A program made the position numbers and the translations under genes. From Thermodesulfobacteriota bacterium (GTDB lineage Bacteria; Thermosulfidibacterota; Thermosulfidibacteria; Thermosulfidibacterales; B14-G1), in assembly GCA_024274915.1 (NCBI GenBank), contig JAJSAC010000023.1, positions 1 through 40,389 on the forward strand: a DNA stretch of 40,389 bases, read 5' to 3'. The notes below the pieces were generated by a model. That model searched no databases and had not been told where the DNA came from. It was given only the letters and a program-made list of their open reading frames with translations. Below, one piece after another: positions 1 through 40,389 of the stretch (within the stretch, counting starts at the first letter, position 1; every line of letters begins with the position of its first letter).

Positions 1-144
1 ATTCCTCCCTTGCCCATGGCTGATAGCTGATGGCTCATGGCTCATGGCTGATAGCAACTGTGAGCTATGAACCATGAACTACGAGCTATGAACTATGAGC
101 TATGAACTATGAGCTATCATCTCTGCGGTCGGAACGCCCCGCCC
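1..144. repeat. Heptamer-built palindromic repeat element, left copy (truncated by window edge)
   Basis: The sequence is a run of 7-bp units. The left half uses ATGGCTG, ATAGCTG and ATGGCTC; the right half uses GAGCTAT, GAACTAT and GAACCAT. The two halves are roughly reverse complements, so a strand could fold back into an imperfect long hairpin. The right end (131-144, GGAACGCCCCGCCC) is the inverted partner of the outer left end seen in the other copy (40242-40255). The outer left end of this copy lies outside the window. Compared with the right-hand copy it has one extra unit in the left half and three extra units in the right half. No protein is encoded. It resembles a non-autonomous, MITE- or REP-like element; mobility is inferred, not shown. 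Confidence 0.8.
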
Positions 145-244
145 CTATCCCTAAGGGTAAAACTGGGGGAAGTCCTGTTTCTCTTCTCCTTGACCCTCAC
201 CTTCCATATAAGGCATTCTCTCTTCGTTTATCTGGAGGGTATCA
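145..244 (+). other. Leader between the repeat and the first glycosyltransferase
   Basis: These 100 bases hold no gene. A TATAAG hexamer at 207-212 has no good -35 at normal spacing; a TTGACC at 190-195 is only 11 bp away, so I do not call a promoter. A strong ribosome binding site GGAGGG at 234-239 sits 5 bp before a TTG start at 245. Confidence 0.4.
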
Positions 245-1360
245 TTGAAAAAAACGGTACTCTATATCCAGGGAGTGGCACGATATGGAGGGGCACCGGA
301 AAGCCTCTACCGCTTGACCAGCCGTTTGAAAAACTACAGGCCTTTGGTGGTTGTATCCCGGGAGGGGGAGCTTACCCGGAGGCTCGCCGGTGCCAGTGTG
401 GAGTTTTTTACCGTGAAGATGGGCATGTGGCGTAAAGCCAAGACCTGGCCCAGTTTACCCTTCATTTTTCACCGTCTTTACAGGGAGGCCAAAAAGGAGA
501 AGATAGCCCTCATCCATTGTAACACCCTGTGGGATACCCCCTATGGTGCGGTACTGGGCAGGTTTTTAAATGTCCCTGTGATCACCCATATCCGGAACAC
601 TTTTGAAAAGGAGAAGATCAGAAAGTACCAACTGGGTAGAGTGGATCTGGTGATCACCGTGAGTAGGGCTGTGGCAAGGCCCCTGGAGGATGCTGGCATA
701 GACTACAGGGTCATATACAACGGGGTGGATCTAGAAACCTTTGCCAGGGACAGGATATCTGGCCGGGTTGTCCGCCGAGAGCTAGGGCTGGAGGACACTC
801 TCATAGTTCTCCTCCCTGGCAGGGTAGATACCACCAAAGGCCAGAGAGAAGCTATCTTGGCAATGGAAAGGGTGGTCAAAGAGGTGCCTCAAGCAGTACT
901 GACCATCGTGGGAGAGACCTCTCGTCAAGAGACAGGGCTGATAGAGGATCTGAGGACCCTGGCCAGGGAGGTGAGGGTAGGGGAGAGGGTGGTGTTTACC
1001 GGTGCCAGGGAGGATATGCCAGCTCTGTATGCCACCGCCGACTTGGTTGTTATGCCCTCTTTGGACTCCGCTAAGGAGGGTTTTGGCAGGGTCCTCATAG
1101 AGGCCATGGCTATGGGCAAGGCCACAGTGGCCACCAGGACGGGAGGCATCCCTGAAGTGGTGGAAAATGGGGTGACAGGTTGGCTGGTACCTCCGGGGGA
1201 CGTAAGAGCCTTAGCGGAGGCTGTGGTAGCGTTGTTGAAGGACGAGGCCAGGCGCAGGGAGATGGGACAAAAGGGCTATGATAAGGTAAAGGCCCTCTTC
1301 GACTTAAGGAAAACCGTGGCTCAGGTGGAGGAGGTGTATGGGGAAATCCTCCGCTCTTAG
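245..1360 (+). CDS. GT4-family glycosyltransferase
   Basis: A 371-residue GT-B fold, retaining-type glycosyltransferase that would add a nucleotide-sugar-derived residue to a cytoplasmic lipid-linked glycan. The N-terminal acceptor domain has a glycine-rich loop (GVARYGGAPES near residue 10). The C-terminal donor domain has YNGVDLETF near 158, GRVDTTKG near 192, the E-x7-E pair at E288/E296 and the TGGIPEVV loop. The length is normal for GT4. The start is TTG at 245, chosen because GGAGGG lies 5 bp upstream and the next residues match a typical beta strand start. The 3' end overlaps the next gene by 23 bp, so this opens a tightly coupled operon of nine genes. Donor and acceptor cannot be read from the sequence. 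Confidence 0.9.
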   Translation: MKKTVLYIQGVARYGGAPESLYRLTSRLKNYRPLVVVSREGELTRRLAGASVEFFTVKMGMWRKAKTWPSLPFIFHRLYREAKKEKIALIHCNTLWDTPYGAVLGRFLNVPVITHIRNTFEKEKIRKYQLGRVDLVITVSRAVARPLEDAGIDYRVIYNGVDLETFARDRISGRVVRRELGLEDTLIVLLPGRVDTTKGQREAILAMERVVKEVPQAVLTIVGETSRQETGLIEDLRTLAREVRVGERVVFTGAREDMPALYATADLVVMPSLDSAKEGFGRVLIEAMAMGKATVATRTGGIPEVVENGVTGWLVPPGDVRALAEAVVALLKDEARRREMGQKGYDKVKALFDLRKTVAQVEEVYGEILRS

Positions 1361-2480
1361 AATCCTCCATCTGGTGGCCATCAGGGGTAAAGGGGGCACG
1401 GGGGCTAGCACCCTATCCCTGGTGGAGGGGCTGGCAGACCGGGGCCACAAGGTGGCCGTGGTCTGTTTCAAGAGGGGCCTCCTTTATCAATCCCTAAAGG
1501 ACAAGGACAAGGTGGAGCTTATCACGGGCATCAAAATGGCCCCGGGTATGAGAGTCCACCAGTGGGTAAAGGACTTGAAGAAGCTCAAGCCCTTTGTCGA
1601 CAAGTTCCAGCCTCACATCATCCATACCCATTCGTCCCCTGATTATTGGTTGGGCCTTCTCCTCTCTTTCATGGCCCGTGCCCCCCTTGTGAGGAGCCGT
1701 CACGTGCCAGTATCCCTCAAGTCTCATCCTTTTAACCGGCTTCTCTTCCGAAGAACGGCAGCGGTGATAGCTGTGTCCCATGCCGTGGGAGATAGGTATC
1801 TTTCGGGGGTGAACTGGATGCCGGAAAAGGTGCAGGTGGTTTACGACGGTGTGGACGTTGATCGCTTTCACCCTGGAGTGGATGGCAAAGCGGTGCGCAG
1901 GGAGTTGGGCATGGAAAAGGATGACATCCTGCTGGGCAGTGTTGCCAGGTATTCCCGGGTGAAAGGGTTGGCCTACTTTCTTATGGCTCTAGGGGGGATC
2001 ATGACAAAAGACTCCTGTATCCATGGGCTTGTGGTGGGAAGGGTTAAGAGTAAATCCCTTTATAGAAAGTTGAGGGAGTGGTTGGTGGAAGAGGGTTTGG
2101 AAGATAGGGTAGCATTATGGGAGCATCATTCCCAGGTGGAGAAGGTGCTGGCGGCCCTGGATGTGGTGGTCCTTGCCTCCCTGGGCTCCGAAGGTTCCAG
2201 CCGGGTGGCTTTGGAGGCGGGGGCCATGGGCAAGCCTCTGGTGGCCACCACTGTGGGTGCCCTGTCCGAGGTAGTGGCAATAGGCAAGACAGGGCTTTTG
2301 GTCCCCCCCGGGGACGTGGAAGCTTTGAACAAAGCCTTTGGAGAAGTGCGCTCGCCCCAGGTGAGAAAGATAATGGGTCTCAACGCCTGGAGGAGAATTA
2401 GTAGGAGGTTCACCCGGGAGGAGTCTGTGGAGAAGGTGGAGGAGCTCTACAAGGAGATCCTGGAGAAGGGAAGGGGTTGA
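1338..2480 (+). CDS. GT4-family glycosyltransferase
   Basis: A 380-residue GT-B glycosyltransferase. The start of the N-terminal domain reads ALRILHLVAIRGKGGTG, and a HTHSSPDYW segment near residue 96 is typical of the acceptor side. The donor domain has YDGVDVDRFHPG near 169, VARYSRVKG near 202, the E-x7-E pair at E285/E293 and GLLVPPGDVEAL. It starts with ATG inside the last 23 bases of the previous gene, which suggests translational coupling, and its TGA stop shares one base with the next ATG. Presumably it acts in the same surface-glycan pathway as its neighbours. The sugar specificity is unknown. Confidence 0.9.
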   Translation: MGKSSALRILHLVAIRGKGGTGASTLSLVEGLADRGHKVAVVCFKRGLLYQSLKDKDKVELITGIKMAPGMRVHQWVKDLKKLKPFVDKFQPHIIHTHSSPDYWLGLLLSFMARAPLVRSRHVPVSLKSHPFNRLLFRRTAAVIAVSHAVGDRYLSGVNWMPEKVQVVYDGVDVDRFHPGVDGKAVRRELGMEKDDILLGSVARYSRVKGLAYFLMALGGIMTKDSCIHGLVVGRVKSKSLYRKLREWLVEEGLEDRVALWEHHSQVEKVLAALDVVVLASLGSEGSSRVALEAGAMGKPLVATTVGALSEVVAIGKTGLLVPPGDVEALNKAFGEVRSPQVRKIMGLNAWRRISRRFTREESVEKVEELYKEILEKGRG

Positions 2481-4012
2481 TGGAAGATGCCAACAGGTTC
2501 AGGGTGGCTTTGGTTTTGGGAACCTTGGCCCTGGCCGCCTACCTCTTCTTCTACAACCTAGGAGGCACTAGCCTCATCAGCTCTGAAGCCACCCATGCCA
2601 TGGTGGCCAGGTGTCTACTGAAGAAGGAACGCCTCTACCCCCTGTGCATTCAGTCCTTTACCAAGAACAAAATGCACCTCTATTGTGGGGGTAAAGAACC
2701 CCTCAAGTTCTGGGTCGAAGCCCTCCTTTTCAAAATTTCTCCCCCGAGCGAGTGGACGGCACGCATCATTGACGCTTCCCTGGGGATGGCCACCATTCTT
2801 CTTTTGCTAATCGTTGGTGGCAGCCTACTGGGATGGGAGACAGGGGTTTTGGCCGCCCTAATTGTCTTGGCCTTTCCGCCTATTATTCTGAATCACTGCT
2901 TCCGGTCGGGTACCCAGGATTCTCTGGTGGTCTTCTCTTATGCCTCTGCCCTCCTGGGATATCTCTGGTATAGGCTCCGAGGGAGTAAGGTAGCCATTAT
3001 TCTGGCCACCTTGGCAGTTATGGTAGGGCTCATGACCAAAGATATCTTTCTCCTTTCGGTGTATCCGTCCATCATCCTCGCCGAAACAGTGGCTTTCAGA
3101 AAAGGGCTAAAGCATCTTATGTCTCCGCCTCTTCTACTCTTCTTTATAGTGCCCGTGGTGAGCTATCTCCTCTGGCTGGTGTTCGTTTATTTCTCCACCC
3201 ACGGAGCTTGCATAAAGCATTTGCTGAAGGATGAATTTGTGAGACCTGCCCTAGGTCAGGTCTCATCCAGGGCCAAATACTACAAAGGCCCCCTTTTTTA
3301 TCTGGGCATCCTAGTAAAGTACCTGGGCCCAATTTTGGCAGCACCCCTAATGCAATTGGTTCCTTCTTTCAGGTCTCTCCGGAAAAGGGAGAGGAAGGAA
3401 ACAGCTTACCAGGTGGCGGCCTTTCTTCTATTTGCGGCCATCTGCTATCTGGTACTTGTAAGCATCCCTGCCCTGAAGGTGAAGAGGTATATCTACCCCG
3501 TCTATCCCATACTCGCTTTATCCCTCTCCTATTACGTGGCGGAGGCATTCCGTTTGACCCCTTCAGTGTTGGTGAAGGCCACGGTGGCGCTCCTGGTAGG
3601 GGGTTTTCTCACTATCAACATCCTCTACGCCAGTTCAAAAATCACCAGGCACAGGGAGCTGCCTTCCAGCAAGTTTCTGAAGCACTACCGGTCTCTGAAG
3701 GGACCCAAGACCTTTATCCTCGAATACCCTGGGGTAAAGGACGTGGACAGCCACGACAGCTTCTATCTCTCCTTCATTCCCTACATAGTGCGCGTGCCTT
3801 ACGGGGAAATGAAAAAGGAGCTGGAAGGGGAACGCTTCAGGGGCACTGTGGCCATTCTCACATCCCAGCCTCAGCTCTACCGAGGGCTCCCCGGCTTGCA
3901 GGTGGTGCGAGTGTGGGACATGAGGAAGCGAAAAAAGAAGAAGTTGAAGTACGTTATACTAGAAGCCGTGCTGAGGCCTCATACCTCTAACCAAGGGGAG
4001 GAGCAGCCATGA
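2480..4012 (+). CDS. Polytopic GT-C (ArnT/PMT-like) glycosyltransferase with variant catalytic motif
   Basis: A membrane protein of about 510 residues with many hydrophobic helices, a first periplasmic loop and a soluble C-terminal tail: the plan of ArnT/PMT_2 transferases, which move a sugar from undecaprenyl phosphate to a periplasmic acceptor. The loop after the first helix reads SSEATHAMVARCLL, where relatives such as the gene at 15476-17056 have DPDEARYAE, so the catalytic aspartate is replaced by serine. The GKEPLKFW segment matches the family GKPPL motif. The ATG at 2480 (TGATG overlap, purine-rich GGGAAGGGG just before) is preferred over a TTG three bases earlier. The family call is fairly sure; activity is not. 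Confidence 0.8.
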   Translation: MEDANRFRVALVLGTLALAAYLFFYNLGGTSLISSEATHAMVARCLLKKERLYPLCIQSFTKNKMHLYCGGKEPLKFWVEALLFKISPPSEWTARIIDASLGMATILLLLIVGGSLLGWETGVLAALIVLAFPPIILNHCFRSGTQDSLVVFSYASALLGYLWYRLRGSKVAIILATLAVMVGLMTKDIFLLSVYPSIILAETVAFRKGLKHLMSPPLLLFFIVPVVSYLLWLVFVYFSTHGACIKHLLKDEFVRPALGQVSSRAKYYKGPLFYLGILVKYLGPILAAPLMQLVPSFRSLRKRERKETAYQVAAFLLFAAICYLVLVSIPALKVKRYIYPVYPILALSLSYYVAEAFRLTPSVLVKATVALLVGGFLTINILYASSKITRHRELPSSKFLKHYRSLKGPKTFILEYPGVKDVDSHDSFYLSFIPYIVRVPYGEMKKELEGERFRGTVAILTSQPQLYRGLPGLQVVRVWDMRKRKKKKLKYVILEAVLRPHTSNQGEEQP

Positions 4013-5097
4013 GGATCCTCCATGTGGCTACCCACGGTGCAGTGACCCGGGGAGGGGCTGTACAAATGGCGAGATTGGTGGCGGCTTTGGCTACCCGGGG
4101 ACACAAGGTGAAGGCGGTGTTCAACGGGGAGAGGGTGAAGGATGTGGAGGGGGCCTCTATACTGGAAGAAAGGGGAGTGGAGGTGACGGCGCTGCCCCTA
4201 GAATCTCTGGGGCTCGGTCCTATGTTGGCCCTCCGCCGCATAGTCTTGAAAGAAGGTTTTCAACTGGTTCATACCCATAGGGACCTTGCCCTCAGGTTTG
4301 CCTTTCTCTCCCTTTGGGGCACAGGAATTTCCCTGGTGGCCCAAAGGGGAACCACTTACCGGCCCAAGGGCATGGTTCCTTTTATCCTCAGGAGCAAAGC
4401 CGTGGCTCGAGTGGTGGCCGTGGCCCATGCTGTCAAGAAGGTCCTGGTGGAAGAGGGAATACCCGAGGAGAAGGTGGTAGTGGTCTACGGCAGCGTGGAC
4501 ACCGCTCGCTTCCACCCTGATGTTAGAGGGGAAAAGATAAAGGAAGAGTTGGTCATACCTTTCAGCTTTCCTGTAGTGGGCATGGTGGCTGCCTTGGTGG
4601 GCAAGAAAGGGTATCCGCTATTCCTGGAGGCCTGCAGGATGGCTTCGGAGAAGCTGAAGGCACTCCACGTTCTTATGGTGGGAAGAGGTAAGCCATCCAA
4701 GTTCTCCAAAGATGTGGCTCCCCTGGGGAACATGGCCCACTTCACGGGTCACCGTGATGACGTGGAAATGTGTATAGCTGCCATGGATGTGGTAGTATGT
4801 GCCTCCACCAAAGGCGAAGGACTCACCGGATCACTTAGGGAGGCCATGGCCATGGCCAGGCCCGTGGTTTCCACCGAGGTTTCGGGAAACCCCGAAGCAG
4901 TTATCCACGGCAAGACGGGCCTCCTGGTTCCCGTGGGGGATGGAGCAGCCATGGCCACGGCCCTTATTTCTCTCCTTTCCAACCCCCTCCTGGCCCGGAA
5001 GTTGGGATCGAACGGTAGACGATTGGCCCTCAAGATCTTCCCCGATAACAGAAGGGCCCAGATCGTGGAAACTCTCTACCGAGAGGTGATGGCGTGA
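4009..5097 (+). CDS. GT4-family glycosyltransferase
   Basis: A 362-residue GT-B enzyme. The N-terminus MRILHVATHGAVTRGGA gives the first strand and glycine loop, HTHRDLALRF near residue 89 is the acceptor-side histidine segment, YGSVDTARFHP near 163 marks the donor domain, and EGLTGSLRE gives the E-x7-E pair. It ends with the usual GLLVPVGDG and a short C-terminal helix. The ATG overlaps the previous TGA as ATGA, and its own end overlaps the next gene as GTGA, so it is co-translated within the operon. Its N-terminal organisation resembles the GT4 genes at 1338 and 6857, suggesting duplication within the cluster. Donor unknown. Confidence 0.9.
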   Translation: MRILHVATHGAVTRGGAVQMARLVAALATRGHKVKAVFNGERVKDVEGASILEERGVEVTALPLESLGLGPMLALRRIVLKEGFQLVHTHRDLALRFAFLSLWGTGISLVAQRGTTYRPKGMVPFILRSKAVARVVAVAHAVKKVLVEEGIPEEKVVVVYGSVDTARFHPDVRGEKIKEELVIPFSFPVVGMVAALVGKKGYPLFLEACRMASEKLKALHVLMVGRGKPSKFSKDVAPLGNMAHFTGHRDDVEMCIAAMDVVVCASTKGEGLTGSLREAMAMARPVVSTEVSGNPEAVIHGKTGLLVPVGDGAAMATALISLLSNPLLARKLGSNGRRLALKIFPDNRRAQIVETLYREVMA

Positions 5098-6113
5098 GAG
5101 GCGTTCTCCTTTTCGCCCGGGTGCCCATGAACGTGGTGTATCTGAGACCCATCTACGTGGCCTTGAAAGAGGAAACGCCCATCTGGGGCACAGTGAAGCC
5201 CCCCAAAGGAGGGGAGGGGGGAGACCTCTTCTCCCCTTTGGGCCTCGAGGTGAAACTGGTGCCTCCCTGGCTGGCTTCTCACCTTCCCTTGGAGGTCTAC
5301 CTCTCTCCCGATGTGATGGTGGTGGGCAAGAGGTGCCGCTGGAAGATCCATACCTTCCATGGAGTTTCGTTCAAGGGCCGGGCCTATACTCCCAAGCTCC
5401 TGGCCTACGATCGTCTATTCATCATTGGCCCCTACATGGAAAAGCGGTTTATAGAAAAGGGAATATTGAAAGAAAATGACCCGCGGATAGTTAGGGTAGG
5501 AATGCCCAAACTGGACCCCCTTCTGGATGGGACTTGGACTGGAGAAAAAGCCCGTACCTATTTGGGGCTAGACGAGGAGGGTCCAGTGGCTCTCTATGCC
5601 CCCACATGGGGGGCGGGGTCCTCTTTGAAGGTTTGGGGGGAGATGGTGGTGGACGTGACCCTGGAGATGGGGCTCAAACTGGTGGTGAAGCTTCATGACC
5701 ACTCTCTTCGGGATCCCCAATGGAGGGCAAGAATGAAGGAATGGGAAGGCAGGGGAGCGGTAGTGTATCGAGATCCTGACATAGTCCCCGCTATGGCTGC
5801 CAGCGATCTCCTCGTTTCAGACCTTAGTTCTGTGGCTAACGAGTACCTTCTTTTGGACAGACCCATCATATATCTCCAGGCGCCGGATTTCGAAAGGCGC
5901 TATGGGGAGACCGTAGACCTGGAGACTTGGGGCTTCGCTGCTGGCCCCCTGGTAAAGGACAGGGAAAGCTTTAAAAAGGCCCTGATAGAAGCTCAGGACC
6001 ATCCTCAGGTTTATTCAGAGGTGAGAAGGAGTATGGCTAGTCATCTCTTCTATAATCCTGGTCGGGCTACCCAGAAGGCCGTGGATGTGATAAGAGAGCT
6101 CCTTAATGGATAG
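5094..6113 (+). CDS. CDP-glycerol:glycerophosphotransferase-like (TagB/TagF family) polyol-phosphate transferase
   Basis: A 339-residue protein with the signatures of the Glyphos_transf family, which transfers polyol phosphate from a CDP-activated donor: HTFHG at 86-90, LYAPTWG near 168-173, KLHDH at 199-203 and VSDLSSVANEY near 241-251. These carry the histidine, aspartate and serine residues that bind the donor. The protein is shorter than Gram-positive TagF and has no long extra N-terminal domain. The GTG start overlaps the previous stop as GTGA. The next gene encodes a sugar- or choline-phosphate-type nucleotidyltransferase, which would fit a supplier of the CDP donor. The most likely role is adding a phosphodiester-linked substituent to the surface glycan. 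A close alternative is another GT-B transferase using a different CDP-polyol. Confidence 0.8.
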   Translation: MRGVLLFARVPMNVVYLRPIYVALKEETPIWGTVKPPKGGEGGDLFSPLGLEVKLVPPWLASHLPLEVYLSPDVMVVGKRCRWKIHTFHGVSFKGRAYTPKLLAYDRLFIIGPYMEKRFIEKGILKENDPRIVRVGMPKLDPLLDGTWTGEKARTYLGLDEEGPVALYAPTWGAGSSLKVWGEMVVDVTLEMGLKLVVKLHDHSLRDPQWRARMKEWEGRGAVVYRDPDIVPAMAASDLLVSDLSSVANEYLLLDRPIIYLQAPDFERRYGETVDLETWGFAAGPLVKDRESFKKALIEAQDHPQVYSEVRRSMASHLFYNPGRATQKAVDVIRELLNG

Positions 6114-6131
6114 ATTGCTAAAGGGATTGGA

Positions 6132-6860
6132 ATGAGTCTTCAAGCGGTGATCCTGGCGGCAGGGCAGGGGAGGCGTCTATTGCCCCTCACTCTGGAGATA
6201 CCCAAGGCACTGCTCCCTCTGAATGGGGCCACAGGCCTCACTATCCTTGAGCACCAGGTGGAACTCCTGGAGAGGGTAGGGGTGAAGGAGGTCTTGGTGG
6301 TGGTGGGCCATGGCAAGGACAGGATAGAAGCCCTTCTGGGAGGGCGGGTTTCTTACGTCGTGAACGAGGACTACCAGAACACTAACTCCATCTACTCTTT
6401 CTATCTCACTTTAGAGCGTCTGGGAGAAGAGGTACTTGTCATTAACGGCGATGTCCTCTTCCCAGAGGAGGTGGTGGAAAGGCTTCTGGCCTCGGAGTAC
6501 TCTGGAGTCCTCTCTATAGACACGGGGGCCCGTCTGGATGAAGAGACCATGAAAGTGGCCTTGGAAGGACCAAGGGTGGTGGACATTAGGAAAGACTTAC
6601 CTCCCGAAAGAGCCCATGGTGAAAATCTGGGAGTAGTCCTTTTTAAGGGAAGAGCTCTTGCCGTTCTCAAGAAGGTGGTCAAGGATATGGTGGACAAGGG
6701 TGAGGTGAACCGCTGGATTCCCGCCGCCTTCCGGGAAATGCTCTTCTTTCATCCCATTTATGCCGTGGACGTGAAAGGACTTCCCTGGATCGAGGTAGAT
6801 TTCCCCCAGGACCTGGAGCGAGCCCAGAAAGAGGTGTATCCCAGGATAGGAGAAAAATGA
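6132..6860 (+). CDS. LicC-like nucleotidyltransferase (CDP- or NDP-donor synthesis)
   Basis: A 242-residue nucleotidyltransferase. It has the N-terminal signature LAAGQGRRLLPLT (about 8-20), PKALLPL near 24, NTNSIYS near 83, which is typical of the LicC/inositol-phosphate cytidylyltransferase branch rather than glucose-1-phosphate thymidylyltransferases, and the metal-binding NGDV near 105. EVDFPQD near the C-terminus supplies the second acidic metal ligand. It lacks the extra C-terminal helices of RmlA or GlmU. It lies 18 bp after the CDP-glycerol-type transferase and overlaps the next glycosyltransferase as ATGA. I infer that it activates a phosphorylated polyol, choline-like or sugar group with CTP for its neighbour. 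The substrate is not determinable from sequence. Confidence 0.8.
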   Translation: MSLQAVILAAGQGRRLLPLTLEIPKALLPLNGATGLTILEHQVELLERVGVKEVLVVVGHGKDRIEALLGGRVSYVVNEDYQNTNSIYSFYLTLERLGEEVLVINGDVLFPEEVVERLLASEYSGVLSIDTGARLDEETMKVALEGPRVVDIRKDLPPERAHGENLGVVLFKGRALAVLKKVVKDMVDKGEVNRWIPAAFREMLFFHPIYAVDVKGLPWIEVDFPQDLERAQKEVYPRIGEK

Positions 6861-7984
6861 AGCCTCGAGTGGCCCGGATTGTTTCCTATCTTCCCGTGGG
6901 GGGAGTGGAAAAACGACTCTTAGCCATTCTCAAAAAGCTGAAAAGTGAGTTCGAGGTAGAGGTGGTCTGCATCCATTCCCGGGGGAAGCTGGCCCCTCTC
7001 TTTGAGGAAGCAGGCATACCCGTCACCGTCATCCCTTTCAAAGGGAGACTACATCCCGTGAGTTTATATCGGCTGGCCACTTACCTGAAGAAGAGAATGG
7101 TGGACATCGTCCACACTCACATGTACCGGCCCAACATTTCCGGTACCTTAGCGGCCAGACTGGCAGGGGTACCCGTGGTCATCTCCAATGTTCACAACGT
7201 AGACCACTGGGATACTTCCCGCCAGGTCTTCATGGACCGTCTCCTTCGTCCTTTGAGGAACGGGGTGATAGCCGTCTCCCAAGGAGTGAAAAAGGACGTG
7301 GTGGACAAAACTGGAGTATCCCCTGAAGGGGTGGTGGTCGTCTACAACGGAGTGGACTTGGAAGAATTCAAGACCATCTCGCTGGAAAGGAGAAGAGCCA
7401 AGAAAGCAGAGATGGGGATAGAAGGAGACATCCAGGTCCTTCTGGTGGTGGCTAGACTGATGCCTTGGAAGGGCCACAAGCTCCTTTTCCAAGTCCTTAA
7501 AGAGGCAGCCCCTTTTGTCCCACCTTTCAGACTCTTGGTGGTGGGTGGAGGGCCTATGAGAAAGGAGTTGGAGGATTTGTCTCTCAAAGAGGGCCTGGCC
7601 TGGACCGTCTTCTTGGGTGAGAGGCACGATGTCCCCCAGCTCCTCTCCCTGGCTCGTGTATCCTTTCTTCCATCACTCAAGGAGGGATTCCCCAACGTGG
7701 TTCTGGAGGCCATGGCCTCAGGTGTGCCTTCCGTGGTCACTGATGTCGGTGGTACTGGAGAGGCCCTGGTCGGGAGGAAGGAAGGGATAGTGGTGCCACC
7801 TGGAGACAAAGAGGCTTTGAAAGAAGCCATACTTTCAGTTCTCAACCACCCCGCTTCCCTTAAAAAAATGGGGTTAGAAAGTAAGAGAAGGGTTCAAAGT
7901 AGGTTCAGCATAGAGGTGATGTATAGGAGAACTAGAGAACTTTACCTCTCCCTTTTGGATGGGGTGGGGGATGGCCAGGTATAG
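6857..7984 (+). CDS. GT4-family glycosyltransferase
   Basis: A 375-residue GT-B glycosyltransferase. YLPVGGVEKRLLAIL near residue 11 is the glycine loop, HTHMYRPNISG near 85 the acceptor-side histidine motif, YNGVDLEEF near 163 and VARLMPWKGH near 194 belong to the donor domain, and EGFPNVVLE gives E-x7-E. TDVGGTGEALVG and VVPPGDKEAL follow as in the family. The ATG overlaps the preceding TGA as ATGA. The C-terminal DGVGDGQV tail runs into the start region of the next gene and probably adds nothing functional. It belongs to the same operon, and its sugar donor is unknown. Confidence 0.9.
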   Translation: MKPRVARIVSYLPVGGVEKRLLAILKKLKSEFEVEVVCIHSRGKLAPLFEEAGIPVTVIPFKGRLHPVSLYRLATYLKKRMVDIVHTHMYRPNISGTLAARLAGVPVVISNVHNVDHWDTSRQVFMDRLLRPLRNGVIAVSQGVKKDVVDKTGVSPEGVVVVYNGVDLEEFKTISLERRRAKKAEMGIEGDIQVLLVVARLMPWKGHKLLFQVLKEAAPFVPPFRLLVVGGGPMRKELEDLSLKEGLAWTVFLGERHDVPQLLSLARVSFLPSLKEGFPNVVLEAMASGVPSVVTDVGGTGEALVGRKEGIVVPPGDKEALKEAILSVLNHPASLKKMGLESKRRVQSRFSIEVMYRRTRELYLSLLDGVGDGQV

Positions 7985-9014
7985 GGTGATCTACCTCACC
8001 AATATGGAGCTTCCTTCCTCTAAAGCCCATAGTGTGCAGATAATTTACACATGCACGGCCTTGGCTGCCCTAGGCATGGAAGTGAAGTTAGTCGTCAGAA
8101 GAATCAGGACTTCATCTGAAGAGGAGGCCCTCAGATTTTACGGAGTGGAAGGCCATTTGGCCGTAGAGGAGGTGGATAACTTAAGGATCTGGAGAGAGGT
8201 GAGGCGAGGAAGGGGGGTATTCTATTCCAGAAGCCTGTCGTGGATAGAGAGGCTCTTGAGATACAAGCCTTCACTTCCATGGCCGGTGGTTTTCGAGACC
8301 CACAGGAAAGCCCTCTATTACAAAAACGACCCGGAGACAGGTATAGAGAGGGGGCTGGAGGACAAGCATCGGTTGGACAAGGTCATCTCCAGGCTGGACG
8401 GGGTGGTATGTGCCCATGGTTCCACCTATGAGTTGGTGAAAAAGAAGGGCACGGAGGCTCTGCGGTTGTGGTACGGATGGACTGTAGAAACGGGAGGGGG
8501 AGAGTCCCCTTCATTGGAGGGGTTCCACATCGTTTACGTGGGGATCAAGAGGGAACTTCTGGATCTGATAAGGCTGATAAGAGAAGAAGAGCTACCTGCC
8601 CATCTCCACATCTTTGGCGGGGGAGATAAAGAGATAGCTCGATTAAAAAGGGAAGGGAAACACACAGGCAAAGTTACCCTTCACGGATTCGTTCCATACA
8701 GAAACCTGCTCAAGGAACTGAAAAGGTTTAAAGTGGCTATCGCTTTTAACGAGGGAATAAAACTGGCGGACTACACCAGTGTGGGAACGGCTATACTGGC
8801 TCCAGACTTGCCTTCGGTGAAAGAGATACTGGGAGAGAGGGGAGCTAGGTACTTTACCTTCGGGGATGGAGACTCCTTAAAGGACGCTGTCATGGACGTG
8901 GGGTACAGTCCCTCAAAAGTGGAAGAACTCAGAGAGACCTCCCGCAAAATGGCGCAGCTATACAGATGGCCCCATAAAGCCCTCTCTCTTAAAGGATTCC
9001 TGGAGAACCTTTAG
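7971..9014 (+). CDS. GT4-like glycosyltransferase
   Basis: About 347 residues. The start reads MARYRVIYLTN, followed by the segment LPSSKAHSVQIIYTC, seen in GT4-like enzymes that begin with a (P)S-x-KAHS-x-Q motif. The C-terminal half contains VYVGIKREL, LHIFGGGDKE, LHGFVPYRNLL and EGIKLADYTSVGTAIL, which replaces the usual E-x7-E loop with a shorter EGIKLADY form; the first glutamate is present but the second is not obvious. I chose ATG at 7971 over an in-frame ATG at 7959, because the purine run GGATGGGG lies at better spacing and the family start fits. It overlaps the previous gene by 14 bp. It is confidently a GT-B enzyme; the exact subfamily is uncertain. Confidence 0.8.
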   Translation: MARYRVIYLTNMELPSSKAHSVQIIYTCTALAALGMEVKLVVRRIRTSSEEEALRFYGVEGHLAVEEVDNLRIWREVRRGRGVFYSRSLSWIERLLRYKPSLPWPVVFETHRKALYYKNDPETGIERGLEDKHRLDKVISRLDGVVCAHGSTYELVKKKGTEALRLWYGWTVETGGGESPSLEGFHIVYVGIKRELLDLIRLIREEELPAHLHIFGGGDKEIARLKREGKHTGKVTLHGFVPYRNLLKELKRFKVAIAFNEGIKLADYTSVGTAILAPDLPSVKEILGERGARYFTFGDGDSLKDAVMDVGYSPSKVEELRETSRKMAQLYRWPHKALSLKGFLENL

Positions 9015-10520
9015 ATGGTGGAACGCAAAAAGGTTGCTATAATGCTAATTGTTCTGGTGGCTACAGCTTCTTTTGTGTTTGCCTACAGGCTGGGGAGTAA
9101 CAGCTACTGGCTGGACGAGATGATCACCCTCTACAGGACCCAAAGGGGCTGGAAGATGCATTACCACGCCTGGCCACCCCTCTACTTCTGGCTGGTCTGG
9201 ATATGGGCCAAGGTCTTTGGTGTATCGGAAGTGGCCCTCAGGTCCTTTTCCGTCGTGTGGGGAGTGCTGGCCGTCGTCATCACCTTCTACTTGGGAAGCC
9301 TCTTCTCGCCAGAGCTGGGATTCTTCGCATCGGTTTTTCTGATATTTAACACGAGCGCTGTTAGGTACGCCCAAGAGGCCCGGGGGTACACCATGCTCCT
9401 GGCCTTCTCCGCTCTTTCGGTGGCCCTCTTCATAAGATTGTTGGAAGGCAAAACTGAAGAGAAGGAATGGCGTGTCCTGGCTTTGGTTAACATCCTGGGG
9501 GCCGTTACCCATTATGTCTTCATCTTCCTCCTGTTCGGCGAGTACTTGGTAGCCTTCATCTACGCACTCACTTCGAAAAGGGATCCCGGGAAGTCGCCCT
9601 TGGGCGATATCCTCAAGTCCTTGGGAGTATGGGTGGTTTTCATGGTGGTTTATCTCGTTATTGTCCACAAAGCCCTTTTCAGTAACCGACCGGTAATGAG
9701 CCCCCACTTGGGGATTACTGGTATCCTCACCCTCGTGGTAGGCCTGGTAGCCACCTCTCTATGGCAGAAGATGATTTTCTCGGGTCTACTGGTTTCAACG
9801 GCAGTTCTAGCCTTTGTGGATGGCCAGTGGAGGAGGTGGGCTGTCATCATGGCGTCCTTTATAGGAATCTTTCTAGTGCTGATGGCCCTCAAATCCCTTA
9901 CAGGACGGCCCATGTGGAAGGTGAGATATCTCCTGCCCGTGCTTCCCCTGGTATGCCTGCTCATGGCCTATCCCCTCTCCAAGCTATCTTTTCGCAATTC
10001 CCTCCTTTTGGCCGGGGTGTGGGTGGTCGTCACGGGCTATTACCTCACCACCAGTTACTACAGCAAGCCCTTCAAAGCCAGCTGGAGAGAGGCTGCGTCC
10101 TGGATCAGGAATCACCATCACGGGGAACTGGTGATCGTCAACTGGTACAAGTACTACAAAAGGTACTACCTGAGCTGCGGTGCGGAGCGCATGAGGTGCA
10201 TGGATGCCAAAAAGTTCCTCAAGATAGTGAAGAGAGGCAGGATGGACCTGTCAGAAGTACAAGGACTATGGTTTCTCCTTCCCCAGGGAGGAGGGTGGAG
10301 ATGGGACAGGGAAATAGAGACCTTGCTGAGAGGAAAGGGGTTCTGGGTCGACAAAGAAAAGAGGATAGGAATCCGCTCACGGGCTATCCATTTCCTGAGG
10401 AAAGGAAGGGAGGGACCTGTAAAGTCCAAGGGTCTTTTTCACCGTCTTCTCCATGCTGAAAAAGGTGGCTCTTCTCTTGGAGAAGACGGCCAACCTCTTC
10501 CGGAGAAGGGGGGCATCTAG
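9015..10520 (+). CDS. GT-C family (GT39/PMT_2-like) membrane glycosyltransferase
   Basis: A 501-residue polytopic protein with the canonical catalytic loop YWLDEM (D34, E35) after the first helix and WPPLYFWLVWIWAKVFG after it, as in PMT_2 transferases that use lipid-phosphate sugars on the periplasmic side. ARGYTMLLAFSAL is a further family segment. A soluble C-terminal region follows the last helix. The ATG comes immediately after the previous stop with no spacer. The last 48 codons run antisense through the end of the convergent gene at 10377-11492, and from about GIRSRAIHFL onward the protein has low-complexity, unconvincing residues. The original stop may have been lost. It ends the first plus-strand run. 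Confidence 0.82.
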   Translation: MVERKKVAIMLIVLVATASFVFAYRLGSNSYWLDEMITLYRTQRGWKMHYHAWPPLYFWLVWIWAKVFGVSEVALRSFSVVWGVLAVVITFYLGSLFSPELGFFASVFLIFNTSAVRYAQEARGYTMLLAFSALSVALFIRLLEGKTEEKEWRVLALVNILGAVTHYVFIFLLFGEYLVAFIYALTSKRDPGKSPLGDILKSLGVWVVFMVVYLVIVHKALFSNRPVMSPHLGITGILTLVVGLVATSLWQKMIFSGLLVSTAVLAFVDGQWRRWAVIMASFIGIFLVLMALKSLTGRPMWKVRYLLPVLPLVCLLMAYPLSKLSFRNSLLLAGVWVVVTGYYLTTSYYSKPFKASWREAASWIRNHHHGELVIVNWYKYYKRYYLSCGAERMRCMDAKKFLKIVKRGRMDLSEVQGLWFLLPQGGGWRWDREIETLLRGKGFWVDKEKRIGIRSRAIHFLRKGREGPVKSKGLFHRLLHAEKGGSSLGEDGQPLPEKGGI

Positions 10521-11492
10521 TAAGAGGTGAAAGGCTCTGCTTAGGGGCTTGGGGGATCTCGGAGGCACCAGTAGACCTGTCTTTCCGTGAATTACCACCT
10601 CTTTTATGGGCGCTATGTCCGTGGTTACTGTGGGTATACCTAGAGAAAGATACTCCAGCAGGACATTTGGGAGGCCTTCCTTCTCAGAGGTCAGGACCCC
10701 CACATCGAAGTCTTTCATGATCTCCTTGGGATTCATTAACTCCCCCACTAGATTATAATGGATCACTTTCCTTTCCTTTACGAGTCTCCTCAGTTTTCTT
10801 ACTTTCTTGGCCCTGCCACCGCCTACATGGACGAAGTCCAGGTCCCTTCTCATCTTGCTACTTATGGAGGCAGCCTGAACAAAGTCTTCTATCCGCTTTT
10901 GGGCTGCCATTCGGCTTACGAGTCCCACAGTTTTCCTTTCCCGCCGCCTTCCAATCCTAGGTCCATTTCCAACTTCTATTCCGTTTAGTATTACCCGGGA
11001 GTCCCTTCCAAGGATGCCGGTCCTGCCCTCTACGGAAACTAGGGAACTATAAGAGACACCCACTACGGCGGAGGCCTTGCTAACGACAAACTTCTCAGTT
11101 ATCTGGTCCAGGAATCCTCCCCTTTCATGTTCGTTCCTGTAGTGCAATATGTAGGGCACGTTGAGGACTAGAGCGCTAAGAGCCGCCTTCACGTTTCCCG
11201 GATACCCGTGGAGATGAAGGGCTTGGGGTTTCAATTCCCTCATCTTAGCTGAGAATGTGAGTAGTTTGAGAAAGGCTCTGGGTGACCAGCCCTTTTTATC
11301 CAGCTCTATGTAGTAACATTTTATCCCTTTTCCATTCAGATCACTGACCAGGGGTCCCCCTTCTGAGAAACAGACCACTTCCGTCTCCATCCCCACAGCC
11401 TTCAACCTGGGCAACAGTCTGGCCAGCTGACGTTGCATGCCCCCAATTCTCAAACCAAAGAGGACATGAACCACTTTGGAAGAAGGCTTCAA
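10377..11492 (-). CDS. GT4-family glycosyltransferase
   Basis: About 371 residues. The N-terminus KPSSKVVHVLFGLRIGGMQRQLA gives the glycine loop, with GGxQRQL shared with the gene at 13655. HLHGYPGN is the acceptor motif, LNGIEVG and VSRMAAQKRIEDF start the donor domain, and EKEGLPNVLLE supplies E-x7-E, then GLLVPPRSP. I chose a TTG start at 11492 because it overlaps the TGA of the upstream gene as TTGA and follows a strong GGAGAAGGGAG. A longer ATG start at 11540 would add 16 residues that do not fit the family. The C-terminal helix (SMEKTVKKTLGLYRSL) looks genuine, which favours this gene over the plus-strand tail in the 144-bp antisense overlap. Confidence 0.88.
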   Translation of the reverse strand: MKPSSKVVHVLFGLRIGGMQRQLARLLPRLKAVGMETEVVCFSEGGPLVSDLNGKGIKCYYIELDKKGWSPRAFLKLLTFSAKMRELKPQALHLHGYPGNVKAALSALVLNVPYILHYRNEHERGGFLDQITEKFVVSKASAVVGVSYSSLVSVEGRTGILGRDSRVILNGIEVGNGPRIGRRRERKTVGLVSRMAAQKRIEDFVQAASISSKMRRDLDFVHVGGGRAKKVRKLRRLVKERKVIHYNLVGELMNPKEIMKDFDVGVLTSEKEGLPNVLLEYLSLGIPTVTTDIAPIKEVVIHGKTGLLVPPRSPKPLSRAFHLLLDAPLLRKRLAVFSKRRATFFSMEKTVKKTLGLYRSLPSFPQEMDSP

Positions 11493-12328
11493 GAGAGTTC
11501 TCCCTTCTCCAATAGCTTCATCAACTCTTCCCTGATCCATTCCACGTGTCTTCTCCTGATGTACTCCCCCAAGTAAAAGAGCTTGAGCTTCTCTTCCAAG
11601 GACTCATCTCTAAGCCCTTTTGTGTACTCGTCGAAAATCCTCCTGGTTCCCCATTGTCTCCTCTCCCACACGTCCAATCTGACCAGATCTTTAACGTAGG
11701 AACCGAAACCGCTTCTCACTAGGTCCACCAATAGGACTCCATCCCCCAGCACTATGTTATTTCCGTGAAGGTCCCCGTGGGTCATTTGGAAGCTTTTCTC
11801 CTCACTGTCCAGCTTGTCCACCAGTTTCTTCACCCATTTCGACCCTACCAGTTTTTCCCTGATCTGGACGTCTAGCTGGGAGACCTGCCGCATTTTTCTA
11901 TAATAATGCCTGTAGAACCCATCTTTTTTCATTTTCCTGATTGGGATCCCCCATCTCTCCCCCTCGACGGAGTGGAGGCGTTTTACGGCCCTCACCACCT
12001 CCTTTACCGTAGCTGGATCAAGTTCCTTTTTGGAAAGGGGCTCTCCCACTACGAAGTCCTCGAAAATCAAAAAGAGGTTCTTTTCGTATAGGGCTTGGGG
12101 AGGGAAAGCCATAGCGGGAACATGAATCCCCTTGGAGTTTAAGAACTCACTGGCCCATATATAGCGCCTCCACTTGCCCTCGCTCCCCACTGCCTTCACT
12201 ACCATTGAGGGGACGCCTCTCCTTGCGAGGACGAAGGCTCTTCCGTGCTTGCCAATCGGTGTTACCTTCAGTCCCCCACCGCCAAATCGCTCTCTAATGT
12301 ACTCCAAAAGGAGTGGGTTTCCTTCCAC
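11489..12328 (-). CDS. WaaP/APH-like sugar or lipopolysaccharide kinase
   Basis: A 279-residue protein kinase-like fold. VVKAV near residue 43 gives the ATP-binding lysine (K45), IFEDFVVGEPL near 88 is the hinge, HGDLHGNN at 184-191 is the catalytic loop with D186 and N190/N191, and the metal-binding aspartate D202 lies in LVDLV (in place of DFG or DFE). This fits the lipopolysaccharide-kinase/aminoglycoside-phosphotransferase clan; in this cluster a role phosphorylating a core sugar is more likely than drug resistance. The start is GTG at 12328 after GGAG. It is first in a two-gene minus-strand unit with the GT4 gene at 10377. The precise acceptor is unknown. Confidence 0.78.
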   Translation of the reverse strand: MEGNPLLLEYIRERFGGGGLKVTPIGKHGRAFVLARRGVPSMVVKAVGSEGKWRRYIWASEFLNSKGIHVPAMAFPPQALYEKNLFLIFEDFVVGEPLSKKELDPATVKEVVRAVKRLHSVEGERWGIPIRKMKKDGFYRHYYRKMRQVSQLDVQIREKLVGSKWVKKLVDKLDSEEKSFQMTHGDLHGNNIVLGDGVLLVDLVRSGFGSYVKDLVRLDVWERRQWGTRRIFDEYTKGLRDESLEEKLKLFYLGEYIRRRHVEWIREELMKLLEKGELS

Positions 12329-12369
12329 TGGCCTTGCTCCTGATCTACGTATTAATGCTTGTTTACGGC

Positions 12370-12407
12370 ATTATAAGATGATATTGTGCCCACCCTGGAA
12401 CCGTCAA
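12370..12407 (-). promoter_or_regulatory. Candidate promoter for the kinase/GT4 pair (weak)
   Basis: A perfect TATAAT on the minus strand (12370-12375) lies about 42 bp before the GTG start of the kinase gene. A TTGACG lies at 12402-12407, but the 26-bp spacing is too long, so only the -10 is convincing. The gap 12329-12455 between the divergent genes must hold promoters for both strands. Confidence 0.3.
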
Positions 12408-12455
12408 GCGCACCCTGTTCCTTCATGGGGCCGTTTTCAGCGTTGGGAGGAAGAG

Positions 12456-13658
12456 ATGGGCTGGGAGGAAACCCGTTGGAGGGAAGGATTTTACGAGATC
12501 AGCTGGTGGACCTTTCTGCTGGTGGTTTTTATTATACCTCTTCCTTTACCCTCCTGGGTCAACAGCCTTTTGCTGGTCTGGTTGTCCCTTTACCTTCTAG
12601 TGAGAATGGCCTTCAAAGAGTTCAAATTAGATCGTGGAATTATAGCTCTCTTGGCCTTTCTTGCAATAGTCCTCGTCTCATGCCTCTTCTCCATAAACCT
12701 AAACAAAAGTATGACCTACTTCCGTAAGGATATGGTCCTAGTGGCTATTCTATACTTGTCGGCTTCCCAGATGGTCACCACCAGAAAGAGGCTCATCCAG
12801 CTCTCCCTGGTACTCCTTTTATCTTTTATGGTGGCAGTGGTTCTCAGCTTCGGTCACTACGGAAAGAGGCACGCCCTTTACGGCATCTTTGGCCATCATA
12901 CCAGGTACGGGAAGTTTTTAGACTTGGTGATACCCCTCTCCATCTCTCTGGTGGTAGGGGGGGTAACCATGATTCGTATTTTGGCTCTAGTCCTTCTTTT
13001 CCTGGCAGGTTACTCCCTGATTCTCACCTTGAGCAGGGGGGCTTGGGTAGGCTCCTTCACGGGCGTTCTGGGCGTGATCGTAAGACTCAGGAAGGTCTTG
13101 ATGACTGTCACGATCCTGGCCGCCGTCTTTCTGACGGCTATTATAATTCTCCCCCGCAAGGGCGAGATCTACAGGAGGTTCATGAGCCTTGTTCACCTGG
13201 AAGAGTCGGCTAAAAAGGAGAGGTCTTTGACCCATCGCAGGGACTTTTACAAGACGGCCATGGTTTTAATCAAGGAAAGACCATTCGTGGGTTGGGGATA
13301 CGGACGGAAGACCCCCAGAGTTATCCTGAAACGCATGGGTGAGGAGTGGTTTGCCTCCAGGGGACTCAGGCCCTTCAAAAGCCATGCCCACAACACCTAT
13401 CTGGAGGTGACCTTGGAGACAGGGTTGTTGGGACTTTTGACTTTCTTGACCCTTTTGGGGGTCTGCCTCCTTAATTATTTAAAGGTGAAACCTGGGGACG
13501 GGGAGGTCTTTTTCACCAAGACGGGAGCATTTTTCTCCATTCTTGCCCTCATGGTTCACGGCCTTGTTACCAACTTTTTCCAGCAGCCCTTTATCTTTCT
13601 CCTTTTCCTATACATAGCTCTCGTCAATGCCGAGGTGAAACCCGGCGCCGAACCATGA
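12456..13658 (+). CDS. O-antigen ligase/polymerase family protein (Wzy_C)
   Basis: About 400 residues with roughly ten hydrophobic helices. The diagnostic periplasmic-loop segments are LSRGAWVG, the FVGWGYGR region and HAHNTYLEVTLETGLLG near residue 310, the Wzy_C/WaaL signature. Such proteins move undecaprenyl-linked glycan onto a lipid A core or polymerise repeat units in the inner membrane. I chose ATG at 12456 because GGGAGGAAG stands just upstream; a longer in-frame reading back to 12174 would overlap the divergent kinase gene and has no membrane character. The next gene starts inside its stop (ATGA). Ligase and polymerase cannot be told apart from sequence alone. Confidence 0.85.
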   Translation: MGWEETRWREGFYEISWWTFLLVVFIIPLPLPSWVNSLLLVWLSLYLLVRMAFKEFKLDRGIIALLAFLAIVLVSCLFSINLNKSMTYFRKDMVLVAILYLSASQMVTTRKRLIQLSLVLLLSFMVAVVLSFGHYGKRHALYGIFGHHTRYGKFLDLVIPLSISLVVGGVTMIRILALVLLFLAGYSLILTLSRGAWVGSFTGVLGVIVRLRKVLMTVTILAAVFLTAIIILPRKGEIYRRFMSLVHLEESAKKERSLTHRRDFYKTAMVLIKERPFVGWGYGRKTPRVILKRMGEEWFASRGLRPFKSHAHNTYLEVTLETGLLGLLTFLTLLGVCLLNYLKVKPGDGEVFFTKTGAFFSILALMVHGLVTNFFQQPFIFLLFLYIALVNAEVKPGAEP

Positions 13659-14737
13659 AAGTGCTCAGGGTCTTGCATAATCTAGGAATAGGGGGCGTCC
13701 AGCGTCAGCTTTTGAGCCTCGCCCCTCACCTCCTGAAAGAGATGGAGCTCCACATCTGTACCTTAGAAAGGGGTGGAGCTTTGGAGCCCCATTTCAAGGA
13801 GTTGGGCGTCAAAGTACTCCATGTAGACCTGGGCTGGAAGTACAGCCCCCTGGGAATAGCAAAGCTTTCAAGAGTTATCGCCCGGGAAGGCTACGACTTG
13901 GTCCACATCCACAAGATGGGTTCTATTGTTTTTCCCGTGGTGGTGGCCTCCCTGGGGGCGAAGGTTCCAGTGGTGGTACAACACCATTTTCTCTACAGGT
14001 GGCTGAGCCGGCGGAAGAAGCTCTTGGAGTCCTGGGCCACCCGGAAGGCCCAGGGGGTTCTGGCCGTGTCTTACCCTGTCATGGAACATTCCAGCAGGGA
14101 GCTAGAACTATTTTCCCATCGGATGATGGTGGTTTACAACGGAATTGCAAGGGTTGAGCACCAGCCGCCTCTCCAGGATCCATGGCTGGTGGGAATGGTG
14201 GCCCGCATGGTAAGGCACAAGAGAGTGGACACTTTTCTCCAAGCGGCAGCCATAATGAGCTCTATTCTTGTGCCGGTGAAGTTTAAGCTGGTTGGAGGGG
14301 GAGAGAGGGAAAATCGATACAAAGAGATGGCTCAGGAGTTGGCCTTGGGACAGAGGATAGATTTCACAGGTTACGTTTTAAAGGTGTGGGAGGAGATGGG
14401 GAGGTTTACCATAGGGGTCCTTCCCTCGGAGAACGAGGGGTTTCCCAACACTCTCCTGGAATACGGTGCATCGAGGCTGGCCATGATAGTGAGTTCCATT
14501 CCTCAAAATAGGGAAGTGGTAGAGATGGGTAGAGAAGGCTTTCTCGTGCCCGTAGGCGACCCTCAGGCCCTAGCCCAGGCTTCTAACTCTCTCCTTTTGA
14601 ATAGGGCCATGGTTCGGAAGGCTGGAAAGATGGCCGGAAGACGGGCCGAAAGGTTCAGCCTATTTCGAACCCAAAGGCGCCTCATGGCATCCTATCGTTG
14701 CTTTCTGAAGAAGAGAGGCCTTTCCAACCTTCTTTGA
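13655..14737 (+). CDS. GT4-family glycosyltransferase
   Basis: A 360-residue GT-B glycosyltransferase. The N-terminus MKVLRVLHNLGIGGVQRQLL carries the same GGxQRQL loop as the gene at 10377, HIHKMGSI near 89 is the acceptor segment, YNGIARVE and VARMVRHKRVDTF open the donor domain, and ENEGFPNTLLE gives E-x7-E. FLVPVGDPQAL closes the donor site. The ATG overlaps the ligase stop as ATGA, so the two are co-translated. Its last 56 bases overlap the 3' end of the convergent GT2 gene. The similarity to the 10377 product suggests that the two arose by duplication, followed by inversion of one. Confidence 0.9.
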   Translation: MKVLRVLHNLGIGGVQRQLLSLAPHLLKEMELHICTLERGGALEPHFKELGVKVLHVDLGWKYSPLGIAKLSRVIAREGYDLVHIHKMGSIVFPVVVASLGAKVPVVVQHHFLYRWLSRRKKLLESWATRKAQGVLAVSYPVMEHSSRELELFSHRMMVVYNGIARVEHQPPLQDPWLVGMVARMVRHKRVDTFLQAAAIMSSILVPVKFKLVGGGERENRYKEMAQELALGQRIDFTGYVLKVWEEMGRFTIGVLPSENEGFPNTLLEYGASRLAMIVSSIPQNREVVEMGREGFLVPVGDPQALAQASNSLLLNRAMVRKAGKMAGRRAERFSLFRTQRRLMASYRCFLKKRGLSNLL

Positions 14738-15479
14738 GGTACTGTTCCCTGAATCGTCGGGTCCATCTGTAAGCGTCGGCTTTGATATCCCCGGGTAGGG
14801 GACCGTGGACGGCATACACGGAAGGTTCAAATACGATTCTTACCCCAGCCAGCCCCACCAATCTCTCCTGGAAGTGATAGTCTATGCCGTAGCACTGGAT
14901 ATGCTCCGGAAAGCCATCCACCTGGACTGCCAAGTCCTTTCTCACTGAGAAGAAGGCTATGGGAGCGTCCTGAGGCCTGAGTCCCTCCCTGCAGCGGTAG
15001 AGCTTCTGAAACTTTTTGTCCCTCTTTAAAGCCCCATCTAGGGAATAGCGGGACAGGGAGGTCCCTTCGATCCACATCTTCAAAGGATGGCGACGACGAC
15101 TCCACCATGCCCTTATGGCGACCTTTTCACTCTTCGTCTCCCACTTCCTATGGGCTTCCAAAAGCCTTTCCAGAGCGTCGCCTTTGGGCACCATGTCTGA
15201 ATCGAGAAAAACCAGGTACTCGCCTTCGGAGAGCCTTATACCCTGGTTCATGGCCCTGGGGGTGCCGTACACCTTAGGGGGCAAACCCGTAGAGTCTACT
15301 TTTATTGTTAAAGGGCCCCTGTAGCTCTGAAGCATCTCCAGTGTCCCATCGGTGGAGCCGTCGTCCACAGTGATCACTTCAAACTCTTCCAGGGATAGGG
15401 TTTGTCTTTCTAAAGCTCGTAGTATGACTCCCATGGTCTTTAACCGGTTGAAGGTGGGGATTATCACAGAGATCTTCAT
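14682..15479 (-). CDS. GT2-family glycosyltransferase
   Basis: A 265-residue GT-A fold, inverting-type transferase. SVIIPTFNRLKTM at the N-terminus, the TVDDGSTDG nucleotide-binding motif with D39/D40 and the FLDSDM metal-binding motif with D93/D95 are all present. ECHICALLY typical positions for the later catalytic acid fall near GIDYHFQERL (about 200), where the family often has an ED pair; here it is ID, a mild variation. The ATG overlaps the stop of the upstream ArnT-like gene as ATGA. The C-terminus overlaps the convergent GT4 gene by 56 bp. It would add one sugar to a cytoplasmic lipid-linked glycan or make a lipid-phosphate sugar for the GT-C neighbour. Confidence 0.88.
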   Translation of the reverse strand: MKISVIIPTFNRLKTMGVILRALERQTLSLEEFEVITVDDGSTDGTLEMLQSYRGPLTIKVDSTGLPPKVYGTPRAMNQGIRLSEGEYLVFLDSDMVPKGDALERLLEAHRKWETKSEKVAIRAWWSRRRHPLKMWIEGTSLSRYSLDGALKRDKKFQKLYRCREGLRPQDAPIAFFSVRKDLAVQVDGFPEHIQCYGIDYHFQERLVGLAGVRIVFEPSVYAVHGPLPGDIKADAYRWTRRFREQYLKEGWKGLSSSESNDRMP

Positions 15480-17056
15480 TTCCCTTCCCCCTTCAACAGC
15501 CCGATTTCTGTATCTCTAAAGGGGTACTGCTTTACTAATCTTAGATCGGGGAACCTATCGAGGGCCCTTTTCAGCTTTTTCTCACCTCTCACCATCACAT
15601 AGTAACTCCCTTGGGGCCGTTTTTTGGGGGGATAGGAGGGTATGATCCCTTTAGCCGTGTAGAAGAGATCGTGGGCCCGAATGGAGCCGTAGTGGTAAAG
15701 GGGAAAGGTTCCGACTTTTGCTTTTATGTCCAAGCAATAAGACTTGGGAGATCGGTAGTACTCATCGAAAAGGGGTTGGTAAAAGGCGGTGTAGCCAATG
15801 GCTAAAGCCAGGGCGCTGACCCCTGCCAGTAACAGGCTTTCTTGGAAGTTTTTCAGCTTGGCCATGAACAGAACGAACGCCACCATAATAAAGACCAGGC
15901 CTAGGGATGCCGTAGCAGTGGGGGTGTACATGGGGACGTGTCGAACAAAGGCATAGACCAATCCCAGGGCATAGCCCAGAAGGGCCAGGGAGAAGAGAGC
16001 GAAGGAGAGACGCCATATTCCTACCAGCTCGTCTTTCATCTCCAGGCCCTTGCCGATAGCCCAGGCGGTCATGATGGCTGCAGCTGGATAGAGGGGAAGA
16101 ATGTAGCTGGATCGCTTGGTGTCAGAGATGGAAAAGAGGACAAAGGTGACAGCAAACCATGCCAAAGGAAAAGCCACTTCGCCCAGGTCCTCCTGGGCTC
16201 TTTTGAAGGCTGCAGCCACCAAAGGCAGAAAGGCGCTCCAAGGGACAAAATGAGTCGGAAAATTCCACAAATAGAACCAGAAAGGTGTCTTCCATCCGGG
16301 ATTGCTGGCGAAACGTTTGACGTTGTTCTCCCACAAAAACTTGATGAGATACTTTTTGCCCAACAAGAGGGGCCAAGGCAACACTATTACCAGATAAAAG
16401 AAGATAGCTGGAGGATAGAGGAGGGGTTTCACCTTTTTCAGGTCTCCCTGACACCATAGATAAATCAGGAAAATGAGAATAGGGAGAAAAAGCCCTACAG
16501 CAGGCCCCTTGTTCATAGTGGCTAAAGCCAAAGCGGCATAAAGGAGCCAGACATACCTACGACGTCCTTCCGCCACGATCTTATAAAAAGCATAGCAGGC
16601 CAAGGTGATAAAAAAGAGAAGTACCATGTCAGTGATGGCAAAACGGGCCTGTTTGTAGAAAAGAAAGGTGGTGGCCAGGATAAAGGCCGCTAGAAAAGCC
16701 AGCACTTCAGATGTCAGCATGGCTAGGGCCAAAAGAAAGGTGGTCACCACCACTCCCACTCCTGCCAAAAGGGAAGGAACGCGGGATGTGAGCTCTGTCA
16801 CTTTCCCTCCTCCAACCAGCAGGCTTGATATGGAGACCAACCACACCATAAGAGGGGGTTTAACTATCCTGGGGTGGCCATTGTAATAAGGAATTATCCA
16901 GCGGCCATGTTCCAAGGCGTTCCTGGCACATTCGGCATATCGGGCCTCGTCAGGGTCCCAGAAAGATACCTGTCCTAGATTAGGTGCTATGATCCCCACA
17001 GAAATTACCGCTAAGATCAAAACGGCCAGGTACCTGGTCTTTGCCTTGCTTTCCAT
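15476..17056 (-). CDS. ArnT-like GT83 membrane glycosyltransferase
   Basis: A 526-residue polytopic protein. The first periplasmic loop has the textbook DPDEARYAE (D34, D36, E37), followed by KPPLMVW near 66-72, LTSRVPSLLAG and about a dozen helices, then a soluble periplasmic C-terminal domain. ArnT enzymes transfer aminoarabinose or another sugar from undecaprenyl phosphate to lipid A or to a glycan. Because no arnA/B/C/D genes are nearby, the transferred sugar need not be aminoarabinose. The ATG at 17056 has no clear ribosome binding site; a TATAAG lies close upstream, so the message may be nearly leaderless. It is first in a two-gene unit with the GT2 gene, which may supply its lipid-phosphate donor. 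Confidence 0.85.
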   Translation of the reverse strand: MESKAKTRYLAVLILAVISVGIIAPNLGQVSFWDPDEARYAECARNALEHGRWIIPYYNGHPRIVKPPLMVWLVSISSLLVGGGKVTELTSRVPSLLAGVGVVVTTFLLALAMLTSEVLAFLAAFILATTFLFYKQARFAITDMVLLFFITLACYAFYKIVAEGRRRYVWLLYAALALATMNKGPAVGLFLPILIFLIYLWCQGDLKKVKPLLYPPAIFFYLVIVLPWPLLLGKKYLIKFLWENNVKRFASNPGWKTPFWFYLWNFPTHFVPWSAFLPLVAAAFKRAQEDLGEVAFPLAWFAVTFVLFSISDTKRSSYILPLYPAAAIMTAWAIGKGLEMKDELVGIWRLSFALFSLALLGYALGLVYAFVRHVPMYTPTATASLGLVFIMVAFVLFMAKLKNFQESLLLAGVSALALAIGYTAFYQPLFDEYYRSPKSYCLDIKAKVGTFPLYHYGSIRAHDLFYTAKGIIPSYPPKKRPQGSYYVMVRGEKKLKRALDRFPDLRLVKQYPFRDTEIGLLKGEGK

Positions 17057-17108
17057 GATGGCTTAACTTATAGGGAGAAAAGGGGAATATGTAAATGGAG
17101 GTACGAAA

Positions 17109-17435
17109 ATGACCACCCAGAGAGATAGGGAAGAGGGCTTCGGCCTTAGAGAGGCTTTTCTTCTGGGCTTGGGGCTTTTGGCCACCCTAGAAGAGGAGAC
17201 GAGAAAAAAGGTGGATCAATTGGTCAAGAAGGGGGCGGAGAAAGAAGGAAAGGGTAAGGATTACCTTAACGAACTGAAGGAAAGGGAAGGGGTAAGGAGT
17301 TTTGAAGCCAAATTGGAAAGGAACCTCAAGAGGCTAGTGGAACTGGCAGGACTGGCCACTAAGGAAGACATTAGGCGGCTGGAGAGGAGACTGGCCGATA
17401 TGTTCGCTAAACTGGAGGAGAAAGGTGGGTCGTAA
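17109..17435 (+). CDS. Phasin-like coiled-coil protein
   Basis: A 108-residue, highly charged helical protein. The segment GLREAFLLGLGLLATLEEETRK is followed by a linker, ELVEL-like heptads and the C-terminal coiled coil GLATKEDIRRLERRLADMFAKLEEK. This is the arrangement of the small PhaF/PhaI-type phasin-related proteins, many of which are found in organisms without polyhydroxyalkanoate granules. The start has GGAGG at 17097-17101, 7 bp upstream. It overlaps hisB by 11 bp, so it is the first gene of the his-type run. No PHA synthase is in the window, so a granule role is not supported; a structural or regulatory role is as likely. Confidence 0.65.
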   Translation: MTTQRDREEGFGLREAFLLGLGLLATLEEETRKKVDQLVKKGAEKEGKGKDYLNELKEREGVRSFEAKLERNLKRLVELAGLATKEDIRRLERRLADMFAKLEEKGGS

Positions 17436-18012
17436 AGCCCGGGTGGAGAGGAAAACGGGAGAAACGAAGATCACCGTGGTCCTGGATCTAGAGGGAACAG
17501 GAAAAGCCAGGATAAATACCCCTGTGGGATTTCTTAACCACATGCTCAGCACCTTGGCCCGCCATTCCAATGTAAACTTAGAAGTGGAAGCCAAAGGAGA
17601 CGTGGAAGTGGATTTCCACCACTTGGTGGAAGACACAGGTATAGTTTTTGGACAGACCCTTTATGAGGCCCTGGGCGACAAAAAGGGGATAGGACGCTTC
17701 GGTGAAGCTCTGGTACCCATGGATGAGGCCCTGGCCATGGCAGCCTTGGATTTATCGGGTAGAGAACACCTCTCTTTTACGGCATCCTTCCCGGCCACAA
17801 AGGTTGGGGACTTTGACACGGAGCTGGTTCAGGAGTTCTTTTATGGTCTGGTGCGGGGGGGGAGGTTCACTCTCCATCTCCGCCTGTTGGATGGGAATAA
17901 CACCCACCATGCCATAGAAGCCCTCTTCAAGGCCTTTGCCAGGGCCCTTGGCAGGGCTGTAAAGGTGGTGGACACCCAGGGATCTGTACCATCCACCAAG
18001 GGGGTTCTCTAG
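17425..18012 (+). CDS. hisB: Imidazoleglycerol-phosphate dehydratase
   Basis: A 195-residue single-domain HisB, EC 4.2.1.19, which dehydrates imidazole-glycerol phosphate to imidazole-acetol phosphate in histidine synthesis. The manganese-binding histidine motifs are visible as FLNHMLSTLARH near 33, DFHHLVEDTGI near 69 and NTHHAIEALFKAFARAL near 160. The usual DDHH reads DFHH; the metal-binding histidines and glutamate are kept. There is no phosphatase domain, as expected outside enterobacteria. The GTG start follows GGAGGAG. It is followed 3 bp later by hisH, while hisA, hisF and the other his genes are not in the window. Confidence 0.95.
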   Translation: MGRKARVERKTGETKITVVLDLEGTGKARINTPVGFLNHMLSTLARHSNVNLEVEAKGDVEVDFHHLVEDTGIVFGQTLYEALGDKKGIGRFGEALVPMDEALAMAALDLSGREHLSFTASFPATKVGDFDTELVQEFFYGLVRGGRFTLHLRLLDGNNTHHAIEALFKAFARALGRAVKVVDTQGSVPSTKGVL

Positions 18013-18015
18013 TCC

Positions 18016-18618
18016 GTGATCGCAGTGGTGGATTACGAAAGGGGAAATCTGCGCAGTGTCCAGAAGGCCTTGGAGTGTGTAGGGGCCCAAGCCGTGGTTA
18101 CCAGGGACCCAAAGCTCATCGCTCATGCAGGTAAAGTAGTCCTACCCGGGGTAGGGGCTTTTGCTGACTGCATGGAAAACCTCAAAAGATTCCACTTGAT
18201 AGCGCCTATAGTAGAGTTTCTCTCCTCAGGTCGCCCCTTCCTGGGAATCTGTCTTGGATTGCAACTCCTATTCACCGAAAGTGAGGAGTTTGGCGTGTCT
18301 CAAGGGCTAAACGTAATCCCCGGAAGGGTGGTGCGCTTTCCCCGAGGTCTTAAGGTACCACACATGGGATGGAACACCCTGGAGGTGTGGCGCAGTGACT
18401 GCCCTTTGCTTCAGGGAGTGGAAGAGGAGAGCTACTTCTACTTCGTCCATTCTTACTATGTGGTGCCTTATGACTTATCAGTGGTGGCAACCAGCACCAC
18501 TTATGGGGTGGAGTACGCCTCAATGGTGTGGAAGGACAACATCTTCGCTACCCAGTTTCACCCAGAGAAGAGCCAACGCTTAGGTCTGAAGATACTGAAG
18601 AATTTTGCTTGCCTTTAG
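18016..18618 (+). CDS. hisH: Imidazole glycerol phosphate synthase, glutamine amidotransferase subunit
   Basis: A 200-residue class I glutaminase that makes ammonia for HisF. The nucleophile elbow GICLGLQLLF holds the catalytic cysteine (about C79), and the histidine and glutamate of the triad are in FATQFHPEKSQ near 176-186. VLPGVGAF near 42 and HMGWN near 116 are HisH signatures. The GTG start lies 3 bp after the hisB stop with an AAGGGGG run upstream. The partner gene hisF is not here, so the complex must be completed by a gene elsewhere. The next gene follows after 8 bp. Confidence 0.95.
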   Translation: MIAVVDYERGNLRSVQKALECVGAQAVVTRDPKLIAHAGKVVLPGVGAFADCMENLKRFHLIAPIVEFLSSGRPFLGICLGLQLLFTESEEFGVSQGLNVIPGRVVRFPRGLKVPHMGWNTLEVWRSDCPLLQGVEEESYFYFVHSYYVVPYDLSVVATSTTYGVEYASMVWKDNIFATQFHPEKSQRLGLKILKNFACL

Positions 18619-18626
18619 AGGATGGT

Positions 18627-19754
18627 ATGGCAATTCTCATCAGTTCTGGGGTCTCTTCTGTAGAGGAAAAACTTAAGGTTTTAGGCATGGCCTCCAGCTA
18701 TGATGTGTGTGCTCCGCCCTCCACGGAGAAGCTAAAAGGGAAGTTGCCGGGTATCTATTATGCCTGGTCTTCTGGAGGTAGGGTTCCTTTGCTAAAAACC
18801 CTTTTCACCAATGGGTGCAGCAGGGACTGTAGCTACTGTGCCTTTTCCGCCCTTGTGGATGCCCCTCGCCACTCTTTCCGTGTGGAAGAGCTGGTCTCTC
18901 TTTTTCTTCAACTCTTTAAGAAAGGGCTGGTTCAAGGCCTCTTTCTCTCTTCGGCCATTCCCTGTCATCCAGACGACACCATGGAGAAAATGGTGGAAGT
19001 GGCCCGGAGGCTCAAGGAGGGGGAGGGCTTCAAAGGCTACATCCACCTCAAGATCTTGCCTGGCACCTCTCCGGACCTTGCCCGGAAGGCTTCCCGGTTC
19101 GCTTCCCGGGTATCCATCAACCTCGAAGCCCCCACAGAAAATGCCCTAAAAGCTATAGCACCGTCCAAAAGCCTGAAAGGGGAGATCCTTCCCATCGTGA
19201 CTTCTTTGAAGGTGGGATTCACTACCCAGTTTGTGGTGGGAGTGGGAGGGGGGAGGGACCTTCACTTCCTCAAGGCTGTGGAGGCTCTTAAAAAGAGGTA
19301 CGGACTTAAGAGGGCCTACTTCCAGGCTTTCCAACCCGTGGCGGGAACGCCCTTGGAGAACCATTTTCCTGGATCTAGGGAGCGTCAACTCCGCCTCTAC
19401 CAGGGCGAGTTCCTGGTGAGATGCTACGGATTCTCTGCCCATGAACTGGTGGACTCCCAGGGAGACCTTCCCCGCCATCTAGACCCTAAAACCCACTGGG
19501 CCCTCACCAACCCCCAGCACTTTCCCGTGGATCTAGAGAAGGCTACCTATTATCAGCTTCTCAGAGTTCCAGGTATAGGCCCCAGGCTGGCCAGAAGACT
19601 CCTAGCCTTGAGAGCCAGAGGGGAGCTATCTCTTCTGCACCTGGAAAAGGCGGGTATCAACCTGAGAAAGAGCGGCCCCTTTTTTACCATCAGGGGGAAG
19701 AGGGTGGTGAAAGGGATACCCCTTCAGGGGAGGCTAGAACTAGAACTGGAGTAG
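18627..19754 (+). CDS. Radical SAM protein with helix-hairpin-helix (putative DNA modification/repair type)
   Basis: About 375 residues. The start resembles the family with EEKLKVLGMASSYDVC, and the radical SAM cluster motif TNGCSRDCSYCAF gives C64, C68 and C71 (Cx3Cx2C) for the 4Fe-4S cluster. The rest of the TIM-barrel half has INLEAPTEN and FQPVAGTP. The C-terminal helix-hairpin-helix LLRVPGIGPRLARRLL (about 311-330) implies nucleic-acid binding. This matches the group named a putative DNA modification/repair radical SAM protein, often adjacent to a uracil-DNA glycosylase-like gene; none is present here. I chose ATG at 18627 (GAGGA upstream) because the longer reading overlaps hisH out of frame. 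The substrate is unknown. Confidence 0.75.
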   Translation: MAILISSGVSSVEEKLKVLGMASSYDVCAPPSTEKLKGKLPGIYYAWSSGGRVPLLKTLFTNGCSRDCSYCAFSALVDAPRHSFRVEELVSLFLQLFKKGLVQGLFLSSAIPCHPDDTMEKMVEVARRLKEGEGFKGYIHLKILPGTSPDLARKASRFASRVSINLEAPTENALKAIAPSKSLKGEILPIVTSLKVGFTTQFVVGVGGGRDLHFLKAVEALKKRYGLKRAYFQAFQPVAGTPLENHFPGSRERQLRLYQGEFLVRCYGFSAHELVDSQGDLPRHLDPKTHWALTNPQHFPVDLEKATYYQLLRVPGIGPRLARRLLALRARGELSLLHLEKAGINLRKSGPFFTIRGKRVVKGIPLQGRLELELE

Positions 19755-19780
19755 GGGAGGAAGGGACTTTTCTCCTTTGG

Positions 19781-20683
19781 CTACAGATTCACCCTTTTGT
19801 GTCTATCCTGAAGGGTCTTTATCAGATGGGGAGCAGCCTCCAGTTGGGCAATGATCCTGTCCAAGTCCTCCAACATCTTCCCCCTCTCCTGGGGTAGCCT
19901 TCCCTCTATAGAGACATAATTAGAGACGTGGTCCGACAAAAGGGTGGAGGAGCACTCCAGGTCCTCCAGCATGAGTCTGGTCTCTTTCAAAACAGTGAGA
20001 GGGCAAGCGGGTTCAAATTCTTCCTCTTCTATGCGTTGGTGCATGAGGGTGCTTGGCACGGGGATGAAGGTCCTGAAACGGATGAAGTGAGGCGAAATCT
20101 GATTCAGGACCTGAGCCGTTCCCAAGGCGTGCCGTTCCCACCAATTTTCTCCTCCTATGCCCAACAGCACGTAGAGTGATAGCTGGAAACCTGCTTCTAA
20201 AGCTTTTCTCCCCCCTTCGACCATTTCATGGGGGGTAAGCCCTTTATGGATATACTCCAAAAGCCAAGGGTCGCCTGTCTCTAGCCCTACATGGAGACGG
20301 GTCAATCCCGCTTCCCTCAGGCGTTTCAGGTCTTCCTTAGACCTGTTGGCAAGGGTCCTGCCCCTGGTATAGGAGGTTATACGGGTCAGGTGGGGGAAAT
20401 ACCTCCTGACAAGTTCAAGGACTTCCACCATGAAATTCACCTTAGTCACCAGACTGTCAGAGTCTCCTATAAAAACTGTAGACACATCAGGGCCGTACAG
20501 CTGAAGGGCTACCTTCAAATCCCTTTCTATCTCCTCCAGGCTTTTGACCTGGAACTTCATATCTTTATACATAGCACAAAAGGCACACCGGTTCCACGGG
20601 CATCCTCTGGTCACCCTGATAAGCACACTGTAAGCCTCACTGGGTGGTCTCCAAGGCGGCATGTCGTAAGGTGCCACGTGCAT
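19781..20683 (-). CDS. Radical SAM protein (Cx4Cx2C type)
   Basis: A 300-residue radical SAM enzyme. The cluster motif is RGCPWNRCAFCAMYK with C28, C33 and C36, so the spacing is Cx4Cx2C rather than Cx3Cx2C; this spacing, followed by MYK, is typical of one uncharacterised family. It also shows IGDSDSL, RITSYTRG, RLHVGLETG and YVLLGIGGE, the expected barrel strands. There is no B12 or TRAM domain. ATG at 20683 is preceded by GAGAGGGAAGG. It converges on the previous radical SAM gene with a 26-bp gap. An AT-rich palindrome lies about 28 bp upstream of the start. The reaction is unknown. Confidence 0.78.
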   Translation of the reverse strand: MHVAPYDMPPWRPPSEAYSVLIRVTRGCPWNRCAFCAMYKDMKFQVKSLEEIERDLKVALQLYGPDVSTVFIGDSDSLVTKVNFMVEVLELVRRYFPHLTRITSYTRGRTLANRSKEDLKRLREAGLTRLHVGLETGDPWLLEYIHKGLTPHEMVEGGRKALEAGFQLSLYVLLGIGGENWWERHALGTAQVLNQISPHFIRFRTFIPVPSTLMHQRIEEEEFEPACPLTVLKETRLMLEDLECSSTLLSDHVSNYVSIEGRLPQERGKMLEDLDRIIAQLEAAPHLIKTLQDRHKRVNL

Positions 20684-20710
20684 CCTTCCCTCTCAAGCCC
20701 TCCTATGGGC

Positions 20711-20730
20711 ATATTTAAATTTTTAAATAT
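20711..20730. promoter_or_regulatory. AT-rich palindrome upstream of the radical SAM gene
   Basis: The 9-bp arms ATATTTAAA and TTTAAATAT flank a 2-bp centre and are perfectly inverted. It sits 28-47 bp before the start of the minus-strand radical SAM gene, where a promoter -10 region and an operator would lie. Whether it binds a protein is not known. Confidence 0.35.
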
Positions 20731-20779
20731 GATAACACACTAAAGATTACTTTCTAGGCCGTTATTTATCAAGGTCGGA

Positions 20780-20810
20780 AATAAAAAAAGCCGGCCCAAG
20801 GAGGGCCGGC
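20780..20810 (-). terminator. Rho-independent terminator of the glycine-zipper lipoprotein gene
   Basis: On the minus strand an 8-bp GC stem (GCCGGCCC with GGGCCGGC, loop of 5, at 20790-20810) is followed by TTTTTTTATTT. It lies 40 bp beyond the lipoprotein stop and is the strongest terminator in the window. Confidence 0.9.
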
Positions 20811-20850
20811 CAAAAGAAGGGAGGTGGATGGGTTGGTCGTGAAGCTTGTA

Positions 20851-21312
20851 TCAGTAAGGGTCGTAAGACCTCACTGTTTTGTCACTTTCACACACCTCTC
20901 TCACAGTGTCTTTCACCAGGGTTCCATCTTTCCAGACTCGAGTCCTAACCTTGTGGCAATGGGTGGAAGCATTCCCCTCGGGTAAAGGAGTGCTTTCTAC
21001 TACAGTGCGCCCATCTTCGCTTTTATAAACCACGGGCCTGTTTTCCAGGGCAGCTTCCCTGGCGGCTCTAGCGCTGATCTCTGTCATGGTTCCTCCCACC
21101 AAAGCACCGATGGCAGCGCCTATTGCAGCACCCCTCCACCGGTTGTGGTGATCAATGAGGGCACCTATGCCAGCACCGGCTACACTTCCCACTGCAGCTC
21201 CCTGGTAAGTCTCCCGGGTTGTGACGCACCCAACCAGGGGGAGCGCTAAAAAGGAGATGGCTAGGAAGACAGGTAAGATTTTTTTCGTTATCCCGCCATT
21301 TCCCAATTTCAT
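20851..21312 (-). CDS. Glycine-zipper 2TM lipoprotein
   Basis: A 153-residue secreted lipoprotein. A signal peptide (KKILPVFLAISFLALPLVGC) ends in an LVGC lipobox, so the mature protein starts at the lipidated cysteine near residue 29. Next comes a glycine-zipper region with AAVGSVAGAGIGALI and GAAIGAAIGALVGG, the pattern of outer-membrane glycine-zipper proteins. The C-terminal part is soluble, with one pair of cysteines (THCHK and REVCES) that could form a disulfide. The start is ATG with GGAGGTG upstream. It is single, ended by the strong terminator at 20780-20810. Function in the envelope is unknown. Confidence 0.8.
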   Translation of the reverse strand: MKLGNGGITKKILPVFLAISFLALPLVGCVTTRETYQGAAVGSVAGAGIGALIDHHNRWRGAAIGAAIGALVGGTMTEISARAAREAALENRPVVYKSEDGRTVVESTPLPEGNASTHCHKVRTRVWKDGTLVKDTVREVCESDKTVRSYDPY

Positions 21313-21558
21313 GACAGCACCTCCGTAGTTTTTATCAATTCTTTAAGAAAAGAGTATCAAATCATGCCAAAAGCTCTAAGTTCGATTTTTAAGATAGATA
21401 CCTCCTGAGTATACCTGGTGGCCCATACTGTAGAAAATGCAAAAGATGCGTAAAGTGCAAAAATTTCTCCCAAAGGCGCCTCTAATCTTGAAGGAGCCCC
21501 TTGTTACCGAAAGAGGGTAAGGGTAAAAAGGCTAAAAAACAGGAGAGGCGTAGACACC
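21313..21558. other. Divergent intergenic region before the DUF89 gene
   Basis: No open reading frame of note. It is AT-rich near the lipoprotein start and holds short direct repeats (ATGCAAAAG and GTGCAAAAA near 21438-21465). An AGGAGAGG lies about 10 bp before the ATG of the DUF89 gene. I see no convincing promoter pair. Confidence 0.3.
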
Positions 21559-22398
21559 ATGAGGATTCATCCCGAGTGTTACCCATGCTTTTTACGGCAG
21601 GCTTACTACACTTTGAAACTGGTCACCAGAGACGAGGTTCTTCAAGAGAAGGTTTTGAAGAGGGTTATGGAAAAATTGGCTTGCTATGAAGGAAAAGACC
21701 CTCCCCCCAAGGTCTCCCATTTAGTTTACGGCACCATTACTCAGGAAACAGGGGTGAGAGATCCCTATTGGACGAAAAAGAGAGAATGCAACCGGATGGC
21801 TTTGGGGCTTTATCCTAGACTCAAAGAGTTGGTGGAACAATCGGATGACCCCCTTCTTGCCGCCGTCAAAGTAGCAATTGCGGGGAACGCCATCGATTTT
21901 GGAGTAGGAAGATCCTTTGAACTAGAGAACTTGGAAATACGGGGAGAGGTAGACCTAGTGGTGAGCTACTATGAAGCCTTCAAGGAGGATTTTCAGAGGG
22001 CCCAAACCGTCCTCTATATTGGAGACAATGCTGGTGAAGTGGTGTTCGACCGGGTTTTATTAGAGGTGATGGAGGGTAAAGAGCTCTTTTTCGCCGTACG
22101 CTCAGGTCCAATCATCAACGACGTAACCCTGGAAGATGCCTATGAAGCTGGCATAGACAAGGTGGCCCAGATCATAGAATCAGGCTCAAGGGCACCCGGG
22201 ACTCTCTTGGATGAGGTCACTCCGGAGTTCAAGGAGTTCTTCTGGGAAGCAGACATGGTGATCAGCAAGGGACAGGGAAATTTCGAGACATTAAACGACG
22301 CCCCTCGGAGGGTTTACTTCCTTCTTAAGGCCAAGTGTGAGGTGGTAGCAAACCTTCTAGGCGTGGGAGTGGGAGATACCCTCCTGATAAAGGGCTAA
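21559..22398 (+). CDS. DUF89/ARMT1-like metal-dependent phosphatase
   Basis: A 279-residue protein of the bacterial/archaeal DUF89 type, proposed to remove phosphate from damaged or side-product sugar phosphates and cofactors. It has the N-terminal C7-x2-C10 pair (ECYPCF), KKREC near 74, GNAIDFG near 110, GDNAGEVVFD near 155 with metal-binding aspartate and asparagine, VRSGPIINDVT near 180 and SKGQGNFETL near 236. All the signature residues are present and the length is normal. It converges on the GH57 gene with a single base between the two stops. The damaged metabolite it would act on cannot be inferred. Confidence 0.85.
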   Translation: MRIHPECYPCFLRQAYYTLKLVTRDEVLQEKVLKRVMEKLACYEGKDPPPKVSHLVYGTITQETGVRDPYWTKKRECNRMALGLYPRLKELVEQSDDPLLAAVKVAIAGNAIDFGVGRSFELENLEIRGEVDLVVSYYEAFKEDFQRAQTVLYIGDNAGEVVFDRVLLEVMEGKELFFAVRSGPIINDVTLEDAYEAGIDKVAQIIESGSRAPGTLLDEVTPEFKEFFWEADMVISKGQGNFETLNDAPRRVYFLLKAKCEVVANLLGVGVGDTLLIKG

Positions 22399-22399
22399 G

Positions 22400-24205
22400 C
22401 TATATCGTAGTGATCACATCATCCGGTCCATAAAACTGGGGACCAAAAACCCTGTCCAATTCCCTAACCAAGTGGGTGACACCTCGGCGATAGGCCGACT
22501 CAAGAGACTCGATGATCTCCTCCCATCCCTCTCTCCTCCACGGCCTAAGTGCACAATGGAGATCACCTTGGCAATATTGAAGGACAGCGAAGAGATACGC
22601 CTCCTTCTCCTGAAAAGCGAGATTGGTCACATTCACCTTCCCCCAGCAGAAAAAGATAGAACCTTTTTCCAGTCGCTTTGCTTCGACGGGAACAAAATGA
22701 TGATGAAATGAGCAGGTTTCTTCCATCTTACCTGACAGAGTGGACGTGATGAGATAATGGGCAGTGACGTCTTTGGTGGTGAAGCGTCGGGGGAGTACCC
22801 GTTTTTTGTAGATCTCCAGCCCGTTCCTTTCCGAGGGTATGTTACTCTTGGCCTTATAAAGTCTCTCCAAGTAGCCGTCTTCAAGGTAGATGCCCGAAAC
22901 ATCTTGAGCCAGCTCTATGGCCCTGGCGGCAAAGGCCATGTTCTGCACCGCTTCTAGTCCTGATATGTCGGCAAAAAACCATCCACAGCTGGTGAAGATA
23001 TATTGGCCCATGCGAGCCATTTCCAAGAGTTTGGCCGCCTTCACCCTTTCTTCCGGAGAGAAATTCTTGACGGCGTGGCGGCTCCACAATAGAGGCAGTG
23101 ACTCTGGACCTTGGATTATCACCTCCACGTAGTCTAAAAGGGTAGCCCACGGGTCCCTAAAAAGATTTTCACCTTCTTTTTGAAATACTCTGTCAATATG
23201 ATCTTTAAGCCAGTTCATGGCTTCTCTGAAGGGGGTTCTCCACTTCTGGTTCCAACCCGGCTTCCCTCCCGTAGAACACCCACAGTCTGCCTTCCATCTT
23301 TCCACGCCATGGGCGCAACTCCATGAAGTGTTTTCCCGGATTTGAGCAGAGGGAACCCAGGAAACCTCTTTTAGAAAGGCAGCAAAGTTTGTGAGTCTAA
23401 CCCCTTTGTTTATGAGTTTCTCTAGAGTCACTTTCAGGGTTTCAGCCCCCTTCTTTCGGTGGTGGCCAAAGGTCTCCCCATCAGTAGCGAAGTGGAGCAA
23501 CCCTTCTTTTAAGGAGGAGAGGTAGCCCTTTACGAGTTTTAAAAAAGCCTGGGGATTATCTAGCACCTGACTGAAGCTCACCGCCCCACCCATCTCCCGG
23601 TGGTACACAAAAATATAAATCTCCTTCCCGCTGGGCAGTAGCTGGCGCAAAGGGAAGGGGTAGAAAGATCCCGGAAAAGGCTCCCAAGGCGCTTTCTTCG
23701 AGGGTTTCCACATCTGAACTTGGTGGGGGGCCAGTATGGTGAACCTTATCCCGTATTTGGCCAAGACTTCCAGGGTCTTGAGATCCACAGCCATCTCCGG
23801 AAGCCACATGCCCTCTGGGGTACGTCCAAAGCGGAGCTGAAAATCTCTCACCCCCCAGGCTACCTGCACCTCTTTGTCTATCTGGGAGGCCAGAGGCATG
23901 ATAATGTGATTGTAGCACTGGGCCAAAGCGTTACCATGACCCCGGACCCTGCAACTGATCCTGTCGCCCTCTAAAATGCCCCTGTAAACTCCAGGGGCCT
24001 TAACTTCCATCCACCGGAGGAGAGTAGGGCCGAAGTTGAAACTGATGAGAGGATAATTGGGCAGATTCTTTTCGTAGCACTCCCTGGTGATCCGTTGGTT
24101 CCAATCGTGGTAGGGAGCTGCCGAATCCTGACGCTCCACCTCCCAAACCCAAGGGTTTTCCCGGGGAGGTTGATAAAAGTGGCCATGGACTGCGAAGGCT
24201 TTCAC
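22400..24205 (-). CDS. GH57-family glycoside hydrolase-like protein (DUF3536 type)
   Basis: A 601-residue member of glycoside hydrolase family 57. The N-terminal HGHFYQPPREN contributes the metal- or substrate-binding histidines H7 and H9, GMWLPEMAVD holds the likely nucleophile E137, and HFATDGETFGHH holds the acid D242. The middle and C-terminal region follows the DUF3536 type (INYV-like helical part and WxxFxSCGWFF). Typical relatives are about 700-800 residues, so this may be a shortened version, but I cannot confirm that. The GTG start overlaps the stop of the upstream fusion gene as GTGA, so the two are co-expressed. GH57 enzymes act on alpha-glucans in the cytoplasm or surface; the substrate is unknown here. 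Confidence 0.82.
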   Translation of the reverse strand: MKAFAVHGHFYQPPRENPWVWEVERQDSAAPYHDWNQRITRECYEKNLPNYPLISFNFGPTLLRWMEVKAPGVYRGILEGDRISCRVRGHGNALAQCYNHIIMPLASQIDKEVQVAWGVRDFQLRFGRTPEGMWLPEMAVDLKTLEVLAKYGIRFTILAPHQVQMWKPSKKAPWEPFPGSFYPFPLRQLLPSGKEIYIFVYHREMGGAVSFSQVLDNPQAFLKLVKGYLSSLKEGLLHFATDGETFGHHRKKGAETLKVTLEKLINKGVRLTNFAAFLKEVSWVPSAQIRENTSWSCAHGVERWKADCGCSTGGKPGWNQKWRTPFREAMNWLKDHIDRVFQKEGENLFRDPWATLLDYVEVIIQGPESLPLLWSRHAVKNFSPEERVKAAKLLEMARMGQYIFTSCGWFFADISGLEAVQNMAFAARAIELAQDVSGIYLEDGYLERLYKAKSNIPSERNGLEIYKKRVLPRRFTTKDVTAHYLITSTLSGKMEETCSFHHHFVPVEAKRLEKGSIFFCWGKVNVTNLAFQEKEAYLFAVLQYCQGDLHCALRPWRREGWEEIIESLESAYRRGVTHLVRELDRVFGPQFYGPDDVITTI

Positions 24206-26871
24206 GAGATAGCCTCTCTCTCCTCCATTTTTATCATCTCCCTTACCAGCTCAATCTCTTCCTCCCTGGATGAAACCTCCCCCCTCAATCTGGCCACCAG
24301 AATGGCATTCAGTATCTTGGAGAAGATTGGTCCTGGTTCCAATCCCATGTCCACCAGATCCTTACCCGATAGGGCTGTTTTCACCTTCCTCAGATGTGTG
24401 AGGTAAAGGGACACATCCTTTTTCACCCCCTCTTTGGTAGAGTAGGCCATGGTGTAGAGGATAGTTTCCAAGGCCAAAGGTTTGAAGAGCCTGTACACCT
24501 GGGAAGGGTCCAACTTACCAGCAGACAGAATCCTGACGGCGTGGGGAGTCTTCTCATGGGCCTCTATCAACACCCTAGCGTACCTTTTTGGAATGGCCAA
24601 TTTTTTGGAAAGACCCTTAACTTCCCTGGTGGGGAGATCCTTGAAAAGGGCAGCCATGTAAACGATCCAGGAAGCGGCTTTCTCTTCCATGAACAGGAGT
24701 TCATACCAGGCCAAGACCTCGTCTACCCGAACAAATAGCTGCCTGATCTCATGAGTCAGGCGAAGCTGGGGGTGTATGAAGGGTAGGAGACCCAGCTTCT
24801 CCATTCTTTCCACCATCCTCAGGGGTTCTTTTTCGGAAAGCATCTGCCTCAGCTCGGAGTATAGCCTCACACCAGAAACCCGGTTCAATAAGCCCTGCTT
24901 CACAGCCTGCTTTATCAACCTCTCCGTTTGGCCACCTATCTTAAATCCATAGCGCTGCTCGAAACGCACAGCCCTAAAGGCTCTGGTAGGGTCTTCCACG
25001 AAGCTGAGATTGTGAATCACCCTGATCACCTTCTCCTTCAGGTCTTTTTGACCGCCAAAATAGTCTATAAGAGTGAAGGCCTCGGGCCTGTTCAGTTTTA
25101 TAGCCATGGCGTTAATGGTAAAATCCCTTCGATAGAGATCCCTCTTTATGGACCCCTCCCTCACCTCCGGGAGAGCCCCGGGCTTCTCGTAGTACTCCAT
25201 CCGGGCCGTAGCCACATCTATCTTTTTCCCATCGGGAAGGACAACAACGGCCGTCTTAAACCTTTCGTGTTTATTGGCTCTACCCCCCAAGGTCTGGGCC
25301 AAAGCGTCTGCGTATCTCAACCCGTCTCCTTCCACCACCAAGTCGAGATCCAGATTGGGTACCCTTAAAAGGAGGTCCCTGACAAATCCTCCTACCAAAA
25401 AGACGTTATATCCGAGTTTCTCTGCCACTTTCCCAGCCTGCTGGACAACGTCCCAGAGGTCACGGGGGAGGCGATCTTTCATCAATACTTTAACGTTCTT
25501 AACAAAAGGTTCTCGTCCCCCTATCCTCAAGGGCTTAGGTTTTATAGAAAGATCTCTGTAAAGGGTTCTCAGAAGCTCTCCCCGGGTAACTACCCCAACC
25601 ACCTTGTCCCCTTTCACCACGGGCACCATTCTTTGGCCTTTCTCCAGCATGATCTCCTCTAATTCTTCCAAAGAGGTGTCAGGGGAGACGGTGTGGATAT
25701 CGGTGGTCATATAATCCTGGACAGGGGCTTCGTGAAGGCGGTGATAAATGGCCTTTTCTACGGTCTGCCGGGTGATTATGCCCAAAAGCTCTCCCCTATC
25801 CATGACCAAGAGAGAATTTATATTGAACCTCACCATGGTCCTTTCCGCCTCCTGGATACTCACTTGGGGGGAGACACTGATGGGAGGTGTGGTCATAATA
25901 TCCTTAGCCCTTTTAGCTACAACTAGATGCTCCTTAAGGAGCTCTAGCAATTTATCCTTCACTTGGATCAGGGTGAGATCCTTCACCACTGCAGAGGCCG
26001 CCGTAGAATGGCCGCCACCGCCAAATTCCTCAACTATGGCCCCCACATCCACTGCCTCTATCCTACTCCTGGCGATAACAGTGATTCTGTCATCCATCCT
26101 GGCCAGCACAAAAAGGACGTTGAGGTTCTCCATGTCCTTCAATTTGTGGGCCAGGATGGCCAGATCACCCACGTACCTTTCCCGGGATATGGTGGTAATG
26201 GCTACGTCCACACCGTGGATGGTGTGGATCTGAGTGTTTTGGATCATCTCGTTGAGGAGCTCGACCTGCTCTGCTGTTAAGTCTCGCTTCACATAATCGG
26301 AGACAAAGTTTAAGTCTGCCCCACAACCTAAGAGATGGGCAGCTGCCTCCAAATCTCTGGGAGTTGTAGAGTTAAAGGTGAAGGAACCTGTGTCCTCGTA
26401 AATCCCTAAGGCCAAAAGGGTAGCCTCTTCAGGGCTTAGGGGAATATTCCTTTTCTTGAAGATTTCCACAAGGAGGGTTGCGGCTGCTCCTACTTCGTCC
26501 ACCACTTCCAAATCCCCCTCTATGTCTTGGGGATGGGCAGGATGGTGGTCGTAGATGTGGATCTTGGCCTGGCCCACCTCTACCACCTTGGCCAGATCTC
26601 CTATGCGTTCTTTTAGTTTGGTGTCCACCAAAACCATAAGTTCCACTTCTAGAGGATCTATTTGAGATGAACTGAGAAATTCCAAGGCGAAAGGGGACTC
26701 CTTTAGGTAATCCCGCACTTTTTTCTCTTGAGCCCCTGGGAAGACCAGGTGGGCTTGAGGGTAGAGTTTCTTGGCTGCAACCATGCAGGCCAAGGCGTCG
26801 AAATCTGCCATTATATGGGTAGTGATGATCTGCATCTTTTCTAGAATACTCTCCATCATCTCCTTGTGCAA
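24202..26871 (-). CDS. DHH-CBS-tRNA nucleotidyltransferase fusion (CCA- or A-adding type)
   Basis: An 889-residue multidomain protein. An N-terminal DHH phosphoesterase has ADFDALA at 22-28, DTK at 83-85 and DHH at 108-110; DHHA1 has the GGGGHS segment (284-289); a CBS pair spans about 322-440; and a class II poly(A)/CCA polymerase core has GGFVRD at 494-499 and DLD at 508-510, followed by the tRNA-binding helices. Fusions of this layout occur in Aquifex-like and deltaproteobacterial genomes, some as separate CC- and A-adding enzymes. Which bases this one adds cannot be read from sequence. TTG at 26871 is the outermost start; ATG near 26835 gives the family-like QIITTHIMADFD beginning. It is co-transcribed with the GH57 gene. 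Confidence 0.88.
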   Translation of the reverse strand: MHKEMMESILEKMQIITTHIMADFDALACMVAAKKLYPQAHLVFPGAQEKKVRDYLKESPFALEFLSSSQIDPLEVELMVLVDTKLKERIGDLAKVVEVGQAKIHIYDHHPAHPQDIEGDLEVVDEVGAAATLLVEIFKKRNIPLSPEEATLLALGIYEDTGSFTFNSTTPRDLEAAAHLLGCGADLNFVSDYVKRDLTAEQVELLNEMIQNTQIHTIHGVDVAITTISRERYVGDLAILAHKLKDMENLNVLFVLARMDDRITVIARSRIEAVDVGAIVEEFGGGGHSTAASAVVKDLTLIQVKDKLLELLKEHLVVAKRAKDIMTTPPISVSPQVSIQEAERTMVRFNINSLLVMDRGELLGIITRQTVEKAIYHRLHEAPVQDYMTTDIHTVSPDTSLEELEEIMLEKGQRMVPVVKGDKVVGVVTRGELLRTLYRDLSIKPKPLRIGGREPFVKNVKVLMKDRLPRDLWDVVQQAGKVAEKLGYNVFLVGGFVRDLLLRVPNLDLDLVVEGDGLRYADALAQTLGGRANKHERFKTAVVVLPDGKKIDVATARMEYYEKPGALPEVREGSIKRDLYRRDFTINAMAIKLNRPEAFTLIDYFGGQKDLKEKVIRVIHNLSFVEDPTRAFRAVRFEQRYGFKIGGQTERLIKQAVKQGLLNRVSGVRLYSELRQMLSEKEPLRMVERMEKLGLLPFIHPQLRLTHEIRQLFVRVDEVLAWYELLFMEEKAASWIVYMAALFKDLPTREVKGLSKKLAIPKRYARVLIEAHEKTPHAVRILSAGKLDPSQVYRLFKPLALETILYTMAYSTKEGVKKDVSLYLTHLRKVKTALSGKDLVDMGLEPGPIFSKILNAILVARLRGEVSSREEEIELVREMIKMEEREAIS

Positions 26872-26898
26872 TCCCAGGGGCAGACCTTCCTTTTTGCT

Positions 26899-26924
26899 TT
26901 CAATAAACTTTTTTAACTATTGAA
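26899..26924. promoter_or_regulatory. Inverted repeat between divergent operons
   Basis: TTCAATA (26899-26905) and TATTGAA (26918-26924) are exact inverted arms with a 12-bp spacer. It overlaps the -35 of the candidate promoter at 26920-26949, a position where a regulator could act on the liv operon. Binding is only inferred. Confidence 0.35.
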
Positions 26925-26949
26925 TTGCCCTTTGCCGGTGTTTTATAAG
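26920..26949 (+). promoter_or_regulatory. Candidate sigma-70-type promoter of the liv operon
   Basis: TTGAAT (26920-26925) and TATAAG (26944-26949) are separated by 18 bp and lie about 30 bp before the start of the first binding-protein gene, with a ribosome binding site GGAGGGTGG at 26968-26976. The -10 matches five of six bases and the -35 four of six. Confidence 0.5.
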
Positions 26950-26979
26950 GAACTTTAACTCTTTTCTGGAGGGTGGAGC

Positions 26980-28179
26980 ATGGGCAAGGTGAAGAGGGGA
27001 ATGATAAAGGTTTTTATTTTCCTTCTAGGAGTCTTCCTCTTCTCCTTTCCTTTTACCTCCTCCCACGGGGAGGAGGTGTATAAAATAGGAGCAATCTTTG
27101 CCGTTACGGGTCCCGCGGCCTGGCTGGGGGATCCCGAGAAAAAGGCCATAGAGCTCATGGTAGAGAGGCTAAATAAACAGGGAGGAATTCAAGAGAAGAA
27201 GATCAAAGTGGTCATTTATGACACCCAGGGAGATCCTCAGATAGCTGTTTTGAAGGCCCGGGAGTTGGTGACGAAGAACCATGTGATGGCTATACTGGGC
27301 CCTAGCCGGACCCCCACTTCTGCAGCGGTCATGAAGGCCCTCCAGTTGGACAAGGAGAAAAATCGCTTTCGTATACCCATGGTGAGCTGCGCGGCGGGCA
27401 GAATCCTCACCCAACCTGTAAAGCCCTGGGTCTTCACCACCCCCCAAACCAATGCCCTGGCGGCTGGGAAGGTCTTGGAGTATCTATCGTCCAAGGGTAT
27501 CAAAAGGGTGGCTGTAGTCTATGTATCCAACGAATTCGGCGAAGACGGATATAGCAACCTTAAGGGACTGGCTCCCCAATATGGAATTAAGATAGTGGGG
27601 GTAGAGACCTACGGGGGCAAGGACAGAGACATGACGGCCCAGCTCACCAAGCTGGCGGCTAAAAAGCCCAAGGCCATCATCAACTGGAGCGTGGGACCCA
27701 CTTCAGTGATAGTGACCAAGAACTTCAAGCAACTGGGACTGGACAGGAAGGGCATACTGTTGGTGATGAACCATGGCCAAGGTAACTTGAAGTACGTAGA
27801 GCTTTGTGGTGATGCAGCAGAAGGGGTGGTGCTACCATCCGGCAAAATACTGGTGGCCCGAGACCTTTCCAATACTGACCCCCAAAAGCAGGTACTCATG
27901 AAGTTCAAAGAGATGTACGAGAATGCTTATCACGAGTCTGTATCCCACTTCGCCGGTCACGCTTATGACGCCCTTATGTTGGTGGCGACAGCTATAGAGA
28001 AGGGGAAAGTGAGACCTGGGAACGGAGTGGCCCTGAGGAAGGCCCTGGAGACCAAAGTCTCTGGCTTCGTGGGAATAGACGGTGTCTTCCGGTACAGCCC
28101 TCGGGACCACAACGGTCTCTCCATAGGGGATTTAGTCATGCTCAAAGTGGAAAAAGGACGATTTATTTTGGCCCGGTAG
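26980..28179 (+). CDS. Branched-chain amino acid-type ABC transporter substrate-binding protein (copy 1)
   Basis: A 399-residue periplasmic binding protein of the Leu/Ile/Val type 1 fold. It has a hydrophobic signal sequence (residues about 10-28), mature start near EEVYKIGAIF, ligand-site motifs VTGPAAWLGD, DTQGDPQIAVLKARELV, GPSRTPTSAA, GGKDRDMTAQL and FAGHAYDALMLV. The ligand is not evident; GPSRTPTS is close to binding proteins for amino acids, amides or aromatic acids. It starts after GGAGGGTGG. The second copy follows immediately, and the DNA shares a near-identical 142-bp block. It is likely expressed from the promoter at 26920-26949. Confidence 0.9.
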   Translation: MGKVKRGMIKVFIFLLGVFLFSFPFTSSHGEEVYKIGAIFAVTGPAAWLGDPEKKAIELMVERLNKQGGIQEKKIKVVIYDTQGDPQIAVLKARELVTKNHVMAILGPSRTPTSAAVMKALQLDKEKNRFRIPMVSCAAGRILTQPVKPWVFTTPQTNALAAGKVLEYLSSKGIKRVAVVYVSNEFGEDGYSNLKGLAPQYGIKIVGVETYGGKDRDMTAQLTKLAAKKPKAIINWSVGPTSVIVTKNFKQLGLDRKGILLVMNHGQGNLKYVELCGDAAEGVVLPSGKILVARDLSNTDPQKQVLMKFKEMYENAYHESVSHFAGHAYDALMLVATAIEKGKVRPGNGVALRKALETKVSGFVGIDGVFRYSPRDHNGLSIGDLVMLKVEKGRFILAR

Positions 28180-28248
28180 GGCCCCATCTGGTCTTTTCCC
28201 AGAGCAAGTCTAAAAAATTTAAGACATTAACCATTAAAGGAGGGAAAA

Positions 28249-29433
28249 ATGAAAAAGATAACTGTAGCCTTGTTGGCCCTGATAGTGGGGCTAGTCTGGA
28301 GCACCACCAGGTTAGATGCTGGTGAAGCAGTGTACAAGATAGGGGCCATCTTTGCTGTCACGGGTCCTGCTGCTTGGTTGGGAGACCCCGAGAAGAAGGC
28401 AGCGGAGCTTCTGGAGAAAAAAATAAACGAAAAGGGCGGTGTCAACGGTATGAAGGTAGAAGTGATCGTCATGGACACTCAGGGCGATCCCCAGACAGCC
28501 GTCCTCAAGGCTCGGGAACTGGTAACCAAGAGGGGTGTTATGGCTCTGGTGGGTCCTAGCCGGACTCCTACCTCGGCGGCCATCATGAAAGCCCTGCAGC
28601 TGGACAAGAAAAAGCCCCGCTTCAAGGTACCCATGGTGAGCTGTGCGGCGGGCAGGATTCTCACTAAGCCAGTAAAACCCTGGGTGTTTACTACTCCCCA
28701 GACCAATGCCCTTGCCGCTGAGAGGATTGTGAAATACCTCTCGGACAAAGGCATAAAGAGGGTGGGAATAGTTTATGTATCCAACGGTTTTGGTGAGGAT
28801 GGCTACGAGAACCTCAAAGTGCTAGCTGCCAAGTACGGAGTGGAGATAGTGGGAGCCGAGACCTACGGGGGCAAGGACAGAGACATGACGGCCCAGCTCA
28901 CCAAGCTGGCGGCTAAAAAACCCAAGGCCATCATCAACTGGAGTGTAGGGCCCACTTCAGTGATAGTGACCAAGAACTTCAAGCAACTGGGACTGGACAA
29001 GAAGGATATATTGCTGGTGATGACCCATGGCCAGGGCAATATAAAGTACGTTGAGCTTTGCGGAGATGCTGCTGAGGGAGTTATTCTTCCTGCCGGCAAG
29101 ATTCTGGTAGCCCAGGAACTTCCGGACACCGATCCCCAGAAGCAGGTACTCATGAAGTTCAAAGAGATGTACGAGAAGAGATATAAAGAGCCGGTGTCTA
29201 CCTTCGCTGGCCATGCGTACGATGCCCTCATGCTGGTGGTGGAAGCCCTTGAGAAAGGCAAAGTTAAGCCCGGCGATGGCGCAGCCCTAAGGGAAGCACT
29301 GGAGAGCAGAACAGCCGCCTTTGTGGGTATTGATGGGATTTTCCACTATAACCCCAAGGACCACAATGGCCTCTCGGTGGAAGATCTAGTGATGCTTAAG
29401 ATTGAGAAGGGAACCTTCCGGTTGACCAAATAA
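28249..29433 (+). CDS. Branched-chain amino acid-type ABC transporter substrate-binding protein (copy 2)
   Basis: A 394-residue paralogue of the previous protein, visibly more than two-thirds identical along the whole mature chain. The signal peptide is different (KKITVALLALIVGLVW), while the ligand-site motifs VTGPAAWLGD, GPSRTPTSAA, WVFTTPQTNALAA, GGKDRDMTAQL and FAGHAYDALMLV are unchanged. It has its own ribosome binding site GGAGGG before ATG at 28249, 69 bp after the first copy. Two binding proteins can share one permease, giving broader ligand range. The sequence blocks that are identical to copy 1 suggest recent conversion. Confidence 0.9.
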   Translation: MKKITVALLALIVGLVWSTTRLDAGEAVYKIGAIFAVTGPAAWLGDPEKKAAELLEKKINEKGGVNGMKVEVIVMDTQGDPQTAVLKARELVTKRGVMALVGPSRTPTSAAIMKALQLDKKKPRFKVPMVSCAAGRILTKPVKPWVFTTPQTNALAAERIVKYLSDKGIKRVGIVYVSNGFGEDGYENLKVLAAKYGVEIVGAETYGGKDRDMTAQLTKLAAKKPKAIINWSVGPTSVIVTKNFKQLGLDKKDILLVMTHGQGNIKYVELCGDAAEGVILPAGKILVAQELPDTDPQKQVLMKFKEMYEKRYKEPVSTFAGHAYDALMLVVEALEKGKVKPGDGAALREALESRTAAFVGIDGIFHYNPKDHNGLSVEDLVMLKIEKGTFRLTK

Positions 29434-29451
29434 TCACCTTTTGGCTAGTTA

Positions 29452-29480
29452 GGGGGCGCGGGGGACACCCGGCCCCCTTT
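29452..29480 (+). terminator. Intercistronic hairpin between binding protein and permease genes
   Basis: A GC-rich stem of GGGGGCGCGGG with CCCGGCCCCC (29452-29477) is followed by only three T. This is weak as a terminator, but at this position a structure can lower permease expression relative to the binding protein, as in other ABC operons. The role is inferred. Confidence 0.5.
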
Positions 29481-29491
29481 CCTAATGGTAG

Positions 29492-30379
29492 ATGGAGGTG
29501 AAGTTGGCCCAGCTGGTTCAGTACATCTTCGCCGGTCTAACCATGGGGGTGATCTATGCCCTCACCGGAGTTGGATTCAACCTTATCTACAATGCCACAG
29601 GGGTTATTAACTTCGCCCAAGGGGAATTTGTCATGTTGGGCGCCATGTTCCTTTACACCTTCCAGGAAGTTCTCCACTGGCCTCCTTTTATCTCCTTACC
29701 CCTGGTTTTCCTCATGGGGGGATTGGTAGGGGTGGTCTTTGAGTATGGAGTGGTGAAGCCCCTCATACGCCTGGGAGTCATAACTGTCATCATTGGCACC
29801 ATTGGAGCCTCGGTGGTCCTGAAAGGCGGGGCCATGTTGGTCTGGGGTAAGAATGCCTTGGCAGTGGAACCCCTCATTTCCGAGAAACCCGTGGCTTTCC
29901 TGGGGGCCTCCCTAAATACCCAAGTGCTAGTGGTTCTGATGGTGACGGCCATTGCCGTGGCCATATTCTGGTATTTCTTTGGTTTCACCATCTTGGGCAA
30001 GGCCATTCAGGCCTGTTCTGTAAATCCCCTGGCAGCCCGCTTGGCAGGTGTGCCAGTAGAAAGGATGATCACCCTCTCCTTCTGTTTCAGCGGCGCCTTG
30101 TCAGCCCTGGCGGGAGGGCTTATCGCCCCCATCACCCTGGCCGAGTATGACATGGGCACCATGTTGGCCTTGAAAGGCTTCTGCGCCGCCATCATAGGGG
30201 GGCTAGGCAACAACCCTGGTGCCATGGTAGGAGGTCTCCTCCTGGGAGTGATGGAAGGCCTCAGTGCCGGGTACCTCTCTTCGGGATACAAAGACGCCCT
30301 GGCTTTCCTGGTTCTTATCCTAGTCCTCTTTTGGCGTCCTGAAGGCCTCATCACCCGGGGGAAGGGAGAGCGGGTTTGA
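29492..30379 (+). CDS. livH: Branched-chain amino acid-type ABC transporter permease (LivH)
   Basis: A 295-residue inner-membrane permease with about eight helices. NLIYNATGVINFAQGEF near 30-47 is the LivH signature and GGLGNNPGAMVGGLLLGV near 233 is the conserved cytoplasmic coupling region. The ATG at 29492 has no ribosome binding site. A TTG at 29504 would follow GGAGG by 5 bp and give a start MAQLVQYIFAGL that fits the family better; both are possible. The stop overlaps livM as TTGA. It pairs with the livM product to form the channel. Confidence 0.92.
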   Translation: MEVKLAQLVQYIFAGLTMGVIYALTGVGFNLIYNATGVINFAQGEFVMLGAMFLYTFQEVLHWPPFISLPLVFLMGGLVGVVFEYGVVKPLIRLGVITVIIGTIGASVVLKGGAMLVWGKNALAVEPLISEKPVAFLGASLNTQVLVVLMVTAIAVAIFWYFFGFTILGKAIQACSVNPLAARLAGVPVERMITLSFCFSGALSALAGGLIAPITLAEYDMGTMLALKGFCAAIIGGLGNNPGAMVGGLLLGVMEGLSAGYLSSGYKDALAFLVLILVLFWRPEGLITRGKGERV

Positions 30380-31317
30380 AAAAGGACTATCTCCTCTTGC
30401 TAGTGGTAGCCCTGGCGGCCTTCGCCTTGCCTATGATCCTCCCAGGAGATTACTACGTGGAAGTCTTCCTTTTCATGGGCATAAATATCTTGGTAGCCTT
30501 GGGCCTGTCCCTCCTCATGGGCTATGCTGGCCAGATATCTCTAGGCCACGCGGGATTCTATGGAATGGGAGCATACATCTCAGGGGCCCTTTCAGCCCAT
30601 CTAGGATGGCCAGTACCTCTGGCTGCCTTAATGGCCCTAGTAGCCACTGCCCTGGTAGCGGGTCTGATAGGTTGGCCCACTCTACGCCTAAAAGGTCACT
30701 ACCTGGCCATGGCCACTTTGGGTCTAGGAATCATCCTCTACATTCTTTTTGTCCAACTCAGAAGCATTACGGGTGGGGCCTCTGGCCTAGCAGGAATCCA
30801 ACCTGTTCATATAGGTGGTTTTTACCTGGACACCCCCCGCCGTTACTGTTACTTGGTGTGGGCCCTGGTGATTCTATCTTTTCTCTTCTCTATAAATCTG
30901 GTGAGATCTAGGACCGGCCTGGCTTTGAGGGCTTTGCACTATAGCGAAGTAGCCGCCTCAACCCTTGGGATAGACGTGGCAAAATACAAACTCCAGGTCT
31001 TTGTCTTCTCCTGCGTTCTTGCAGCTCTGGGGGGCATCCTCTATGCTCATTACATCACATTCATCAGTCCCGAGACCTTTGGCTTCATGTACTCCATAAA
31101 ACTGGTGGTTATGATAGTTCTAGGGGGTATGTATTCCCTCTGGGGTGCCCTTTTAGGAGGGGCCTTCCTCTCCCTTTTGCCGGAGTTTCTCCATCGCCTG
31201 GAAGACTTTGAGGTGATGGTTAATGGGCTCATCCTCCTCATGATCCTCATTTTTCTCCCGGGAGGCTTGGTGGGGCTCCTCCAGAAGATAGGAGAAAAGA
31301 TCCGTGGTCATTCTTGA
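30376..31317 (+). CDS. livM: Branched-chain amino acid-type ABC transporter permease (LivM)
   Basis: A 313-residue permease with about nine helices. LLMGYAGQISLGHAGFYGMGAY near 46-67 is the LivM signature, and LVVMIVLGGMYSLWGALLGG near 238 is the coupling region. The start is TTG at 30376, which overlaps the livH stop as TTGA and follows GGGAG. The end overlaps livG by 14 bp. Residues 10-30 are the first helix, not a signal peptide. It is part of the same transport complex; no special features. Confidence 0.92.
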   Translation: MKKDYLLLLVVALAAFALPMILPGDYYVEVFLFMGINILVALGLSLLMGYAGQISLGHAGFYGMGAYISGALSAHLGWPVPLAALMALVATALVAGLIGWPTLRLKGHYLAMATLGLGIILYILFVQLRSITGGASGLAGIQPVHIGGFYLDTPRRYCYLVWALVILSFLFSINLVRSRTGLALRALHYSEVAASTLGIDVAKYKLQVFVFSCVLAALGGILYAHYITFISPETFGFMYSIKLVVMIVLGGMYSLWGALLGGAFLSLLPEFLHRLEDFEVMVNGLILLMILIFLPGGLVGLLQKIGEKIRGHS

Positions 31318-32074
31318 TGCCAGAAATGTGAAGAGGTCCTTCGGTGGGGTTAAGGCCCTGAAAGGAGTGGACGTCACTGTTCAGGAGGGGACCATCACGG
31401 CTCTCATCGGGCCCAACGGTTCTGGCAAGACCACCCTATTCAATATCCTCTCTGGGATTCTCCCTATGGAGGAAGGTGAAATCATATTCATGAACCAAGA
31501 TATCGGAAAGTGGCCAGCCCACAAAAGGGCGCTCCTTGGTATGGCCAGGACCTTTCAGAACCTCCAGATCTTTCAAGAAATGTCAGTACTAGAGAACGTG
31601 ATGATAGGAGGATTCCGTCATACATCCTCAGGCTTCATGGCGGGGGGGTTATCCCTACCCAAGGTGAGGGGGGAGATGAAGGCTTTAGAGGGGAAGGCAA
31701 TAGAGCTCTTGGGGGAGCTGGGCCTCACCTCCTACGCCCATGTTCAGGCAGGAGAACTGCCCTTTGGGCTACAGCGAAAGGTAGAAATAGCTAGAGCCTT
31801 GGCTCTGGAACCCAAGCTTCTCCTCCTGGACGAACCGGCCGCTGGACTTACCACCAAGGAGACCTCGGACCTGGCCCGTTTTATCCACGGCCTGAAGGAG
31901 AGGGGTATCACCGTTTTCCTGGTGGAACACGACATGGACCTGGTCATGGGGATATCTGAGTGGATCATAGTACTCAACTTTGGCCAGAAAATTTACGAAG
32001 GGACGCCATTGGCAGTGAAGAGGGAAAGAACAGTGATCAAGGCCTATTTGGGAGAGAGGCGTGCTAAAGGCTAG
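31304..32074 (+). CDS. livG: Branched-chain amino acid-type ABC transporter ATP-binding protein (LivG)
   Basis: A 256-residue ABC ATPase. Walker A is GPNGSGKT at 36-43, the Q-loop lies in ARTFQNLQIFQ near 82, the signature reads LPFGLQRKVEIARAL near 154, Walker B is LLLLDEPAAGL near 172, and the H-switch is LVEHDMDLVMG. The signature begins LPFG instead of LSGG, which is usual for LivG proteins. The GTG at 31304 follows GGAG. It overlaps livF by 14 bp. It energises transport with LivF at the inner face of the membrane. Confidence 0.94.
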   Translation: MVILDARNVKRSFGGVKALKGVDVTVQEGTITALIGPNGSGKTTLFNILSGILPMEEGEIIFMNQDIGKWPAHKRALLGMARTFQNLQIFQEMSVLENVMIGGFRHTSSGFMAGGLSLPKVRGEMKALEGKAIELLGELGLTSYAHVQAGELPFGLQRKVEIARALALEPKLLLLDEPAAGLTTKETSDLARFIHGLKERGITVFLVEHDMDLVMGISEWIIVLNFGQKIYEGTPLAVKRERTVIKAYLGERRAKG

Positions 32075-32789
32075 GAGACTCAAGGTCTTTTACGGTCGGA
32101 TCCAGGCGGTGAAGGGGGTCAGCTTCCATATCCACAAAGGAGAGACAGTGGCTTTCATTGGCCCCAATGGTGCAGGGAAGAGCTCCGTTCTCATGGCCCT
32201 CTCCGGGGTGGTCAGGAAAGAAGGAGAGGTTATCTTGGAAGGTAGAGACATCTCCCAGCTTTCCCCTTACGCTTTGGCAAAAGAGGGGATCATCCAAGTT
32301 CCAGAAGGGCGCCAGGTCTTCTCCAGTTTAACTGTGGAAGAGAACCTCCTCTTGGGAGGATTCCCCAAAAGAAAGGACAAAAAGTGGATGAAAGAAACCA
32401 AAGAGTGGGTTTATCACCTCTTTCCCCTCCTGGCTGAGAGACGGAGACAACTTGCCGGATCCCTCTCCGGTGGCGAACAACAGATGTTAGCCCTGGGCCG
32501 GGCCCTCATGGGTGATCCCCGCATCCTTCTTTTGGACGAGCCAAGCTTGGGTCTGGCCCCTGTGATTGTTGAGGATATATACAGAACCTTGAGAGAACTT
32601 AGGAAGGAGAGGTCCATGTCCATAATATTGGTGGAACAGAACGCACCCCTGGCTCTAGAGTTCGCCCACAGGGCTTACGTTATGGAGTCAGGGGCCATCG
32701 TCCTCTCGGGAGAGACGGAGATGCTCATTTCGGACGACACGGTGCTGGACGTCTACTTGGGAAGGGCCCGGGAAGACTTCTTTGACTAG
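32061..32789 (+). CDS. livF: Branched-chain amino acid-type ABC transporter ATP-binding protein (LivF)
   Basis: A 242-residue ABC ATPase. Walker A is GPNGAGKS at 34-41, the Q-loop is in EGIIQVPEGRQVFSSLTVEENL near 74, the signature LSGGEQQMLALGRAL near 136, Walker B LLLDEPSLGL near 158 and the switch histidine is replaced by the LivF-type LVEQNAPLALE. The start is GTG at 32061 in a 14-bp overlap with livG, with GGGAGAGAGG upstream. It forms the ATPase heterodimer with LivG. PaaK follows after 9 bp, so all of these genes are one transcription unit. Confidence 0.94.
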   Translation: MLKARRLKVFYGRIQAVKGVSFHIHKGETVAFIGPNGAGKSSVLMALSGVVRKEGEVILEGRDISQLSPYALAKEGIIQVPEGRQVFSSLTVEENLLLGGFPKRKDKKWMKETKEWVYHLFPLLAERRRQLAGSLSGGEQQMLALGRALMGDPRILLLDEPSLGLAPVIVEDIYRTLRELRKERSMSIILVEQNAPLALEFAHRAYVMESGAIVLSGETEMLISDDTVLDVYLGRAREDFFD

Positions 32790-32798
32790 GGGGGAAGA

Positions 32799-34088
32799 AT
32801 GAAGTGGATGTGGAATCCCAAGTACGAGGCCATGGATAGGGAAGAGCTAGAACAGATCCAGCTGGAGCGTCTCCAGGCTACCCTTCACCACGCTTATAGG
32901 CACGTGCCCTTTTACAGGGAGCTCTTTGACAGGGCAGGATTGGGACCTGGCGACATCCTCAGTCTCCAGGACCTGCGAGAGGTGCCCTTCACCACCAAAG
33001 AAGACCTTCTCCAGGGCTTTCCCTATGCTTTCTTTGCCGTTCCTCTCACTAATGTGGCCAGGATACATACCAGCAGTGGCACCACCGGCAAACCCATTGT
33101 GGTAGGATACACCAAGAGGGACCTCCAATACTGGGCCCACCTCAATGCCCGTATTCTCTTGGCAGGGGGACTGGGAGAGAGAGACGTGGTCCAGATCTCC
33201 TTCAATTACGGGCTATTCACCGGAGGATTCGGTTTCCACGCAGGTGCTGAACTTTTGGGAGCCACCGTCATTCCCGCTTCTGCCATGAGCATAACTAGAC
33301 AAATAAACGTCATGATCAACTTCAAAGCCACAGCCCTAGTGAGCCTACCATCCCACGCCTTAAGAATAGGCCACCGACTTCAGGAGATGGGGATAGATCC
33401 CAGGAGTCTTTCCCTCAAAGTAGGCTTCTTTGGTGCCGAACCGTGGTCTGAAGCCACCCGCAGGCAGATAGAAGACCATCTTATGATAAAAGCCCTGGAC
33501 AACTATGGCCTGGCCGAAGTAGGGGGACCAGGGGTTTCCTACGAATGCGAATACCGCCAGGGTCTTCATGTCAGTGAAGACCACTTCTATCCGGAGGTTA
33601 TAGATCCCACTACAGGGGAGGTGCTAGGTCCGGGACAAGAGGGGGAACTGGTCCTCACGACCCTTGCCAAGGAGGCTTTTCCTGTTTTGCGTTTCCGCAC
33701 GGGAGACCTCACTTCCCTCAGCTATGAGCCCTGCGAGTGCGGCAGGACCCTGGTGCGTATGTCCCGAGTAAAGGGTAGGGTGGACGATATGATCATCGTG
33801 CGGGGAATAAATCTCTTTCCCAGCCAGGTGGAGGATATCCTCCTCTCCTTCCAGGTAGGGCCCAATTACCTGATAAGACTCTACAGAGAGGAAGGGTTGG
33901 ATCAAGCGGAGGTTCAGGTAGAAAGTGTCCTTACAGGTGCTAAGGAGAGGAAAGCCTTGACCAAAAGGATAGAGCGGGATTTAGCGGAAAAGTTGGGTTT
34001 GGAAATAAGGGTGGTTTTGATGGATCCTGGTGGCATAAAGGCATCCAGCGGCAAACAACAGGTGGTAATGGATGAAAGGGAGATATGA
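32799..34088 (+). CDS. paaK: Phenylacetate-CoA ligase family protein
   Basis: A 429-residue AMP-forming acyl-CoA ligase, EC 6.2.1.30 type, which activates phenylacetate or a related aryl acid to its CoA thioester. TSSGTTGKP at 91-99 is the phosphate-binding loop, NYGLAEVGGPG near 236 contacts AMP, FRTGDLT near 300 and VKGRVDDMIIVRGINLFP near 326 are the hinge and C-terminal signatures, and the C-terminal lysine is in SSGKQQ. The length is standard. It follows GGGGGGAAG. Its place directly after livF suggests that the transported ligand or its oxidation product is the acid activated here. Indole-acetate-like or other aryl acids cannot be excluded. Confidence 0.9.
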   Translation: MKWMWNPKYEAMDREELEQIQLERLQATLHHAYRHVPFYRELFDRAGLGPGDILSLQDLREVPFTTKEDLLQGFPYAFFAVPLTNVARIHTSSGTTGKPIVVGYTKRDLQYWAHLNARILLAGGLGERDVVQISFNYGLFTGGFGFHAGAELLGATVIPASAMSITRQINVMINFKATALVSLPSHALRIGHRLQEMGIDPRSLSLKVGFFGAEPWSEATRRQIEDHLMIKALDNYGLAEVGGPGVSYECEYRQGLHVSEDHFYPEVIDPTTGEVLGPGQEGELVLTTLAKEAFPVLRFRTGDLTSLSYEPCECGRTLVRMSRVKGRVDDMIIVRGINLFPSQVEDILLSFQVGPNYLIRLYREEGLDQAEVQVESVLTGAKERKALTKRIERDLAEKLGLEIRVVLMDPGGIKASSGKQQVVMDEREI

Positions 34089-34183
34089 TTGCTAGATCCT
34101 TGCCCGGCCCGAGCACCCTTGCAAATATAACAATGGACCTGGATTAAGTGGTGGTTTTACTTCTTGCTATGAGTTGGAGAAGC
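34089..34183. other. Gap between the liv/PaaK operon and the AT-rich island
   Basis: No gene or clear terminator is visible. The base composition becomes AT-richer towards the island. The two flanking genes converge here, so only 3' ends meet. Confidence 0.4.
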
Positions 34184-35629
34184 CTAGCCTTCCACCATAT
34201 AAAAGGGAAGGGGAATGCCCAAGTACGAGAGAATCATCGGTGTTAGCTCCCCAATACTTAAGTCATCCTTACCTTTTATATGCATGGACAAAGCCATTTC
34301 CTTGTTAAATATGACTATCCCCTCCATTTCATGCCTTCCTATAGCCCCTTTCCTGAACGAAGGTGTGTAAAAGAGGGCTTCTCTAGCCATACTAGAGTTA
34401 AAAGAATACCCATTTTCTGGTTCAATAATGGCGTCCGGCAAAGATCTCTCGAAAGAATAAGAACCATCTGTATAATTTCCAGTCATTATCAGACGATTCA
34501 CTACCCTGTTTCCTGTCTCTGGATCCTTGACCTCAAGCACCTTTTCTGACAGCTCATCCAGAATGGTTTTTATTTCTCCTTTGTCCTTGGAATTAACAAA
34601 TAAACAAGCATATAAACTTCCGTATGGTACAAAAGCCTTTGTCAAATTCCAATCCAAATAGTGATCAAAGTCCAATCTCTTTCTTATCTTTTCTCTCTTC
34701 CTTACTGGAATCACTTTTCTTGCTATATTGTATTTATCTAATTTGCGAACAAGCTGTTCTGCTCTTCTCAACGTTGATGTTCTGAGTTTTAAAAAACCTT
34801 CTTCCAAAAGCCATCTATTTATATTGAAAACTTTTTGTAACGGTCCGAATCCGTGATCTGACATAATAATAACAGCAGCTTCTCCCGCCTGGTTAATTAT
34901 TTGGTTTATGTTCTCGTCTATTGATTTATAAAACTCAATGCACATTTCAAACATCTCAAAGTTAAAGTTTTCTCCTTCTGGATCAATGAAAGGCCAGGCG
35001 GCATGCTGAAGAGAGTCTGAAGACTGATTATGAATCATGAGCAAGTTCCAGCTTGTTTTGTTCATTAACCAAAGAGCTACTTTAGTTCTTAATTCTTCAG
35101 CTTCTATTAACTTTCCAACGAATTTTTTAAACCCTTTGAGCCTCAATACATCATGACTAACAAATATAGTGTATTCTCCAAACTCACCCAGTATCTCTTC
35201 TTTAAGATCGATAGGATAAGTGAAGGTACTTTCTGTACTTGGCGTAAGAATGCCACTGATCATGTATCCGTTTATCTCTTTTGGAGGATAGGTGACTGGA
35301 ACATTTATGGATATTACTTTCATACCTGCTCTACTAACCAACTGCCATAGTGTAGGATACCCTACGTTGGAAGCGTTTATCAAACCACAGGTCTTTTTAG
35401 ATCTATCGAAACTGAGAAAATCCATAATGCCGTGCTTTAGTGGACTGACTCCAGTTTGGAAGGTCGTCCATGCCGGGGCTGTGACTGGAGGTAAAGTTGA
35501 ATAGAGTATTCCCGAGTCTCCCTCGTCAACCAATTGGGACAATGTGGGAAGCAGGCCCATTTTCATAAGGGGCCTGAGGATTTTCCAGGTGCCCCCATCT
35601 ATTCCGAATATCAATACTTTTTTACCCAT
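34184..35629 (-). CDS. Alkaline phosphatase superfamily (phosphodiesterase-like) hydrolase
   Basis: A 481-residue protein with the alkaline phosphatase/nucleotide pyrophosphatase fold. GIDGGTW at 9-15 supplies the first metal aspartate (D11), APAWTTFQTG at 51-60 the threonine nucleophile (T55 or T56), NQSSDSLQHAAW near 205-220 an aspartate/histidine pair, and MSDHGFGP near 260 the final aspartate/histidine pair. All metal ligands are kept. There is no signal peptide, so it acts in the cytoplasm. Such proteins hydrolyse phosphate or sulfate esters or diesters; relatives occur in polysaccharide clusters and defence loci (PglZ has the same fold). It is AT-richer than the genes to the left. It lies 16 bp after the PP-loop gene in the same unit. 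Confidence 0.8.
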   Translation of the reverse strand: MGKKVLIFGIDGGTWKILRPLMKMGLLPTLSQLVDEGDSGILYSTLPPVTAPAWTTFQTGVSPLKHGIMDFLSFDRSKKTCGLINASNVGYPTLWQLVSRAGMKVISINVPVTYPPKEINGYMISGILTPSTESTFTYPIDLKEEILGEFGEYTIFVSHDVLRLKGFKKFVGKLIEAEELRTKVALWLMNKTSWNLLMIHNQSSDSLQHAAWPFIDPEGENFNFEMFEMCIEFYKSIDENINQIINQAGEAAVIIMSDHGFGPLQKVFNINRWLLEEGFLKLRTSTLRRAEQLVRKLDKYNIARKVIPVRKREKIRKRLDFDHYLDWNLTKAFVPYGSLYACLFVNSKDKGEIKTILDELSEKVLEVKDPETGNRVVNRLIMTGNYTDGSYSFERSLPDAIIEPENGYSFNSSMAREALFYTPSFRKGAIGRHEMEGIVIFNKEMALSMHIKGKDDLSIGELTPMILSYLGIPLPFYMVEG

Positions 35630-35645
35630 TAAGCTTTTCCAGACG

Positions 35646-36209
35646 TTAAATGTATCCTAACGATTTCAGTCTGTTCAATACTTCTTCATCGTTGTTAGAG
35701 CTTTTTTTATCCTCAAAATTGAATATACTAGTGTAACCTAGATCATATATTTTACAATATGGGAGTTCTTTGCCTTCAATGTATCGCCACAGTTCAGGTT
35801 CTGGAATATCCAATAATGGCGATATAATAGTAATATCCTTGTACTTTCTTTTAGTTTCTTTACATTTTATTGTCGTAATTAAAGTGTCATAACGGCTTTT
35901 TTTCATGTAGGGAATAACCACTTCATCTATGCACTTTAGTAGAAATTTGCCGCTATCTAATCCTTCGCATGAAAGCTCACATTTTATATTTTGAATCTCA
36001 AGATAGGACTTATCTTTAATGAAACTCATGTAGTCATAGACTTCCTTGTGAAAATACTTTGTTTCTAATAAGAGAATTACAGGCTGTCTCCTTTCTAATA
36101 AGTCCAATAAAAAAGTGCTTTCCATATCTCCCAGGAACAGGAGACACATTTTACTTTCTGTAGTACTATTTCCCAATATCTTCATTACAAATTCCACCAG
36201 TCGGTCCAA
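35646..36209 (-). CDS. Degenerate PAPS-reductase-like (PP-loop) protein
   Basis: A 187-residue protein. The C-terminal part reads ISPLLDIPEPELWRYIEGK and LPYCKIYDLGYTSI, which matches the end of the PAPS reductase/ATP-pyrophosphatase family. The N-terminal FLGDMESTFLLDLLERR occupies the place of the PP-loop SGGKDS, with the GG and K lost, and LLLETKYFHKEVYDY replaces the usual DTGxxFPET. No terminal cysteine motif is present. I infer a divergent, perhaps catalytically inactive relative of DndC/SspD or CysH. The TTG at 36209 follows GGGGGTGAG; ATG at 36185 is an alternative. The promoter at 36265-36293 serves it and the next gene. Confidence 0.6.
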   Translation of the reverse strand: MDRLVEFVMKILGNSTTESKMCLLFLGDMESTFLLDLLERRQPVILLLETKYFHKEVYDYMSFIKDKSYLEIQNIKCELSCEGLDSGKFLLKCIDEVVIPYMKKSRYDTLITTIKCKETKRKYKDITIISPLLDIPEPELWRYIEGKELPYCKIYDLGYTSIFNFEDKKSSNNDEEVLNRLKSLGYI

Positions 36210-36239
36210 ATCTCACCCCCAAAACCTCTTTTTATAAAT

Positions 36240-36260
36240 TTGTCCTTTACTACTGGACAA
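36240..36260. promoter_or_regulatory. Inverted-repeat operator candidate
   Basis: TTGTCC (36240-36245) and GGACAA (36255-36260) are exact inverted arms 9 bp apart. The site lies just downstream of the minus-strand -10 (36265-36270), across the expected transcription start of the PP-loop gene, the place where a repressor would block. Confidence 0.4.
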
Positions 36261-36264
36261 GACT

Positions 36265-36293
36265 TTTATAAAATTATTTTCCATCCAGTTCAA
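36265..36293 (-). promoter_or_regulatory. Promoter of the PP-loop/phosphodiesterase unit
   Basis: On the minus strand TTGAAC (36288-36293) and TATAAA (36265-36270) are exactly 17 bp apart. The start would fall near 36258, about 50 bp before the TTG start. A second weaker match, TTGTCC-18-TATAAA, lies nearer the gene. Confidence 0.6.
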
Positions 36294-36309
36294 GGGGTTT
36301 CGTACAATA

Positions 36310-36337
36310 TTGACTTGGTTTATATGTTGTGTATATT
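36310..36337 (+). promoter_or_regulatory. Promoter of the nucleotidyltransferase/methylase unit
   Basis: TTGACT (36310-36315) and TATATT (36332-36337) are 16 bp apart; each matches five of six consensus bases. Transcription would begin near 36344, about 40 bp before the gene. Confidence 0.6.
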
Positions 36338-36382
36338 AATTGATAAATTTACTGAAGAGCTTATCTGAGAGAGTGATGTTCA

Positions 36383-37480
36383 GTGATGGTCAAAAACAAT
36401 CATGAAATAGACTTGATAAAAACCCTTTCTTTCTTCCCAGAAAACGCCCCAACTTCTCTAAGATATAGGGCCATGGAAGATCTCTCTATAATATCTAAAG
36501 TTGCACTAAAGGTATGGCCAAGATCAACAGGAGCCATTTATGGTAGTCTGTCTTTTGGCGAAGGAAAATGGAAAGAGTACAATGATAAGGCAATAATGAC
36601 TAGCGACTATGATGTATATATTATTATAAACAACCTATTTGATTATATTAAAGCTTTAAAACACAAAAACGATTTCAAGAGATTTATAAATATTAGGATA
36701 TCCCTCCCATTAAGCGTCACTTTTATATGGCAGCCTTTGGTTAATCTCAGGCTAGTATCTGTACAAGCTAGGGTCATTTGGGGAGATCTTGCCTTGGAAA
36801 AAGCATTTGAGCAAACACCACCTCCACCCACCATAAACAATCTAAGAATAGGTTACTTGTTCTTGATTAGATCGCTAACTTCTGGATTAGAGAGAAGGGA
36901 TATGTTAGAGTCTGCTATAGTGAGAGCATTATGGTCATATTTACTATCAAGCAATGTGTCACGCAGGAACTGGCATAATATTTTTTCTCTAAAATACGAT
37001 TTAAACTATTTAAAGGAAGAGAAAGACTTAGACCCCCAGATTAAAAACACCATCGAGAGCGTTCTAAAAAAGAAATTAAGTGCCTCGGAATTGAACAAGT
37101 GCTACACAGATGACAAACTATTTGAAACAGCAAAATTCATCTTGCATAAATCATATAATAGAACAAAAGTGAAATTTAGATTAAAGGATTATATACACTA
37201 CATCTGTTACAAGTTAGATACCAAATCTTTAACGGAGATATGGACTAACTTCACTAAAGTAAGGCTAGAGATGTTTAGATCACTGGTAGACCTGATCGAT
37301 AGAGATTTTGATATAAAAGATCAAAGCAGATTTGATGATATCATGCTTAAAGCAGAAAGAATGCTGGGATACGAGAAAAGAAAAGACTTTAAGAACAAGA
37401 ACGAAAAGATAAATTATTGCTGTAACTTAATGATAAAGCTAGGTAATATCTATATTCATAAAACAAGGGCTTTTCCCTAA
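36383..37480 (+). CDS. Nucleotidyltransferase-like protein
   Basis: A 365-residue protein. The N-terminal part has the polymerase-beta nucleotidyltransferase signature: GS at 54-55 (AIYGSLSFGEGKW) and SDYDVYI with D75 and D77 for metal binding. The gap between GS and the aspartates is about 19 residues, longer than the usual 9-13, and I cannot see the third carboxylate. The rest is a basic, helical, unrecognised region (about 150-365) rich in lysine. It begins GTG-ATG; both are possible starts, ribosome binding is weak. It is one base upstream of the methylase, so the two are made together. Its target could be a nucleic acid, protein or small molecule; the function is unknown. Confidence 0.55.
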   Translation: MMVKNNHEIDLIKTLSFFPENAPTSLRYRAMEDLSIISKVALKVWPRSTGAIYGSLSFGEGKWKEYNDKAIMTSDYDVYIIINNLFDYIKALKHKNDFKRFINIRISLPLSVTFIWQPLVNLRLVSVQARVIWGDLALEKAFEQTPPPPTINNLRIGYLFLIRSLTSGLERRDMLESAIVRALWSYLLSSNVSRRNWHNIFSLKYDLNYLKEEKDLDPQIKNTIESVLKKKLSASELNKCYTDDKLFETAKFILHKSYNRTKVKFRLKDYIHYICYKLDTKSLTEIWTNFTKVRLEMFRSLVDLIDRDFDIKDQSRFDDIMLKAERMLGYEKRKDFKNKNEKINYCCNLMIKLGNIYIHKTRAFP

Positions 37481-37481
37481 G

Positions 37482-38378
37482 ATGAGCGATGTGATCATTT
37501 ACATAGGCGATTCTAGAAGCATGGATGCATTGGTTGACGAAAGTGTTGACCTCGTTGTATGTAGCCCACCCCTGTGGGACCACATAATTTACTCACACAA
37601 CAAAGGACAGATAGGTAATATTAGTGACTATAATGACTACCTAAAGGAACTGACATCAGTGTGGATAGAATGCTATAGAGTGCTGAAAGGCGGCAGATTT
37701 ATGACGATAGTGGCTCATGATTTTTACATTAGGGGAGAGACCGAACTAAAAGGCATTGTCCCTCTCCACATGGACATATTAAGAAGCTGTGTCGAAGCTG
37801 GGTTTAAGGCATACGACATTAAGGTTCTAAACATTTACCCCAAAACTTCCAGAGAGTTTTTGCCCAAAGATGAAAGACCCGACTCCAGGAGAGAAGACAT
37901 TGCTCCTCCAAGGTTGAGGTATCTTTTAGTCTTAAAAAAAGCTGGAAACATCACACCTGAAAAAATAAAAAGCAAGATTTTAAAAGAGTACTGGCAGCCA
38001 ATATGGGATCTATTTTCTGTACCAAAAATCCTTGGATCTAGCTTGATTTACAAGGGGCTTAAAAGAATTTATGATATTAAATTAGTTCAGAAGACTGTTA
38101 CGAGAGAGGCTGTAAAATGCACAAGGGAAAGGCTACTCAGAAAAAAATATGAGGAGTACCCTGCCATAGACTCTCTTAAAATATTTGAGAAAGCCATTAT
38201 AACATACACTGAAGAAGGAGAACTAGTGCTGGATCCTTTCATAGGCTCTGGAACAGCCGGTCTAGCTGCGCTGAGGCTGGGGAGAAAATGCATTGGTTAT
38301 GACATAAACAAAGCAGCTATAAACGTAATAAAAAACAGGCTTAAAGGAATGGATTTAAAGATTGTGGTAGGGGACTAA
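37482..38378 (+). CDS. Beta-class DNA methylase-like protein with altered SPPLW motif
   Basis: A 298-residue SAM-dependent methylase of the N4-cytosine/N6-adenine family. The order is motif IV near the N-terminus, CSPPLW at 27-32, and motif I at the C-terminus, DPFIGSGTAG at 251-260, then ALRLGRKCIGYDIN, so it is beta-class. The usual (S/D)PPY aromatic residue is leucine. The central part has FLPKDERPDSRREDIAPPRLRY, which carries the RRED-like family segment. No restriction gene is next to it. It follows the nucleotidyltransferase by one base and is in the same AT-rich island. A DNA target is most likely, but the leucine makes another substrate possible. Confidence 0.7.
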   Translation: MSDVIIYIGDSRSMDALVDESVDLVVCSPPLWDHIIYSHNKGQIGNISDYNDYLKELTSVWIECYRVLKGGRFMTIVAHDFYIRGETELKGIVPLHMDILRSCVEAGFKAYDIKVLNIYPKTSREFLPKDERPDSRREDIAPPRLRYLLVLKKAGNITPEKIKSKILKEYWQPIWDLFSVPKILGSSLIYKGLKRIYDIKLVQKTVTREAVKCTRERLLRKKYEEYPAIDSLKIFEKAIITYTEEGELVLDPFIGSGTAGLAALRLGRKCIGYDINKAAINVIKNRLKGMDLKIVVGD

Positions 38379-38505
38379 CAGGTAGGAACACTAAAAGACA
38401 TCGTTCTCAAAGCATTCCTTATTCCGCCCTCTTTACATGGACCCCACAGAACTCAGGCCTTATGGCGCGTTAGAGTCGAGCAAGACAGCCAGATTCTTAC
38501 GATTT
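38379..38505. other. Intergenic gap at the right edge of the island
   Basis: Only 127 bp between convergent genes. It holds no recognisable terminator or gene, and the composition changes back to the GC-richer state. The island edge is near here, without a direct repeat or tRNA that I can see. Confidence 0.35.
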
Positions 38506-39003
38506 CTACCATAAGAGCACAAGACAAAAGTGAGAAGGGGCGGTACCTTGTCCCAGGTGGTGATTCTCCCAACCAGCCATCTTCACCGTGCCCATGACAT
38601 CTATGCCACAAGCCTCCATGGAAGGATAGGCCTTTTCAGGGTGGCGACAGTCGAAGGGATGGCACTCTTCACAGAGATAACAGCGCCCGGATCCCATGGG
38701 AAAAGCCTTGAAAATGCCCTGAGAATAGAGCCAAAACATGACGGACACAGCTAAGTCAGTGGCTTTTGTATGGCTGATAGACTTCATCAACAGCGCCTCT
38801 TCATATTCAGCCAGAATCTTGCGGGTGGTGTCAGGGTCGGGAGAGTAGGGGGGACAACTTTTCCATTTACCGTAATCTGGGCAGCCGTATTGGCATTTTA
38901 GCCTCACCCAGTGAGCCACCACTATCCTTGAAGTAGGAATCAGAATAGCATCAAGTGCCCCTAACTCCCGGGCTTTTATAAGAATAGTCTCTTTATCCAG
39001 CAT
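38506..39003 (-). CDS. DUF2284 metal-binding protein
   Basis: About 165 residues with the family pattern of cysteines: LKCQYGCPDYGKWKSCPPYSP near residue 36-56 and SGRCYLCEECHPFDCRHP near 107-124, followed by PSMEACGIDV. These would bind a metal, possibly an iron-sulfur cluster. No other domain is seen. The ATG at 39003 (AAGGG upstream) is preferred over TTG at 39039. It may be transcribed with the DsrE-like gene upstream, although 165 bp separate them. The function of the family is unknown; it often occurs in anaerobes. Confidence 0.75.
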   Translation of the reverse strand: MLDKETILIKARELGALDAILIPTSRIVVAHWVRLKCQYGCPDYGKWKSCPPYSPDPDTTRKILAEYEEALLMKSISHTKATDLAVSVMFWLYSQGIFKAFPMGSGRCYLCEECHPFDCRHPEKAYPSMEACGIDVMGTVKMAGWENHHLGQGTAPSHFCLVLLW

Positions 39004-39168
39004 GTTACCCTTTTTAGTCTTTTTCCAAGAGTAAAGCAATGTAGTCGAGATGGGGGTTACAGGACTGCACCTTAGATAAGCCCTTCGGCAGATACAACCT
39101 TCACCAAGCAGCTGTTATTAGTGTATCCCAACAAAGGGCTTTAGAGCTTCTCTTGAGCTTTCAAGGAG

Positions 39169-39519
39169 CTAGAGGACTATAATGTGGTACCCATCCTCCA
39201 TATATCTAATTATGCTCGGATGGCCAGTCATCTCTCCACACAGAGTCAGCCCTTGGGCCTCTGCACTTTCATAGGCACCGGTCTTAATTGCACATGCTTC
39301 ACATACACAATCGATTATCCCTGCTTGTTTAGCCCTAATGTACAAGTTGGAAAAGGGATTTTGGGGATCTGAAAGCTCTTTCACTTGCTCAGTGGCGTCG
39401 CCTTCTATCACAAGCTTCACGTCGTAACCCTTTTCTTTCATGTCGAGGGCATTAAGTAGGGCATGCACAAAGTACATCGGTGTTCCATTAAAGGCAAAGA
39501 GTGCCATCTTTCTACTCAT
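39169..39519 (-). CDS. DsrE-like sulfur-transfer/redox protein
   Basis: A 116-residue DsrE/F-like protein. MALFAFNGTPMYFVHALLNA is the first strand and helix, VKLVIEGDATEQV the next, and the cysteine group DCVCEACAIKTG (C71, C73, C76) with LTLCGEM (C94) resembles sulfur-relay members that carry persulfide. The ATG at 39519 follows GGAGG; a longer start at 39537 lies in that ribosome binding site. It may be expressed with the DUF2284 gene. The partner and sulfur source are unknown. Confidence 0.75.
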   Translation of the reverse strand: MSRKMALFAFNGTPMYFVHALLNALDMKEKGYDVKLVIEGDATEQVKELSDPQNPFSNLYIRAKQAGIIDCVCEACAIKTGAYESAEAQGLTLCGEMTGHPSIIRYMEDGYHIIVL

Positions 39520-39653
39520 ACCTCTCCTCCTTCTCACCTTGGACTATAATGAAAACCTCCCACATATTTTACAATTATTTTAATTAATGTGTTTAAATCG
39601 TAAACGCAAGATGGAGTGATCTCCTTTCTCTCATATTTCAACACCTCACAGAT

Positions 39654-40217
39654 TTGGAAAAAGACCTAAGGAGGACTATTTTAAAAAGCGCCATCCTTCG
39701 AGGAGAATATGAAATGAAACTTCTGAGATGGAAGGCCTTACTTAGAGAAGACCCTATGCTTTGCACCCAGTGTGGAGGGCTGTGCTGTAAATCCTATCCT
39801 GGGATGTACCTGGACCCCTTTCAGTTCGTACAAGCATGGGAACTGGAGGGAAAAGATTGGAGGCTGGGCGAGGTGTTGGAGAATTGCTACCTGAGCTTGA
39901 AAGTCTGCATGGGAATACCCATTCCTTTGCCCAGATTTTCTGCCGGGGGATGTATTTTTTTAAGAAAAGACGGTTGTACTCTTCCTAGGCACAAGCGTCC
40001 TCTAGAATGCCTCCTAATGATACCCAGGGTTGAGACGCTCCTGGGAGGAGAAATCAGATGTGGATTCCCTCAGGGTTTGGATTATCTGGAGTGTTTTGAC
40101 CGCTGGAGGGAGTTTTACCAGGAGAGAGGTATATGGAAAGAGGCCTTGCTCATCGCCAAGACCTGGACTTCCCCCAAAAATCCCTTCTTGGTGAAGGTAT
40201 GGCGTTCAGAATCCTAG
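39654..40217 (+). CDS. YkgJ-family cysteine-cluster protein
   Basis: A protein of up to 187 residues with a zinc- or iron-binding cysteine pattern LCTQCGGLCCKSY (C37, C40, C44, C45), then CIFL, GCTLPRHKRPLEC and further cysteines at FECF-like positions, as in YkgJ/putative zinc-iron-chelating proteins. No membrane helix. The TTG at 39654 has no ribosome binding site; ATG at 39714, after AGGAG with 8-bp spacing, gives a 167-residue form that keeps all the cysteines. It is transcribed away from the DsrE-like gene, which lies 134 bp away. The function is unknown. Confidence 0.75.
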   Translation: MEKDLRRTILKSAILRGEYEMKLLRWKALLREDPMLCTQCGGLCCKSYPGMYLDPFQFVQAWELEGKDWRLGEVLENCYLSLKVCMGIPIPLPRFSAGGCIFLRKDGCTLPRHKRPLECLLMIPRVETLLGGEIRCGFPQGLDYLECFDRWREFYQERGIWKEALLIAKTWTSPKNPFLVKVWRSES

Positions 40218-40223
40218 ACTTTA

Positions 40224-40243
40224 CCTTTCAGATAAGTGAAAGG
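40224..40243. terminator. Hairpin after the YkgJ-like gene
   Basis: CCTTTCA and TGAAAGG are exact inverted 7-bp arms around a 6-base loop, 6 bp beyond the stop codon. No T-run follows, so termination is uncertain. Its last two bases overlap the outer end of the following repeat element. Confidence 0.35.
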
Positions 40244-40366
40244 GCGGGGTATTCCTCCCTTGCCCATGGCTGATAGCTGATGGCTCATGGCTGATAGCAA
40301 CTATGAGCTATGAACCATGAACTACGAGCTATGAGCTATCATCTCTGCGGTCGGAACGCCTCGCCC
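40242..40366. repeat. Heptamer-built palindromic repeat element, right copy (complete)
   Basis: A complete copy. The outer ends GGGCGGGGTATTCC (40242-40255) and GGAACGCCTCGCCC (40353-40366) are imperfect inverted repeats with 11 of 14 matching positions. Between them lies the same pattern of 7-bp units as at 1-144, in the same orientation but with four fewer units. It begins 24 bp after the stop of the YkgJ-like gene. Sequence beyond the right end (40367-40389) also resembles that after the left copy, so the repeated unit may be longer than the element as drawn here. Confidence 0.85.
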
Positions 40367-40389
40367 TGACCCATAAGACCAAAAATGGG

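What the first reader, a model, noticed from the sequence alone, without database searches (positions are those of the whole stretch)
34184..38378. AT-rich four-gene island: phosphodiesterase + degenerate PP-loop protein, divergent from nucleotidyltransferase + altered DNA methylase
Seen: the base composition falls sharply from the neighbours, and two divergent pairs share one 173-bp control region with good promoters on both strands. Known: AP-superfamily hydrolases (PglZ in BREX), PAPS-reductase-like proteins (DndC, SspD) and DNA methylases each occur in DNA-modification or phage-defence loci. Inferred: these four together may form an undescribed nucleic-acid modification or defence module that arrived by transfer. 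No nuclease or ATPase is visible, so a sugar- or nucleotide-modification role stays possible.
Basis: partly seen in the sequence, partly recalled or inferred. Interest (0 to 1): 0.65.

Follow-up and report, generated by a model that had tools for sequence, protein, structure and literature searches.

The report
Foreign gene island with glycan links
Four AT-rich genes inserted into this bacterium look less like an anti-virus module than a stray piece of surface-sugar (probably sulfated-polysaccharide) machinery beside two genes with no proven connection to it, and one of the four carries a short tail shared with otherwise unrelated sulfate-activating and phosphoesterase enzymes.

Summary
The island is real. 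Four intact ORFs (34184-38378) have 36.9% GC against 52% around them (z = -4.9). Three relatives in two genera lack it: there the flanking genes PaaK and DUF2284 are 6-53 bp apart; here 4.4 kb separate them. The defence/DNA-modification reading is not supported: PADLOC finds no BREX, Dnd or Ssp component apart from a trivial PglZ match. The phosphodiesterase is an NPP/phosphonoacetate-hydrolase-type alkaline-phosphatase (AP) superfamily enzyme with all its metal ligands; all six full-length relatives examined lie in polysaccharide loci. All four PP-loop family members found in 386 genomes adjoin or are fused to an AP-superfamily gene; in the same genus they sit beside CysD-CysN and glycosyltransferases. 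The window PP-loop has lost its catalytic lysine and C-terminal cysteines but keeps a C-terminal tail (RLKSLGYI). That tail recurs on AP-superfamily enzymes, CysC, AP-linked CysD, PP-loop and DUF2061-like proteins, and on 0 of 1114 other ORFs. The nucleotidyltransferase-like protein is very rare (one distant homologue, in a polysaccharide region). The methylase has SPPLW where homologues have SPPYW. Nothing ties the two pairs together beyond location. Best reading: a transferred, partly decayed glycan-sulfation fragment; mechanism unproven.

The parts
34089..38502 (.). Inserted segment between the PaaK stop codon and the conserved CTACCAT.. before DUF2284; right edge approximate
   Evidence: Absent in G001, G002, G004, where the flanks are 53, 6 and 43 bp apart; no terminal repeats or target duplication
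34184..35629 (-). AP-superfamily phosphodiesterase (481 aa); D11, T50, D205, H209, D258, H259, H433 present; lacks the LGY tail that five of six full-length relatives have
   Evidence: PF01663 E 2e-36; alignment; model pLDDT 83 matching phosphonoacetate hydrolase/ENPP
35646..36209 (-). Degenerate PP-loop (PAPS-reductase/CysD superfamily) protein, 187 aa
   Evidence: PF01507 E 5e-9; relatives at about 30% identity in G001/G002
36114..36137 (-). Altered PP-loop motif FLGDMEST (relative G002: FTGDKEST; CysD: SVGKDST)
   Evidence: Alignments
35649..35714 (-). C-terminal LGY tail (..DEEVLNRLKSLGYI)
   Evidence: Tail scan and tail profile match E 2.9e-7
36210..36382 (.). 173-bp divergent intergenic gap, 31% GC
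   Evidence: promoter-like sites not above shuffles
36383..37480 (+). Rare nucleotidyltransferase-like protein, 365 aa
   Evidence: One full-length homologue in 386 genomes; weak profile match to PF01909 sequences, p about 0.01
36542..36613 (+). GS(x18)SDYD nucleotidyltransferase-like motif
   Evidence: Alignment with the G049 homologue
37482..38378 (+). Beta-class DNA methyltransferase-like protein, 298 aa
   Evidence: PF01555 E 3e-27; closest solved structure 2zie
37563..37577 (+). Altered catalytic motif IV, SPPLW (closest homologues: SPPYW)

Best explanation
The island is a horizontally acquired AT-rich segment. Its left pair (phosphodiesterase + PP-loop protein) is an offshoot of machinery that many bacteria encode in polysaccharide loci and next to sulfate-activation genes (Sat/CysC or CysD/CysN). 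SHOWN: the insertion; the intact NPP-type metal site; the polysaccharide-locus context of the phosphodiesterase's full-length relatives; an AP-superfamily neighbour or fusion partner for every PP-loop relative found; loss of PP-loop catalytic residues; retention of the LGY tail. INFERRED: the phosphodiesterase hydrolyses or transfers a phospho- or sulfo-group on an activated nucleotide (APS/PAPS-like) or glycan precursor, and the PP-loop protein no longer does chemistry but docks through its tail to the shared partner of this enzyme set, as scaffold or regulator. The right pair (rare NTase-like protein + altered beta-class methyltransferase) came in the same segment, but no functional link to the left pair is shown. 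The NTase's only homologue lies in a polysaccharide region, so a sugar-nucleotide role is the better guess; the methyltransferase is probably an orphan with weakened or altered activity. Confidence is for the glycan/sulfation reading of the left pair; for the docking step alone about 0.3.
For: Insertion: empty sites in three relatives, GC z = -4.9. Phosphodiesterase: six invariant metal ligands plus T50, NPP/phosphonoacetate-hydrolase fold, six of six full-length relatives among glycosyltransferases, flippases or export genes. PP-loop: all four members in 386 genomes adjoin or are fused to an AP-superfamily domain; the same-genus locus reads PDE-CysD-CysN-sulfatase-PP-sulfatase-GT-Alg14-Alg13. 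Tail: 22/706 ORFs vs about 0.1 expected, 0/347 in control regions; by class AP 23/79, CysC 11/12, PP 3/3, other 0/1114. AP-CysC-AP-Sat order in unrelated genomes. NTase homologue in a G049 glycosyltransferase region.
Against: The island itself contains no glycosyltransferase or sulfate-activation gene. The phosphodiesterase lacks the LGY tail, and neither the NTase nor the methylase has it. The relatives' loci are only inferred to make sulfated glycans; no substrate is known. The PP-loop relatives are only about 30% identical. The methylase does not fit a glycan role.
Confidence: 0.5

Rival explanations
1. A new nucleic-acid modification or phage-defence module in which the phosphodiesterase works like PglZ, the PP-loop protein like DndC/BrxP/SspD, and the methylase and NTase modify nucleic acid.
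For: AP-superfamily + PAPS-reductase-like + methylase is the kind of mix seen in BREX/Dnd loci; type-4 BREX pairs PglZ with a PAPS reductase, BrxP (PMC12839542). Marginal PglZ match of the phosphodiesterase (E 0.0016). A type I restriction locus lies about 11 kb from the NTase homologue in G049.
Against: The PglZ match covers only the generic SDHG segment; no BrxP, DndC or SspD match for the window PP-loop; the closest folds are phosphonoacetate hydrolase and ENPPs. No ATPase, helicase, nuclease or cysteine desulfurase in the island. Neighbours of the relatives are polysaccharide or sulfate-activation genes. PP-loop and methylase active-site motifs are degraded.
Confidence: 0.12
2. Chance accretion of decaying foreign genes: two unrelated pairs share an insertion site and a low GC content, and the altered motifs reflect loss of function.
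For: The phosphodiesterase ends 50-90 aa short of most full-length relatives and without their tail; PP-loop lysine and cysteines lost; SPPYW became SPPLW. NTase relic elsewhere without the methylase. No genome seen has both pairs.
Against: All four frames are intact in AT-rich DNA; the phosphodiesterase keeps every metal ligand; the PP-loop keeps its tail intact; the divergent-pair layout and one-base NTase-methylase spacing look like expressed units.
Confidence: 0.3
3. Assembly or binning artefact: foreign DNA joined into the contig.
For: Sharp composition change; fragmented 77-contig assembly.
Against: Both flanks are syntenic with three relatives, so contaminant DNA would have to be joined twice at one intergenic point; a 78.5%-identical NTase remnant lies on another contig of the same genome.
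Confidence: 0.05

Closest known systems
Nucleotide pyrophosphatase/phosphodiesterase (NPP/ENPP) and phosphonoacetate hydrolase branch of the alkaline phosphatase superfamily (PF01663)
   Same: Fold and complete metal/nucleophile set
   Different: Only 12-15% identity to solved members; genomic context is polysaccharide/sulfation loci; substrate unknown; far below the PhnA cut-off (34 vs 408 bits)
CysD (sulfate adenylyltransferase subunit 2) / CysH (PAPS reductase)
   Same: PP-loop superfamily; C-terminus resembles that of AP-linked CysD (..KLRALGYM)
   Different: Catalytic Lys and C-terminal Cys lost; no CysH ECGLH ending; far shorter than CysD
Sulfate-activation loci with glycan genes (PDE-CysD-CysN-..-GT in the same genus; AP-CysC-AP-Sat elsewhere)
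   Same: AP-superfamily enzymes plus LGY-tailed proteins
   Different: The island has no glycosyltransferase and no sulfate-activation enzyme
BREX type 4 (PglZ + BrxP, PMC12839542)
   Same: An AP-superfamily protein with a PAPS-reductase-like protein
   Different: No BrxP/PglZ homology beyond superfamily level; no cysteine desulfurase, ATPase or other BREX gene
Beta-class N4-cytosine/N6-adenine DNA methyltransferases (e.g. Thermus 2zie)
   Same: Motif order (IV first, I last), DPFxGSGT, similar length
   Different: SPPLW instead of SPPYW; GSGTA instead of GSGTT

Membership tests
BREX (incl. type 4) | PglZ and, for type 4, BrxP | tested here: not met
   PglZ only E 0.0016 over 47 residues; no BrxP match for the window PP-loop; G001 relative only E 3e-4
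BREX (incl. type 4) | Accompanying BREX genes (ATPase, BrxL, cysteine desulfurase in type 4) | tested here: not met
   The inserted segment contains only the four genes
Dnd/Ssp phosphorothioation | DndC/SspD-type PP-loop protein with intact motif and cysteines | tested here: not met
   No DndC/SspD match; Lys and C-terminal Cys lost
PF01663 NPP-type phosphodiesterase | Two-metal ligand set and Thr/Ser nucleophile | tested here: met
   D11, D205, H209, D258, H259, H433 invariant and T50 present; NPP/PAH fold
Phosphonoacetate hydrolase (PhnA) | NCBIfam TIGR02335 curated cut-off | tested here: not met
   34 bits against a cut-off of 408
PAPS reductase CysH / ATP sulfurylase CysD | Intact SGGKDS-type PP-loop and C-terminal catalytic or structural motif | tested here: not met
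   FLGDMEST; no ECGLH; no GCEPC
LGY-tailed AP/sulfate-activation set (named here) | C-terminal L-x-x-[LM]-G-Y-h tail and AP-superfamily neighbour | tested here: met
   Window PP-loop: tail E 2.9e-7, neighbour PDE
LGY-tailed AP/sulfate-activation set (named here) | Sulfate-activation or glycosyltransferase genes in the same locus | tested here: not met
   Present in relatives, absent from the island
Beta-class DNA methyltransferase | Motif IV [DNS]PP[YFW] and motif I FxGxG | tested here: inconclusive
   Motif I present; motif IV is SPPL
Pol-beta-type nucleotidyltransferase | G[GS]..DxD motif in the NTase fold | tested here: inconclusive
   Motif present; profile match p about 0.01; no Pfam hit; structure model unusable
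DNA modification in the host | Modified bases in genomic DNA | not testable with these tools
   Needs single-molecule sequencing

The most novel reading that the evidence does not exclude
A short C-terminal 'LGY tail' marks the components of an undescribed sulfate-activation/AP-superfamily system: CysC, AP-linked CysD, DUF2061-like membrane proteins, PP-loop proteins and phosphodiesterases or sulfatases all dock through it to one partner. The AP-superfamily enzymes act as the missing sulfo- or phospho-transferases of glycan modification, and the window's PP-loop protein is a catalytically dead member kept for its tail.
Probability: 0.25. Interest if true: 0.78.

Novelty: new variant of a known kind. 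Interest (0 to 1): 0.45.

Why it matters
It turns a proposed defence island into a pointer to glycan chemistry. It also exposes a conserved gene set (AP enzyme-CysC-AP enzyme-Sat, and AP enzyme-CysD-CysN) whose members share a C-terminal tail across unrelated folds. I found no description of either in the open library searched (10 searches, mostly strict multi-term queries, so absence is weak evidence). If the tail is a docking signal, these bacteria may sulfate or phosphorylate surface glycans with AP-superfamily enzymes rather than classical sulfotransferases, which is directly testable.

Tried and rejected
(1) Wider search for the NTase: two genome-contig scans, a viral scan, plasmids and 386 genomes gave one full-length homologue plus a relic. 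(2) NTase structure model: pLDDT 47, matches meaningless. (3) Phage origin: no DNA similarity to phage records, methylase under 30% identical to phage methylases, no viral relatives of PP-loop or methylase found. (4) Transposon signature: no terminal repeats or target-site duplication. (5) Special promoter architecture: not above shuffles. (6) The LGY ending as merely the native CysD end: assimilatory CysD end LRKDGYM/LRREGYM, similar but without the Leu before Gly, and CysC, DUF2061-like and AP proteins cannot inherit it from CysD. (7) Literature searches for the AP-CysC-Sat set and for an LGY tail returned nothing relevant. (8) One Foldseek search of viral models was started and not collected, as the PDB result was enough.

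Full report
OBSERVATION. Pfam gives type I phosphodiesterase, PAPS-reductase-like PP-loop, no hit, and N6/N4 DNA methylase. GC is 0.369 over 34184-38378 against 0.522 +/- 0.031 in 135 other 4-kb windows from this genome. The 173-bp divergent gap is real, but promoter-like sites are no more frequent than in shuffled sequence.

INSERTION. The window is a whole contig (C14) of a 2.03-Mb, 77-contig assembly with few close relatives held. In two same-genus genomes (G001, G002) and one of another genus in the family (G004), PaaK and DUF2284, the genes flanking the island, are neighbours with gaps of 53, 6 and 43 bp. Alignment places the inserted DNA from just after the PaaK stop (34088) to about 38502. 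I found no terminal repeats or target duplication. With the low GC this argues for gain here rather than loss in the three others. A remnant of a second NTase copy (about 100 aa by protein, 149 bp at 78.5% DNA identity) lies between clpB and an hspR-like gene on contig C25; the similarity stops 3 bp past the NTase stop and no methylase follows. The NTase and the methylase are therefore separable.

PHOSPHODIESTERASE. In an 11-sequence alignment the six metal ligands D11, D205, H209, D258, H259 and H433 are invariant, and T50 sits at the nucleophile position, where all relatives have Thr or Ser. The model (pLDDT 83) matches phosphonoacetate hydrolase and ENPP structures. Full-length relatives (28-33% identity over the alignment) were examined in G034, G031 (two), G014, G049 and G009. 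Each lies among glycosyltransferases, Wzx-type flippases, chain-length or export genes (Pfam on selected neighbours). These relatives continue 50-90 aa further and five of the six end in an LGY tail; the window copy stops before it.

PP-LOOP PROTEIN. Among 386 genomes only four members of this subfamily scored clearly above ordinary CysH/CysD: the window, G001, G002 and a domain of a G167 protein. All four touch an AP-superfamily domain: window PDE-PP; G001/G002 sulfatase-PP-sulfatase; G167 a single sulfatase-PP-loop polypeptide. The G001 locus reads DUF2061-like, PDE, CysD, CysN, sulfatase, PP-loop, sulfatase, glycosyltransferase, Alg14, Alg13; G002 is similar. The window's own genome has that locus on C32 without the sulfatase/PP/sulfatase/GT stretch, and has separate CysH- and Sat-like genes on C23, which suggests the CysDN there serves something other than assimilation (inference). 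No sulfotransferase was recognised in these loci by eye or in the Pfam scan of ten of the genes; this was not tested genome-wide. The window PP-loop protein has FLGDMEST where G002 has FTGDKEST, and has lost the C-terminal GCEPC, so catalysis is unlikely (inference). It keeps the C-terminus EEVLNRLKSLGYI.

THE LGY TAIL. A scan of all ORFs then in hand found 22 of 706 ending in L-x-x-[LM]-G-Y-h-(0-4)-stop, against about 0.1 expected from the internal frequency of the same motif. Nineteen 20-kb regions chosen without regard to these genes gave 0 of 347. A 22-position tail profile over 386 genomes gave matches (E <= 0.1) in 133 genomes; the best 30 loci are largely CysC, AP-superfamily enzymes and CysD, with CysC usually flanked by AP enzymes. 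At E up to 0.1 some of the 133 will be chance. Over everything fetched: AP 23/79, CysC 11/12, CysD 5/9, PP 3/3, DUF2061-like 2/2, a small RHH-like protein 2/2, CysN 0/5, Sat 0/11, CysH 0/24, others 0/1114. Part of that tally is biased because some loci were fetched with the tail; searches are not. AP-CysC-AP-Sat order was seen in G049 and G009, and AP-CysC-AP or CysC-AP in about nine further genomes. Assimilatory CysD end LRKDGYM/LRREGYM, AP-linked CysD LRALGYM. The name DUF2061 for the small membrane protein is by eye.

NTASE AND METHYLASE. The NTase-like protein has one full-length homologue in 386 genomes, in a G049 region with glycosyltransferases, a DegT-type aminotransferase and, about 15 kb away, an LGY-tailed AP-superfamily membrane protein; a type I restriction locus lies about 11 kb on the other side. 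Its NTase assignment rests on the GS...SDxD motif and a weak profile match. The methylase is beta-class; its closest homologues have TSPPYW, it has CSPPLW, and GSGTA for GSGTT. In this enzyme class the aromatic residue at that place stacks on the flipped base (general knowledge), so normal activity is doubtful.

MECHANISM. Most likely, and only partly shown: the left pair acts on an activated sulfate or phosphate intermediate of surface-glycan synthesis, with the phosphodiesterase as catalyst and the PP-loop protein as a tail-docked non-catalytic partner. The right pair is a passenger or a separate function.

Noticed in passing
L159:11216-15735 (G049:C10), L170:8626-14080 (G009:C87), L201, L202, L209, L213, L214, L217: Conserved operon AP-superfamily enzyme - CysC - AP-superfamily enzyme - (where the locus extends that far) Sat, in genomes of many different families; the CysC copies end in the LGY tail.
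   Followed up: partly
C-termini in many loci; window 35649-35714: LGY tail shared by unrelated protein families (AP enzymes, CysC, AP-linked CysD, PP-loop, DUF2061-like, a small RHH-like protein), 0 of 1114 other ORFs.
   Followed up: partly
L102:6537-8837 (G167:C1): Natural fusion of a sulfatase-type AP-superfamily domain with a PAPS-reductase/CysD-type PP-loop domain in one 766-aa protein, ending in ..KLRQLGYF.
   Followed up: partly
L016:5450-5755 (G000:C25, between clpB and an hspR-like gene): AT-rich relic of a second NTase copy, 78.5% DNA identity over 149 bp, ending 3 bp past the NTase stop.
   Followed up: yes
L014 (G002:C66) 3960-13174 and G002:C66:36357-38150: In G002 the sulfation-type locus and the empty island site (DUF2284-PaaK) lie on one contig about 23 kb apart.
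   Followed up: no
window 26980-34088: By eye a branched-chain-amino-acid-type ABC transporter operon ending in a phenylacetate-CoA-ligase-like gene, of which the genome has about ten homologous matches.
   Followed up: no
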